A DNA stretch of 52,520 nucleotides from a virus. Both the position numbers and the translations under genes were made by a program. The stretch covers positions 1 to 52,520 of the IMG/VR virus record IMGVR_UViG_3300023179_000146. One strand, written 5' to 3'. The notes beneath the pieces are model-generated. The model worked only from the letters and a program-made list of their open reading frames with translations. It had not been told where the DNA came from and ran no database searches. Each line of letters starts with the position of its first letter. Positions within the stretch are counted from its first letter, which is position 1. Of the stretch, positions 1 through 52,520 are shown in pieces.

Positions 1-566
1 ATATTCTTCTTTTTATCATCCCAAACGATTTCCATAGCGACATAACCATCGATTAGAAAATCCTTCATCAATTGCCATGCACTAACAGAATCAGCAAATC
101 CATATCTGTTATAAATCTTCTCGAAATATTCTTGATATTTGTCCTTTATATCTTGTGTAAATTCAGTTGGTAATTGTCTTGGAGAGCAAAAATCTTTATC
201 TGAATAAATAATACACTCATCACAAACAGTAGAAATAAAATCTCTAATTTCATCTTTAATTGAATACTCTCTTAGAATTCTTCTTTTATCAGCATATGAA
301 CGATCAAGATATGGTATAGATTTTCTATTTAAGATTGATGCAACCGCTCTTTTTGAAAAGAAGTCGTACATTGAGTTTCCCTGTTGAGCATATGGATCTT
401 CATTGATACCAACACCAACTTGATTACGCATAATCATATCATCATAATTCATGCCCCAAGTAGAAAGGTTTCTTAGAATACGACTAAATAAACCTCTGTT
501 CTCTACAGCAGAATTTATATTATATTGAAACTGTCCCTGATTATTGAGAGGATTGTACGAAGCCAT
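1..566 (-). CDS. gp20: Portal vertex protein, gp20-like (N-terminal part, cut by window edge)
   Basis: Translating the minus strand from the ATG at 566 gives about 188 residues with no stop before the window edge. The protein opens MASYNPLNNQGQFQYN. A middle block, IKDEIRDFISTVCDECIIY, then a long helix and LMKDFLIDGYVAMEIVWDD, follows the pattern of the T4 portal (paired acidic helices, then a hydrophobic strand with a tryptophan and Asp/Lys turn). The portal forms the dodecameric DNA gate of the head, docking terminase and later the neck. The downstream part lies outside the window, where prohead protease and capsid genes would be expected by T4 synteny. Assignment is by residue pattern; no search was run. 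Confidence 0.8.
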   Translation of the reverse strand, partial: MASYNPLNNQGQFQYNINSAVENRGLFSRILRNLSTWGMNYDDMIMRNQVGVGINEDPYAQQGNSMYDFFSKRAVASILNRKSIPYLDRSYADKRRILREYSIKDEIRDFISTVCDECIIYSDKDFCSPRQLPTEFTQDIKDKYQEYFEKIYNRYGFADSVSAWQLMKDFLIDGYVAMEIVWDDKKKN

Positions 567-587
567 AAATTTTCAAAAATTTTAAGG

Positions 588-595
588 TATATATA
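588..595 (-). promoter_or_regulatory. Late-promoter-like TATATATA box before the portal gene
   Basis: TATATATA sits 21 nt upstream of the portal ATG and reads TTTATATATACC on the minus strand. It resembles the T4 late box TATAAATA, and a gp55-type sigma factor is encoded in this window. Palindromic, so direction is set only by the neighbouring gene. Confidence 0.5.
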
Positions 596-618
596 AAAAA
601 TCCAGTTCCTCCTAAAGA

Positions 619-933
619 TTACTCCTTGGGAAATTCTCCCAAAAATGCTAAAAGTTCTTCTTTGAAAGATTGATAACCAGGATTATTATTTAAATCAGCT
701 ACTAAACCATCAATTACTTTTTGAACAATTTCTCTTCTTTCATCTTCTTCTTGTGAAGATAATTTTCTTTTTTTGATATCTGATTCTATTTCCGGTAGAA
801 ATTTTCCACTCATCTCTTTTCTTTTCTGCTCGATTCTTTCTTCTTCAGATTTTTCAAAGTCCTGTCTAGCTTTTGTTTGTGCAGCTAACATATCTTTGTA
901 TTCGAGCTCTTCGAATTTTTGTAAATGTTTCAT
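619..933 (-). CDS. Small charged helical protein with capsid-targeting-like N-terminus
   Basis: A 104-residue, very charged, probably all-helical protein of unknown function. It begins MKHLQKFEELEYKDM, one of the recurring MKHLxKF leaders in this phage. The rest is Lys/Glu-rich (EEERIEQKRKEMSGKFLPEIE) and probably coiled coil, like small internal or scaffold-associated head proteins. It lies just upstream of the portal gene on the same strand, in the head-gene neighbourhood, and has its own TATATA box 22 nt before the ATG. A role inside the prohead is an inference from leader and position; no family was recognised. Confidence 0.7.
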   Translation of the reverse strand: MKHLQKFEELEYKDMLAAQTKARQDFEKSEEERIEQKRKEMSGKFLPEIESDIKKRKLSSQEEDERREIVQKVIDGLVADLNNNPGYQSFKEELLAFLGEFPKE

Positions 934-955
934 AATTATAGTCGTATTTTTAGAG

Positions 956-962
956 TATATAT
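956..962 (-). promoter_or_regulatory. Late-promoter-like TATATAT box
   Basis: Minus-strand reading AATATATACTC, 22 nt before the ATG at 933. Same box and spacing as before several other structural genes here. Confidence 0.45.
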
Positions 963-965
963 TAT

Positions 966-1661
966 TTATGGTTTACCATATTTTTCATATGATTTTCTCA
1001 ATCTCTCAATATGTTCTTTAAGAACATTATATTTATCACTTATTTCATCCTTGACATCATAGAAGTCTTTCAAGACAGAAGTGATTATCTCTTGATGTCT
1101 GGCCTGTTTTGTTTCTAATTTTGTTTCCCAGATTTCCATCAATTTTTTAGGATCATAAGTATTCTTTGGATATGAAGAATATAAAAATCTTGGCAACAAT
1201 TCTAAATTAACTCTATGACAAATTTTTATTTGAGCAACGTTATATTCCTGTATAGCATATTCAAAACCATATCTAAGTAATTCAGTGTACATACCTTTAA
1301 AATTGACTTCTATAATTTGATTTTTTTCAAAATTTTCTTCAGTAATGAACTTATCAAAAATAGAATCTCTCAGTTCGAGTGGAATAAAATTAAAATTCAC
1401 ACCTAATATTACTATCATATTTGAAAATTTTCTATAATCACAACAGAAAATAGGAGACCAACGCATCCAATTTGAATCGTCTAAATAGTGAAGATGATAA
1501 AAGCCACCAACTTGGATGTCTTCTTTTGAAATAGCTTTACAATCCTCATCACTTTCAGAATATTTTTCATACATGAATTTAGTATTATTACGATAATAAT
1601 CTATCAAATCACGACCAAAGACCAATCGGTTTAATTTTACTCTTTCTTTCAGGGCACCCAT
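966..1661 (-). CDS. Conserved-looking phage structural protein, function unknown
   Basis: A 231-residue protein. The reading frame extends two codons further to a TTG at 1667, but ATG at 1661 (MGALKERVKLNRLVFGRDL) is the better start. The core contains GGFYHLHYLDD, then IVILGVNFNFIPLELRDSI, which recalls a neck/tail-region protein seen in many T4-like phages (a short beta segment followed by 'GxNxHYLP'-like residues); this resemblance is from memory and weak. The C-terminus (from about residue 180) is a long charged helix. It sits between the portal-side genes and gp4, divergently from gp4 with only 16 bp between the starts, so a head or neck role is likely but not shown. Confidence 0.65.
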   Translation of the reverse strand: MGALKERVKLNRLVFGRDLIDYYRNNTKFMYEKYSESDEDCKAISKEDIQVGGFYHLHYLDDSNWMRWSPIFCCDYRKFSNMIVILGVNFNFIPLELRDSIFDKFITEENFEKNQIIEVNFKGMYTELLRYGFEYAIQEYNVAQIKICHRVNLELLPRFLYSSYPKNTYDPKKLMEIWETKLETKQARHQEIITSVLKDFYDVKDEISDKYNVLKEHIERLRKSYEKYGKP

Positions 1662-1677
1662 ATACAATATATATTAT
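1662..1677. promoter_or_regulatory. 16-bp divergent intergenic region made of a TATA box
   Basis: The gap between two divergent ATGs is ATACAATATATATTAT. A TATATATT box at 1668-1675 ends 2 nt before the gp4 ATG; the minus gene would read TAATATATATTG about 6 nt before its ATG. If either box is used as a -10 element the resulting transcript would have almost no leader. Confidence 0.4.
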
Positions 1678-2214
1678 ATGTTAAACTCCAAACCTAATAA
1701 TACAAACTATCATCAAGGCAATTATATTCCTAAATTCAAAGACAAAGTATTGAAATTAAACTCACAAGGTGGCATCTATTATAGAAGTTCCTGGGAAGTT
1801 AAGATAATGACTTGGTTAGATAATAATCCCAAAATAACTAAATGGGGAGCCGAATGTGTTACTATACCATATCAACTAACACACTATGAAAGAAATGGCG
1901 ATATCAATTTAAAAAGCCACTGCTATTATCCGGATTTTTATTATGAAATAGATAATGGCAATAGCACGACTAAAAAAGTAATAGCGGAGGTCAAACCGAT
2001 GAAAGAGTATTTAATGGTTCAAAAACTTCAAGAAATGAAATTATCAGTACCAGAGAATGCAACTCTCAAGAAATTAAAAAACTTTGAGTATGATTTAAAA
2101 ATGGCTCAAAAAAATTCTGAAAAATGGAAAACGATGATAAAATACTGTGATTTAAAAGGATGGGATTTTATAATAATCACTGAAGAACACTTGAAAAGAA
2201 TGGGGCTACTATAA
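1678..2214 (+). CDS. gp4: Head completion nuclease, gp4-like
   Basis: A 178-residue protein matching the pattern of T4 head-completion protein gp4, a TnsA-like nuclease fold. Visible landmarks: YHQGNYIPKFKDKV, then GGIYYRSSWEVKIMTWLDNN (the YRSSWE block is diagnostic), KWGAECVTIPY, YYPDFYYEI (catalytic-type Asp after a beta strand), and VIAEVKPMK (the E-x-K of the nuclease core). The C-terminal QKNSEKWKTMIKYC..KGWDFIIITEEHL also fits. In T4 gp4 acts after DNA packaging to finish the head so that the tail can attach. The 3' end overlaps a convergent membrane-protein gene by 38 bp. Confidence 0.85.
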   Translation: MLNSKPNNTNYHQGNYIPKFKDKVLKLNSQGGIYYRSSWEVKIMTWLDNNPKITKWGAECVTIPYQLTHYERNGDINLKSHCYYPDFYYEIDNGNSTTKKVIAEVKPMKEYLMVQKLQEMKLSVPENATLKKLKNFEYDLKMAQKNSEKWKTMIKYCDLKGWDFIIITEEHLKRMGLL

Positions 2215-2524
2215 GGCAGAATAAAATAGATATCTTTATCATACAAAAGACAATATCATATTTATTTGAAAATATCCAGATATCAAAAGAACTACACAAT
2301 CCAACCAGTAGAAGTAAAATACCAAATACTTTCCACTCTGTAAATAAAAGTGCAAATGTCCAAAACCAATAAAATATCTGATGTAAATAATATATTATAT
2401 CGAACAGTATCCAGTTTTTATTGTCATACATAATCAACTTCTGGTCAATATTTTTTTTTAAATGTGATTTATTGACCAAGTAGTAAAATGTAGAAAGAAT
2501 AAAAAAGAAAGCTAAAAAATTCAT
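2177..2524 (-). CDS. Small multi-pass membrane protein, unknown
   Basis: A 115-residue, very hydrophobic protein with about four possible membrane helices: residues 1-18 ([17 protein letters not shown]), about 38-62, 66-84 and 90-113. A lysine-rich turn lies between helix 1 and 2. It is the last gene of the minus-strand run gmd-fcl-small gene-this gene, whose starts and stops touch or overlap (its ATG at 2522-2524 overlaps the preceding stop). Low-complexity composition means some doubt that it is expressed, but the tight coupling supports it. It could be a holin-like or envelope-modifying protein; nothing decides this. Confidence 0.5.
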   Translation of the reverse strand: MNFLAFFFILSTFYYLVNKSHLKKNIDQKLIMYDNKNWILFDIIYYLHQIFYWFWTFALLFTEWKVFGILLLLVGLCSSFDIWIFSNKYDIVFCMIKISILFCLIVAPFFSSVLQ

Positions 2525-2820
2525 ATCTTAAAGAAGATTTCTTCTATTTTTATTAGATTATTCATTTCATACTCCATTAATCGTAAAGAATTTTTTTCTT
2601 TGACTAATTCAAAAAGAGTATCAGAAATAAAACATTCTATAAGAGGTCCACTGATTCTATCATATTCATGTGGCACTAAAGCCTGACTCTGACGGATTAT
2701 ATATATTTCATTGAGATAACTCTTGTGTGTGTCTTCATTAATGTGTAATGAGCAACCATCAGGTCTAATACCCCAACTTCTTTCAGATTCTTCCCATCTC
2801 TGGAAGTAACAACGATTCAT
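2521..2820 (-). CDS. Small conserved-type protein with 'RPDGCSLHI' motif
   Basis: A 99-residue soluble protein. It contains [26 protein letters not shown] followed by a segment with [11 protein letters not shown]; the pattern W-G-x-RPDG-x-SLH...Y...VPxEY recurs in small uncharacterised proteins of cyanophages and other T4-like phages (from memory). No catalytic motif is visible. The ATG lies inside the 3' end of fcl (38-bp overlap), and its stop touches the start of the next membrane-protein gene, so it is translated as part of the sugar-nucleotide operon although a role in that pathway is not indicated. Confidence 0.65.
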
Positions 2821-3736
2821 TTAAAAAATGTTTATAAGTTAATTCAATTCCTCTTTTTAAATCAGTCTTATGTGACCAACCTAACTCATGTATTTTAGAA
2901 ACATCTAAAAGTTTACGGGGCGTACCATCTGGTTTTGAAGAATCATAAATAATTGTTCCGGAGAAACCTACGACTTCTTTTATCAGTTGTGATAAATCTT
3001 TTATTGAAATATCTTCTCCAGTTCCGATGTTAACTATTTCAGAATCATTATAATTCAACATTAAAAATAAACAAGCCTCAGCTAAATCATCAACATATAA
3101 AAATTCACGCATAGGTTTACCACTTCCCCAAATTTCAACTTCAGGATTTCCGGCATTTTTTGCCTCGTGAAATTTCCTAATCAAAGCTGGCATTACATGC
3201 GAGTTTTCTAAGTGATAATTATCTCCTTGTCCATAAAGGTTAGTTGGCATCACTGAGATGAAGTTTGTTCCATACTGCACATTAAAACTTTGACACATTT
3301 TGATGCCACTAATTTTTGCAATTGCGTAAGCATCATTAGAAGATTCTAACTTACCAGAAAGTAAATACTCTTCTTTTAAAGGCTGAGTAGCCATCTTTGG
3401 ATAAATACAAGATGAACCTAAAAATAATAATTTCTTTACACCATTTTGATAAGAAGCGTTGATAACATTCGTTTGAATCATTAGATTTTGATAAATAAAA
3501 TCGGCTTTAAAATCATTATTGGCTTTTATACCACCAACTTTAGCTGCTGCTAAGAAAACATATTCAGGTCTTTCAAAATGAAAAAAATGATTGACTTGAA
3601 ACTGATTTGTCAAGTCTAATTCTTTTCTTGACTTAGTTATGATATTAGTATAACCCTCTGATTGTAATTTTCTCACTAAGGCGGAACCAACCATACCTCT
3701 ATGACCAGCGACAAATATTTTAGAATCTTTTTTCAT
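2783..3736 (-). CDS. fcl: GDP-L-fucose synthase (GDP-4-keto-6-deoxy-D-mannose epimerase/reductase)
   Basis: A 317-residue extended short-chain dehydrogenase, close to the 321 residues of E. coli Fcl. The N-terminal NADP-binding loop is [14 protein letters not shown] (about residues 11-24); [18 protein letters not shown] and YAIAKISG carry the catalytic Ser and the YxxxK pair; [13 protein letters not shown] and [15 protein letters not shown] are typical Fcl blocks. The enzyme epimerises and reduces the product of GMD to GDP-L-fucose. The start overlaps the end of gmd by 17 bp, so the two enzymes are co-translated. In a phage this would feed glycosylation of virion, DNA or host surface glycans; no glycosyltransferase is seen in this window. 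Confidence 0.95.
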
Positions 3737-4799
3737 TTTCTATATGTTGTTTTGAAATTTTATCAAAATCTGAATAGACCATTTCTTTACACAACTCTTC
3801 TACTGTATATTTTGGAGTCCATCCTAATTTTGTTCTTGCTTTAGTTGAATCACCCACTAATAAATCTACTTCAGTCGGCCTAAAATATTCAGAATCGATC
3901 TCAACAATGATCTCTCCAGTTTTCTTATTTATACCTTTTTCATCTTTACCGACACCAACCCACTCAATCTCAATATCAAGATGTTTGAATGCCATTGTGC
4001 AAAAATCTCTGACTGAGATTTTTTTACCAGTAGAAAGTACATAATCTTCTGGAGTTTCTTGTTGCATCATTAACCACATTCCTTCAACATAATCTTTAGC
4101 ATGTCCCCAATCTCTTTCAGCATCGAGATTACCAATTAATAATTTATCTTGAATTCCTAATTTAATTTTAGCAACAGCCTGTGTAATCTTTCTTGTTACA
4201 AATGTCTCTCCCCTGACTGGACTTTCGTGATTGAAAAGTATTCCGGAACAAGCAAAAATACCGTAGGCTTCTCTATAATTTACAGTAATCCAATGAGCAT
4301 ATAGCTTAGCCACACCATACGGACTCCTTGGATAAAAAGGTGTTGTTTCTCTTTGAGGCACTTCTTGAACCAATCCAAACATTTCAGAGGTTGATGCTTG
4401 ATAAAATTTAGTTTTCTTCTCAAGTCCTAATATTCTGATAGCTTCAAGAATTCTTAGTGTTCCTATACCATCTGCATTAGCCGTATATTCCGGGGTTTCA
4501 AAGCTCACTTTAACATGAGATTGTGCTGCCAAATTATAAATTTCATCAGGCTGTACTTCTTGTATTATTCTGATTAAATTGGTCGAGTCAGTCAAATCAC
4601 CGTAATGTAAATGAAAATTTTTTGTTTCTCTTGTAGATTCATATAACGAATCTATTCTTTCAGTATTAAAAGATGAACTTCTTCTCTTTATACCATGAAC
4701 AGTATATCCTTTTTCTAAAAGAAACTCTGCTAGATAACTTCCATCTTGTCCCGTAATTCCAAGGATCAATCCAATTTTTCTATTTAAATTTGTATTCAT
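3720..4799 (-). CDS. gmd: GDP-mannose 4,6-dehydratase
   Basis: A 359-residue protein (E. coli Gmd is about 373). Motifs: [19 protein letters not shown] (NADP-binding loop), [41 protein letters not shown], a catalytic STSEMFG and [10 protein letters not shown] (the Y-x-x-x-K pair), then [18 protein letters not shown]. It converts GDP-D-mannose to GDP-4-keto-6-deoxy-D-mannose in the cytoplasm; Fcl, encoded directly downstream with a 17-bp overlap, completes the route. The 156 bp upstream up to gp55 hold AT-rich sequence with TTTATATAAT and TTATATC runs but no clear host-type promoter. All expected residues are present, so the enzyme should be active. Confidence 0.97.
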
Positions 4800-4955
4800 A
4801 TTCTTTTTGAACTTTTATATCTTTTATATAATTGAAGAACTTTATAGTTTCTTTCTTATTTAAGTAAATTCTATTTCTCTTAGTTATTTTGACATTGATA
4901 TTTATATTTAAAAAATATTTTTCTATTATAGTCCCATTCACAAAACATCCTAAAA

Positions 4956-5321
4956 CTACAAACTATGTAATCCTTGACCATCATTAGATCCTTCAAGTGA
5001 AATTAGTCGAATTTGATTGTCAGAATCTCCTTTCTTTTTATAAATTTCGTTGAATCCTTTAGCTATTCCACGTTTGAATACTTCTGTAAAATAAGCAAAG
5101 GCATTGACTGATTTTTCCTCATTGAAATTGTACCAATTTTGATACATATCCAAAAGACCAGATTGATAACAATCCATCTTGTCATCATTATTCCAATATC
5201 TCATTTTTTTGATGGTTTCTTTGCCAAGTAATTCCAACATTTTCTCAGCCTTTCTTGTTAATTTTCCTTGTGATTTTGATACAAGAATTTCAACATAGAG
5301 TTCTTTGTTATTTAGGTACAT
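4956..5321 (-). CDS. gp55: Late sigma factor, gp55-like
   Basis: A 121-residue minimal sigma factor. It starts MYLNNKELYVEILVSKSQGK, matching T4 gp55's VNNKELLQAI block, and continues with a region-2-like helix set: DKMDCYQSGLLDMYQNWYNF, then NAFAYFTEVFKRGIAKGFNEI, aligning with T4's gp55 '[21 protein letters not shown]'. It is shorter than T4 gp55 (185 residues). The C-terminal tail NDGQGLHSL is a candidate sliding-clamp-binding segment, as in T4 where gp55 is tethered to gp45. Role: directs host RNA polymerase to late promoters with TATA-type -10 boxes. The many TATATATA boxes in this window are its expected targets. Confidence 0.85.
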   Translation of the reverse strand: MYLNNKELYVEILVSKSQGKLTRKAEKMLELLGKETIKKMRYWNNDDKMDCYQSGLLDMYQNWYNFNEEKSVNAFAYFTEVFKRGIAKGFNEIYKKKGDSDNQIRLISLEGSNDGQGLHSL

Positions 5322-5411
5322 TCATAAAGCATTAATTTTTAAGCACGAAGCTTAAGATGCTTTCATGTTATATATTAACTATCATGACGAGTTTTAAAAA
5401 GGCACAAAAAA

Positions 5412-5430
5412 ACCTCGAAATTTTCGAGGT
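5412..5430. terminator. Bidirectional intrinsic terminator
   Basis: Perfect stem ACCTCGAAA / TTTCGAGGT with a one-base loop, T-runs on both sides (TTTTTT on plus, TTTTTTT on minus). It follows by 11 bp the stop of the minus-strand gene at 5442 and separates it from gp55. Confidence 0.85.
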
Positions 5431-5441
5431 TTTTTATTTTA

Positions 5442-6722
5442 TTAAAGTTTAATTCTTTCCTTATATTGAAGCTCCTTAACAGCTGTCAATTCCCCATCGA
5501 GTGATTTAGCTCTTTTTTCAAGATTTACCAAAGCTTCTTTAAGAACTTTAGTTTCACCTAACATTTGAAGAGATGCTTTTACTTTACCAATATTGAATTT
5601 AACATCCTCTAATTTAAGAGTAATTTCTCTTTCTTTATCTTCAAGCTTTTTCTTAGCAACTACTTCTTTGTTTAATTTATTTTCAAAGAAATAAGTCAAA
5701 TCAAAATTTAATTCATTTCTAACCTCGTTTACTAACTCAAGAGCTGAATCATACTTGAAGAATGAATAACCATATCTTTCATCACATCTGTAAACAAATA
5801 GATTATTTTTATAATTAAATGCAAATACTTCCAAAGTAGGATTGATTAAGTTAGAAACTCTTTTAACTACATCCAATTCAACAAAAGAATCCATGTTCTT
5901 AGAAACCTCTTGTATCAATGGATAGAAATTCTTATTAACAATAGGGATAACTGGTGATTGGAAAATACTTTCTAGTGTTGATTCTTCATTTAATTCATCT
6001 TCATTTATAAACAATCCCTTTTTAGCAACACCTAAACCAACTGTCAAATATTCAGAAATTCTAAAATCGATTCTATTCTCATTTATAGAACAAAACTGAA
6101 GAGCTGTTTGTAAAGTTCTTAGAGTTCTAAATCTAGCTTCTTCTTTGACATGATTCTCAAGTAGAGTTTTATCAATTGTATTCTCACTTAGAAGAAACCA
6201 AGAATCTTTGATAAAAGCAATATGTCCATCCTCAACTTGTTCAACGATAGTATAAACTGACTCAGCTTTACCACCATTTAAAAGGTTTTGTCTCTTTTCG
6301 GGAGATTTAGTCAAATTATGAACAAATAATTTAATTTCTGGAACCCAGTCGTAAATAGCCAATTCATTAAGAACTTTAGATAACCTATCTTGATCTGTTT
6401 CAAGATTAATTGTTTGTAAAAGCACATTCAAAGGTTGTCTGTATAATTCTCCTTGGTTTTTTGAGTTCAACACATTGTAAAGACTCTTTAATTCATACAC
6501 TAATTCAAACTGTGCTACATCATCATTAAGACTTTCTAAGAAAGACTTTACTTGTTTATCATAAGTATAAGGTCTTAATCTCTCATTCAAAGATTGAATC
6601 ATTTGCTTTTCAGCAAATTCAGTATAATTATTAAGGTGACCCTCAACAACATAAGCTACGTCTGACTGTTCGAAAGTCAAAGACTTTTTAAAGTTGAAAA
6701 GCTCAAGTTTTAGATTCTTCAT
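5442..6722 (-). CDS. Unknown 426-residue protein with C-terminal coiled coil
   Basis: No family recognised. The first 330 residues are mixed alpha/beta with many short charged helices; YTIVEQVEDGHIAFIKDSWFLLSENTI and FAFNYKNNLFVYRCDERYGYSFFKYD are beta-rich stretches. From about residue 345 to the end (KEVVAKKKLEDKEREITLKL and onward) the sequence is a Lys/Glu-rich coiled coil. The gene is monocistronic: a TATATAAG box lies about 30 nt before its ATG and a strong terminator directly follows it, which suggests an independently and abundantly expressed late protein. The coiled coil would suit a structural or assembly role, but this is only inference. Confidence 0.75.
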   Translation of the reverse strand: MKNLKLELFNFKKSLTFEQSDVAYVVEGHLNNYTEFAEKQMIQSLNERLRPYTYDKQVKSFLESLNDDVAQFELVYELKSLYNVLNSKNQGELYRQPLNVLLQTINLETDQDRLSKVLNELAIYDWVPEIKLFVHNLTKSPEKRQNLLNGGKAESVYTIVEQVEDGHIAFIKDSWFLLSENTIDKTLLENHVKEEARFRTLRTLQTALQFCSINENRIDFRISEYLTVGLGVAKKGLFINEDELNEESTLESIFQSPVIPIVNKNFYPLIQEVSKNMDSFVELDVVKRVSNLINPTLEVFAFNYKNNLFVYRCDERYGYSFFKYDSALELVNEVRNELNFDLTYFFENKLNKEVVAKKKLEDKEREITLKLEDVKFNIGKVKASLQMLGETKVLKEALVNLEKRAKSLDGELTAVKELQYKERIKL

Positions 6723-6789
6723 ATTTTAAAAGTTTATTTTTTATATTCTTATATATTACATTCAAAAAACGACTTTTTACTATTTTTTA

Positions 6790-7542
6790 CTATTTATTTT
6801 GTGACAAGTCGTCTAAATTAGCATTCGGATTCGAAGGTCGTGCACTTCCAGTTCTTAAAGCAATAATATTGTTGAACCATCGAGTTCTGAAAGGTTTAAC
6901 TTCAACATTAGTAATAAAGGCTGGGTAAAAGGTTTGAACTTCCAAAGAAGCCGTTAATTTTATAGTATTATCACTCTTCAAATTCTTTTCTCTTACAATT
7001 TCGATTCCATTATTATCAGGTTGCATCATTATAGCATCAATATTCATATAATTATGCTCAAAATACATGTACTTGTAAAGCCAAAGAGTATTCATAATTG
7101 CTTGAGAACATTTGAAAACATCGACCTCACTTTTTAGTAGTATCTGTAAATCATAAGTCGCTGTGATAGGTATAGCACGAAGTTTATTCAAAACTCGCTT
7201 AGCCTCAACATTATCTTCAACAACATTTCTTAGCCATATATTTGGATTTCTGAATTCATCTGAACGAATGACCCAACTTGTGAGTGTCACATGACCTCTG
7301 GGTATTTGGTCAGTATTCAACTCAACAAATCGATTTTGAGATACTATATCATCAGTAAAAGCATCAAGTAAAAATCTATCATCACCAGTTAGCGAGTAAT
7401 AGAATGGCACATTTACTTGAACATCACCATTTGTAAATCGATTAATCCACTTTACTCTACCTTCAAGTGTATCTAAAACACATATGGTCAAATCTCGTAG
7501 AAATACCTCATCAAAATTAAACTTTTCACCTATCATTATCAT
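6790..7542 (-). CDS. gp15: Tail terminator / sheath stabiliser, gp15-like
   Basis: A 250-residue protein whose block order follows T4 gp15 (272 residues): a short N-terminal helix, then VQVNVPFYYSLTGDDRFLLD, IPRGHVTLTSWVIR, and a strand-helix-strand part IPITATYDLQILLKSEVDVFKCSQAIMNTLWLY, ending with IKLTASLEVQTFYPAF. T4 gp15 forms the hexameric ring that caps the finished tail and binds the neck. Two ATGs are possible (7542, MIMIGEKF; 7536, MIGEKF); the first overlaps a TATATATA element, so the second may be used. Divergent from gp44 with 27 bp between. Assigned by pattern only, so moderate confidence. Confidence 0.6.
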   Translation of the reverse strand: MIMIGEKFNFDEVFLRDLTICVLDTLEGRVKWINRFTNGDVQVNVPFYYSLTGDDRFLLDAFTDDIVSQNRFVELNTDQIPRGHVTLTSWVIRSDEFRNPNIWLRNVVEDNVEAKRVLNKLRAIPITATYDLQILLKSEVDVFKCSQAIMNTLWLYKYMYFEHNYMNIDAIMMQPDNNGIEIVREKNLKSDNTIKLTASLEVQTFYPAFITNVEVKPFRTRWFNNIIALRTGSARPSNPNANLDDLSQNK

Positions 7543-7569
7543 ATATATTAGAACTTTAATCTTCTTATC

Positions 7570-8532
7570 ATGTCAATTCAAAATTTATTACTCTGGGAAA
7601 AATGGCGTCCAAAAACTTTAGATGATACCATACTCCCAGAACGCATAAAAAAACATTTCGAAAACGGTGTAACAAAAAATTACATCTTCTATGGTAATTA
7701 CGGAATAGGCAAAACATCATTAGCCAGAATACTTATAGGCAAATATTCAAAAGATAAAGCCTTTTTAGAAATCAACTCTTCACTTTTCACTTCAATCGAT
7801 GTTTTGAGAAGTGAGATTGAGAAATTCTGTAAGACCGTTCCGATGTTTGATACAGAAGATCCAATCAAATATGTTTTTCTCGATGAGTTTGAAAGAGTTT
7901 CACCTAACTATCAAGACGCACTCAAAGCTTTTATTGAACAATATCATCACAATGTTCGTTTTATTCTAACAACAAACCACTTTAATAAAATATCGGATGG
8001 TATTAAATCAAGGTTTACTGCTATCAATTTTGATACTCAAAGTCCAGAAGAAGAAAAATCAGTAAAAACTGGAATCTATAAAAGAATTATGGATTCAGTT
8101 TGTCCAAAAGAAAACTTAACAATTGAAAAAGAAGTTCTGATTTCACTAATCAACAAGAAATATCCAGACATTAGATCTATTTTCGTTGAACTACAAAATC
8201 TAAAAGATACAGGTGAGGTTACATCAACGGGTTCTAACATAAACAATAAACTTAAAATTGACACTTATAATTTAATCTATGATAAATCAGCAGATTATGA
8301 AAAGATTTATCATTTTTTAATGACACTTTATGGAGCTGAAAAAATTGATTTGCTATTTCAAATACTGGGTAGAACTTTCATTGAATGGTCTTTACAAGAA
8401 GGTAAGAATGTAGATAAACTTTTTAAGTGTAACTATGTTATTTCTGACTATCGTTCAAAATTAGATTCACAAGCTGATCCAATTTTACTTGGCATGACTG
8501 TAATTGGAAAGTTCAGAGATATTTTACTTTGA
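7570..8532 (+). CDS. gp44: Sliding-clamp loader large subunit, gp44-like
   Basis: A 320-residue AAA+ ATPase. LWEKWRPKTLDDTILPE at the N-terminus matches the T4 gp44/RFC 'KYRPxTIDECILP' block. Walker A is GNYGIGKTS at residues 42-50, Walker B YVFLDEF at 101-107, sensor 1 ILTTNHF near 132-138, and the arginine-finger SRF at 147-149. YPDIRSIFVELQNL corresponds to T4's FPDFRKTIGEL. The protein loads the gp45 clamp onto DNA; in T4-like phages the loaded clamp also activates gp55-dependent late transcription. The small loader subunit (gp62) is not seen here. Its 3' end overlaps the convergent ADP-ribosyltransferase-like gene by 9 bp. A TATATATT box lies 20 nt before the ATG. Confidence 0.92.
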   Translation: MSIQNLLLWEKWRPKTLDDTILPERIKKHFENGVTKNYIFYGNYGIGKTSLARILIGKYSKDKAFLEINSSLFTSIDVLRSEIEKFCKTVPMFDTEDPIKYVFLDEFERVSPNYQDALKAFIEQYHHNVRFILTTNHFNKISDGIKSRFTAINFDTQSPEEEKSVKTGIYKRIMDSVCPKENLTIEKEVLISLINKKYPDIRSIFVELQNLKDTGEVTSTGSNINNKLKIDTYNLIYDKSADYEKIYHFLMTLYGAEKIDLLFQILGRTFIEWSLQEGKNVDKLFKCNYVISDYRSKLDSQADPILLGMTVIGKFRDILL

Positions 8533-9546
8533 TTCTATCCACTCCTTCATCTTATGAAAGAAAGCATCATCAACAAGATAATATTCTTTACAAACAAATG
8601 TTATTTCTTGTTCTCCAATTTCTTTCATGCCATCTTCTTGGTAACCTTGAACAATTTGATTCATATGTGAAATGGCATCATTTCTAACTTGTTCAGCCAT
8701 CACTTTTTCATAATCTTCTATATTCATTTCCGGAATCCAAATTAAATCTTTTTTCAAATCTTCTTGTTGTATATCAGGACTAGCTGAATATTTATCTGGA
8801 TTCTCTCTAATTTCACCTAAAATTCTTGGTATTTGATTTAAACCTGTTTCGATGCCTTTATATGAGTATTGTCCTCTACCACCACCTCTAGAATATGACC
8901 ACTGGTCTCTTTTTTGACCTGGTTCACCATATATTCCCCACCATCTATCCATCATATACTCTTCATCTATATAATTGTCTCCAATATAATCATAATCCAT
9001 ATACCACTCTTCATTTTCAATATCAGAGTATAAGTCCATTATCTTTGGATTCCAAAAATATCTATATTCACCAATAGGGAAAAATAAAAAATTAACCTGT
9101 CTTTTTCTTTCAAAACCATCCTGTTTATCAACATATCTTGTGTAACTTTTAGCATTTAGAGGTTGTTTAGTAGCGAAAACTCCCATTCTTCGTATAGGAA
9201 TGTCAAACTTTTCGGAAAATAAATTATCAAATTCTTGAGAAACGTCTTGTCTCATATCTAAAGTATATCTATCACTTCTTGAAGCTTTTTTCCAAATGCC
9301 TTTATCAACATCGACCTTACTACCTTTAACACCTCTAAAAATTATCGAATCAGCTTGCTTGATTTCATCTAAAAAAATCTTACAATCTTTTTCCAAAATC
9401 TGAATTATTTTATTCCAATCTTCTTCAGAATATAAATTATCAAAATCTCTTTTACATTCTTTCTCATAGTCCTGCAAAACTTTCACTGGTGTATAAAGAC
9501 CAACTGGGATTTTGAAAAACTCATTAATAGTCATTAAGTATTTCAT
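8524..9546 (-). CDS. Putative ADP-ribosyltransferase-like protein with capsid-targeting-like leader
   Basis: The open frame reaches 9588, but ATG at 9546 is chosen: it gives MKYLMTINEFFKIPVGL, similar to the recurring leader of this phage, and lies 5 nt after a TATATA box. The 340-residue protein has ADSIIFRGVKGS (Arg71, as the conserved Arg of R-S-E ADP-ribosyltransferases), a middle block RMGVFATKQPLNAKSY (about 120-135, where the substrate/NAD-binding strand would be), FLFFPIGEYRYFWNPKIMDLY, and near the end GEQEITFVCKEYYLVD, an E-x-E (312-314) followed by a beta strand as in ARTT loops. T4 packages and injects such an enzyme (Alt). Enzymatic function is inference; fold assignment is moderate. 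Confidence 0.55.
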   Translation of the reverse strand: MKYLMTINEFFKIPVGLYTPVKVLQDYEKECKRDFDNLYSEEDWNKIIQILEKDCKIFLDEIKQADSIIFRGVKGSKVDVDKGIWKKASRSDRYTLDMRQDVSQEFDNLFSEKFDIPIRRMGVFATKQPLNAKSYTRYVDKQDGFERKRQVNFLFFPIGEYRYFWNPKIMDLYSDIENEEWYMDYDYIGDNYIDEEYMMDRWWGIYGEPGQKRDQWSYSRGGGRGQYSYKGIETGLNQIPRILGEIRENPDKYSASPDIQQEDLKKDLIWIPEMNIEDYEKVMAEQVRNDAISHMNQIVQGYQEDGMKEIGEQEITFVCKEYYLVDDAFFHKMKEWIESK

Positions 9547-9551
9547 CTTCT

Positions 9552-9582
9552 TATATATTAAGAAGTCTGAATATAATATATA
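9552..9582. promoter_or_regulatory. Two divergent TATA boxes between the ART-like gene and gp25
   Basis: TATATA at 9552-9557 lies 5 nt before the minus-strand ATG at 9546; TATATA at 9577-9582 lies 4 nt before the plus-strand ATG at 9587. With T4-like spacing from box to transcription start, both mRNAs would begin at or next to their ATG. Confidence 0.45.
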
Positions 9583-9586
9583 ACTC

Positions 9587-9964
9587 ATGGCAGAATTTGA
9601 CTTTAGAGATTTTTATATTGGATATGAAGGACATCCAAGATTTACGATTAACAAAATCATTACTGATGATATAATTAGAGTAATTGTTCAAAAATATGAA
9701 ATGATACTTTTTACAAACAAAGGTGAATTACTTGGTGATCCAGATTTTGGATGTGATTTGACAAAACTTTTATATGAAACAAAAATATCAGCCGAAGCAG
9801 TAAAAGCAACAATAATTGGTCAAATAAACGCTTACATAAGTGAATTACAAGAAACAAATTTTACATTAGATGTAACATTCCAACAAGATCCTGAAAATTA
9901 TCAGGATGTTATGATCGTTGATTTTACACTTTTAGACTACGAAGTTAGAGCAATCATTTCTTAA
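9587..9964 (+). CDS. gp25: Baseplate wedge protein, gp25-like
   Basis: A 125-residue protein of the gp25/GPW 'lysozyme-like' baseplate family (T4 gp25 is 132 residues). It has the usual beta-alpha-beta layout with IIRVIVQKYEMILFTNKGELLGDPDFGCDLTKLL, where GELLGDPDFGCDL is the family's conserved turn (E/G-x-R/L-x-x-P-x-F-G), followed by an alpha-helix (ISAEAVKATIIGQINAYI) and two C-terminal strands. gp25 sits in the wedge core next to the sheath and starts sheath polymerisation. It is alone on the plus strand and its stop overlaps the convergent stop of the giant baseplate gene by 4 bp. Confidence 0.9.
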   Translation: MAEFDFRDFYIGYEGHPRFTINKIITDDIIRVIVQKYEMILFTNKGELLGDPDFGCDLTKLLYETKISAEAVKATIIGQINAYISELQETNFTLDVTFQQDPENYQDVMIVDFTLLDYEVRAIIS

Positions 9965-12900
9965 CTTGTGTAAACTATCGGAATTACTGCATTGGTGTAT
10001 TGCTTAGATGTCAAATTGGTGTATGATTCTAATTCCCTTAAATCCAGAATGCCTTTAATTTCATAATTTTTTCTATCTCGATAATGTGAACCATATCCAT
10101 TTTCAGAGGATACTTCTATCACCAAATATGGGTCGATATTAGAATCTATTGTAAAATTGAATGGATAAAGATTGTCAATTCTTCTTCTTTCTGTTATATG
10201 TTGAATTGGAACTAAATCAATTTCTTTCCACTCAGTGATATTCAACCAGTTGCTTCCAGCTGTTCCACTATCTAAATACGGTGTTACAACTGAAGCCGTA
10301 GAAGCAGTTCCAAATCCATAACTTGTGAAGATATAAAATTCTCTTTGATATTTCACTATATCAGAAACATTGTAAACATTACCTTTAGACCATTCAGAAA
10401 TGTTCTCATACTTTCTTGGATTGTTAGTTTTATTATTATCAATAAAAGATTCATATAACTTATCATAGTAAATAACCTTATCACCAATCATGTAATTTTT
10501 GAAAGCATACCACTCTCTATAAATTTGATAGGTTGTTACATCAACAGTGTAATAATCGGGTAGAGTAGATTGTGTTATTCCAGGATATCTTGAAGGAACA
10601 TCTGTTGGAAAATAAAAATCTAATACACAATTATAAACAGTAGAACCATTATTCACCGGCATCAAATACAATTCATTCATTTTGAATGAAACAGGAGTAA
10701 AATTTTCATAGTGCTTAATAATATTAACATCTCTTACTATGTGTGAAATCGTTGATACACCCTGAAAGTCTGCTCTTCCAGTAATATCTAAAATTTTATG
10801 AGTTATAGGTATAATATTTTTCTGTAACCAATATTTCAAACCTTGAAGTTTTTTCTGAACCTCTTCTAAAGTATAAGTCAAAATATTATTACCTTCTCTA
10901 TCCGTAATTCTGTATGTCAAATTAAATAAGTTGGTATCATCATAATTCGGATTCGGAAAAGTATGCTTTATAAAATCATTTTCTTTCCAACCTTCAACTG
11001 TATTATCGAAAATATCTGGTATTTCAACTTTAAATAATTTAAAATAATTTGGAGATTCAATGTTAATATTTCGATAATATTCATATAATTCTAAATCATT
11101 ATAACCAAAATAATTAATAGCGTTTATAATTGACTTATAACTACCAATGTATGGATAAATTATATTTTTCATCATCAACATTTCTTTTCGTTTACGATTC
11201 AAATAAACCCAATCAATACCCTCTTCTTTAATATCATACTCTTTGAAAATATAAACATCATCAGATGAAACCAATTTACCAACATTACCCAATTCTGTTT
11301 TGAATCGAATATCTTCGATTTCAGTTTGACCATAAACATTAAATCTTCCAATCTCTTTATCCCAAACTTTAAATCTAACTGAAAGATAAGTTGTTTGGCC
11401 AATCTTAGGATAGTCTGAAATTATAGTAGATTCTTGAGTAAATTCGTCAATTTGTTTGAAGAAATCTACAACAATTGATTTGAAGTTTATTGCTCGTATT
11501 TTAACTAAATAACCATTATTCTTAGAAATATATTGTTTTTTTGTATTGCTTTCATCTTTGATAAATAAAGCTAATTGTTGACCCACTTTCAAACCTCTTA
11601 TATTACCATTTGAGTAATTTAAAAAATTACTCACTGAGTTTACATCAAGCGAAATCACACCATATCTATCAGTCAATGTAGTTATTGTTTGAAAAGTTAT
11701 TATATCAGATTGAGATATTGAAGTATTAATAGTAAAATCAATCGATTCTTTCTTGTAAAGTTGCAATATACTTCTCAAACCACCTTCGATTTGTGCGTTA
11801 AATCCAATATAACACTCAATTGGTTCGGGCACTATTGACAAATCATCATTATCATCTAAATAACTTAGTTCATTTTCGATAAGTGGGAATATAGTCTGTT
11901 GATACTCTGGTAAACTAACTCTATCTAAACTTCTATTAGCACTTCTATTCAAATGAATGGTAGTCAAAGGTTTAGGACCAGTATATGCTAAAACACCAGT
12001 TGTTGGTAATAAATCACCACTAAAATCATACATAAAAAACTCTGGTATATTGTCTGAAAACCATTTCCAATAAAGTGAAACTCTAACGTCTCCATTAAAG
12101 TTTTCTCTTGGTCTTCTGATAAAATCTCTTGTATGTAACCACAAATAATCTCTATTGTTAAAATTAGGATCTAAACTTCCATAGAAATTCTGAGTGACTG
12201 AAGATGATGTAGATGAAATTGGAACAAATGAAAATAATAAACTCGGAACTACTTCAACTATTGTATTAGTATTTGGTTGAATAGCCCAAATCGAGTTTCT
12301 ATCAGGATCAGAAATAATCTGAGTAGTTGGATCAGATAGTACAACTGAGTTAAACTGTGTTCCAGTTTGAGCATTGTAAGTCCAGATACCAAATGGACTA
12401 CCCTGATTAGAAATGTAAATATCACCATCATAGTTATTATAAGCTTGAAATCCATAAATAAAAGGCGTTGATATTGCATATACAGCTGAATCTGTCGTAG
12501 TGTCCCATAAACTAAATTGATCAGGAACATTAGTCGATAAATGGATACTTGATAAAACTGGATTAAATGCTAAATAATTTGAAGTTCCGGCCGGTGCTGA
12601 AAGTAAAGTAACAACTCCAGCATCTATTTTATAAAGATTAGAAGAACTCCAAATATAAACACCTTCTGTTACGGGATCATAAATGATAGGATCATCTGTA
12701 AGTCCAGAAATAGTGTAAGTTGTAAATGTAAGTGTACCACCGTCTATTCTCAAAACTGTTGAGTTATCTCGACAAGTTACATACATATCACCTTCGAAAT
12801 CATTAAATGCTAAATTCCAACTTCCATTATAAGCAATTGTTGAGATAGATATAACCAATAATCCTAAATTAAAAATCTCAACCGACTGATCAGTTGTAAC

Positions 12901-15777
12901 ATAAACATACCCTGTATTTCTGTCGAAATCCAAAGAATAAGCATTTTGTGTGATAGCAATTTGACTAATAACTGTGTTTGAGAATGGATCTATTTGCCAA
13001 AGTAAATTTTGAGAAAGAGCCCAAACGAAATTATCAACTGAATTATAAATTATCTGAATACTATTTGTATTTGATGGTAAATTTATATTAGTTATCAAAT
13101 TACCAGTAGTAGAATCATAAACAGCCACATTGTCACCGAAAACAAAAATAGAACCAGATGATTGAACATAAATTAAATCTACCATATTGGAAATACCAGT
13201 AAATGTATTCACACTATAAGAGGCAGATGTAACATTAACTAAATTGAAAGCCGAACTGAATTGTTGTAAATTAAACATACCACCATTACCAGTAGGACCA
13301 GGAGGACAACCAGATTGAGAAAATCCAAGTGAGAATGCAACGACAGTGAACGGAGATAGTGAACACACACCACCAGTCAATCCCCAGAAAGGCCCCTCAT
13401 AACTCAAATTAATTACACCAGGATCCAAATAAAGAACATTAAATTCTACATCTTGTAGTGGATAGACTGTACCATTGATACCAGTAACCATACCAGTTGA
13501 AAAACCAGCACTTTCTAATTGATTAGTACTAGAGTATGTTGCTAATAGAATCTCATTCGATGTTAAAAGAGTCCCATGATTTCCCAACATTTTATCAACT
13601 ACATTCCAGTTGAAATCACCGGGTAGAACTGAAACACCCGCTCTAACCTCAACATCACATCTTTGATTCTGTTTTTTTACATGAAATTTGATACTCGATG
13701 CCAAATTGTCAACATAAATACCATAATTATCTAATATATCAGAATACTCATCTACCCAATTCTGAAGTGTGGTAGAAAGAGTAGATGTAAAAGTTGGAGC
13801 TTGTGGTAAAGTATGAGATATACCATAAGATCTATTATTAACTCGTATATCAATATAGTTTCCCAAACTTGAAGTCATGCCCTGAATAGATGGTTCATAG
13901 AAAAATAAATGTGATTTCTCAATATGAAAATCAGCAGTTGTTCCAACTTTGACTTCAAATTGTAAAGGCACATTCGGATATTCCGTTGATAGATTGATTG
14001 AGTTATAGTATGGTGAAACTACATCTATTGTTTGTAGAGTCGGAACAATACCTAATGATAGTAATATGACACTATGATATGTCATCCAACTCCTCAAAGT
14101 TTTATCGATTGTTCTTTCTAAATCTACTACACCAGATGTATAAACCCATCTTATTTCAGTTTGATAGACTTCTTTGTTAATTACTATTATAAATCCATAT
14201 TCATCTAAATCTGTGAAAACTATATTATAAGAAAAGTTTTGACTGAAATCATAATTAAATTCTCTTTTTAGATTTTCTTCTACTTCGATAGCTCTTTCAA
14301 CTACCCATTTCTGTGTTCCCAAAGATAATGATGATGTCGGTGAAAAAGATGAGGTTACACCAAAATAATTGACAATCGCATATCTTGATGGATAAATCAA
14401 ATCAGCATGAATCGCACCACTTTCATAATATAAATCTATATTCAGAACTGATAAATCAGAGGCAAATTTCTCAGCGGCAGATGCTAGAGTCACACTAGAT
14501 GACATAGTAAATGACTGTGAAAAATAAAGTCTATCAGTAGTCAAATATAAATCTGCCGTAAGTGATTCAAAAACTGGCGATTCAGCCAATGGAAGATAAG
14601 TTGGATTGCCCCAATATGTTGTATTGTCTGGTGTTATAGATGAAGTGACAGTCCAAACGTGAGTTTGGAGACATTGTTTTATTTTATTATCCCAAATAAC
14701 CTGAGTACCAGCCTCGTAAGTAATAAGATTCGCATTTCCAACAAAAGTAGGAATACTATCAACATTAAAAAATTGTGAAGCATTAAGTGAAGGTGGCACA
14801 CTCACAACCTTAAACTCAACACCTGGTTTGAAAATTGTTGGTATAGGAAGAACGTTTAAATCTAAAACATTCACATAGTTATATGTAATTGAAGTAATCG
14901 GATCTGTTATAATCAATGGAGTTGTTGAGTCATAGAATGTCATAGAACCACTATAAACTTCAGGCAAATCTGTTCTCATAAGAACTTCAATCCATAAATC
15001 ATGGTTCACTGGCAACGTTGAAGTAAAATATTCATAATGGTCAATATCATAAATATTTTCATTTTTTACCGTGACAACAGTTACATCAATAAACTTATTA
15101 GTTTTAGCATATAAATCATTCTTTATTGAGTTTACTATGTTAAGTTTTCTATCTTTATACAATCGGTTGTAGAAATCTTTTTCATTCCAAATAGAAAGAT
15201 TTTCCACCAGAGTAGATGAACTAACATAATTATAAATCCCAATTATATCAACTGAAGAAATTGTTTTACCAACATAGTTAGTCAAAGTCTGCCACGAATA
15301 TGAAGTATTAAATGTTCGGTTATCGACCATGCTAATAATCAAAACGGCATTCTTTTTATTACCGACGACTACAAAAGTCCTATCAGTATTTGTGAACTCA
15401 AAAATAGATGAGTCAAATCTTAATAATGTACCGAGTGGAAACTTTTTATGAAAATTTTCACCATAAATCCATTTTGAATAAAAGTTAGATTCAAAATTCA
15501 CTGGCTCGATTAAATCAATCTGTTGATTCGTGTATTCAGAGTTATAAAAGTGAAATCCAAATTCATTAAATAACTGCCATCTCAAAAGTGTCAAATCAGC
15601 TTGATTCTCATATTCGAACGCTTTAATCTTCTCAAACATATATAATGCTTGAGTTTTAAACGTATCATTTGAGTTCTCATGAAATAAGATGTCACCTTCA
15701 TATCTTTCAAGTGTTTCATTATAATTAAAATTCAGTGCATTACCTTCTTTATCGTAAAAAATCAACGAATTATTCAT
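9961..15777 (-). CDS. Giant baseplate-type protein with beta-propeller and C-terminal carbohydrate-binding-like repeats
   Basis: A 1938-residue protein. Residues about 1-860 are beta-rich with many Ser/Thr. About 860-1180 contain repeated blades such as YVTTDQSVEIFNL, DMYVTCRDNSTVLRI and IYISNQGSPFGIWTYNAQTG, typical of an NHL/YncE-type beta-propeller. About 1525-1675 hold MKNIIYPYIGSYKSIINAIN, YFGYNDLELYEYY and LKYWLQKNIIPITHKILDIT, resembling tail-protein-I-type wedge proteins. About 1745-1850 hold two segments (EWYAFKNYMIGDKVIYYDKL; WSKGNVYNVSDIVKYQREFY) like chitin-binding type 5/12 modules. Lying next to gp25, it is probably the wedge arm linking baseplate to fibres (gp6/gp7-like position). 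The ATG overlaps the HNH gene stop by 8 bp. Confidence 0.75.
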   Translation of the reverse strand: MNNSLIFYDKEGNALNFNYNETLERYEGDILFHENSNDTFKTQALYMFEKIKAFEYENQADLTLLRWQLFNEFGFHFYNSEYTNQQIDLIEPVNFESNFYSKWIYGENFHKKFPLGTLLRFDSSIFEFTNTDRTFVVVGNKKNAVLIISMVDNRTFNTSYSWQTLTNYVGKTISSVDIIGIYNYVSSSTLVENLSIWNEKDFYNRLYKDRKLNIVNSIKNDLYAKTNKFIDVTVVTVKNENIYDIDHYEYFTSTLPVNHDLWIEVLMRTDLPEVYSGSMTFYDSTTPLIITDPITSITYNYVNVLDLNVLPIPTIFKPGVEFKVVSVPPSLNASQFFNVDSIPTFVGNANLITYEAGTQVIWDNKIKQCLQTHVWTVTSSITPDNTTYWGNPTYLPLAESPVFESLTADLYLTTDRLYFSQSFTMSSSVTLASAAEKFASDLSVLNIDLYYESGAIHADLIYPSRYAIVNYFGVTSSFSPTSSLSLGTQKWVVERAIEVEENLKREFNYDFSQNFSYNIVFTDLDEYGFIIVINKEVYQTEIRWVYTSGVVDLERTIDKTLRSWMTYHSVILLSLGIVPTLQTIDVVSPYYNSINLSTEYPNVPLQFEVKVGTTADFHIEKSHLFFYEPSIQGMTSSLGNYIDIRVNNRSYGISHTLPQAPTFTSTLSTTLQNWVDEYSDILDNYGIYVDNLASSIKFHVKKQNQRCDVEVRAGVSVLPGDFNWNVVDKMLGNHGTLLTSNEILLATYSSTNQLESAGFSTGMVTGINGTVYPLQDVEFNVLYLDPGVINLSYEGPFWGLTGGVCSLSPFTVVAFSLGFSQSGCPPGPTGNGGMFNLQQFSSAFNLVNVTSASYSVNTFTGISNMVDLIYVQSSGSIFVFGDNVAVYDSTTGNLITNINLPSNTNSIQIIYNSVDNFVWALSQNLLWQIDPFSNTVISQIAITQNAYSLDFDRNTGYVYVTTDQSVEIFNLGLLVISISTIAYNGSWNLAFNDFEGDMYVTCRDNSTVLRIDGGTLTFTTYTISGLTDDPIIYDPVTEGVYIWSSSNLYKIDAGVVTLLSAPAGTSNYLAFNPVLSSIHLSTNVPDQFSLWDTTTDSAVYAISTPFIYGFQAYNNYDGDIYISNQGSPFGIWTYNAQTGTQFNSVVLSDPTTQIISDPDRNSIWAIQPNTNTIVEVVPSLLFSFVPISSTSSSVTQNFYGSLDPNFNNRDYLWLHTRDFIRRPRENFNGDVRVSLYWKWFSDNIPEFFMYDFSGDLLPTTGVLAYTGPKPLTTIHLNRSANRSLDRVSLPEYQQTIFPLIENELSYLDDNDDLSIVPEPIECYIGFNAQIEGGLRSILQLYKKESIDFTINTSISQSDIITFQTITTLTDRYGVISLDVNSVSNFLNYSNGNIRGLKVGQQLALFIKDESNTKKQYISKNNGYLVKIRAINFKSIVVDFFKQIDEFTQESTIISDYPKIGQTTYLSVRFKVWDKEIGRFNVYGQTEIEDIRFKTELGNVGKLVSSDDVYIFKEYDIKEEGIDWVYLNRKRKEMLMMKNIIYPYIGSYKSIINAINYFGYNDLELYEYYRNINIESPNYFKLFKVEIPDIFDNTVEGWKENDFIKHTFPNPNYDDTNLFNLTYRITDREGNNILTYTLEEVQKKLQGLKYWLQKNIIPITHKILDITGRADFQGVSTISHIVRDVNIIKHYENFTPVSFKMNELYLMPVNNGSTVYNCVLDFYFPTDVPSRYPGITQSTLPDYYTVDVTTYQIYREWYAFKNYMIGDKVIYYDKLYESFIDNNKTNNPRKYENISEWSKGNVYNVSDIVKYQREFYIFTSYGFGTASTASVVTPYLDSGTAGSNWLNITEWKEIDLVPIQHITERRRIDNLYPFNFTIDSNIDPYLVIEVSSENGYGSHYRDRKNYEIKGILDLRELESYTNLTSKQYTNAVIPIVYTS

Positions 15778-16468
15778 ATTTATTACTTTTTTTTAGATTA
15801 TCAGAAGCCCATAGTGGTTGTAAATTACTCAGAGAGTTTATTACATCAATAGGGACATCGCTGGAAAATTTAGACAATGGCTTTATATGGTCTATGTGCC
15901 AATCTCCATAATTTTCCCAAGTCATACCTTCTATGAATAAAGATTCTAAATATATTTTGAGATCCAATGATGAATAACCCAATAAATTTTTAGTTGATTC
16001 TGTCTTATCACTTCCAATATAAGAAAGAGTTCTTTTTAAGATATTTCTACAAGCGAATGAATACGGATATTTTTGATAAAATTTTCTCATATACTCTCTA
16101 CGAGAAATAATATATCTACTATTGAATTTTATCAAATTATAATATAATTTTCGTTGTTGTAAAATATGTTCCCTATTTCTAACATAGTAGTCAAATTTCT
16201 GAGCTAAAACATCATCTTTATTTTGTAAATACCAATCCTTTCTATATTTTAATAGATTTAACTTATTATCCTCGTAATATTTTTTTTGATAATCACTATT
16301 CTTATCAGACCATTTTTTTTTGTAAATTTTCATTTTATCAACATTTTCAATTCTCCACTTTCGTTTTGCATCATTTCTGCAATCTTTACACCAAGAATCC
16401 AGTCTATTTTTGATGATTTTAAAATTTTCTTCATTTTTTTCAATTCTACATGAGCTACAACACTTCAT
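15770..16468 (-). CDS. HNH endonuclease (probable free-standing homing-type)
   Basis: A 232-residue protein. The N-terminus is a Cys4 zinc knuckle: MKCCSSCRIEK (C3-C4..C7 region) paired with SWCKDCRND (C27, C30). A long Lys/Tyr-rich helical linker of repeated 'KKYYEDNK/RKDWYLQNKDD'-type units follows, and the C-terminus is a clear HNH core: WHIDHIKPLSKF, then INSLSNLQPLWASDNLKKSN. Such genes insert between phage genes and cut DNA of relatives. It overlaps the giant baseplate gene's start by 8 bp, so it sits precisely at a gene boundary without breaking it. No intron is apparent. Confidence 0.88.
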   Translation of the reverse strand: MKCCSSCRIEKNEENFKIIKNRLDSWCKDCRNDAKRKWRIENVDKMKIYKKKWSDKNSDYQKKYYEDNKLNLLKYRKDWYLQNKDDVLAQKFDYYVRNREHILQQRKLYYNLIKFNSRYIISRREYMRKFYQKYPYSFACRNILKRTLSYIGSDKTESTKNLLGYSSLDLKIYLESLFIEGMTWENYGDWHIDHIKPLSKFSSDVPIDVINSLSNLQPLWASDNLKKSNKYE

Positions 16469-16523
16469 AATAATCGAATTTTATTTTATATATAAAATAT
16501 CTAATTCTTGATAAGGATTTTAA

Positions 16524-16529
16524 TATATA
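16524..16529 (+). promoter_or_regulatory. Late-promoter-like TATATA box before the 16549 operon
   Basis: TAATATATAAAA, 19 nt before the ATG at 16549. It would drive the five overlapping plus-strand genes up to 19401. Confidence 0.4.
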
Positions 16530-16548
16530 AAAAAACTAATTCCAATTT

Positions 16549-17229
16549 ATGAAAGAAGAATCAAAAGACCTACAAAAACACGGAGGTATAAATATCAAAG
16601 ATTTTACACCTGAAAAAGGATATCTACCTATTGTCGATTTGGAAGAAAAAGATGCTGACTTAAAGACTGTTAAAAAGTTTTCTGATTTTGGCTTTAATCC
16701 ATCGGAAAATCTAAAATTCCATTTAGAGAACAAACTATCTGTATTAGATAACGTTTTTAGACCTGGGTCTCAAGCATTTTATGAACTTTTGAGTGAATCA
16801 AAAAAATTTACCGATTTATTAAGTGAAACTGACAAAGAACTATTTGAATCAACAGATATCGGCGAATTTGTCATGTATGAAGGTGAGATGGTTCCACTCG
16901 ATTTACCGATCGAAGAAATTGAAGAAATAAATGAGTCTGAATACCAAGGTAAAAAAGTAAAACTAAACTATCCGATGAGAAGTTCTGGTCCCAAGAAATA
17001 TAAAGTTTATGTAAGGAATCCTAAAAGTGGCAAAGTCATGAAAGTTAATTTTGGAGATGTCTCAGGTGGTCTGAGTGCCAAAGTGAGTGACCCTAAAGCT
17101 AGAAAGTCTTTTGCAGCACGACATCAATGCCACTTGAAAAAAGATAAAACTAAACCTGGATACTGGGCTTGTAGAGCTAATAGATATGGACACTTGTGGG
17201 GTGGAAAAACTTATCCTGGTTATTGGTAA
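16549..17229 (+). CDS. Conserved phage protein with C-terminal Cys/His 'ARHxC...YWxCR' domain
   Basis: A 226-residue protein, first gene of a plus-strand operon. The N-terminal 140 residues are acidic and unassigned (LLSETDKELFESTDIGEF, EEIEEINESEYQ). The C-terminal 85 residues form a distinct domain: KYKVYVRNPKSGKVMKVNFG, then ARKSFAARHQCHLKK, then TKPGYWACRANRYGHLWGG. This short domain recurs in T4-like marine phages, often at the C-terminus of otherwise different proteins (from memory), and its paired His/Cys residues could bind zinc. Function unknown; the domain's frequency in head-region proteins makes a virion role plausible. The next gene starts 2 nt after its stop. Confidence 0.75.
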   Translation: MKEESKDLQKHGGINIKDFTPEKGYLPIVDLEEKDADLKTVKKFSDFGFNPSENLKFHLENKLSVLDNVFRPGSQAFYELLSESKKFTDLLSETDKELFESTDIGEFVMYEGEMVPLDLPIEEIEEINESEYQGKKVKLNYPMRSSGPKKYKVYVRNPKSGKVMKVNFGDVSGGLSAKVSDPKARKSFAARHQCHLKKDKTKPGYWACRANRYGHLWGGKTYPGYW

Positions 17230-17230
17230 T

Positions 17231-17788
17231 ATGAAACATTTAAAAACGTATAACATATTCGAAAATACTAATATAAAAGTTAGTATTAAAAAAATACCTT
17301 ATATAACAAAAGTATGGAAAGGTGTCGGCAAGACCGAAACCATCTCTGGTAGTAGTGAAATAATTGATATCACCGGAAGAAAAATAATTCTACTTGATAT
17401 AAATGGTGTTAATTGTCCATTTTATCTAAGTAGCGGAGCTGCTGGTAAAAAAGACGTACCAGCTGGAAAATGGTATCCTTTCTTTGGCATTAGTTCTGAT
17501 GGTTGGATAAATAAAGGTTCCAGTCAACAAATCAATTCTTATTATGGAATTGACCTCCTAAAATACTATGGTCAGTATTTAGATAAGACAATAGGCGATG
17601 TTCGTAACAAGGAGTATCCAAAAGCAGCGGGTTCTTCAGCTACTGAAGAAAATAAAAATTGGCCTCACATCAAAGCTATCAACAAAGATTTAATTCCAGC
17701 TGTAAACGAGTTGAGTGATTCTAAAGAAAAGTTTAATCAAAATATAGAACAATGGAAACAAAAACTAAGACAAGCTTTTCAAAAGTAA
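17231..17788 (+). CDS. Unknown protein with capsid-targeting-like leader
   Basis: A 185-residue protein. The frame is open further upstream, but ATG at 17231 directly after the preceding stop gives MKHLKTYNIFENTNIKV, the recurring leader. The body has VWKGVGKTETISGSSEIIDI (beta-rich), LLDINGVNCPFYLSSG, and KWYPFFGISSDGWINKGS, then a C-terminal helix. Nothing catalytic stands out. The stop overlaps the next ATG as TAATG, so translation is coupled. Leader and operon suggest it is a packaged internal protein, which is inference. Confidence 0.7.
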   Translation: MKHLKTYNIFENTNIKVSIKKIPYITKVWKGVGKTETISGSSEIIDITGRKIILLDINGVNCPFYLSSGAAGKKDVPAGKWYPFFGISSDGWINKGSSQQINSYYGIDLLKYYGQYLDKTIGDVRNKEYPKAAGSSATEENKNWPHIKAINKDLIPAVNELSDSKEKFNQNIEQWKQKLRQAFQK

Positions 17789-18048
17789 TGTTGCCTTTCA
17801 TAGAAGAAAAAATTGGCGAAAATCTATTCATTAGAACCTTTAAACAAGAAACCGAGTCTGGTGAATTCATGTGGCACCGTGATTACGAGGACCGTATAAT
17901 AGAATCCATTGAAGAAACTGATTGGGGATTTCAATTAGATAATCAACTACCTATTCATATTTCTGGTAAAATATATATACCTAAAGGAGTTTATCATCGT
18001 CTAATCAAAGGCAGTGGAGACTTGATAATAAAATTAGAGAAATTGTGA
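17788..18048 (+). CDS. Small cupin-like protein
   Basis: An 86-residue protein. The frame is open from ATG 17752, but ATG 17788 overlaps the previous stop (TAATG) and is preferred. Content: FMWHRDYEDRIIESIEETDW, then QLPIHISGKIYIPKGVYHRL, then GSGDLIIKLEKL. H-R-D/E followed by IPKGVYHR and a closing strand is the layout of very small single-domain cupins found in marine T4-like phages (from memory): WHRDxEDR supplies two metal ligands and YHR a third. No leader motif is present, unlike its neighbours. Substrate unknown. Confidence 0.65.
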   Translation: MLPFIEEKIGENLFIRTFKQETESGEFMWHRDYEDRIIESIEETDWGFQLDNQLPIHISGKIYIPKGVYHRLIKGSGDLIIKLEKL

Positions 18049-18551
18049 AACATCTAAGAAAATACAACGAAGCTTTTGGTCAAGAGTGTTCATTTGAAGA
18101 TTTCAAAGATATTATGCTTGATATTTTAGATGATTTGAATTTTAACTATGAATTTAAAGACTACACAGATACTTCCTTTTACGATTGCACAATTTACGTT
18201 GAAGGCAAAGAAGAATATCAATTACACGATGATATACCACCAATGAACATAAACTTTCTCGATTTTAGACAAGATGGTTTACTGCCACCATATGATGGTC
18301 CAGAAGAAATAACAAACAATGGAATTGATGATTGCATTGAATCAATCAATCAAAATCTAAGTGAATTAGAAACTTTAAAGAATAACTTAGATAGCATAAT
18401 AAAATATCAAAAAGATTGTTCAAAATTGTTTGAATCTATAAAAACTATAAATAAGAGACTATTAGGTTTTTCTAATTGTGAACATTGTGCAATTGGATTC
18501 AATGAGGGAGAATTAAGAATAACATTTGAAATTAAAGATGAAGAAGATTAA
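18045..18551 (+). CDS. Unknown acidic protein with capsid-targeting-like leader (GTG start)
   Basis: A 168-residue protein starting at GTG 18045, overlapping the previous stop as GTGA. It starts MKHLRKYNEAFGQECSFEDF: leader plus an NE-A that would be a good prohead-protease site. The rest is acidic, mixed alpha/beta (FNYEFKDYTDTSFYDCTIYV) with a central helix of repeated Leu (NQNLSELETLKNNLDSIIKY). No family recognised. The choice of GTG is supported because it alone provides the recurring leader. Confidence 0.7.
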   Translation: MKHLRKYNEAFGQECSFEDFKDIMLDILDDLNFNYEFKDYTDTSFYDCTIYVEGKEEYQLHDDIPPMNINFLDFRQDGLLPPYDGPEEITNNGIDDCIESINQNLSELETLKNNLDSIIKYQKDCSKLFESIKTINKRLLGFSNCEHCAIGFNEGELRITFEIKDEED

Positions 18552-19401
18552 ATCATTCAATAACTTTATTAATGAAAAGTTAGGAGTATTATCAGGTCTT
18601 GAAGAAATGGCTGATGTTATTCTAAAAGAGCTTAGTGATAAAAATTACTTTAAATACAAGACACGATATTTAGATAAAGATATTACTATTCACTGTTTCA
18701 AAAGCAAAGATAGTGATATTTATAAAGAACTTTCAGGTAGTTTCAGTGTTGATGACTCCGAAAAATTTGAATTCACAATCAAAATATCAGATTTATCTAA
18801 AAGTACACTAATTCACGAATTGAAGCATTTAGACAGGACTATTCGCAGAGGAATGAAAACAGATACTTATTATTATATTAATCACATTGGTAGATATGTA
18901 GCTAAACAATATGGACATCTTTTCACAAATAAAGATAATGCTGAGATCCTTATCGAAACTTTCTATTATTGCAACCCAGATGAGTTTGAGGCATATTATC
19001 AAAATATCTATCAAGATATTAAAGACCTGATGTTCGAAGGAATGACTAGAGAAGAAAAAATTGAAACTATTAAAGGCGTAATTGAAAATGAAGAAATCTA
19101 CACATTTTTTAAACATTATTACAATAATCAATTTAGACTAGAAGACTTTTTCAAAACAAAAGAAGATTGTAACTTTTTTTTAAAAGATTTTATTTATAGA
19201 CAAGAACTATTTTTCAATCAACAGGATGATACAATATCAAACTTAGACAAAATAAAAAGTTGGTTTAAATCTAATATACTTAATAAGTTCACAAAAGATG
19301 AAAAGATAAATCCTGGGGTAAAAGAATTGAACTATTATATCAATAAAATAGTTAAGAGAAATTATCCTAAGTTTGGCAGACTTTATGCCATTTTTATTTA
19401 A
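18538..19401 (+). CDS. Putative zinc metallopeptidase (HExxH) with capsid-targeting-like leader
   Basis: A 287-residue protein; ATG at 18538 gives MKKIKSFNNFINEKLG, the closest match in the window to T4's MKTYQEFIAEA leader. STLIHELKHLDRTIRRG carries HELKH (His93, Glu94, His97), the zinc-binding and catalytic motif of gluzincin-type peptidases. About 50 residues later YCNPDEFEAYYQNI offers acidic residues (Glu149/Glu151) as the third ligand, the spacing seen in small 'HELxHxxD...PxExEAY' phage and bacterial peptidases. The gene overlaps the preceding one by 14 bp and the convergent gp47 gene by 4 bp. If packaged, it would act on host proteins or inside the head during infection; that is inference. 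Confidence 0.65.
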   Translation: MKKIKSFNNFINEKLGVLSGLEEMADVILKELSDKNYFKYKTRYLDKDITIHCFKSKDSDIYKELSGSFSVDDSEKFEFTIKISDLSKSTLIHELKHLDRTIRRGMKTDTYYYINHIGRYVAKQYGHLFTNKDNAEILIETFYYCNPDEFEAYYQNIYQDIKDLMFEGMTREEKIETIKGVIENEEIYTFFKHYYNNQFRLEDFFKTKEDCNFFLKDFIYRQELFFNQQDDTISNLDKIKSWFKSNILNKFTKDEKINPGVKELNYYINKIVKRNYPKFGRLYAIFI

Positions 19402-20507
19402 TCATTCTTAACTTTATAACTCTCATTATAAACTCGAATAATCTCATCAAACTCTTTCATCATACCTGATTTAAAATTATCATTAGAATATTTTTGTTCT
19501 AAAATATACTTTCTGATAAACTCTTCATAATCCAACTGAATTGAAACTTGTAACTCCTCTTCAGTCATTTGAGTTGACTTTTCTATTTCTTCTTCAGATT
19601 TGACTATATCATCTAAATATTCAACTGAAGCAAAATTACCAACTTCCAAAAGTGTTTCTAATTTTCTTCTTAGTTTACGATTACTTACCAACAAATTATT
19701 TGATATAGTTAAATCCACATAATCCTTTGAATCTTTTAAATTATCCAACTCATCTATATCAGATTCTTGTTTCACCGTGAATTTCTTGAAAATAGGTGAG
19801 TGTGTATTTGGAATAAAATCAATTTTTCCAGAAATTAAATCAAGAATAGTTATACCTTTTTGGTCACCCATATCATTTCTATCCATCTGATAGGGACTAC
19901 CTATAAATGTAAAGTTTTCGTTAGATTGACGAATATGAATATGTCCACTGAATACGTGCTTATATCCTTTGAACTCAAAAACATCAATCTTATCGGGATT
20001 TCGATGAGCTACAGAGTTAAGGTGCATTCTACAACCATTTAAGTCGGAATGACAGAAAAGATAATCGCCCGGATTATTCTTAATCTCTTTAATCATATCT
20101 AATCTCTTTTCAACCCATGGCATTAAAACTAATTTATTACCAAATATTTCAATAGAAGAAGTTTGTGTATAAACATGAATGTTTTCAACAAAGTTAAAAA
20201 GACGGACCGAATTAACATCATTAGAACCTTTATTCCAAAGATCGTGATTACCAACAATCAAATGTACTGGTAGAATCTTTGATATTTCAGTTAAGATTTT
20301 TTCGGCTTTATAAGAAGCAATAATCGGAATAGATGTTCGATTATCATAAAGGTCACCACAGTGAACCATAATATCACCTGGTTTAACATTTTCTTTTAAG
20401 TAGGGGATGAAGAAGTTAAGAAAGTAATCTTCCATCATATTGAGCCACTTATCTAAGTTATTTACATAAACTCCAAAGTGCCAATCAGTAGTAACAAATA
20501 CTCGCAT
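19398..20507 (-). CDS. gp47: Recombination endonuclease subunit, gp47/SbcD/Mre11-like
   Basis: A 369-residue metallophosphoesterase (T4 gp47 is 339). All phosphoesterase motifs are present: TTDWHFG (Asp8, His10), VHCGDLYD (Asp52), VGNHDLW (Asn87, His88, Asp89), LFCHSDLNG (His153) and FSGHIHI (His189, His191), followed by FIGSPYQMDR. The C-terminal third is helical and acidic, as in the gp46-binding part. With gp46 it resects DNA ends for recombination-dependent replication; gp46 is not in this window. The gene is alone on the minus strand among plus-strand genes. Confidence 0.93.
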   Translation of the reverse strand: MRVFVTTDWHFGVYVNNLDKWLNMMEDYFLNFFIPYLKENVKPGDIMVHCGDLYDNRTSIPIIASYKAEKILTEISKILPVHLIVGNHDLWNKGSNDVNSVRLFNFVENIHVYTQTSSIEIFGNKLVLMPWVEKRLDMIKEIKNNPGDYLFCHSDLNGCRMHLNSVAHRNPDKIDVFEFKGYKHVFSGHIHIRQSNENFTFIGSPYQMDRNDMGDQKGITILDLISGKIDFIPNTHSPIFKKFTVKQESDIDELDNLKDSKDYVDLTISNNLLVSNRKLRRKLETLLEVGNFASVEYLDDIVKSEEEIEKSTQMTEEELQVSIQLDYEEFIRKYILEQKYSNDNFKSGMMKEFDEIIRVYNESYKVKND

Positions 20508-20545
20508 TCATAAGAATTGATTTTCAATTTATATCAATAAAAATA

Positions 20546-20575
20546 AAAAAGTCGATGTTTTCACATCGACTTTTT
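20546..20575 (-). terminator. Intrinsic terminator after the tail tube gene
   Basis: Stem AAAAAGTCGATGT / ACATCGACTTTTT with loop TTTC, 18 bp past the tail-tube stop. T-runs on both strands, so it could also block the opposite direction. Confidence 0.85.
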
Positions 20576-20593
20576 CTATATCTAAAGTATTTA

Positions 20594-21217
20594 TTAATAT
20601 CCAGCAACAAAAGGAGGTTGAATAGTAAAGTTATTATCGATATACTCATCAATCCAGTAATCAAATACAAACTTAGCTTCACAATCTTCCCAAATACCTT
20701 GACCACCCCAATCCAAAGATGGCGATTGAACTGATGATAATTGACAGTTTTGAAAAGTTACTCTTCTCAAAACAAGACCTTTTTTATCATGTTGATTGAC
20801 AATTACAGTTCCAATAATATCAGCTTTATAGTGAAGATAACCATTTTGTGAGTTCCAAACTAAATCGTACCAAGCTCTCAAAGTATTCCAAGTTTCCATA
20901 GAACCTTGACTATTTACGTTCACATTGAATTTGATAGTGAAATCTCCAGAAGATTTATCAGGACCAGCATTCAAGAATTCACGAGTTGAGTATTTGAAAC
21001 GTTGGTTACTAGCTGCAATTTCTTTATTAGTAACACCTAAATCGATGTTTTTAGCTTGTTGTAAAAGCAACACAGGATCTCTACCCTGAGCTTGTAATAT
21101 TGTAGGCAACACGAATGTTATCTCAAATAAATTCATATATACCGGCTCTTGTGGTTGGGTTCCAGGACCACCCGGAGAACCTGTCATTTGTAGTTGAGTA
21201 AAGTGAGGCAAGGGCAT
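20594..21217 (-). CDS. gp19: Tail tube protein, gp19-like
   Basis: A 207-residue protein of the contractile-tail tube family (T4 gp19 is 163). YMNLFEITFVLP, RFKYSTREFLNAGPDKS, then FTIKFNVNVNSQGSMETWNTLRAWYDLV and VLRRVTFQNCQLSSV follow the gp19 strand order; IWEDCEAKFVFDYWIDEY is the closing part. The N-terminal 20 residues (MPLPHFTQLQMTGSPGGPG) are a short Gly/Pro-rich extension. A perfect TATAAATA (minus strand, 21227-21220) ends 2 nt before the ATG, and a strong terminator follows, so the gene is monocistronic as expected for a major structural protein. Confidence 0.88.
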   Translation of the reverse strand: MPLPHFTQLQMTGSPGGPGTQPQEPVYMNLFEITFVLPTILQAQGRDPVLLLQQAKNIDLGVTNKEIAASNQRFKYSTREFLNAGPDKSSGDFTIKFNVNVNSQGSMETWNTLRAWYDLVWNSQNGYLHYKADIIGTVIVNQHDKKGLVLRRVTFQNCQLSSVQSPSLDWGGQGIWEDCEAKFVFDYWIDEYIDNNFTIQPPFVAGY

Positions 21218-21219
21218 TT

Positions 21220-21227
21220 TATTTATA
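21220..21227 (-). promoter_or_regulatory. TATAAATA late box next to the tail tube ATG
   Basis: Exactly the T4 late -10 sequence on the minus strand, 2 nt before the ATG. A second AT-rich stretch (TTTATATATC, near 21262-21271) lies about 45-55 nt upstream and could instead provide a leader. The 140 bp up to the next gene hold no other feature. Confidence 0.4.
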
Positions 21228-21359
21228 TTATTTTTTGTTTAACTAGTTTATCTAGTTATGTTTTATATATCTTTTTTCTTTTTGTCTCTATTATATATCA
21301 ATGAAAAAAAGTGAAAAAAAGACATATAGGGAGGACAAATAAAACAATATATACATTAG

Positions 21360-21494
21360 ATGGAATGTAAATATAGAAATTGTAAAAATAAAGTTACGGA
21401 AGGTAGATTAGATAAAGTGTATTGTTCCGTGAAGTGTAAACGAAATGAAAAAAAATATAGACAAAGAGAAAAGAAAAAATGCCAAAAAAACTAA
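21360..21494 (+). CDS. 44-residue Cys4 zinc-knuckle protein
   Basis: A short frame from ATG 21360: MECKYRNCKNKVTEG, then VYCSVKCKRNEKKYRQREKK, ending CQKN. Cys3/Cys8 and Cys22/Cys26 form a Cx4C...Cx3C zinc knuckle like those at the front of phage HNH proteins (compare the HNH gene at 15770-16468). The basic tail would suit nucleic-acid binding. It overlaps the following endonuclease gene by 16 bp, in another frame, and may be its partner or the detached finger of an older endonuclease. Confidence 0.55.
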   Translation: MECKYRNCKNKVTEGRLDKVYCSVKCKRNEKKYRQREKKKCQKN

Positions 21495-22216
21495 CACAAC
21501 AGGAATTCTTAAACAAGTGTCATAAGATACATGGTGATAAATATGATTATTCCAAAACGACTTATATTAACACAAGAGCTAAAATAACCATTATGTGTGA
21601 TAAACATGGTGAATTTCAAATTACAGCTGATAATCATGTTAATCAAAAGCAAGGCTGTTGGAATTGCTTTCTCGACAAACACAAACTAACCGAATTAAGT
21701 CCAGAAAGATTAGAAAATCTCAAAAAGATTCACAATAACAAATACGAGTATAAAGATTTATCAGTTACAAAGGGGTTTATCAATATAATTTGTCCAGATC
21801 ACGGTGATTTTACTCAATATCTTTATTTTCATGAATATGGACATGGATGTTCTGAGTGTAATTCGACTTCAAGGGGTGAAGATAGAATAAAATCATTTTT
21901 AGAATCACACAATATACAATTCAAAAGAAATTATGAATTTGAGGATTGTAAAAGAGTTAAGAGATTAAGGTTCGACTTTTATTTACCGGAAATGAATATG
22001 TGCATTGAATATGATGGTGAGCATCATTTTGAGGAGAATGAATATTTTGGTGAGGGTAACTTAGATTATATAAGAGAAAATGATAGAATTAAGAATGAAT
22101 TTTGTCAACTCAATAATATCAAAATGATAAGGATTCCCTTTTATGATTATGAAAATATCGAAACTATACTGGAGGATTTAAACAGAACAAGGAAAAAAAG
22201 ATATAACTATATATAA
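21479..22216 (+). CDS. Zinc-ribbon plus PD-(D/E)XK endonuclease (mobile, homing-like)
   Basis: A 245-residue protein. Two tandem zinc-ribbon modules: FLNKCHKIHGDKYDYSKTTY..ITIMCDKHGEF..GCWNC (about 1-65) and LKKIHNNKYEYKD..NIICPDHGDF..GHGCSECN (about 75-130). The C-terminal nuclease has GEDRIKSFLESHNI, RFDFYLPEMNMCIEYDGEHH (catalytic Asp and E-x-D/H), and NNIKMIRIPFYDYE, as in DUF559/VSR-like endonucleases. This arrangement is common in phage-borne stand-alone endonucleases that recognise specific sites. It separates gp19 from gp26, both intact, so it is probably a mobile intruder. Confidence 0.8.
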   Translation: MPKKLTQQEFLNKCHKIHGDKYDYSKTTYINTRAKITIMCDKHGEFQITADNHVNQKQGCWNCFLDKHKLTELSPERLENLKKIHNNKYEYKDLSVTKGFINIICPDHGDFTQYLYFHEYGHGCSECNSTSRGEDRIKSFLESHNIQFKRNYEFEDCKRVKRLRFDFYLPEMNMCIEYDGEHHFEENEYFGEGNLDYIRENDRIKNEFCQLNNIKMIRIPFYDYENIETILEDLNRTRKKRYNYI

Positions 22217-22238
22217 ACTATAAAAAATAACAATTAAT

Positions 22239-23183
22239 ATGGCAGATAATTTATCAGAAGAAGACTATCTCAAAAAACACATAAAGGACTTAGAAGGTGG
22301 AAACGAGAAAGTAAATCCAAATCAAAGTATGTTCGATTTTGTTGCTCAAACACAACCTAATGCAAATCGTGTAACTGATCTTCAATTTTTGTCCTTTGAT
22401 ATAAAAGAGTTACCGTGTGGTAAATTCTATCCACAAGGCACTACTTTCTTAGTAAGAGCAGCACAAGTTAAAGAAATTCAATCATATTCAATGGTTGATG
22501 ATAATAATTTTTATGATATCGTTGAAAAAATGAATGATATGTTACAAGCTTGTGTTCGTGTGAAATACGCTGATGGTAAAATGGGAAGCTACTTAGATAT
22601 AAAAGACCAAGATAGATTATATCTAATCTTTCTTATTCGTGAATTGACCTTTCAACAAGGAAATGCTTTAGCAGTCACAGTAAAATGTACTTGTGGTGCA
22701 GATAATTCAGTTGAATTAGTTCGTAAAAACTTTAGATTTCATCAAATAGATGAAAAACTTGATAAGTTTTATGAAAAAGGTAAAAGTTCTTTCTCTTTCA
22801 CAACAGTAAATGGAAAAGAGTTTGAATTAACACCACCAAACATTGGTTTACAAAAATCTTTTGCTGATTATATCATTAAAGAAAATAATGAAAAAAGACC
22901 ACCAAATTTAGCATTCTTGAAAATTATTCCCTTTATGTTGAATGGAAGAACCAATATTACCTACGAAGGCATTAAGGTTAAACTCAAAGAATTCGAAGAT
23001 TTAGATGATATTTCATTTCAATTCTTGAACGCCGCTGTCGGAAAAATGACATTTGGTGTAAAAGAATTAGCCAACAACTGTACTGCGTGTGGAGTGGAGG
23101 TCCGCACTGATATGACATTTCCCAACGGAGCGTCAGGTATTTTCGTTGTTCATGATGCCTTTGAGACCTTTATTAAAAAATAA
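22239..23183 (+). CDS. gp26: Baseplate hub protein, gp26-like (T4_baseplate family)
   Basis: A 314-residue protein. After an acidic N-terminus, FLSFDIKELPCGKFYPQGT and AAQVKEIQSYSMVDDNNFYD match the family signature (LPSxGxxYP... then a helix with an 'E-D/E-x-I' turn). VKYADGKMGSYLDIKDQDRLYLIFLIREL and a Cys pair VKCTCGADNSVEL form a zinc-ribbon-like insertion shared with cyanophage homologues; a second pair CTACGVEV lies near the C-terminus. T4 gp26 belongs to the baseplate hub. The small gene that follows overlaps it in the +1 frame. Confidence 0.75.
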   Translation: MADNLSEEDYLKKHIKDLEGGNEKVNPNQSMFDFVAQTQPNANRVTDLQFLSFDIKELPCGKFYPQGTTFLVRAAQVKEIQSYSMVDDNNFYDIVEKMNDMLQACVRVKYADGKMGSYLDIKDQDRLYLIFLIRELTFQQGNALAVTVKCTCGADNSVELVRKNFRFHQIDEKLDKFYEKGKSSFSFTTVNGKEFELTPPNIGLQKSFADYIIKENNEKRPPNLAFLKIIPFMLNGRTNITYEGIKVKLKEFEDLDDISFQFLNAAVGKMTFGVKELANNCTACGVEVRTDMTFPNGASGIFVVHDAFETFIKK

Positions 23184-23400
23184 ACTTCTACTTCAAAAAC
23201 ATTATCACGTTCAAGAAGAGGCCATTGATAATTGGCCTTTCTGGATGTTAGAAGAAAACATTTCAATAGTAAATGAATTGACCGATGAAGAAGAAAAACA
23301 AAGAAAAAAAGAAGAAGAAAAACAACAAAGTTCACAACCAAACTTCAATCCAAGCTCTTATATGAATAATATGAATAGCATGGTAAACAAATTCAAATAG
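23152..23400 (+). CDS. Small protein following gp26, possible gp51-type hub assembly factor
   Basis: An 82-residue protein (ATG at 23152 or 23155; the TTG upstream at 23146 is not preferred) that overlaps gp26 by about 30 bp in the +1 frame. EEAIDNWPFWMLEENISIVNEL is followed by a highly charged helix (EEEKQRKKEEEKQQ) and an Asn/Ser/Met-rich tail. In T4 the order is 26-51, and a short protein in this place with 'WPFWMxEE' is common in distant T4-like phages, so it may have the gp51 role; this is synteny-based inference. A strong terminator follows. Confidence 0.6.
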   Translation: MMPLRPLLKNKLLLQKHYHVQEEAIDNWPFWMLEENISIVNELTDEEEKQRKKEEEKQQSSQPNFNPSSYMNNMNSMVNKFK

Positions 23401-23431
23401 AAAATATCTTAAAGACGCTTTCAGAAAATAA

Positions 23432-23459
23432 AAAACCCAGAGATTTCTCTCTGGGTTTT
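23432..23459. terminator. Bidirectional terminator between gp26 operon and sheath gene
   Basis: Stem AAAACCCAGAGA / TCTCTGGGTTTT, loop TTTC, with A- and T-runs on both sides. It serves the plus-strand gp26 operon and the minus-strand sheath gene, both ending within 35 bp. Confidence 0.88.
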
Positions 23460-23476
23460 CTTTTTGTAGTATTTTA

Positions 23477-26400
23477 TTAAGCTGTGATGAAACCACCTGC
23501 TTGAATCGCTCCGGTTCTAAGAATTGTGATGTTATTCACAATGATTCCCATACCTTTGATTGGTTCAACGTAGGTATCAAGAACACCGATTTGGTTATCG
23601 ATAATTTCTGATGTGTTGTTTTCTTCGTCACACTTATTGAAGTAATTGTAAAGACCGTTCTTAGAAACGTACTTTTCACAAATTACGTCAGCTCTCAACT
23701 TAATTTCAGCTCTGATTTCAGGAGTGTTGAACTTCCATTGGAAATCTAACAACATTCTTGATAATTCTCTCTCAAGTTCAATCAATACCTCTCTAACGTG
23801 AATGTAAGAAAGAGCAGATCTATAAAGAGTTTGAGCAGTATTTTCTGTTTCAATCACATAACCTCTATTTCTCTTGAACACAATTGGGTTCATTTGAGCT
23901 TGGTTAAGATTCTCGATATCTGTTGGTGTGAAATCTCCTTCAAGACCAGCAATATTTGTAATTCTACCGTTTGTCACACCAGCCGCAATTGTCCATGGAA
24001 CAATTGTCGTAACTGTTGAGTTATGCTTTCTCATATAAGTTAATCCAACGTAAGCTGAAGGTGGAACATCAACTGGTCTACCATTATCATTTACAGTCAA
24101 ATAAGGAGTGAAATAACCAACTGCTGATACGCCTCGCCCGTCACCGAATGAGTAAAGAAATGCTGGATTACTTTCTGGGTCACCACCCTTAGCTATAAAC
24201 TCTGTCTGTAAAACTCCTTCAGCATTGACAAATGATGGAGAAGATGAGTTTTTAAAGCTTCTTAATGAAGGCATGTTTATTATACCAAAACAATCAAGTC
24301 TATCACCACAAATATCCACTAACTGTTGTTTACTTCTTTCAGTCAAACCTAAACCGAATGAATCGATTAAGTATCTGAAATCAAAAGCTTCTTTATTCGT
24401 AGCGGCTTTGAAAAGAGGTGTACCTTTTGCAACTAAATCAAGAATTGCTTGTTGTTTAGCTTCTGTACCATCAGGTAATGAATCTTGTCTAACTCTGAAT
24501 CCCTTCAAGCTAATTGCTTTGTAAGTTGATACATAGTCATCAATTGCAGTGTATCTAAATGTCTGTTTATCACCAGTACCAAAGTCAGATATTTTAATCT
24601 CAGCATCACAAGTGATTTCAACTAAATTAGAATCACCTGTCCAAGTCTTCTTAGATAGAATTCTTGTCAATTTTTTAGGCATTTGGTTTGGATCCAATGA
24701 TGCAGTTGCATAATTTGCTTCAAGATAATCACCAATTTTAACTTCAGTGTATCTAGAACCTCGAACAAGAATCTTGTTTGGTTGATATGTATATCCACTC
24801 GGAAATTCCAATTCAATCGACTGTTTGTAGTTAGAGTCTAAAGATTTTACCCAAGTAGTATTATTAGACCAAATAGGTTCTCCCATACCATCGATGCTGT
24901 CTAAAGGCACTGAAGACTGTAAAAGTGAATCTTGAAACTCTGTTTTCAAATTAAGTTCACTATCAAGATACATATTCAAATAAATTGGTCTATCAGCAAA
25001 GTTATCACTATAAGCGAATAGGTTATTAAGTTTACTCAAAAACTCATCTTTAACATTCTGCTCAACCTCGAAAGCGTAGTAACTATAAGTCGATGAACCG
25101 AAGAATCCATAAGCAGTACCGGATAATGTGTCCAAAGCATAAGCTCTTGTAATTGCTGTTAATGGTGAAACTTGACCAGTGAGTGTGGTTAAACCACCTG
25201 CTAACTGAAGAGCCTCATTAGTTGAATCATTCAAACCACTATCTGTCATTACTTTAAATACTCCTGAATTTTGAGCTCCTGACAACAAGAACTGATAATC
25301 ATCCACAACATTGTTGAAGAAATCTTTGTTTTTAGTAATTATTTCAGACATTGTAAGTCCAAAGTAATTCGTTTCTTTTTCGTTTACACCGAAAACAATA
25401 TAATCATATCCAGCTAATATATCATTAACAGATTCTCCACTAATCCATTGTACTTGAAGTGGTGAATAGTTAGTTTTTTGATAAATCACATCAGTTGTAT
25501 TGATAAATCCTTGTTCATATGATTGATAGTAATTAGAATATCTAGACACAACACCTACTGTACCAGCGATTGTTGACTTAGTCTCAAGTCCTTGTTTTCC
25601 AAGTATGAATTCATTATCAAATTTATAAACAACCAATGGAACATTGTAATCAGCTAATGAAGAAACATCTGTTCCAGACACAAAATAATTATCTACATAA
25701 TCATCATCAACGACAATGTTGTTTGAAGGATTTGTAGTAGGTATAGAACCAACAATCTCAAATGATCTATTAAGAGTGTTGACATCTTTAATATTTTTTA
25801 TGGTTATTAAAGCTAAACTTACTTTTTGGCTGAATCCATCTAAAGGATAGGTATTAGGAATCGGATCGAAAAGTAATACACCTTTGTCAGAAGATGATCC
25901 ATTCAAATAATCTAAAAGATAATTGAATGTCTTAATCTTTCTGTATCTCTCATAATCTCTCGGAGTAATAGATTGATTTGTATCAGGAAACTCAACTTTG
26001 AAAGAAGCAGAACCGGTAATTGTATAAGTAAAGTCAACACCAGCAATCAAAGGTTTGAAAGCAGCATCACCAGAACCAAGAACTGTTCTATCAATTGTCA
26101 CATCATGGAATGTCACAGAAGCTGTAACGAAAGCTCCAGCGTAGTGTGAGAAAGAAGCGTAACCCAAGACAATATCTGTAGCAGCAACCAAAGGCTTAGT
26201 ATTAGGCGAAGTTGTCTGAACAGATTTTATTGTACCTGAAGTATCAACAACGAATGCCGAATAGAAAGATTTAGCTGTTCCAGTTGTTAATGTATTATAG
26301 TAACTTGAACTAAGTTTTATGACACCATTCAAGTTAGTATTACCATTTGGATCTGATGCGGTATCGTTAATTTCAACGTATTGACCACCGATTATAGCAT

Positions 26401-27766
26401 ATCCATTATTAGAAGTAGCATCAACATCATAAGTTATTGAAACAGTTAAACCAGTAGCGGTTGCAGTCGTCACATTTAAATCATTAACATAACCTTCACT
26501 AAACCAATAAGTTCTCTCAGCTCCATTAGCCGTTGGTGTTATATAACCTTCTTTGATACCACCCGAAACACCAACATTAGACATATCTGTACTCAAGTAA
26601 GAGTGAGGTCCTGCTGATATAGGTTTAGATTGTGTACCAAACAAAGCCATAACGTTCCCTGGTCTATCAAGAACAGTTTGAACAAATGGATTGCTCTCTG
26701 TGATTGTTTCTTCATATGACAAGAATTTTATTTTAACTTCACCATCACCAGAACCATCATTAATATCTAACTCACCAAAGTTAGTGTAACCAGATGTTGG
26801 TGGGTTTGATAATAAATCATCACCAACCATGTTATTACCTATAAGGTCAACCAATCCTGTTGGATAGTCAGTTTCAAAAAGATCGGCATTGAATGAACAG
26901 AAAACTCCATGTTGGTCTGTTCCTCTATTAATAACAGTCTCAATAAAAATATTTTGACCGTTCAAATCTCTAAAGTATGGAATTAAAGACAAACCATCAG
27001 CATAAGCCAATGTTGTTACATTTCTATCATTAGTGAAGGGAATCACTTGATTCTTTCTCAAACCTTCAGGTGAGAAGTAATTAGAAAATCTTGGATCAAC
27101 TGATAAGCTTCTATAATCAGAATAATCACCAGCAACAACAACAACATCTACTAAATAATCAGAGGCTAAATCGGTAGGATTTACATAAGGAGGTAATTTT
27201 TCTATACCACCATACCACTCAAGAAGCGGTCTATCAAAACCAACTTTCTTAGATTTGAAAACAAAGATAGTCACATACTTATCAGATAAGTTTGTGAAGT
27301 TTAATACTCTCTTTTCATAATCAAGATCAGCTTTTGTTATATTGATGAATGATTCTGTATCTCTTTTCCAGAAACCAGTAGTATCGAAAAATCTTCTATA
27401 AGGAGCTAATCTCTCAATATCGTTTTGAGCAGTTGTTTGAGCAGAAAGAGATTGATACTCGATTCTATCAAGTGCATCATCAGTTAAAAGCAAGTTGATT
27501 GCAAAAACTGGAGAAGATTCTAACATCTTAGATATTGTTCTATGAAAGAAAGAACCCTTTCTCTCTAATTGTCTATCAAGAGGTCCAAATATATTTTCCA
27601 ATTCACCAATTGTCTTCAACAAAATAGGTGTATTAACTGGTCCTTTCTTGGAAACTCCAATGATGGTATTTGTTATACCTTCAACAATCGGACTTGAAAT
27701 CACTGATTGGTCAAATTCTTCGATGAAGATTCCTGGTCTTTTGTATTTACCGATTTGGATTGCCAT
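23477..27766 (-). CDS. gp18: Tail sheath protein, gp18-like, unusually large
   Basis: A 1429-residue sheath protein, more than twice T4 gp18 (659). The N-terminus is typical (YKRPGIFIEEFDQSVISSP, then GVSKKGPVNTPILLKTIGEL, IFGPLDRQ). The C-terminal core is also typical: YVGLTYMRKHNSTVTTIVPW, NPIVFKRNRGYVIETENTAQ, YIHVREVLIELERELSRML, and MGIIVNNITILRTGA. Between about residues 330 and 900 lies inserted beta-rich material, with Thr/Ser/Gly-rich segments (TATATGLTVSITYDVDATS), probably one or more surface domains. Sheath subunits slide and shorten to drive the tube into the cell. A TATATATA box lies 27 nt before the ATG; the stop is followed by a strong terminator. Confidence 0.93.
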   Translation of the reverse strand: MAIQIGKYKRPGIFIEEFDQSVISSPIVEGITNTIIGVSKKGPVNTPILLKTIGELENIFGPLDRQLERKGSFFHRTISKMLESSPVFAINLLLTDDALDRIEYQSLSAQTTAQNDIERLAPYRRFFDTTGFWKRDTESFINITKADLDYEKRVLNFTNLSDKYVTIFVFKSKKVGFDRPLLEWYGGIEKLPPYVNPTDLASDYLVDVVVVAGDYSDYRSLSVDPRFSNYFSPEGLRKNQVIPFTNDRNVTTLAYADGLSLIPYFRDLNGQNIFIETVINRGTDQHGVFCSFNADLFETDYPTGLVDLIGNNMVGDDLLSNPPTSGYTNFGELDINDGSGDGEVKIKFLSYEETITESNPFVQTVLDRPGNVMALFGTQSKPISAGPHSYLSTDMSNVGVSGGIKEGYITPTANGAERTYWFSEGYVNDLNVTTATATGLTVSITYDVDATSNNGYAIIGGQYVEINDTASDPNGNTNLNGVIKLSSSYYNTLTTGTAKSFYSAFVVDTSGTIKSVQTTSPNTKPLVAATDIVLGYASFSHYAGAFVTASVTFHDVTIDRTVLGSGDAAFKPLIAGVDFTYTITGSASFKVEFPDTNQSITPRDYERYRKIKTFNYLLDYLNGSSSDKGVLLFDPIPNTYPLDGFSQKVSLALITIKNIKDVNTLNRSFEIVGSIPTTNPSNNIVVDDDYVDNYFVSGTDVSSLADYNVPLVVYKFDNEFILGKQGLETKSTIAGTVGVVSRYSNYYQSYEQGFINTTDVIYQKTNYSPLQVQWISGESVNDILAGYDYIVFGVNEKETNYFGLTMSEIITKNKDFFNNVVDDYQFLLSGAQNSGVFKVMTDSGLNDSTNEALQLAGGLTTLTGQVSPLTAITRAYALDTLSGTAYGFFGSSTYSYYAFEVEQNVKDEFLSKLNNLFAYSDNFADRPIYLNMYLDSELNLKTEFQDSLLQSSVPLDSIDGMGEPIWSNNTTWVKSLDSNYKQSIELEFPSGYTYQPNKILVRGSRYTEVKIGDYLEANYATASLDPNQMPKKLTRILSKKTWTGDSNLVEITCDAEIKISDFGTGDKQTFRYTAIDDYVSTYKAISLKGFRVRQDSLPDGTEAKQQAILDLVAKGTPLFKAATNKEAFDFRYLIDSFGLGLTERSKQQLVDICGDRLDCFGIINMPSLRSFKNSSSPSFVNAEGVLQTEFIAKGGDPESNPAFLYSFGDGRGVSAVGYFTPYLTVNDNGRPVDVPPSAYVGLTYMRKHNSTVTTIVPWTIAAGVTNGRITNIAGLEGDFTPTDIENLNQAQMNPIVFKRNRGYVIETENTAQTLYRSALSYIHVREVLIELERELSRMLLDFQWKFNTPEIRAEIKLRADVICEKYVSKNGLYNYFNKCDEENNTSEIIDNQIGVLDTYVEPIKGMGIIVNNITILRTGAIQAGGFITA

Positions 27767-27793
27767 ATTCTTAAATTTATTTTTTATTTATGT

Positions 27794-27801
27794 TATATAT
27801 A
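27794..27801 (-). promoter_or_regulatory. Late-promoter-like TATATATA box before the sheath gene
   Basis: TTATATATAAC on the minus strand, 27 nt before the sheath ATG. Confidence 0.5.
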
Positions 27802-27830
27802 AAATAGAAAAAACCATATTTTTCTATTTT
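27801..27830 (-). terminator. AT-rich hairpin, possible weak terminator
   Basis: Perfect 12-bp stem AAAATAGAAAAA / TTTTTCTATTTT around a 6-base loop. It overlaps the stop codon of the gene at 27824-28429 and the sheath promoter box. All stem pairs but two are A-T, so stability is low. Confidence 0.35.
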
Positions 27831-28429
27831 TGACTAAGATTTTTAATTTTCTGCTCCTCCAATTTCATCATAGCTTCGAAATTAGTCTTCTTAGTTTGAT
27901 AATTTTTATCAATCTTTGCATATTCAGATTTATTATAAAGTATTGTTTGATTCAAAGTATTCAAATAAGTCCTACTTTTCTCAATTCTTTCTGATACTTT
28001 AGATTTTTGTGAACTATCATCTAACTGATTGAATCTATCTTTCAAGTCATTCATTTGTTTAGTTAATTCATCTACTCTTTTCTTATCAGTTTCAAGCTGA
28101 GTTGCTAATCTATCAGCAGTTCTTTTCAGAGTATAAACACTCTCTAATTCTTTGAGATATCGATTTCTTTTTTTGACATCTCTTTGATTAGCATAAACAT
28201 TTTTTTGTAAATCATTATTTATTTCAGAGTCTTGTCTTTCAGAATCATCGAATATTTTTTTCATTACATCTTTCTTCGACCTATAATAAGCAATATCCTT
28301 TTGAATCATATTAAGTGATTCTTTATTGGTCTTTTCGTTATCACTGATTAATTCTTCTGCTCCTGGTGTTTCTTTAATCTCTACACCATCTGCCTCCAAG
28401 AAAAGCTCAAATCTTTTAAGAAATTTCAT
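27824..28429 (-). CDS. Coiled-coil protein with capsid-targeting-like leader
   Basis: A 201-residue protein. It starts MKFLKRFELFLEADGVEI: leader followed by LE-A, which fits the L/I-x-E cleavage rule of the T4 prohead protease. Everything after residue 35 is Lys/Glu/Asp/Gln-rich and heptad-like (LKELESVYTLKRTADRLATQ, ETDKKRVDELTKQMNDLKDR), predicting a long coiled coil. This is the composition of phage scaffold or internal proteins. The ATG lies 4 nt after a TATATAT box (28434-28440). No homologue recognised. Confidence 0.75.
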   Translation of the reverse strand: MKFLKRFELFLEADGVEIKETPGAEELISDNEKTNKESLNMIQKDIAYYRSKKDVMKKIFDDSERQDSEINNDLQKNVYANQRDVKKRNRYLKELESVYTLKRTADRLATQLETDKKRVDELTKQMNDLKDRFNQLDDSSQKSKVSERIEKSRTYLNTLNQTILYNKSEYAKIDKNYQTKKTNFEAMMKLEEQKIKNLSQK

Positions 28430-28433
28430 ATAC

Positions 28434-28440
28434 TATATAT
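28434..28440 (-). promoter_or_regulatory. TATATAT box 4 nt before an ATG (leaderless-type)
   Basis: Minus-strand reading ATATATAGTATATG; the box ends 4 nt before the ATG at 28429. One of several start sites with this exact spacing. Confidence 0.4.
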
Positions 28441-28455
28441 CAAGTTATTTAAACA

Positions 28456-28485
28456 AAAAAACCCGATTAAATCGGGTTTTTGTTT
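28456..28485 (-). terminator. Intrinsic terminator after the 664-residue gene
   Basis: Stem AAAAACCCGAT / ATCGGGTTTTT with loop TAA, extended by further A-T pairs. It begins at the stop of the minus-strand gene at 28484. Confidence 0.85.
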
Positions 28486-30478
28486 ATTTGAACTTTGAAA
28501 GTTGTGCTTGATACTTTGTTTTTATTTTACTTAACTCAGAATTGTATTCAGATTCATCCATTAAATTTCGTTTTCTCTTGGTTTGAATATTTCCAATCTC
28601 TGTCATAAAGTTGTAATACATCTCAGATATCTTAGGATTAACCAATGGCTCTCCCTCTTTTCCTTTCACATTACCTACAAAATGTTTACCATTTATAGAC
28701 AGAGAATAAGAATCCTCCTTAGTTGCTCCCCAAAACTTTGAACTTGTTCTATGACCAGAATACCCTTTCATAACTGCTATATCCATCTTAGGACTCGTTG
28801 TATAGGATGTCTTAAATCTACCCTCTTGTTTATCTTCAGGTGAGAGTTGTCTTAATTTAGTAGTTTGTTTTTGACCAACTCTGAACTTGTTTACCTTAGC
28901 CTCACTGACTACATTTAACTTGACATCAAAATATTTCAAAATCTGTTTCAATGTTTCATTAAATATTTCTAAACTATCACCAAATGTGGCCAATCCACCA
29001 TATAAGTTCTCCTTATCAAATTGAATTGATCTCAATGAGAATCTAGCAATCTTTTCAGCTACAATCTTTCTTTTATCTTTTACAATATTGATATTTTCTT
29101 TGAAAAGAACATCTAATTTTGGCATTGTTGATTTGTATTTACCATGTAAATGTTCCCAAATCTCTTTATAGAGAGCGACTATGACATCTTTACTTTTCAT
29201 TTTCTCAGAAATCACACTATCAAGAAATTCAGGAGTAATAGAAACTCCTTTATCTTTTTCATCCAATAAGATAGAAATTGACTTTCTCATCTTAGTGAAA
29301 GCCTGTAATAAATGTGTTTCACTTTTTCTGATAGTTGCTTTACCTTCTTTTCCAAAAAATTTAGCCTCATTAACAAAATCAGAATATGACGTGATGAAAG
29401 ACTCAGATAATCTTTCTAATGAAACTGCCATTTCAGGCGATTTTGATGTATATTCACCATCATTGTCCTGAAAAATAACTGAAGCTACTCCCTTAGCGAG
29501 TTTTTTCTTTTTAGTATCATCTTTAGTAAGCCATTTTTTATCTTTTCCCAAATCTGTATCATGAGTTAAAGATATCAACTTAACTTTCTTTTTTTCACCC
29601 TTTTTGTTTGTATAAGTATAGATTTTACCAACTTCAAATTGACCTATTTTTTGTGGATTCATAGAATCGTACCACTCTTTAGCAATTTTCATCAGTCTAT
29701 TTCTTGTACCTTGGCCTGGTTTAGTATTTTTACCAGCTTCTTTTTGAGATTTTTGCCACTCAATAAGTAATAATTTATATTTTGCAAGTGTTTTAAGTCT
29801 TTTTCTTGTTCCTTCACCGGGCTTTGTATTTTTTCCCAATTTTTCTTGTTCTTCTTTCCATTCAGATAAAAGTTCTTTGTAGATTTCATCAAAAGTCTTT
29901 TCAGCCTCTTTTTCTACATTTACTTCTACTTCTCTAATCTCTTGTATTTCTTCTTTGTTAAGTTCGACCTCTGGCTCCTTTAAACTAATCAATTCGGTAG
30001 AAGTCATATCTTTTAAATCCTTCTTTGAACTTTTTACTTCTTCTCCTTCTATACTTATACTTTTGTACTGACTCAATAAATCTCTCAAAGCTGTGAGATT
30101 CTTAATCATTAATGGATAAGCAGATTTTTCATCTTTAATAACTTCAGTCGGTTTGTTTTCTTCTGGTTCCTTAGTTCCTTCCTGCCCTGGCTTAGGTTCA
30201 CTCGGTTCTGGTGTATCTGGACCTCCCTTTTCAGGTTTATTAGGTTCCTCTGGTTTATTATCTGAAGTTTCATCTGGAGAGGGTTTATCTTTACCACTTG
30301 CGTCTTTTTTTTGAAAAGTAACTTCTCTTCTATCATCACCAAAAACATCAATATCCAAATCTTCAATTGAATTCAACATATCATTGAAAACTTGTTTTGC
30401 TTTAGCATCATATTCATATTTTTTGAATAATCCAAATATTTCATTCTTTGAATATTGATCGAAATTAAGTGTCTTCAT
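28484..30478 (-). CDS. Large internal-head-type protein, paralogue of the upstream 989-residue protein
   Basis: A 664-residue, highly charged protein. Residues about 60-115 are a Pro/Glu/Lys-rich linker. A 33-residue unit is repeated twice (about 204-237 and 238-270), each with GKNTKPGxGTRxRL. Residues about 120-150 and 280-510 align with the gene upstream: shared MIxNLxxLxxxL...SIEGE, DKKWxTxDD, and IAEKIARFSxxS. At 359-372 an internal SESFITSYSDFVNEAK repeats the leader-like NE-A pattern. The C-terminal part is Lys/Ser-rich with GYSGHRTSSKFWGATKEDSY. No enzymatic motif seen. Head or scaffold role is inference from leader-like motif and neighbours. Confidence 0.75.
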   Translation of the reverse strand: MKTLNFDQYSKNEIFGLFKKYEYDAKAKQVFNDMLNSIEDLDIDVFGDDRREVTFQKKDASGKDKPSPDETSDNKPEEPNKPEKGGPDTPEPSEPKPGQEGTKEPEENKPTEVIKDEKSAYPLMIKNLTALRDLLSQYKSISIEGEEVKSSKKDLKDMTSTELISLKEPEVELNKEEIQEIREVEVNVEKEAEKTFDEIYKELLSEWKEEQEKLGKNTKPGEGTRKRLKTLAKYKLLLIEWQKSQKEAGKNTKPGQGTRNRLMKIAKEWYDSMNPQKIGQFEVGKIYTYTNKKGEKKKVKLISLTHDTDLGKDKKWLTKDDTKKKKLAKGVASVIFQDNDGEYTSKSPEMAVSLERLSESFITSYSDFVNEAKFFGKEGKATIRKSETHLLQAFTKMRKSISILLDEKDKGVSITPEFLDSVISEKMKSKDVIVALYKEIWEHLHGKYKSTMPKLDVLFKENINIVKDKRKIVAEKIARFSLRSIQFDKENLYGGLATFGDSLEIFNETLKQILKYFDVKLNVVSEAKVNKFRVGQKQTTKLRQLSPEDKQEGRFKTSYTTSPKMDIAVMKGYSGHRTSSKFWGATKEDSYSLSINGKHFVGNVKGKEGEPLVNPKISEMYYNFMTEIGNIQTKRKRNLMDESEYNSELSKIKTKYQAQLSKFK

Positions 30479-30481
30479 ATC

Positions 30482-33451
30482 TTATAAGTTTATTTTGTTA
30501 TTACTCGCTGTTCTAACATTGTTCTTTAAACCTGGTAGACCTAATATTTGTTCTAACTTGGCATCTAAGAAAACCGTTTTATCTTCTATTTTAAGAAAAA
30601 CTTTAACTTCATCTTTCAGATTGAATTGCTTATTTGATTCTTTCGGTTTAGACTCAGAAAAAACCTGTGTTACATCAGCCTTGAAAGATTTATCCTTTTG
30701 TAGTTTATTTTCAGAAAGATTATAATTTAATTCTAACAATTCAACGGTTCCCGGTTTTTTCATGCGTGGTAAAGTACCTTTTATATTAGAGGTTCCAAAA
30801 AACCAACTATCTAAAACTAAAAACCATACTTTAGTTTTAGATGTGTCTTTAAGTAAATAATAAAAATATTTAGTTTTACCATCTATATTTAGTTTAAATA
30901 TCAGACCTTTCATATCGTCCTGTTCTCTCAAGTAATCCCTAAGAGTAGTTTCTTGTTTATCTGAAATTTGAGTCCAGTTAAAAAACCCACAACTTGTCTG
31001 ATTTGGTAAATCATCAGCAGTATTTCTATTTTTTTTAACATCATTAAATCCAACAAATGATAATCCGCCTGCTTTTTTTATCGCGTTATCATCGATACTG
31101 AAATACTCATTCAAAAATTGTTGTAAGTTATTACCACCCTCACCTCTCTGAGATGAATACATTGATGAGTCATTCAACAATCTTGTAATAAATCTCAATA
31201 GTATTTTACCGAGAGGTTTATTAATTTGCTTCTTTTCATCTTTTTCTGCTTCAAGAATTAATTTTTGATTAGTATCAAAACTATAACTATCACGAACACC
31301 CCCAATAATTTGTGATTTACTTATTAGAGCATCTTTCTTTTTATCTTTATACTCCCAACTAAAAGTTGCGTCTTCGCTGAATATAGTTGTTGTGTATTTT
31401 GTGTTAGATAAAATTCCCATTACAGCATCATTCCATTTTTCATATAACTCGATATTTCTCCAAGGTCCATAACCCGGCTTTTCCGCCTCACCCGGCGTTC
31501 CCGTACCAAGATACTCATATTCTAAATAAACAGACATTGAAACTTTTCCACCTGTTCTTCCAGAAGGTATAGTTGGAACGGTGTGTAATCTCCAAGCTCT
31601 TTGAAATAATCTCACAATCTCCATAATAGAGTCTGAATTTCTGAGAACTATGTTGTCAGTTGTTTTACCCATATCTTTGATATCCTGAACTTGAGTTTCA
31701 GTAAATTGAAATTTATCTTGAATATCTTCCGTAAATAAATCATTGAACTTACTAGCTATAGCATCGTAATTAACTGCCTCATTAATTTTTCTAAAACCTT
31801 CATATCTTAACAAAGATTCTTTCTTCACTTCTTCTTTCTTTTCTACTTTAGATGTTATATTACTAATATCACTGGATAATTCTTTACCATCTTTACTCAT
31901 AAAGAAAAATTTATCTCCTTCAATTTTAGTGATTTCTTTTTCACCCTCACCACCATCTTTCAACTTATATTTAACAACATCTCCAACTTTGTATTCTGTT
32001 TTCTTTTCTTTAAAGCCTTCTTCAGAAACAACTCCTTTCATACCATTCAAAATATCAGAAAGAGATTTATTATATTTTTCGATAGACTTTCCAAAATCAC
32101 CCATAGCAGAATAAAGATTTTCTGTCTTTTTAGGATTAAGAGTCAATGGATTATCTTTGTCATTGAATTTCAAAGAAGTATAAGAAAATCTTGCAATCTT
32201 TTCAGCAATAATACTCAATTTAGATTTATCATTCAATATATCAACACTTTCTTTAAACAACGGTGTCTTATCGGGATTTAAAGTATCTTTTCTTTCTCCA
32301 AGTAGGTAGCTATAAATAATCTTATAAAGATTCTTAACTGCCTCAATCGTTTCTTTTTTATTCTTATCTTTTAATATCTCATCAATAAATTTACCATCTA
32401 CAGCTATACCCTTTATTTTAGAATCAACCAATTGTGCTGATGCTTTTCTAAAGTTTTGCAGAGCTGAAACAGCACTCACTTCTGCTTTCTTTATAACAGA
32501 AGAAGCTGTCGTCTTAGTAGCAACATCCTCAAAAATATATGATTCATTTGTTACTTGTAACAATTTATTATCTACCACTTTAGTTGGTGATGTTTCATTA
32601 TAATTACCAGAATCATCAAGAAAAACTACAAAAGATGTATTAGGTTGTAATTTATTCTTCTGAACATCATCATCGGTTCTCCATTTTTTATCAGGACCTA
32701 TTTTCATAACATTTGTATTAGAAACACACAGAACCTTACTTTTCTTTGGACCTTCAATCAATAAATATTTCTTTCCAGGTTGAACTTTGACCTGAGAGGG
32801 TACTGGTGTTTTAGAAGGTTCACCCTCAATAGAAACATATTTCAGTGTATCTAAAACTCTTTTTAAATCCTGTAAATTAAGAATCATTTGAGCATAAGTG
32901 ACTTTACCAACAGACCCACCACCACCAGCACCGACCTGACCAACTTCTTCAACCTCAGCACCCTCTTCACTACCTTCTTCACTACCACCTTCATCTTCTA
33001 ATCCTTGAAGAAACTCTCTAAATTCTTTTAATATTCTCAATAGTTCATCTTGGTCTTCTAAGTTATAACTTGTGACTTGTCCTTCAAGAGTTACAACTTT
33101 ACCGATTAAATCTGTGACATCTTTTTCTTCTTCAATTGCTGTGGCCAAGTCACCAATTAAATAACTGGTTGTTACAATTTCTTGAACACCATAAGGTGAT
33201 TCAATCTTTGAAGTTTCTAACATTTCATCAAAAAGAGCCTTTAGACGGTTACTAAGAGAGTCAATTCTTTTTAAATTGAACTTAATTTTAACTTTTCTTG
33301 CTATAGAATTAATCATTTTACCAACCCAAGAATCGCCCCAATTGACATCATTTGAAAAAGCCTCATTTGATTTTGGAATTCCAGTATATTTGCTATATCT
33401 TTGTGTTCTAAGTGTGTCTAAGTATTGTTCTCTTGTTAGAATCTTATTCAT
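30482..33451 (-). CDS. Large unknown protein, paralogue of the 664-residue neighbour
   Basis: A 989-residue protein, 3 nt upstream of its paralogue, so a tandem duplication followed by divergence. Leader region: MNKILTREQYLDTL, then IPKSNEAFSND (NE-A at 29-31). An acidic/Gly linker (about 151-180; EEGSEEGAEVEEVGQVGAGG) separates the N-terminal helices from the shared core (about 188-470). A second NE-A segment, LLRYEGFRKINEAV, is at 547-560. The remaining 430 residues are unique to this copy, with TSCGFFNWTQISDKQE and LLKDTSKTKVWFLVLDSWFF blocks. It has its own TATATATA box 25 nt before the ATG. Function not recognised. Confidence 0.75.
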   Translation of the reverse strand: MNKILTREQYLDTLRTQRYSKYTGIPKSNEAFSNDVNWGDSWVGKMINSIARKVKIKFNLKRIDSLSNRLKALFDEMLETSKIESPYGVQEIVTTSYLIGDLATAIEEEKDVTDLIGKVVTLEGQVTSYNLEDQDELLRILKEFREFLQGLEDEGGSEEGSEEGAEVEEVGQVGAGGGGSVGKVTYAQMILNLQDLKRVLDTLKYVSIEGEPSKTPVPSQVKVQPGKKYLLIEGPKKSKVLCVSNTNVMKIGPDKKWRTDDDVQKNKLQPNTSFVVFLDDSGNYNETSPTKVVDNKLLQVTNESYIFEDVATKTTASSVIKKAEVSAVSALQNFRKASAQLVDSKIKGIAVDGKFIDEILKDKNKKETIEAVKNLYKIIYSYLLGERKDTLNPDKTPLFKESVDILNDKSKLSIIAEKIARFSYTSLKFNDKDNPLTLNPKKTENLYSAMGDFGKSIEKYNKSLSDILNGMKGVVSEEGFKEKKTEYKVGDVVKYKLKDGGEGEKEITKIEGDKFFFMSKDGKELSSDISNITSKVEKKEEVKKESLLRYEGFRKINEAVNYDAIASKFNDLFTEDIQDKFQFTETQVQDIKDMGKTTDNIVLRNSDSIMEIVRLFQRAWRLHTVPTIPSGRTGGKVSMSVYLEYEYLGTGTPGEAEKPGYGPWRNIELYEKWNDAVMGILSNTKYTTTIFSEDATFSWEYKDKKKDALISKSQIIGGVRDSYSFDTNQKLILEAEKDEKKQINKPLGKILLRFITRLLNDSSMYSSQRGEGGNNLQQFLNEYFSIDDNAIKKAGGLSFVGFNDVKKNRNTADDLPNQTSCGFFNWTQISDKQETTLRDYLREQDDMKGLIFKLNIDGKTKYFYYLLKDTSKTKVWFLVLDSWFFGTSNIKGTLPRMKKPGTVELLELNYNLSENKLQKDKSFKADVTQVFSESKPKESNKQFNLKDEVKVFLKIEDKTVFLDAKLEQILGLPGLKNNVRTASNNKINL

Positions 33452-33476
33452 AAACTCTGAGCGATTTTATTTTCAG

Positions 33477-33484
33477 TATATATA
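33477..33484 (-). promoter_or_regulatory. Late-promoter-like TATATATA box
   Basis: Minus-strand TATATATACTG, 25 nt before the ATG at 33451; probable promoter of the two large paralogues. Confidence 0.5.
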
Positions 33485-33502
33485 AAATTCTAAACATCTT
33501 TT

Positions 33503-33532
33503 TTGTATTTTGAAAATTATTGATTATATTTG
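33503..33532 (+). promoter_or_regulatory. Bacteroidetes host-type promoter (TTG-N19-TATATTTG)
   Basis: TTG at 33503-33505, a 19-nt spacer, and TATATTTG at 33525-33532 exactly match the -33/-7 consensus TTG...TAnnTTTG of the Bacteroidetes primary sigma factor. The ATG is 26 nt further on. This points to early transcription by unmodified host polymerase and is the best single host marker in the window. Confidence 0.7.
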
Positions 33533-33558
33533 TATAACAAACAACAAAATCATCTATT

Positions 33559-33942
33559 ATGAGCAAACTTTATAAAGACAACTTTTTAGCTTTACACTTA
33601 AACAAGTTTAACTCAGTTGAAGAGTTTGATAGGGTCTTAACAGACAATGGGCTAACTAATATCGATCCAAAAGCTATGTTCGAAATGAAAAATGAAGGAT
33701 ACACTAAAGTTTTCTTCGATACCGAAACTGGCCGAATGGTTGGTTTCTGTCACAATACCTTAAAAAAACAAGTTAAGTTCACTGATAATTTCATAAGCCA
33801 ACTCAGAAATCAAAAATCTATCGATTTCATAGCAGAGCCAACCGACTTATCAATCGACACTATACTTGATAAAATCAGTTCTAAAGGCCTAGACTCACTG
33901 AATCGTTATGAAAAAGCTTTTTTAGAAAACAACTCTAAATAA
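33559..33942 (+). CDS. Small protein, probable early gene, with Bacteroidetes-type C-terminal helix motif
   Basis: A 127-residue protein. The N-terminal 90 residues are unassigned (KLYKDNFLALHLNKF; YTKVFFDTETGRMVGFC). The C-terminus TILDKISSKGLDSLNRYEKA followed by FLENNSK is a short helical motif (ILDKIxxxGxxSLxxxEKxFL) widespread at the C-termini of Bacteroidetes proteins such as rhomboid-like proteases (from memory), which hints at gene exchange with the host. It is transcribed from a clear host-type promoter and ends at a strong terminator, so it is a monocistronic early gene. Confidence 0.75.
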   Translation: MSKLYKDNFLALHLNKFNSVEEFDRVLTDNGLTNIDPKAMFEMKNEGYTKVFFDTETGRMVGFCHNTLKKQVKFTDNFISQLRNQKSIDFIAEPTDLSIDTILDKISSKGLDSLNRYEKAFLENNSK

Positions 33943-33963
33943 ATTATTCTTAAAAGTAATGAC

Positions 33964-33988
33964 AAACCCAACCCAAAAGGTTGGGTTT
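33964..33988 (+). terminator. Strong intrinsic terminator
   Basis: Stem AAACCCAACC / GGTTGGGTTT, loop CAAAA, then a T-run, 21 bp after the stop at 33942. Confidence 0.9.
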
Positions 33989-34030
33989 TTTATTTTTTCT
34001 AAAAAAATCCATATCTTCTCCAAATTAGTT

Positions 34031-34062
34031 TTGTAACATCAATATATAACTTAATAATTTTG
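34031..34062 (+). promoter_or_regulatory. Second host-type promoter candidate (TTG-N21-TAATTTTG)
   Basis: TTG at 34031-34033 and TAATTTTG at 34055-34062 fit TAnnTTTG with a slightly long 21-nt spacer; the ATG at 34074 follows 11 nt later. Confidence 0.5.
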
Positions 34063-34073
34063 GTTAAACCGTT

Positions 34074-34373
34074 ATGAGATATACCGAACTAGTGATTGAT
34101 GGTAAATCATTCAAATCACAAAATGAAATTCTTAAACAATTACTCCTGAAAAAGTTTTATTGGCTCTTAGACTCTGAAATCGAGAATGCTAAAATAGAGA
34201 TTAAAAATGATACTCTGATTTGGCATTCAGGGGATTTCTACTCTGGAGACTGGGAATATGGCATTTTCAAATCAGGTAATTTCTATGGAAATTTCATAAA
34301 TGGAATATTCGAAAATGGAAATTTTAAAGGGAAATGGCAATCTGGTATCAATTTAAAATCTGAAAGGATATAA
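34074..34373 (+). CDS. Small protein with Gly/Trp/Phe repeat (MORN-like)
   Basis: A 99-residue protein. From about residue 50 it is built of short repeats of the form W/F-x-x-G-x-F/W: LIWHSGDFYSGDWEYGIFKS, GNFYGNFINGIFENGNF, GKWQSG. Such repeats make small beta-solenoid or MORN-like surfaces and are common in short Bacteroidetes and phage proteins. The N-terminal half (ILKQLLLKKFYWLLDSEIEN) is helical. It probably mediates binding; no enzyme is suggested. First gene of a two- to three-gene plus-strand unit after a host-type promoter. Confidence 0.7.
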   Translation: MRYTELVIDGKSFKSQNEILKQLLLKKFYWLLDSEIENAKIEIKNDTLIWHSGDFYSGDWEYGIFKSGNFYGNFINGIFENGNFKGKWQSGINLKSERI

Positions 34374-34389
34374 AAAACAATCAATTAAC

Positions 34390-34839
34390 ATGAAAAAGAA
34401 GAAAGTAGCTGTCATGAGACCAAACAATGTTTGGAACTCTGAAATGATTAAAATCGGTCAAGATTTTAATGGTTATTATTTCGAAATAGGAATGGAATTA
34501 ACTAATGATTTAGCAGAAGCAGTAGCAATTTTGATGAGATTGAAATCTAAATGGAACGATGAAATTTGGAATTTAGAAATATCAGAAATCGACTACTATA
34601 ATATCGAACCTTCAAAATGTTTATATTGGTTGACTGGTGGAGACAAAGAATGGGGAAGGGAAGAAAACTATAAAAAATACTGGCACGAAGTTCAATTAGA
34701 ATTTCAAGAAGAGTTTGGTGTTCTAATAATATCTATCTTGAAAAAATCTAAAACTTTAAAAGATGTGAGAACAGGATTCTTAAAATATCTGAATCTAGCA
34801 ACACTTTACAACTTCGCAATTGAGAAAGGAATAGCTTGA
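34390..34839 (+). CDS. Unknown 149-residue protein, probable early gene
   Basis: Starts MKKKKVAVMRPNNVWNSEMI. Mixed alpha/beta with Trp-rich blocks (SKWNDEIWNLEISEIDYYNI; KCLYWLTGGDKEWGREE) and a C-terminal helical part. No known motif. It lies 16 bp after the preceding gene and ends at a strong terminator, so it is likely co-transcribed from the promoter at 34031. Confidence 0.65.
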   Translation: MKKKKVAVMRPNNVWNSEMIKIGQDFNGYYFEIGMELTNDLAEAVAILMRLKSKWNDEIWNLEISEIDYYNIEPSKCLYWLTGGDKEWGREENYKKYWHEVQLEFQEEFGVLIISILKKSKTLKDVRTGFLKYLNLATLYNFAIEKGIA

Positions 34840-34843
34840 AATA

Positions 34844-34871
34844 AAAACCCAGTCAAAAATGACTGGGTTTT
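34844..34871 (+). terminator. Strong intrinsic terminator
   Basis: Stem AAAACCCAGTCA / TGACTGGGTTTT, loop AAAA, directly after the stop at 34839, followed by T-run. Confidence 0.9.
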
Positions 34872-34875
34872 TTAA

Positions 34876-34881
34876 TATATA
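34876..34881 (+). promoter_or_regulatory. TATATA box 5 nt before an ATG (leaderless-type)
   Basis: TTAATATATAGTATTATG: the box ends 5 nt before the ATG at 34887 and directly follows the terminator's T-run. Confidence 0.4.
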
Positions 34882-34886
34882 GTATT

Positions 34887-35750
34887 ATGAATGCTCATTT
34901 CATCGACTTAGATATAATATTAAATACTGAATCAAAACCTTGGATTGTTTCTAAGGAGAAACCTAATATTCCAATTTTAAAAATAGAACCTTCTGATTTT
35001 AAACTTTTTCAATCGGGTATTTACCGAAATCAAAATAATAAAATTGAATTCAACGGTAAAACGTTCTGGTTATCTAATGAGTTTATGAATAAAGTTAAAT
35101 TATCTGCAAAAAAATATAGAGCCGATGTTTCTAACTTGGCCATTTCTCTACAAGAATATCTTAATCCACAGTTGATAGAAAATATTCCATTTGAAATTGA
35201 TTTATCTATCTTCAATCAAATCATTAATACAGATGATGATATTTATATCATCTGCTCTAAAAACACTAAAAGAAACTACCAAAAGCAAATTGATAAATTA
35301 GAAGAAGATTTGAAAGAAAAAGGATTAAAAGTAAAACAATTTTATTACATATCTGAGACTTTTATGAATAGAAATGAAGACGATATTTCCAATTTAAAAG
35401 TAAAACTAATTTTACAACACCTAATTGGTCTCAAAACCGAAGGTGATAAAATCATAAATAAAGAAATATCTGACTATACCAAAATTACCTTTTATGATGA
35501 TTCTAAATCAGCTATAGAACTGGCTAAAAGAATAAACCACGTATTAGAATCACTACTAATCAAAACTGAAAAAGAGGTCAAATTAAAGGTCAAAGATAAA
35601 ATTCAAAATGTTGATAATGTTTTGATTGTAAAAGAGTACACACATAATAAATCGAAAAGATTCAATGAGACTATTGTTGAATTAGAATATACAAATGTGA
35701 TTAAAAACTTTGAAAGTTTTAACTTTTCTTTTTCAAAAGGGCCTCGTTAA
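34887..35750 (+). CDS. HAD-like protein, function unknown
   Basis: A 287-residue protein. Three blocks recall the haloacid-dehalogenase fold: AHFIDLDIILNTESKPW at the N-terminus (D-x-D position), DDIYIICSKNTKRNYQKQI in the middle (strand ending in Ser, motif II), and DYTKITFYDDSKSAIELAKR later (acidic motif IV). A helical cap may lie between. If right it is a phosphatase or nucleotidase family member, but catalytic loop details are loose. Its 3' end overlaps the convergent gene at 35719 by 32 bp. Confidence 0.6.
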   Translation: MNAHFIDLDIILNTESKPWIVSKEKPNIPILKIEPSDFKLFQSGIYRNQNNKIEFNGKTFWLSNEFMNKVKLSAKKYRADVSNLAISLQEYLNPQLIENIPFEIDLSIFNQIINTDDDIYIICSKNTKRNYQKQIDKLEEDLKEKGLKVKQFYYISETFMNRNEDDISNLKVKLILQHLIGLKTEGDKIINKEISDYTKITFYDDSKSAIELAKRINHVLESLLIKTEKEVKLKVKDKIQNVDNVLIVKEYTHNKSKRFNETIVELEYTNVIKNFESFNFSFSKGPR

Positions 35751-36342
35751 TCATATCATTCAATTTCTTAGAATCAACAACTTGTCCGTCATCATCTGAA
35801 CCGATTGAAGGTGTTTCTGGATTACTTTGCTTCATCTTATCAGCTACCTCCATTAGATCACCTCTAAAATCTTTATAAAACTTCTCTAAATCACTTCTCA
35901 TCGTAGATGCAAATTTAGAGTTTTCACGAACCTCTCTAATAGTCTGGTTTATAACCTCGTGCATTCTAGCTGAATTATCACCATTATCTACTTGTCTCAA
36001 TTGTGAAAGAAAGTTCTTACGAGTCATCTTCTGTAAGAAAAGAGTTTCAGCATAAACCATAGCATCTTCTTTCATCTTATTTCTGATATAAGCATTGTGT
36101 TTTAACTCTGGAAACTCACCTAAATAAAGATCAACCAAAGACTCAAGCACTTCCATACCCTTTTGTGTCACCATTGTTAGATCGGCATCATAATCGTAAA
36201 GTTCAATCTGCCCTAAATCAGGCAGGTCATCAATTGTTGCCAAGTGTTGACTGATATCAAATTCTTTATTCTCTTCTTGAATTAAATCAAATTCATCTGT
36301 TAATCTATTTTTCTCTTTTTCCAATTTTGACTGTGTTCCCAT
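35719..36342 (-). CDS. Helical acidic protein next to terminase, candidate small-terminase analogue
   Basis: A 207-residue, mostly helical protein. It has an N-terminal charged helix (SKLEKEKNRLTDEFDLIQEE), a central DLTMVTQKGMEVLESLVDLY with a possible DNA-binding helix set, and a long C-terminal helix (RSDLEKFYKDFRGDLMEVAD). It is divergent from the large terminase (60 bp apart). T4 gp16 is likewise a short helical protein beside gp17, so it could be the small subunit; size, position and helicity are the only support. A TATATATA box is 18 nt before the ATG. Confidence 0.55.
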   Translation of the reverse strand: MGTQSKLEKEKNRLTDEFDLIQEENKEFDISQHLATIDDLPDLGQIELYDYDADLTMVTQKGMEVLESLVDLYLGEFPELKHNAYIRNKMKEDAMVYAETLFLQKMTRKNFLSQLRQVDNGDNSARMHEVINQTIREVRENSKFASTMRSDLEKFYKDFRGDLMEVADKMKQSNPETPSIGSDDDGQVVDSKKLNDMINEALLKKKS

Positions 36343-36360
36343 ATGTGAGTGTATTATTTG

Positions 36361-36368
36361 TATATATA
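36361..36368. promoter_or_regulatory. TATA boxes in the 59-bp divergent region before terminase
   Basis: TATATATA at 36361-36368 (minus reading TATATATAC, 18 nt before 36342) and a second AAAGTATATAGT near 36372-36383 about 20 nt before the terminase ATG at 36402. Confidence 0.45.
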
Positions 36369-36401
36369 TGTAAAGTATATAGTAAAAAGTTTATTTCCTT
36401 T

Positions 36402-38501
36402 ATGTCAAAACAGATAATATGGAACACAAAAATGATAGAAGAAGCCGCTGATAATATCAATAATGGTTTCGTTCTTAGTAGAATACAAAATCCATTCTAC
36501 GAAAATACAATTGGTCTAAGAAAAGCTGGCTTAACATTTCGAATGTCAGCAGTTGAAATAGATGAATATGTAAAATGTAAAATGGATGTACATTATTTTG
36601 CTGAGAAATATTGCTGGGTCAAAGGTGAGAAAGGAGAGCCAGTTAAATTAAAACTCAGAGATTATCAACAAGAAATCCTTGATAACTTCTTTAATAATCG
36701 TTTTAATATTTTAATGGCTTCCAGACAAACAGGTAAAACCATTTCATCATCAATTATGATGTTACACTTTGTTCTTTTCAATAATAATAAAAACGTTCTT
36801 GTAACAGCTAATAAATTGGACACAGCAGTTGAAGTTCTGGATAAGATGAGAGAGATTTATCAAAGACTACCATTCTTTCTTCAGCAAGGTATTCTTAACT
36901 GGAATCAAAAGTTTATGGTATTTGAAAACAAAAGTAGGATTAAAGGTTTCGCAACCACAAAAACGGCATCTATCGGTCAGTCTGCCGACTTTCTTTACTT
37001 AGATGAGTTTGCTTACCTTCCGGATAATATTGCGGATAAGTTCTATAAATCGGTATTTCCAACCATTGCTAACATCGAGAACTCTAAAATTATCATCACA
37101 TCAACACCGAATGGATTTAATCTGTTTCATAAACTTCTTATGGAAGCTGAGAAGCCAGAAGGTGAAAAGTCATCTTATGTAGCAAAACGGGTTTATTGGT
37201 GGCAAGTTCCGAAAAGATTTGTGACTTATGTAAGATTACTACCTAAAAAGTTAGAAGAGTTTAATATAACAACCGAACAAGTTTTAGAACATCTAAAACA
37301 GAGATTTCCAAACAATAACTCTGAACTCGATTACAATGACGAAATTAAGAAATGGGTAATAACTATCTTTAATTCAATTGATTGTTCAGAAGATGATATC
37401 ATTAGGGAATCAATCGGTGAAATCAAACTACCACAAATAGCCGAAATAACTACTTGGAAAAAAGAAACAATTAAAGATATTGGAGGAGAAGAAGCTTTCA
37501 ACCAAGAGTTCGATTTAAGATTCATCAATTCTTCTAGAAGTTTATTGGATGAAGCTTTGATTGAAGAATTGACAAGAAATAAAAAACAATTTGAGTGGAA
37601 ACCAATTGAGGAGTTTGATAGAAAGTTAAGATTTTCTTATCAAGACTTGAAATGGTCAACTGATGAATCTGTTTATAATCCTCAATTGAGAAAAGACTAC
37701 AAAATTTTACTATCTATTGATGTCGCAGAAGGATTAGGTTTGGACTACTCAGTAATCAATATCTTTAAAATGGTTCCTAAATCAATTGATTTGATTAACT
37801 CACAAAAGGCTAACTATAAAGATGTTTTAGACTTTGTTAGGTTGGAGCAAATTGGTATTTATAGATGTAATATCGTATCAGTAGCAGATTTAGCTGAGAT
37901 TGTTTATCTCTTAGCTTTTGAACACTTCAATTCAGACAATGTTAAATCGGTTTTAGAGGTCAATACTTATGGAAATGAATTATTAGCACATCTACCAAAT
38001 GTGTTTGGAGGTAACAATGATTATGGCTCTGGTGTATTCTTTAGATTTAAACATCGTGTTGATGCTTTAGATGAAAAAATTGGTCTCAAAGTAGGTGAAA
38101 ATAAAAATTTAATGGTCAAAGACTATCAAGACCGTTTACACAATAGGTCTATCATTGTCAGTGAACATGAAACCATACAAGAAATGACCACATTTATTAA
38201 ACATACTACATCTGCTGGTAATGTTAGGTATGCTGCTGATGGTTCATCACATGATGATACAGTAATGACAATTGTTAACTTAACTGCGATTTATGGTAAA
38301 AATGATTTTAAAGGTATTGTAGAGGACTTATTTGAAAACTTAGGCAATACCGAAATTAAGAATCTAATAGATGAAGTCTTAAAAAGAATTGAATACACTG
38401 AAGGTGTTGACTACAAACAACTATTGGATGTCAGAAGAAAACATCTAACATCCAGTAGAAGAATTCAAGAAGCAAGAAAAGGTTGGGGTTTAACCGATTA
38501 G
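36402..38501 (+). CDS. gp17: Large terminase, gp17-like
   Basis: A 699-residue protein (T4 gp17 is 610). The frame is open from further upstream but ATG 36402 (MSKQIIWNTKMIEE) is the credible start. ATPase: RDYQQEILDNFFNN (Q motif), ASRQTGKT at 106-113 (Walker A, compare T4 SRQLGKTT), FLYLDEF at 197-203 (Walker B), TSTPNG at 233-238. Nuclease: ILLSIDVAEGLGLDYS (Asp440), SVLEVNTYG (Glu519), SSHDDTV (Asp618/619). About 70-80 extra residues lie between the two domains (around 275-350). It pumps DNA into the prohead through the portal and cuts the concatemer. Ends 4 bp inside the convergent clpS gene. Confidence 0.95.
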   Translation: MSKQIIWNTKMIEEAADNINNGFVLSRIQNPFYENTIGLRKAGLTFRMSAVEIDEYVKCKMDVHYFAEKYCWVKGEKGEPVKLKLRDYQQEILDNFFNNRFNILMASRQTGKTISSSIMMLHFVLFNNNKNVLVTANKLDTAVEVLDKMREIYQRLPFFLQQGILNWNQKFMVFENKSRIKGFATTKTASIGQSADFLYLDEFAYLPDNIADKFYKSVFPTIANIENSKIIITSTPNGFNLFHKLLMEAEKPEGEKSSYVAKRVYWWQVPKRFVTYVRLLPKKLEEFNITTEQVLEHLKQRFPNNNSELDYNDEIKKWVITIFNSIDCSEDDIIRESIGEIKLPQIAEITTWKKETIKDIGGEEAFNQEFDLRFINSSRSLLDEALIEELTRNKKQFEWKPIEEFDRKLRFSYQDLKWSTDESVYNPQLRKDYKILLSIDVAEGLGLDYSVINIFKMVPKSIDLINSQKANYKDVLDFVRLEQIGIYRCNIVSVADLAEIVYLLAFEHFNSDNVKSVLEVNTYGNELLAHLPNVFGGNNDYGSGVFFRFKHRVDALDEKIGLKVGENKNLMVKDYQDRLHNRSIIVSEHETIQEMTTFIKHTTSAGNVRYAADGSSHDDTVMTIVNLTAIYGKNDFKGIVEDLFENLGNTEIKNLIDEVLKRIEYTEGVDYKQLLDVRRKHLTSSRRIQEARKGWGLTD

Positions 38502-38779
38502 TTTTCCTCAAGAGTCGCACAAAGACCAGCATTCACTAACTTCTCTTTCATGATTGAAAGTTTTTCAAAATCACCATATTTGACATCACACTCACCTTTA
38601 AAGTGAACGATATGAGCACATTGATTAGCCTGTTCATACTCATGTCCACAAATTTTCATTAGACAGGTGATTACCCAATCAAACGAATTGTAATCATCAT
38701 TTCCGAGAACTAGTTTCCAAGGTTGAGATAAAATCTGATCAACTTCTGATTTAGTTTTCTTTTTAGTAATTGTTGCCAT
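38498..38779 (-). CDS. clpS: ClpS-like adaptor (N-degron recognin)
   Basis: A 93-residue protein matching the ClpS fold. WKLVLGNDDYNSFDWVITCL (about 21-40) holds the conserved N-D-D (27-29) that binds the alpha-amino group of N-degrons; LMKICGHEYEQANQCAHIVH is the helix-turn-helix with the 'A-x-x-x-x-x-x-VH' block (His59); KGECDVKYGDFEKLSIMKEKL completes it. Cellular ClpS delivers substrates with bulky N-terminal residues to the ClpAP/ClpCP protease. Being a full core domain with intact pocket residues, the phage copy could retarget host proteolysis. Situated between gp17 and a HAD hydrolase, 1 nt from the latter's stop. Confidence 0.85.
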   Translation of the reverse strand: MATITKKKTKSEVDQILSQPWKLVLGNDDYNSFDWVITCLMKICGHEYEQANQCAHIVHFKGECDVKYGDFEKLSIMKEKLVNAGLCATLEEN

Positions 38780-38780
38780 A

Positions 38781-39302
38781 TTATTTAGTCGAGTTTATAA
38801 TTTTTGGAGTTTTATCTGATTTTGTAACATCTATGATTTCAACACGACAAGGTTGAAATCTTGCCCAAGTTTCAAATTGAACAAGGTGATCGTGTCTATC
38901 ATCATACATGACAAAAACTTCTGGTTTATATTTATTAATTAATTCTTCAAAAAGTTTAGTTTTGAACTTGTAGGTTTCACCACCCCAGTTACACTGAACT
39001 AAATCAAATTCAAGATTGTGTGATTTCAAAACTTTCTCAACTTCTCTTTGTAGTTTAAGAAGGCGTCCGGTTGCCAAAATTACCATAGTATCGTCCTCAG
39101 CGACTGCTTCTAGATACTTTTTATAAACAAATGGATTGACCGGAATATTGAAAATATTCATATCAAGTGTTTCTTTCTTAGACCACCAACCGGTATAAGG
39201 CCAAACTGTGCCGGTCTTTTCTTTCCATATTTTTTCACCTTCTATTGGTTCAGGAGTGAAACATATAGTTCCATCAAAATCAAAGCTGACTATTTTTTTC
39301 AT
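38781..39302 (-). CDS. HAD-superfamily hydrolase
   Basis: A 173-residue protein; ATG at 39302 (MKKIVSFDFDGTI) is taken rather than the TTG one codon upstream. DFDGT gives the nucleophile and acid/base aspartates, MVILATGRLLKLQ is motif II (Thr), and FVMYDDRHDHLVQF is motif IV. Between motif I and II, VWPYTGWWSKKETLDM is a Trp-rich insert seen in a group of phage and bacterial HAD proteins linked to nucleic-acid end repair (from memory). It is probably a phosphatase acting on nucleotide or polynucleotide ends. It lies in one transcript with the following clpS gene. Confidence 0.85.
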   Translation of the reverse strand: MKKIVSFDFDGTICFTPEPIEGEKIWKEKTGTVWPYTGWWSKKETLDMNIFNIPVNPFVYKKYLEAVAEDDTMVILATGRLLKLQREVEKVLKSHNLEFDLVQCNWGGETYKFKTKLFEELINKYKPEVFVMYDDRHDHLVQFETWARFQPCRVEIIDVTKSDKTPKIINSTK

Positions 39303-39366
39303 CAAAATGAAGAGTTAATTTATAGATATATATTAAGTAGGCTAATATACAAAAAATAATTAAAAA

Positions 39367-39819
39367 ATGAAAACATTATTCAAAACATTATTTATGAAGT
39401 CAGATTCAGAAACTCTAGACATAAAATCCATAATGATTGTAGTTCTATTTGTCATAGCTGGTATATTCTTTACTCAATGGTATTTCGGTGGAGAGAGTCA
39501 CAGAAAAGAAAGAAAAGCTCTTGAGAAACAAAACAAAGAACTACAAAAACAAAAAGAAATTTTAGCGAAAGACTTTAACACACTTCAAAAAAAATTTGAA
39601 AAAGATTCAACAGACTTGGTGAGAATACAAGCTGAAATAAAAGTCTTAGATGGTAAAATCAAAGATAAAGACGCTCAAATTGATAAGGCGAATAAAGATT
39701 TGAAAGATTTCAAAGCTGGTATTTCTAAAACCAAATCAGAAATTAAAGATTTAAAAGATCACCCAATTAAAAGAACCGGTAATAGTCTTTTAGAATCTAT
39801 AAAAGAAAAAACTAAATAA
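39367..39819 (+). CDS. Membrane-anchored coiled-coil protein (spanin-like candidate)
   Basis: A 150-residue protein: short N-terminal cytoplasmic part, one membrane helix at about 22-42 (IMIVVLFVIAGIFFTQWYF), then about 90 residues of heptad-rich coiled coil (KALEKQNKELQKQKEILAKD; KDKDAQIDKANKDLKDFK). N-in membrane anchor plus periplasmic coiled coil is the architecture of inner-membrane spanins (Rz). The next gene starts 2 nt later and has a signal peptide, which fits a two-gene envelope or lysis module. No lysis gene lies nearby to confirm this. Confidence 0.65.
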   Translation: MKTLFKTLFMKSDSETLDIKSIMIVVLFVIAGIFFTQWYFGGESHRKERKALEKQNKELQKQKEILAKDFNTLQKKFEKDSTDLVRIQAEIKVLDGKIKDKDAQIDKANKDLKDFKAGISKTKSEIKDLKDHPIKRTGNSLLESIKEKTK

Positions 39820-39821
39820 TT

Positions 39822-40343
39822 ATGAAAAATATAATCTTTACTTTAAGTTTACTCCTAACGTTTATGTTAGGTTTCTCACAGACCTCTTTTGTAAAAGAAG
39901 ATTTGCCCCAATATTTTGTCCAAAATGGAGACACAATAGGTATCCTTTTAACAGTTGAACAAGTCCAAAAACTAGATAATAACTCCGAATTGTTAGGTCT
40001 ATTTGAAAAGCTATCTATAAAATGTGATAGTTTAGATACATACTATATAGGGGTCATCAACAAAATGAACGATAAAATAACAATTCTTAATACTAAGATA
40101 TCTAAACAGGATGAAGCGATGAAAAAACAAGACGACATGGTAAAAGATGTAAAGGCTCAATTAGCCAATGCTCTTTTAAGACTAGATTTATGTGAACAAC
40201 AAAGAAGTAATGATTCAACAATAATAAGAGGGTTAAAACAAGATTTAACTAAGGCAAAAGTTAAAGGAATAGCCGGATGGGCTACCACTGGTGTAGTTTC
40301 AGCAGTAGCTATATTTCTTGGTATATTTTTTGGCATAAAATAA
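39822..40343 (+). CDS. Secreted coiled-coil protein with C-terminal membrane helix
   Basis: A 173-residue protein with a signal peptide (MKNIIFTLSLLLTFMLGFSQ, cut probably after about residue 20), then GDTIGILLTVEQVQKL, a coiled coil (ITILNTKISKQDEAMKKQDD), and a C-terminal membrane helix GWATTGVVSAVAIFLGIFFG ending in Ile-Lys. It has no lipobox cysteine, so it is not a classical outer-membrane spanin; anchoring at both ends of the coiled coil instead suggests an inner-membrane tethered periplasmic protein. The flavobacterial-style signal peptide supports the host guess. Pairs with the gene 2 bp upstream. Confidence 0.65.
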   Translation: MKNIIFTLSLLLTFMLGFSQTSFVKEDLPQYFVQNGDTIGILLTVEQVQKLDNNSELLGLFEKLSIKCDSLDTYYIGVINKMNDKITILNTKISKQDEAMKKQDDMVKDVKAQLANALLRLDLCEQQRSNDSTIIRGLKQDLTKAKVKGIAGWATTGVVSAVAIFLGIFFGIK

Positions 40344-40398
40344 CAAAAAATGACTTTTTATAAGTAATATATAAGTTATAAAAAATATCTTAAATAGG

Positions 40399-40989
40399 AT
40401 GAAACACATTAGAAAATTTGAATCTTATCGTAATAACAAGAGAAGAGATGAAATCATAAAAGAATCAGTTCTTCAGGTTAACGACATTTATAAAGTAAGA
40501 ACTTTGATTGATATTCCACAATCTCTTATTAACGCTTATGTTAAAAAAGTTAAAGACAACACTGGTAAAAATCTTAGACAATTCTTTGGTGATGTAGATA
40601 TCGCAGAAGAAATTGTAAAATATGTTACTTTGAACTTCACTAATGTTGATCAAGTTCCAGCTGGTGCACTTACTGGAGACGCTCAAGGATCACCAGAAGG
40701 ACAAACTCAAGCTCAGTCACAAACTGAACCACAAGCTCAAACCCAAGCTCAGCCACAAACTCAAACTCAAGCTCAGCCACAAGCTCAAACTCAGAGTCAA
40801 GGGCAGGCACAAGTACAAGTTCAAACAGAAGCTGAACCACAAGCTCAGCCACAAGCCCAAACTCAAGGTCAAGCACAGGTTCAAGGTCAAGGTGAGTTTG
40901 AAGAAGTAGGTGAAGAAGAGAAAGAAGGCACTGAAGAAGAACCTCAGGGACAAGCTCAAGAAGAAGGCGAAGAAGAATTACCTCTATAA
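40399..40989 (+). CDS. Capsid-targeting-leader protein with long Gln/Ala repeat
   Basis: A 196-residue protein. It begins MKHIRKFESYRNNKRRDEII, the recurring leader. Residues about 25-90 are helical and resemble a small folded domain (VRTLIDIPQSLINAYVKKVK; LRQFFGDVDIAEEIVKYVTL). Residues about 98-165 are a near-pure run of QAQ/QTQ/PQAQ units, followed by an acidic tail (GEEEKEGTEEEPQGQAQEEG). The low-complexity part is probably disordered. Ends at a strong terminator. The leader and disordered tail would suit an internal head protein; function unknown. Confidence 0.75.
   Translation: MKHIRKFESYRNNKRRDEIIKESVLQVNDIYKVRTLIDIPQSLINAYVKKVKDNTGKNLRQFFGDVDIAEEIVKYVTLNFTNVDQVPAGALTGDAQGSPEGQTQAQSQTEPQAQTQAQPQTQTQAQPQAQTQSQGQAQVQVQTEAEPQAQPQAQTQGQAQVQGQGEFEEVGEEEKEGTEEEPQGQAQEEGEEELPL
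40695..40895 (+). repeat. Gln/Ala-coding tandem microsatellite-like repeat
   Basis: About 200 bp of imperfect 6- to 18-bp units such as CAAGCTCAAACTCAA and CAGCCACAAGC, all in the frame coding Q-A-Q-x-Q. Expected to vary in copy number by slippage. It generates long false frames on the other strands. Confidence 0.75.
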
Positions 40990-41014
40990 TTGAAAATAAT
41001 CAAAAAATATATTT

Positions 41015-41043
41015 GAAACGAAACATCAAAAGTGTTTCGTTTC
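41015..41043 (+). terminator. Intrinsic terminator
   Basis: Stem GAAACGAAACA / TGTTTCGTTTC, loop TCAAAAG, then a run of Ts leading straight into a TATATATA box. Confidence 0.88.
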
Positions 41044-41050
41044 TTTTTTT

Positions 41051-41058
41051 TATATATA
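41051..41058 (+). promoter_or_regulatory. TATATATA box 4 nt before an ATG (leaderless-type)
   Basis: The box starts inside the terminator's T-run and ends 4 nt before the ATG at 41063, leaving no room for a conventional 5' leader. Confidence 0.45.
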
Positions 41059-41062
41059 CTAT

Positions 41063-41680
41063 ATGGAATGGATAAAAACATTTGAAAGTTACAATACAAT
41101 CGAAGACTTAATTATTGTTGATGTTCAAAAATCATTTAGTAAATTTTTTACCGAAATGTATATAAATCAACTAACTAAACATTGTGTCAATTTTAAAAAT
41201 GTTTATCAAGTATTTGACAACCACCACGAAGGTAAAAATGTTGATAAAGATTATCTTTATGATGAAAATCCAGAGATACCGGTATCAGATGAGTTTTATA
41301 GTTTTCCAAATATAAAAGAAAGAATAGAAAAAAGATACAACTATAAAGTAGATGCAGATTTCTACAAGAAGATACTTGATAAAGAAGTTTATGATGAGGT
41401 ATCAAGTTTAGAAGAAAAGAAACAACTAAAGAAAGGCGATATGTTTCCAACGAAAGAAGGGACTGTAATAGTCTATATTGGTAATAATCACGTATGGTTT
41501 CATTCTAGTAAAAAACTATACGATGTGTTACAATCCTTAAAAGGTAAAACAGTAGAGATAGTAGGTGGTTCAGATTCAGAATGTTTGGAAGATGTAGTCA
41601 CTTTAGCAGAAAAAATAGGTGTTCTTATCAAAAGAAATTATAAATATATTTGGTCAGCATCACATTGTCCTATAAGATAG
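41063..41680 (+). CDS. Isochorismatase-like cysteine hydrolase with capsid-targeting-like leader
   Basis: A 205-residue protein. Leader MEWIKTFESYNT; then LIIVDVQKSFSKFF, where Asp20 is the catalytic Asp of the isochorismatase fold (usual 'xxxxDxQxxF'). Near the end GKTVEIVGGSDSECLEDVVT gives Cys174 in the position of the family's nucleophile (G-x-x-x-x-x-C-V), followed by the expected helix and YKYIWSASHC. Length and Asp/Cys order match cysteine hydrolases such as nicotinamidase or N-carbamoylsarcosine amidase; the middle part is diverged. Packaging into the head is inferred from the leader only. Substrate cannot be told. Confidence 0.65.
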   Translation: MEWIKTFESYNTIEDLIIVDVQKSFSKFFTEMYINQLTKHCVNFKNVYQVFDNHHEGKNVDKDYLYDENPEIPVSDEFYSFPNIKERIEKRYNYKVDADFYKKILDKEVYDEVSSLEEKKQLKKGDMFPTKEGTVIVYIGNNHVWFHSSKKLYDVLQSLKGKTVEIVGGSDSECLEDVVTLAEKIGVLIKRNYKYIWSASHCPIR

Positions 41681-41729
41681 TCATAATATAAATTTAAAAA
41701 TAAATATATAATATAAATTTAGTTGATAT

Positions 41730-41978
41730 ATGCCTTCAAAATCAAAAAAACAACAAAGACTTATGGGAGCTGCTTACGCTTACGCGACTGGTCAGAACAA
41801 AGATGTTCCAGATTACATAAAAGATGTTGCAAAATCTTTCATGAAGAAAGGTAAAAAGAAGGGTACCAAATCTCTTAGAGATTTTGCTAAAACCAAGCAT
41901 AAAGGTTTACCGGAAAAGGTAACTAAAGTTGAAGAATCATTAAGACACTTAGTTAGATTCTCTGAGTTTAAGGGTTGA
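41730..41978 (+). CDS. Small basic DUF3008-like protein
   Basis: An 82-residue, strongly basic protein. KSKKQQRLMGAAYAYATGQN and KSLRDFAKTKHKGLPEKV are the two hallmark blocks of a small phage family (DUF3008 type: KSKxQQRxMG ... DFAxTKHKGLP), common in T4-like phages and of unknown function. The C-terminus ESLRHLVRFSEFKG looks like a copy of the MKHLxKFxEF leader placed at the end of the protein. Basic charge suggests DNA or capsid binding. Confidence 0.8.
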   Translation: MPSKSKKQQRLMGAAYAYATGQNKDVPDYIKDVAKSFMKKGKKKGTKSLRDFAKTKHKGLPEKVTKVEESLRHLVRFSEFKG

Positions 41979-42159
41979 TTTTCTCAACCAAATACTCAGA
42001 ATAACTTATATTAGTTTGAGTATCAATATAAAGATTCTGACTCAAGTAATCAGTATAAGAAATAGATTTATCAATCATTTCAGCAACATATTGACTATAA
42101 CCAATATAGTTATCCCTACTATTTCTTAATTCTTTTATCTTTTTAATTTTATCTATCAT
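41968..42159 (-). CDS. Small protein with 'YSxYxAE' repeats
   Basis: A 63-residue protein. Three related units: NYIGYSQYVAEMIDKSI, SYTDYLSQNLYIDTQTNI, SYSEYLVEKINP (x-I-x-Y-S-x-Y-x-x-E/Q-x-I/L). Such I-x-YSxYLAExL repeats occur in several large-phage proteins (from memory), usually linked to virion structure. The gene overlaps the convergent DUF3008 gene by 11 bp. No function recognised. Confidence 0.6.
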   Translation of the reverse strand: MIDKIKKIKELRNSRDNYIGYSQYVAEMIDKSISYTDYLSQNLYIDTQTNISYSEYLVEKINP

Positions 42160-42167
42160 ATTATAAA

Positions 42168-42187
42168 AAACCCTCCGAAGAGGGTTT
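42168..42187 (-). terminator. Intrinsic terminator after the 42193 gene
   Basis: Stem AAACCCTC / GAGGGTTT, loop CGAA, followed on the minus strand by a T-run; 6 bp beyond the stop at 42193. Confidence 0.85.
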
Positions 42188-42192
42188 GATTG

Positions 42193-42852
42193 TTAAGATT
42201 GTAATTGTGTTTCAGACTTAGGTAGTACTTCTGATAAAAGAACATCAGAAGCATCCATTCTCAGAGCCCACTGTTGAATATCTTCTGGTAAGGCTTTGGC
42301 ACGAGCATCATAGTAATTAATCACTTTAGAAACTTCTCCGATTCTCATTAATAACTTAGAGAATATATAAGCTTCTTTGGTCAAACCCTTGACTTTATGA
42401 CTCTGTATCAAATGATAAATATAAGTTAGCTCAGTTGCTGTAACTTCAAATAATTTGATGTCAGTATCATTTTGATACTTAGTTCCCTCCATAGTACCAA
42501 GAAGTTCAGTAAGCTCGATAGCGATGAAAACAGTATTAACATCATAATCCAACTTCTTTAAGAGAAGGTCTGTCAAAAGATTATATTGAGGTCTATTCAA
42601 GTAGAAGTTAAACTTAACATCTCTTAGAGTTTTTTTATATTCATTGTAAAGATATTGAGCATTTCCGTAGATGGCATCTTTTGCTTCTTCTACTAATCCA
42701 TGTCCTGGATTATTTTTCATGAAATTTTCTACTTCTTCAATTTTTGAGTCTAACATTAATTCTCTATCGAAGTTTAAAAGTCTATTCAAAACTTCATTTT
42801 CAAAAAATGATAACTCAGGTTTTACAGTATTTACTTGTACGGTTTGATTCAT
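42193..42852 (-). CDS. Unknown 219-residue helical protein
   Basis: A mostly helical protein: ELSFFENEVLNRLLNFDREL, then NAQYLYNEYKKTLRDVKFNF, then VNTVFIAIELTELLGTMEG. No family recognised. Last gene of a minus-strand unit of three small genes (43532 to 42193, gaps 9-14 bp) closed by a terminator. The unit carries no leader motifs and no membrane segments, unlike the neighbouring genes, so a DNA-metabolic or assembly-factor role is as likely as a virion role. Confidence 0.7.
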   Translation of the reverse strand: MNQTVQVNTVKPELSFFENEVLNRLLNFDRELMLDSKIEEVENFMKNNPGHGLVEEAKDAIYGNAQYLYNEYKKTLRDVKFNFYLNRPQYNLLTDLLLKKLDYDVNTVFIAIELTELLGTMEGTKYQNDTDIKLFEVTATELTYIYHLIQSHKVKGLTKEAYIFSKLLMRIGEVSKVINYYDARAKALPEDIQQWALRMDASDVLLSEVLPKSETQLQS

Positions 42853-42861
42853 TTTATTATA

Positions 42862-43092
42862 TTATTTTTTTAATCCCAATTCTTCAACTAAAATATTCAA
42901 AGAATCTAATTTATCTTTAGCTTCACAATACTGTGTAACCCACCTATCGTGTTCAGTTAGCAGGTCAGAGTGTTCTCCAATTGCTGCCAAATTAGAATTT
43001 GATAGATATAAAGCTAAGTTCGCTTTTGCTTCTTCCATTTGTGCCTCATACTTTTTAGTTAAAGCACTTATATAAGTTTTTGATATATTCAT
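42862..43092 (-). CDS. Unknown 76-residue helical protein
   Basis: MNISKTYISALTKKYEAQME, then a run of Ala/Leu-rich helix (EAKANLALYLSNSNLAAIGE) and a Trp-containing helix (LTEHDRWVTQYCEAKDKLDS). Probably an antiparallel helical hairpin. Middle gene of a three-gene unit; nothing more can be said. Confidence 0.65.
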   Translation of the reverse strand: MNISKTYISALTKKYEAQMEEAKANLALYLSNSNLAAIGEHSDLLTEHDRWVTQYCEAKDKLDSLNILVEELGLKK

Positions 43093-43106
43093 AATTTTAA
43101 ATTTTT

Positions 43107-43532
43107 TTAGAATGTGAACTCTTCAGTACCATCAGCCTTTTGTTGTTGATACAATTCTTCAACTTGATTTGCCTTTGCGACTTTTTCTACACCATATTTA
43201 GTGATTAAAGCTGAAAAAGTTGATAAATCTGGTTTAATCATTTTAATTTTTCCGGACTCAGTTTCAATAGAAATTTTATCAATTTCTTGTTCAATCAGAA
43301 TTGAAATAGATTCTTCATCAAATACGTTGAAAAGATCCTCATTAACTGAAACTAACAACTCTTTATTCAAGAGAAAAGTGTATTGATCAGCCAATTTAGA
43401 AATTTTAATTAATTGTTTTTGTTTTTCCGAACCAATAAATTGGAAACCTACTGAAATCGGAAAAGATTTTTTGTTAAACACATCGAAGAACTCTTTTTGA
43501 GTGTCCTCAGAAACTTCGTAAAATTTACTCAT
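43107..43532 (-). CDS. Unknown 141-residue protein, first gene of a three-gene unit
   Basis: Begins MSKFYEVSEDTQKEFFDVFN; continues GFQFIGSEKQKQLIKISKLA, LLVSVNEDLFNVFDEESISI and ends KVAKANQVEELYQQQKADGT. The SEDT...KQKxLIKI...NEDxFxxFDExS pattern resembles a small protein found in several T4-like phages (from memory) without known activity. The HExxH motif that would make it a peptidase is absent. No terminator separates it from the next two genes. Confidence 0.7.
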   Translation of the reverse strand: MSKFYEVSEDTQKEFFDVFNKKSFPISVGFQFIGSEKQKQLIKISKLADQYTFLLNKELLVSVNEDLFNVFDEESISILIEQEIDKISIETESGKIKMIKPDLSTFSALITKYGVEKVAKANQVEELYQQQKADGTEEFTF

Positions 43533-43578
43533 TTATAGATTTTTATTTTTATATTATAAGAAAAATTGAAATGTTTGT

Positions 43579-44010
43579 TTATCCTTTCCATAACCAAAAT
43601 GTGAAAGTAATTAAACCAATAACTGAAATAACAGGCAATAGAATTCGATATATTATCTTATTAATCTCAACAGAATCTAATTGTTTATAACCAATAACAA
43701 TTAAATAAGAATATTTATCAACCTTTTTGATGGGTTCATAAAAATCATATAATTCAGAAATACCTATTGAGTTAAGAAAAGTAGATAATTCATTTATATA
43801 ATCTCTAATGTAATTTTGAGATATTCTATCTATATCATCTTTTCTTAGATTATAAGGCTCTTCAACAAGATTGGTTGGTATGTTCAGAACCGTGTACATT
43901 CTATCAGCGTTGTCAATTCTCATGTTAAAATCTCCCTCAAGTCGCACTTTGTTCTTATTAATCGCTGACTTATAGGAGAAGAATAATCTCAAATCTTTAA
44001 AAATACCCAT
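43579..44010 (-). CDS. Unknown protein with C-terminal membrane helix
   Basis: A 143-residue protein: N-terminal soluble part (FKDLRLFFSYKSAINKNKVR), a middle with YLIVIGYKQLDSVEINKII, and a C-terminal membrane helix at about 118-140 (ILLPVISVIGLITFTFWLW) followed by Lys-Gly, so tail-anchored. It starts 13 bp after the stop of the giant hydrophobic protein gene and may be its co-expressed partner. Confidence 0.65.
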   Translation of the reverse strand: MGIFKDLRLFFSYKSAINKNKVRLEGDFNMRIDNADRMYTVLNIPTNLVEEPYNLRKDDIDRISQNYIRDYINELSTFLNSIGISELYDFYEPIKKVDKYSYLIVIGYKQLDSVEINKIIYRILLPVISVIGLITFTFWLWKG

Positions 44011-44023
44011 ATAAGATTATATA

Positions 44024-47000
44024 TCAAAAAGAATCAGATGTTGATATTTTTTTAAACTGAACATCTATTTTAGAATAATCAACAGAGTAGAATCCATTTT
44101 TATCTATAATTAAAGCCTCTTCAAATTGAGTATTTAGTAGCTCTTGTGCAATTACACCCTGATAAATAACTCTCGGATTGAAAGTATATGTAAAGTGATA
44201 AATATTTATTCCACTAACCGACTCACCAACTTTCTTTAATATGTTTTTTAATCTTTTATCAGAACGACCCGTACTATTGGGAACATTACCAGATGAACTT
44301 AATTGATTTTCTTTTACAGAAAGTAAATAGTTTTTAAGTGCACCTCTCGAACCAACCACACTAGAAATATCAGCTAGTAAAGCTGTCATCCTATCTACTT
44401 TTTCTGCCAAAATTTGTCCCTCGGTTTTTTGATTGTTACCTTTAGGAGTTACTTTCATAGCGGTTGCAGTAGGTGAGGATTCTTTTTTACCTTCGAAATC
44501 TTTAATCAATTCGGCAAATATTCCACCTTTCTCTTCTATCTTATCCAATACATCTTCTAACATATCAGGATCCATAAGAGATAACATTATAACATTATTA
44601 GCCATACTCTTAACTAATCCAAGTTTTTCAACATCCAATCCTTGAATCGAATTCGAAAAAGTATTCATAGATGAACCCAATTTTTCGAATGCCATAGCCA
44701 ATAAAGTTATGTTAGAAACAGCCTGTTCCAATGGACTTTTCGAAAATAGGTTTGATATTTTACCAAATAATCCACCTGATTCCGGCGCATCAAAATTTAA
44801 CATTCCAATTATTGATTTGAACTTTTGTAAGGCAGTAATTGTACCATTAATCCACTCTACTTTCGGAAACTTTGTAAAATCTCCAAGACTAAATATTCTA
44901 TCTACTCTGACTATTAGTTTAGCTATATCCAATAGAGAATCACTAGAACTTGCACCAAATAGACCCGCAATACCTTCACCAATAGCACCTAATACACTCT
45001 GATTTGACATCAACTTCTGAAATTTAGTCATAGCTGATATTGCACCAGTGACCCATTCATCTTTTGGATATATTTTATAAGCACCTCGACTAAATATAGC
45101 ATCAATTCCAACAATTGTAGCTGCCATACCTAAAGCAACTAAAGAACCTATCAATATTAAAGGACTTAGAAGTGAAATAGACGCAGATATAGTTGCGAAC
45201 TTTGCCAATAATGACATCGTAGGATTAACCCACTTGTCTGGTGGATAAGTTTTATATGAACCCATTTGAAATAACTTATCAATCAAAAGTATCGTACCAG
45301 CTATAACTAAAGCTGTAGCCGAACCGATTACAATTATCGGTGAGACCAGACCAAGTAAAACAGACATAGCAGCGAATCCACCAAGAATTGACATAGTTGG
45401 AATAACCCACTCACTTGGAGGATAAACTTTATATGATCCCATTTGAAATAATTTATCAATTAAAAATATTGTACCAACTATTAAAAGAGCTGTAACCATA
45501 CCAGCAACTATGATTGGAGAAACAATCCCCAATAGAACAGCCATAGTCGCAAATCCACCAAGAATTAACATAGTCGGAACAACCCACTCACTTGGAGGAT
45601 AAACTTTATATGATCCCAATTGGAAAATATATGAAACACTTACAATCGCAAGAGCAACGACTGCAATCATTGCTAGACCTGCGTAGAAGAATGGATTAAA
45701 AACCTGAGTTCCTAATAATATAGCAGTCAATCCAAAAAAACCAAGTGCTAAACCAACACCCATCGACCATCCCATACTCGGAAACTTATCATAGTTACCT
45801 GTTGATAAAATATAAGAAACCGCAACAATCGAAGCGGCTATTATAAGGATTACTCCGAGTCCCATATAAAACATTGGATTCATTAAGAAATTACCCAATA
45901 ACATAGCAGCAACCGCAAACAGACCTATACTTATGACTGTCCCAATAGACCACATAAGTGGTGGATAGTTTGTGTAGTTCCCAGCAGATATTAAATGAGA
46001 TGAAATCATAATTGTAGTAGCAATTATTATGATTGATAAACCACCTTGAACATAGTCTTTGACACTACCTAATTTTAAAACTAACCAGGTTACAAGTGCA
46101 AAAGCCGCAATCGCTAAACCCGAGAATAAAGTCCAAACGAGTGGTGGATAATTAGTATAGTTTCCCTTAGATAACAAGAGAGAACTTATCATTATAGTTG
46201 TTGCCATTATAACAATGGATAACCCACCATTAAAATAGTCTTTTGGATTACCAAGTTTGTTGACAACTTTCACAGCGACTGCTAAAGCAACTACCGATAA
46301 AGCAATACTTATTGATAAGAATAGAAATTTAGCGATTGTTGAAAAAGAAACAGGACTCATCAACATAAGTAAATATGAAGCACCAACCACCGCAGCAGTC
46401 AAAGCCAATAAAACAAGAGTTCCCATTCCGATCTGTTTTTCTGTTATTCCTTTAACGCCCTGCATTAGTGGTTTCACTGCGTAAGACAACACCACAAACG
46501 TTGCGGCAATTAAAATTGCAGTGAATGCTTGAAATAAACCAATCGGTCTAACAAGAGATAAATAATAAGAAGCTCCAACGATTGCAAGACTCAGTGCAAT
46601 TAGAACAATAGGTATCAGTGCACTAGCAGCGATTGCAGTAGCTGGATTAATACCTTTAAATGCTGAGATTAATTTACCTAATCCAAAAGAGACCACTCCG
46701 AATGCCGCAGCTATCATAATGACTGTTAAAGCTTGATATAACCCTATTGGTTGAACAGCTTGTAAAACAACAGAAGAAGCTGCAATAGCAATACTAACGG
46801 CTAACAAAACTATCGGTAAGACTACTGATGCTTTTAGTGCATCACCTGCCTTAATATCTTTAAAAGCTTTCAATAAATTACCAAGGCCAAATGCAGCGGC
46901 TCCAAATGCAGTCGCGATGAATATGACAGTCAACGCTTGAAATAAACTAATTGGAACTACTTTGGTCAAAACACGAGATGCTAACATGATTGCAATAGAT

Positions 47001-47500
47001 AATCCAACAACTGATAATCCTATCATTAGAACTTTACCAGGAGTCAAATCTTTAATTTTTGCCATCTTTTCAAATGCAAAAGCTATCATCGGAAGAGCCA
47101 CTGATATTGCTAAGACAGATTTCCAATCAACAGTACCTATTAATTTGAAAGCCAAACCTATTGCGAGAACAGCACCAGCAATTAGAACTATTGCTGATAT
47201 ACCATCTTTTAACATCTTCTTACTTTTTTCTTTACCAGCTCCTTCAAACACATTCATTGATTTATCCTTCTTTTCTTTCTGAAGTTTAATGATGGTCTGT
47301 TGATTATCGAGTATTTTCTTATTATCACTTCTCAAATCTTGTATACCTTTAGTGATTTTTTTCAATTCTTCACCAAAATTACCAGATTGCATAGCAGTAG
47401 CAGTAGGACTTTTTGCCTCTTTATTTTTATTCAGAGAATCGGTCAACATCTCTAAGGCAATTGAAAGGTTATCTAATGCTGCTAATAATTGTTTATCCAT
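44024..47500 (-). CDS. Giant multi-hydrophobic tape-measure-like protein with C-terminal S74-type chaperone
   Basis: A 1158-residue protein. Residues 1-95 are soluble and helical (KITKGIQDLRSDNKKILDNQ). From about 100 to 850 it is a chain of some 20 hydrophobic segments in repeat units that share GxYxxYPPxxW, LGGFAxM and SPIIVxG (for example FQMGSYKVYPPSEWVIPTMS). A soluble part follows, then at about 1078-1158 GRSDKRLKNILKKVGESVSG, YQGVIAQELLN and GFYSVDYSKIDVQFK: the S74 intramolecular-chaperone signature (S1080, K1085 as the self-cleaving pair). SPTATAM occurs twice, at 31-37 and near 1010. Most likely the tail tape measure protein, which often has hydrophobic repeats, but an S74 end on such a protein is unexpected. 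Confidence 0.65.
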   Translation of the reverse strand: MDKQLLAALDNLSIALEMLTDSLNKNKEAKSPTATAMQSGNFGEELKKITKGIQDLRSDNKKILDNQQTIIKLQKEKKDKSMNVFEGAGKEKSKKMLKDGISAIVLIAGAVLAIGLAFKLIGTVDWKSVLAISVALPMIAFAFEKMAKIKDLTPGKVLMIGLSVVGLSIAIMLASRVLTKVVPISLFQALTVIFIATAFGAAAFGLGNLLKAFKDIKAGDALKASVVLPIVLLAVSIAIAASSVVLQAVQPIGLYQALTVIMIAAAFGVVSFGLGKLISAFKGINPATAIAASALIPIVLIALSLAIVGASYYLSLVRPIGLFQAFTAILIAATFVVLSYAVKPLMQGVKGITEKQIGMGTLVLLALTAAVVGASYLLMLMSPVSFSTIAKFLFLSISIALSVVALAVAVKVVNKLGNPKDYFNGGLSIVIMATTIMISSLLLSKGNYTNYPPLVWTLFSGLAIAAFALVTWLVLKLGSVKDYVQGGLSIIIIATTIMISSHLISAGNYTNYPPLMWSIGTVISIGLFAVAAMLLGNFLMNPMFYMGLGVILIIAASIVAVSYILSTGNYDKFPSMGWSMGVGLALGFFGLTAILLGTQVFNPFFYAGLAMIAVVALAIVSVSYIFQLGSYKVYPPSEWVVPTMLILGGFATMAVLLGIVSPIIVAGMVTALLIVGTIFLIDKLFQMGSYKVYPPSEWVIPTMSILGGFAAMSVLLGLVSPIIVIGSATALVIAGTILLIDKLFQMGSYKTYPPDKWVNPTMSLLAKFATISASISLLSPLILIGSLVALGMAATIVGIDAIFSRGAYKIYPKDEWVTGAISAMTKFQKLMSNQSVLGAIGEGIAGLFGASSSDSLLDIAKLIVRVDRIFSLGDFTKFPKVEWINGTITALQKFKSIIGMLNFDAPESGGLFGKISNLFSKSPLEQAVSNITLLAMAFEKLGSSMNTFSNSIQGLDVEKLGLVKSMANNVIMLSLMDPDMLEDVLDKIEEKGGIFAELIKDFEGKKESSPTATAMKVTPKGNNQKTEGQILAEKVDRMTALLADISSVVGSRGALKNYLLSVKENQLSSSGNVPNSTGRSDKRLKNILKKVGESVSGINIYHFTYTFNPRVIYQGVIAQELLNTQFEEALIIDKNGFYSVDYSKIDVQFKKISTSDSF

Positions 47501-47523
47501 TTAATTAACTTAATCTTGTAGAG

Positions 47524-47531
47524 TATATATA
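47524..47531 (-). promoter_or_regulatory. Late-promoter-like TATATATA box
   Basis: Minus-strand TATATATACTC, 23 nt before the ATG at 47500. Confidence 0.5.
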
Positions 47532-47562
47532 AATTATGTTATCATTCTTAATATATAACAAT

Positions 47563-48039
47563 ATGAAAAAGGGGATAAACATCATGACATTCAAAAAATT
47601 CATTTCTTATTTCAAACTAAACGAATCTCTAAAAGAAGTTCGATTAAATCAAATATTAGATAAAATATCTAAAAAAATAAAATTATCTAAGACTGAACAA
47701 GAATTCTTAGATCATTATGATGAAACTTCTGAAGAAGATATGATGGATTACAAAATGTTATCTAAAGAATCTACATTTACCAAAATATCCAAACTTTTAG
47801 AAGAACGAAAAAGAGTTATTTGTAATCTAATTGATAGAGATGGTGTAATCGGAATTCAAATTGTTCAAATCTATAATAGATATGATGATGAAACTTGCAC
47901 TATGACACTAAAAAACGGAGAAAAAGTAAAATTACAAGATAATATACTTTACAATATAATTTACAATACAAATAAAGACGAATGGTCCTTAGAAATGGAA
48001 GATGAGTTTTTCGAAAAATTACCAGTAAAAAATGATTAA
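47563..48039 (+). CDS. Unknown protein with capsid-targeting-like leader
   Basis: A 158-residue protein from ATG 47563 (MKKGINIMTFKKFISYF); ATG 47584 would give MTFKKFISYFKLNESLKEV, the purer leader with NE-S. 47563 lies 5 nt after a TATATA box, so it is kept. LNQILDKISKKIKLSKTEQE resembles the C-terminal ILDKIS...EKxFL motif of the early protein at 33559. The last 60 residues are beta-rich (TMTLKNGEKVKLQDNILYNI) and acidic. Overlaps the next gene by 8 bp. Confidence 0.7.
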   Translation: MKKGINIMTFKKFISYFKLNESLKEVRLNQILDKISKKIKLSKTEQEFLDHYDETSEEDMMDYKMLSKESTFTKISKLLEERKRVICNLIDRDGVIGIQIVQIYNRYDDETCTMTLKNGEKVKLQDNILYNIIYNTNKDEWSLEMEDEFFEKLPVKND

Positions 48040-48331
48040 ATCTTGGAAACAATTTAACGAGAGAAATATTCCAATCGGAACTCAAACAGTTGGTGGTGCT
48101 AGTGGTGGTACAACTGCTCCTGTCGGACCAATGGGACCTAATTATGGTTCAGTGAAACTTAGAAATAGTACGATATCAACAAATGATACTGAAGTAATCT
48201 ACTCTGAAATAGATTCTAGAATTTATACTTACGATGATTATCAACAAATTTACCAAGACTATTTAAAAAGGGGTGGAAAACCTCTTCAAGGTTTCAATCA
48301 AGAAAATTTAGTTAAAATATTAACTTTTTAA
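48032..48331 (+). CDS. Small protein with capsid-targeting-like leader and Gly-rich segment
   Basis: A 99-residue protein. MIKSWKQFNERNIPIGT is a leader variant (W-K-Q-F-N-E). A Gly/Pro/Thr-rich stretch (VGGASGGTTAPVGPMGPNYG) follows, then a folded C-terminus (VIYSEIDSRIYTYDDYQQIY). No homologue recognised. Coupled to the preceding gene by an 8-bp overlap, and ends 4 bp into the convergent tail-fibre gene. Confidence 0.65.
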   Translation: MIKSWKQFNERNIPIGTQTVGGASGGTTAPVGPMGPNYGSVKLRNSTISTNDTEVIYSEIDSRIYTYDDYQQIYQDYLKRGGKPLQGFNQENLVKILTF

Positions 48332-49755
48332 ACACCAAAAATTGGTATTTTACCATCCACACCATTTACAGTAACACATAACCAAAAAGCTGGATTTTTT
48401 AAGTTACCACCATATTCAGTGAATGTAGAAGAAGTTCCAAGTGGGTAACTTGAAGAAGCAAGTGATAATTGACAATCCTTCCATATTTTAGCACCAGTAC
48501 CAATTGCTATCGAATTAGAATATGTAGCCGACATCGTTGGTCCTGAACCAGAACCCAAAAACACATTGAAACAAGAGTTAAATCCTAAATTCGTACCTAT
48601 ACCATCACCAATTAACACATTAGATACTCCATTAGCAAGTTCTGCTGCTCGATTACCCATCGCAATTCCCAAACTAGTAGTAGTATATCTAGCAGCGCCA
48701 GATCCTATAAAAATGTTATCATTTAAACCGTCTATACTACCACCAGCTAAATAACCAATCACAATATTTCCATTTCCACCAGTATTTGATAAACCAGTAT
48801 CCTGTCCTATAAATATATTACCATAACCAATCGTGTTAGAACAACCACTTCTATACCCAGAAAATACGTTTCCACTTCCAGTTGTATTTTTGACACCACT
48901 ATCAGAACCTATAAATACATTAGAGGCCCCAGTTGAAGTCAAACAACCCGCTCTGAATCCAATCATCACATTATAATCAGACTTAGATGTATATCCAGCT
49001 GCAGCTCCAATAAAAACATTTGCAGTACTTGATGTTGCTGAGTATCCAGCAAATGCACCTAAAAATGTATTGGAATAACCACAAACATTACTAAAACCAC
49101 CACTAAAACCAAGAAATGTATTATTGTAACCGGAAGTATTTGAAAATCCTGAGAGAACTCCAATAAAACTATTACATTTGGCCGAGTTGTTGTATCCAGC
49201 TCTAAAACCCATAGCTACCGTACATTCAGAAGAAGTACCAGCATATCCTGCAAAATCACCTATGAAAGTATTGATACAACCTTTTGTGTTGTTGAAAGCC
49301 ACACAATCGCCTATAAATATGTTATAAGTTCCAACTGTATTTGGGGCCCCACATCGACCAATAACTATACTTGAAGTTGCAACAGTACTGTTTAACATCG
49401 CGTCCTTACCCAAAGCTATCACACCGTCAGCGTTTAATAAGTTTTTACCTGCGTTCGCACCAGCTAAAAGAGAACTATTTACCACAGAACTTGCAGAAGC
49501 CGCTCCAAATCCAACAAAAACATTACTTGAACCAGTATTTAAGGTTGGTTTTTCAAGCACAGTAATTGTTGAAGTAGTACTATCAGAACTCAATGACGGG
49601 ACTTTACCACTTTGAAGGCCAAAACTTTCAAACGTTCTATATTTTGTAAAACCACCATTATCATCCCAAACTAAAATGTATTCACTACTACATTCTGAAA
49701 CAGTTCCAAGTTGTAGTGATGATTCTATGTAAGCCCTATCTATTGAATATGTCAT
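48328..49755 (-). CDS. Tail-fibre protein with about 20 'NTFIGxxAGxxN' beta-roll repeats
   Basis: A 475-residue protein. Residues 1-75 form an N-terminal attachment part (MTYSIDRAYIESSLQLGTVS). From about 75 to 425 it is built from roughly 20 repeats of 20-24 residues, for example NIFIGDCVAFNNTKGC, NTFIGDFAGYAGTSSE, NTFLGAFAGYSATSS, NVFIGAAAGYTSKSD. The pattern is that of the YadA-head-like trimeric beta-roll. The C-terminal part (SLASSSYPLGTSSTFTEYGG; FWLCVTVNGVDGKIPIFGV) would be the tip. It is probably a host-binding fibre. Next to a second fibre gene 16 bp upstream. Confidence 0.8.
   Translation of the reverse strand: MTYSIDRAYIESSLQLGTVSECSSEYILVWDDNGGFTKYRTFESFGLQSGKVPSLSSDSTTSTITVLEKPTLNTGSSNVFVGFGAASASSVVNSSLLAGANAGKNLLNADGVIALGKDAMLNSTVATSSIVIGRCGAPNTVGTYNIFIGDCVAFNNTKGCINTFIGDFAGYAGTSSECTVAMGFRAGYNNSAKCNSFIGVLSGFSNTSGYNNTFLGFSGGFSNVCGYSNTFLGAFAGYSATSSTANVFIGAAAGYTSKSDYNVMIGFRAGCLTSTGASNVFIGSDSGVKNTTGSGNVFSGYRSGCSNTIGYGNIFIGQDTGLSNTGGNGNIVIGYLAGGSIDGLNDNIFIGSGAARYTTTSLGIAMGNRAAELANGVSNVLIGDGIGTNLGFNSCFNVFLGSGSGPTMSATYSNSIAIGTGAKIWKDCQLSLASSSYPLGTSSTFTEYGGNLKNPAFWLCVTVNGVDGKIPIFGV
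48510..49560 (-). repeat. About 66-bp tandem coding repeat in the tail-fibre gene
   Basis: Degenerate repeats of 60-72 bp coding for N-x-F-I/L-G-x-x-A/S-G-x-x-N-T. Third positions are varied, so this is an old repeat kept by selection on protein shape rather than a recent expansion. Confidence 0.7.
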
Positions 49756-49771
49756 ATTTTATATATTTAAT

Positions 49772-52168
49772 TTATTCAACATATGTTGTTGATGTCCAGA
49801 AAACGTCTCCAGTAAATGGAATATTTGAGTTAGAATTGACTACAAAACCAGTGGCCAATTTATTTTCAACTGTCCAAGTTCTGGGATCCTCACCAGTAAT
49901 CTGAACACCATAATTTGTATTTAAATATGGAGAAGAAAATGTGACGCCATACTTTAGTATGCTTGCACCTGAAAAAGAGGCCCCACTTATAACATTAGAT
50001 TTATAATCTATTTGTTTATATCCGAGTTCTTTAGTTGTGCTATCCCAAGTTACAAAATTACTTGAAGAACTTAATGTCAAACCACCAACTGAGATTGTAC
50101 CAGTATCCGTAACAGCAAATAAATCATTAGATCCAACATCTTGAATTGAAAAAGTGCCAGTAATAGTATTTTTTATACCAGATTCATTTAACTCAATACT
50201 ATTTACTACTCCTAAAGAAGCAGAAATATAATATAAATCCAAACTATATGTGTAAGCAAAAATATTAGAGAAAATACCATTCGGTAAATCCCAAACAGAC
50301 ATATAAACATAGTCGGACTGAACAGCCAACTGATTATAATATCCAGTAGTTCTATCGATTGAAGCCAATGCTGCTCCAAAAGTTCCACCAGCATTCGTAT
50401 TGTTGAAAACACCAGCACCTCTTATAGTATTACCATCATCATAGTACGCAACTGCACCCGAAATAGTAGCGAAATAACCATCAAAGTCACTATTAATAAA
50501 TTGAAAACCATTTGTATTTGTTTGTGAAAATGAACCGGTTCTACTTAATTCTAAAAATGTATTTGTGCTATAATAATCAGTAATTTGAAAAATATTATTA
50601 GTCGAAGATGTTCCTATTGAAACACTTGGATATCTGTTACCACCCTCAATAGCACCAGAAACAAAGAGAACTCTACCTTGATCATTTCTTAAATCTAAAA
50701 TATCCTGAACATTACTTACTCCGGTATCAACTACCAATCTAGCCCAATTCTCATCACCAATCGTTTTATCTTGTTCAGCCAAAGATCCATCAATTAAAAT
50801 CCCCGAATTTCGGATATGTAATTTCTTTAGCGGATCATTAGTCGAAATTCCTAAGTAGTTGTCTAATGGAGAAGAATAAGTGGCGGTTAAATAAGCGCTT
50901 GAAGTTGAATAAACTAAATTATCTGACTCAGTTAAAACTCGAGCATAAGTACCACTCAAAGGGATATATTTCAATTCACTTTCAAAAAGAATTCTTCCAG
51001 ACTTTCCATACTTAATCTCTGTTATATCAACTTTCAAATTATCATCAGCAACAGTTACTAAATCATAAACTTCAACATTACCCATATTATTGACCAGAGA
51101 TCCTGTAGCAGCAACAAATGCACCATTCGCCACAACTACTTTACCATAAGTCGCGATGTCAAGAGTTCCAAAAACAGTCAAATCACCATAAATCCAATAT
51201 TCCTCATAGTTAGGCACTGTCACAGTTTCAGTTGATTGTATCACATATTTAGCAGCTCTACTTTGAGTCGCGGCTGCTAATGCTGATATAACTAAAGAAT
51301 TTCCAGAATTTGATAAAGAGATACCAGTACCAGCCACAATATCAGAAGATACTTTTCTAGTACTTAATGAAGTTGCTTCAATAGAGATACCAGTTCCACC
51401 ATATATCTGAGTCAACATATCAACTTGTTGAATAACTGAAGAACTACCATGTAGTGTAATAGAACCAGTACCGGATATTGCACCATTTAAAACAACTACT
51501 TTACCATTACCATACACATTAACTAAACCATCCACATTCAAATCACCATAAATCAAGTACTCAGAGTTAGTTCCAACATTAATTGTAGTAGATGATTCTA
51601 TATTCCAAAGAGGATTGAATATATCTCCGACAAATTCTTGTTTAGTCCAAGTACCACTCGGATAATCATCATTCAAATAAACGTAAAGACAAGTAGTTTC
51701 ATTATCAACACGAACAGTTGTACCTTCAGTTGGTGCGGTCAAATCATAAGATAGTCCATTCCATTCCACTATCAAATCATTAAAAGTTGTCCAAATTCCA
51801 CTACCACTAACAACTAAGTATCTATCACCAATTGAAGGTGATACCGGTGGGGTACCACTTCTGGAAATGACAGAATCTAACCATTCGCCACCAGAACCAC
51901 CACCACTAAAAGTAACAAGGTTCCAGTTAAGATTATCAGATAAATTAGCCGAATTAGTAGTCTTCAATTGAAAGAACTCATCAGTACTTAAAACATAAAC
52001 CAACATACCAAAACTTCTTCTATCATATGTTATGGCATCTCTGTCTGTATATGTGTTTACTGTATGATAACCACCTAATAATTCATTTGCAACCGCTGTT
52101 GCCATCGGAGAATTTGTAGATAGGGGTCTTATAGTTGATGATACTAAGGTTCCTTTGTTTTTAGACAT
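49772..52168 (-). CDS. Large tail-fibre/adhesin-like virion protein
   Basis: A 798-residue beta-rich protein. N-terminal YTDRDAITYDRRSFGMLVYV and LSTDEFFQLKT form a baseplate-attachment-type motif common in Bacteroidetes-phage fibres. The middle contains two related passages (EYLIYGDLNVDGLVNVYGNG and EYWIYGDLTVFGTLDIATYG), a GTGISL segment pair, and NYLGISTNDPLKKLHIRNSG, typical of long shaft regions. The C-terminus ILKYGVTFSSPYLNTNYGVQ, then ITGEDPRTWTVENKLATGF and NSNSNIPFTGDVFWTST resembles an H-type-lectin-like receptor-binding tip. No S74 chaperone is present here. TATATATT lies 23 nt before the ATG. Confidence 0.8.
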   Translation of the reverse strand: MSKNKGTLVSSTIRPLSTNSPMATAVANELLGGYHTVNTYTDRDAITYDRRSFGMLVYVLSTDEFFQLKTTNSANLSDNLNWNLVTFSGGGSGGEWLDSVISRSGTPPVSPSIGDRYLVVSGSGIWTTFNDLIVEWNGLSYDLTAPTEGTTVRVDNETTCLYVYLNDDYPSGTWTKQEFVGDIFNPLWNIESSTTINVGTNSEYLIYGDLNVDGLVNVYGNGKVVVLNGAISGTGSITLHGSSSVIQQVDMLTQIYGGTGISIEATSLSTRKVSSDIVAGTGISLSNSGNSLVISALAAATQSRAAKYVIQSTETVTVPNYEEYWIYGDLTVFGTLDIATYGKVVVANGAFVAATGSLVNNMGNVEVYDLVTVADDNLKVDITEIKYGKSGRILFESELKYIPLSGTYARVLTESDNLVYSTSSAYLTATYSSPLDNYLGISTNDPLKKLHIRNSGILIDGSLAEQDKTIGDENWARLVVDTGVSNVQDILDLRNDQGRVLFVSGAIEGGNRYPSVSIGTSSTNNIFQITDYYSTNTFLELSRTGSFSQTNTNGFQFINSDFDGYFATISGAVAYYDDGNTIRGAGVFNNTNAGGTFGAALASIDRTTGYYNQLAVQSDYVYMSVWDLPNGIFSNIFAYTYSLDLYYISASLGVVNSIELNESGIKNTITGTFSIQDVGSNDLFAVTDTGTISVGGLTLSSSSNFVTWDSTTKELGYKQIDYKSNVISGASFSGASILKYGVTFSSPYLNTNYGVQITGEDPRTWTVENKLATGFVVNSNSNIPFTGDVFWTSTTYVE

Positions 52169-52191
52169 ATTAAAATAATCTTTTTCTCCAG

Positions 52192-52213
52192 TATATATTT
52201 AATTTTATATATA
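52192..52213. promoter_or_regulatory. Divergent TATA boxes
   Basis: TATATATT 52192-52199 (minus, 23 nt before 52168) and TATATATA 52206-52213 (plus, 5 nt before the ATG at 52219). Confidence 0.45.
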
Positions 52214-52218
52214 CAATT

Positions 52219-52464
52219 ATGAAACATCTTAAACCTTTTAACGAATCCATCGATGATGAAATAAAAAATGAAATCAGACAATCAGTAGAAGATTGTTTTT
52301 TAGACTATACAACGGATTATGGAATGAAAATTCAATTTGTAGATGGATTCTATGTACCTGGTTATCATTTTATGTCTGAAAGATTATTAGATGGTACTGT
52401 GAAAAATATCATTTATCTCGCTTTTTTCAGATTTATCCAATTTGTAATCCTGATAATTCTCTAA
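52219..52464 (+). CDS. Small protein with capsid-targeting-like leader, possibly frameshifted
   Basis: An 81-residue frame. It starts MKHLKPFNESIDDEIKNEIR (leader with NE-S), goes on as a soluble mixed domain (MKIQFVDGFYVPGYHFMSER), then turns abruptly hydrophobic at the end (YLAFFRFIQFVILIIL). The sudden change of composition suggests the natural gene is longer and that a base is missing or extra near 52415-52440; it could also be a genuine short membrane tail. Confidence is for the gene's existence. Confidence 0.55.
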   Translation: MKHLKPFNESIDDEIKNEIRQSVEDCFLDYTTDYGMKIQFVDGFYVPGYHFMSERLLDGTVKNIIYLAFFRFIQFVILIIL

Positions 52465-52498
52465 ATATTTCATATAAAGTATATATAATTATTTGACT

Positions 52499-52520
52499 AT
52501 GAATAATTTTAAATTATCCC
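52499..52520 (+). CDS. Possible gene start cut by window edge
   Basis: ATG AAT AAT TTT AAA TTA TCC runs to the edge (MNNFKLS), about 15 nt after a TATATATAA box. Too short to identify. Confidence 0.3.

Follow-up and report, generated by a model that had tools for sequence, protein, structure and literature searches.

A candidate tape measure protein with a short C-terminal S74 domain in contractile-tailed megaphages

The tail tape measure proteins (TMPs) of JBD30, T5, 80-alpha and diffocin are trimers anchored by their C-terminus at the hub or spike; for JBD30, T5 and diffocin, the TMP has been proposed to exit the tube and then form a membrane channel (PMC11445458, PMC10038345, PMC10996793). 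Tail assembly involves proteolysis of the TMP in T5 and lambda, and T4 gp5 too is cut (PMC10038345). For S74 domains, crystal work on MyRF identified the C-terminal triple coil as the chief driver of trimerisation, with cleavage occurring in trimers only (PMC8326128). A literature search for S74 joined with a tape measure found no such combination described; PMC7824862 uses the two terms in separate contexts.

Here we analyse a 1158-aa protein encoded on the minus strand at 44024..47500 of the window, by which we mean the whole stretch of DNA examined, a 52,520-base virus record that is probably a fragment. The best joint explanation, to which we assign a probability of roughly 0.6, is that this protein is the TMP of a contractile-tailed megaphage and carries a clade-specific short S74 domain that would cut itself off during tail assembly. 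The parts are known; not found described were the combination of a TMP with S74 and the occurrence of a coil-less S74 on tail-conduit proteins. An earlier note on this DNA had also called its ideas undescribed. The same note had treated tape measure and membrane channel as alternatives, a choice that falls away given that the JBD30, T5 and diffocin TMPs have already been proposed to act as a channel.

A long hydrophobic-repeat protein in the tail module

The open reading frame starts with ATG and has no internal stops. Several independent contigs carry an intact copy of the S74-ended gene, so an assembly or frame artefact was rejected. Residues 1–95 (47216..47500, minus strand) form a soluble, predicted helical N-terminal region that is conserved across the family alignment, with a dN/dS of 0.05–0.28 against clade members (unsaturated pairs). 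Residues 96–440 (46181..47215, minus strand) comprise hydrophobic helices, recognised from conserved columns and hydropathy, among which is a class of ~68-residue repeats with conserved prolines at 183, 251 and 319. This class lies upstream of residues 441–935 (44696..46180, minus strand), where eight GxYxxxPxxxW turns (residues 446, 507, 568, 629, 688, 747, 806 and 873; spacing 59–67) follow one another at intervals of about 60 residues and, according to a low-confidence secondary structure prediction, are separated by helices. Shuffling yields 0.012 such turns per shuffle (maximum 1), so the conserved turns that the earlier note had singled out stand well above expectation. Residues 936–1079 (44264..44695, minus strand) are C-terminal helices and a linker, which S74-less relatives share and at which they stop. 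The short S74 domain itself occupies residues 1080–1158 (44027..44263, minus strand).

Scanning with a 19-residue window (mean Kyte-Doolittle of at least 1.6) gave 23 non-overlapping hydrophobic segments between residues 96 and 804. With the residues shuffled, the mean was 14 and the maximum 22 (1000 shuffles); the count of 23 is thus mostly a matter of composition, with residue order contributing further. The earlier figure of about 20 hydrophobic repeats is thus better described as roughly 4 + 8 two-helix units. At the DNA level, TRF found only 2.4 repeat copies. A full-length AlphaFold model of the protein reached a pLDDT of 45.3, too low for use.

When 50,697 phage records were searched at the protein level, the repeat region was matched only in unannotated metagenomic phages of 634–735 kb. 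IMG/VR provided five close relatives and then 117 candidates, of which 80 were kept, representing 71 distinct proteins. Full-length relatives range from 848 to 2186 aa, with repeat rows gained and lost across the alignment, and the gene occurs exactly once per record in the eight large records considered (249–735 kb). The relatives also have neighbours in common: downstream, a 143-aa protein, a PhageMetallopep protein and a protein of about 220 aa, and on the other side two small divergent genes. In the window, the downstream neighbours, all on the minus strand, are the 143-aa protein with a C-terminal membrane-type segment (43579..44010), a 141-aa PhageMetallopep family protein without HExxH (43107..43532) and a 219-aa protein that is a candidate TMP-associated factor (42193..42852). 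The PhageMetallopep protein was considered as a processing enzyme for its neighbour and rejected, as HExxH is missing in 62/62 distinct relatives; judging by this sequence pattern, it is probably a conserved pseudo-enzyme linked to the tail module.

Since the window holds a terminase, a 1429-aa tail sheath protein (23477..27766, minus strand) and a tail tube protein (20594..21217, minus strand; phrog_45), we consider the virus a contractile-tailed phage. In LR756502, a 642 kb record, a tube protein with 71% identity to that of the window is encoded near the TMP gene. A 314-aa protein (22239..23183, plus strand), hub-assembly- or chaperone-like by position, is related to the gene just before the TMP in record L189 and in Chryseobacterium phage MA9V-2. 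These tube, assembly-like and sheath genes lie 16–23 kb from the candidate TMP gene. The corresponding genes in LR756502 all fall within about 21 kb (TMP 175557–178544, tube 180251–180868, assembly-like 191270–192217, sheath from 192321). Of this record, 638/642 kb were screened, and the TMP-family ORF alone has at least six membrane-like segments; seven other long uncharacterised proteins of the record were without any TMP family match.

Both L189 and MA9V-2, to whose tube and assembly-like proteins those of the window are homologous, have the gene order sheath, tube, assembly protein, long hydrophobic repeat protein. Elsewhere among phages with related tail genes, the occupant of the TMP position is a 2073-aa protein, likewise with an S74 end, or, in the cultured Chryseobacterium phages MA9V-2 and MA9V-1, a 1082-aa protein. 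The 1158-aa protein itself has no match to described TMP families in Pfam, PHROG or PDB. TMPs are highly divergent, so we did not treat a family match as defining and made the assignment by position and architecture. The protein has the tail-module location, the single long helical gene and the repeat-based length variation of a TMP, and we regard it as very probably one. Among the readings offered by the earlier note, tape measure is thus the identity best supported by position, architecture and the single gene per record.

Two other identities were weighed. The roughly 23 membrane-like segments, together with the membrane-type segment of the 143-aa neighbour, would also suit a protein integral to the membrane of the infected cell, or one injected to form a pore. 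We find this improbable, as the gene occurs once per record, in the tail module and with no competing TMP candidate in LR756502, its long helical repeats vary strongly in length, and phages with homologous tube and assembly genes place such a protein at the TMP position; moreover, TMPs are expected to form pores anyway. Slightly less likely still is that another protein is the real TMP, for example a lysozyme-bearing one (883 aa at 100899–103550 of LR756502; 976 aa in L119). The 976-aa protein does match phrog_9570 'tail length tape measure protein' (5.4e-5), but the match covers residues 753–850 and mostly overlaps that to Phage_lysozyme2 (779–914). The LR756502 protein has no hydrophobic segments (GRAVY -0.54), its gene is some 75 kb away from that of the tube, and such proteins are more simply read as lysozymes of the hub or tail. 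The earlier note had named a different tape measure together with the lack of an S74 match as evidence that would tell against it, and we found neither.

Returning to the TMP, its length can be set against tails that have been measured. MA9V-2 and MA9V-1 have tails of 166 nm and 170 nm, respectively (PMC13414440, PMC10537231), which gives 0.153–0.157 nm per residue for their 1082-aa proteins, as in an extended helix. These two proteins are 96% identical and count as one data point. Aligned by hhalign with the TMPs of L122 and MA9V-2, the window family scored 88% over 159 compositionally biased columns; homology is not established by this, and the comparison of tail lengths is an analogy of gene position. 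If the same ruler holds, the window phage, with 1079 residues outside the S74 domain, would have a tail of about 165–170 nm. One S74-ended relative (G013; IMGVR_UViG_3300008117_008517, ~117073–117294) has an open frame of 2962 residues, for which 0.15 nm per residue predicts a tail of about 440 nm. The assignment would thus provide a tape measure for megaphages with genomes of up to 735 kb, whose records as used here have no annotated genes, and would make their tail lengths predictable from sequence.

Several other genes of the window were noted in passing. The sheath protein matches sheath families in its last ~350 residues alone and so has a very large N-terminal addition. Two fibre-like proteins lie beyond the TMP gene on the minus strand, a 475-aa tail-spike- or fibre-like protein without S74 (48328..49755) and a 798-aa protein (49772..52168; phrog_23630, DUF2793). 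Adjacent hydrophilic proteins at 28484–30478 (664 aa) and 30482–33451 (989 aa) have a common stretch that is 35% identical, and neither has a convincing Pfam or PHROG family match. Many unrelated ORFs open with a shared N-terminal peptide of approximate form M-x-x-[IL]-[KR]-x-[FY]-[EN] (for example MKHIRKFESY and MKYLKKFEGY); in the window these are 40399–40989, 41063–41680, 27824–28429 and 52219–52464. The first of these ORFs (196 aa) also has a long Gln-Ala/Gln-Thr tract (QAQTQAQ), which is conserved in L001 and L003 with differing repeat lengths. Across LR756502 (L091–L103), the peptide was found in 90/906 ORFs of at least 80 aa, compared with 4 after shuffling of the N-termini. It resembles the capsid-targeting propeptide of T4 internal proteins, and may be the tag of dozens of proteins that are packaged into the megaphage head.

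The short S74 domain and its other carriers

Residues 1080–1124 match Pfam PF13884 with 16.2 bits when the whole protein is searched and with 21.9 bits for the isolated domain, against a cut-off of 22. The same family matches 7/7 members of the S74 clade (best 2.1e-5), and two short-S74 carriers, L126 and L129, exceed its cut-off. The 1158-aa protein is also matched by phrog_6121 (1.3e-8). The earlier note was therefore right that an S74 domain ends a hydrophobic-repeat protein, as well as in placing its start at Ser1080. The putative catalytic dyad is Ser1080/Lys1085, with Arg1079-Ser1080 as the proposed scissile bond. Its spacing equals that of S587/K592 in MyRF and S911/K916 in endoNF (PMC8326128), and both residues are invariant in 36/36 short S74 domains, along with the Y/F and AQE core.

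AlphaFold modelled the S74 domain alone with a pLDDT of 89.8. Searched against BFVD, the model gave matches named 'intramolecular chaperone auto-processing' with a TM-score of about 0.7. Foldseek against PDB returned no match with E <= 0.001, and the 50 matches listed included no S74 structure; the sole HMM match in PDB was 3gud (E 0.23). The domain is under purifying selection, with a dN/dS of 0.087 against L010, L011 and L012 and of 0.26–0.32 against L001 and L024. The chain stops 79 residues from Ser1080; 3gud has 129 residues and aligns over just its first 70. By comparison with 3gud and the other short S74 domains, the C-terminal triple coil is absent, for which reason we class the domain as a truncated variant and not as a full S74/ICA member.

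Among the 71 distinct family members, nine have S74, and additional fragmentary ones were found afterwards. A tree of 62 members places its seven S74 rows together on one side of a single branch (support 98), requiring one change; S74 makes up 11% of the rows in this tree, columns below 30% were dropped, and the later-found fragmentary S74 members (L107–L113) were left out. An ancestral S74 is unsupported by this grouping of 7/62 rows. The S74 domain is more plausibly an addition to an ancestral C-terminus in one clade, as the phylogeny suggests. The earlier idea that trimerisation of the tape measure depends on a chaperone was too strong: most relatives are without S74, and the trimerising coil is absent here. 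We also set aside the proposal that a cut restores the ancestral C-terminus as evidence for cleavage. Distances measured from a crude motif agree (median 45 against 43 residues), but any C-terminal fusion would produce such agreement.

The short S74 is found on other carriers as well, so its description as a tail-fibre terminus is too narrow. A search with the window-type domain as probe, which biases the sample toward the GINIY subtype, gave 49 non-redundant carriers: 16 gp5-like hub proteins, ten of a 366-aa DNA-ejection type, nine TMPs of the window family, three of the phrog_20153 type, two MCDPs (T7 gp14-like), two fibre-like proteins, one other TMP and six others. PHROG names of carrier representatives include 'baseplate hub subunit and tail lysozyme', 'DNA ejection protein' and 'internal virion protein'. 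One contig (IMGVR_UViG_3300005613_000037; L119/L120) encodes two S74 proteins, the TMP and a 530-aa structural-type protein, whose S74 domains are mutually closest (support 100/98), which suggests that the module was copied within one genome. Taken together, we tentatively raise the possibility that tape measures, gp5-like hub and ejection proteins, all of the infection conduit, share the coil-less S74 as a general cap that processes itself, is switched on by the trimer of its carrier and marks a correctly assembled complex by its self-cut. Were this so, the trimer would be sensed by S74, not made by it. The range of S74 would in any case extend from fibres to the tail lumen and the ejection machinery.

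Proposed processing and comparison with known systems

Given TMP identity, we judge self-cleavage of the S74 domain to be probable from its sequence features, and propose that the domain caps the C-terminus of a trimeric TMP and then removes itself. Before infection, the TMP chain would lie extended inside the tail tube, where the number of repeats, whose variation is observed, may set tail length. During tail assembly, the short S74 would sit on the C-terminal helices of a trimer made by the TMP, and this trimer would activate it. A cut before Ser1080 by the Ser1080/Lys1085 dyad would then leave an S74-free C-terminus to dock in the baseplate hub. At ejection, by analogy with other TMPs, the hydrophobic helices may enter the host membrane and help form the channel for DNA entry. 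C-terminal cleavage of TMPs is known in lambda and T5, so a built-in self-cutting domain would make this step testable in isolation.

The main rival is a TMP with a short S74 that does not cut and instead stays folded on the C-terminus, serving at the baseplate hub as a plug or for docking. It would account for the missing trimerisation coil, as MyRF cleavage is trimer-dependent (PMC8326128), for a Pfam score just below the cut-off and for the presence of the short S74 on proteins other than beta-helical fibres. However, the dyad serine and lysine, like the Y/F and AQE core, are invariant across 36 domains drawn from many different carriers, and the domain is under purifying selection; we therefore consider a non-cutting domain rather unlikely and favour the self-cleaving one.

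Like T5 pb2, lambda gpH, JBD30 gp46 and diffocin CD1366, the 1158-aa protein is long, mostly helical, present once per phage and encoded in the tail module, and hydrophobic segments are proposed as an entry channel in those proteins as they are here. It differs from known TMPs in having about 23 hydrophobic segments in regular repeats (five are predicted in the diffocin TMP) and an S74 C-terminus in place of a metallopeptidase or plain end, and its sequence relation to them is undetectable. Similar in gene order are MA9V-2 WNN12310.1 and MA9V-1 WIC41273.1, which also have hydrophobic helical repeats downstream of the sheath, tube and assembly genes; these have no S74 and are weakly similar to the window family. 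The S74 domain resembles the S74/ICA domains of endoNF (K1F), the GA-1 neck appendage (3gud), the T5 L-shaped fibre and MYRF in its C-terminal location, SDxxLK start, Ser + 5 = Lys spacing and aromatic and AQE core. In contrast to 3gud, about 67–84 residues remain to the chain end instead of 129, with no coil, and the carrier, in place of a beta-helical fibre, is a helical hydrophobic protein. The same truncated GINIYEF-type S74 stands at the extreme C-terminus of the phrog_13211 gp5-like hub, phrog_4287 DNA ejection and phrog_418 internal virion proteins, which are different proteins of about 256–905 aa with no comparable membrane repeats.
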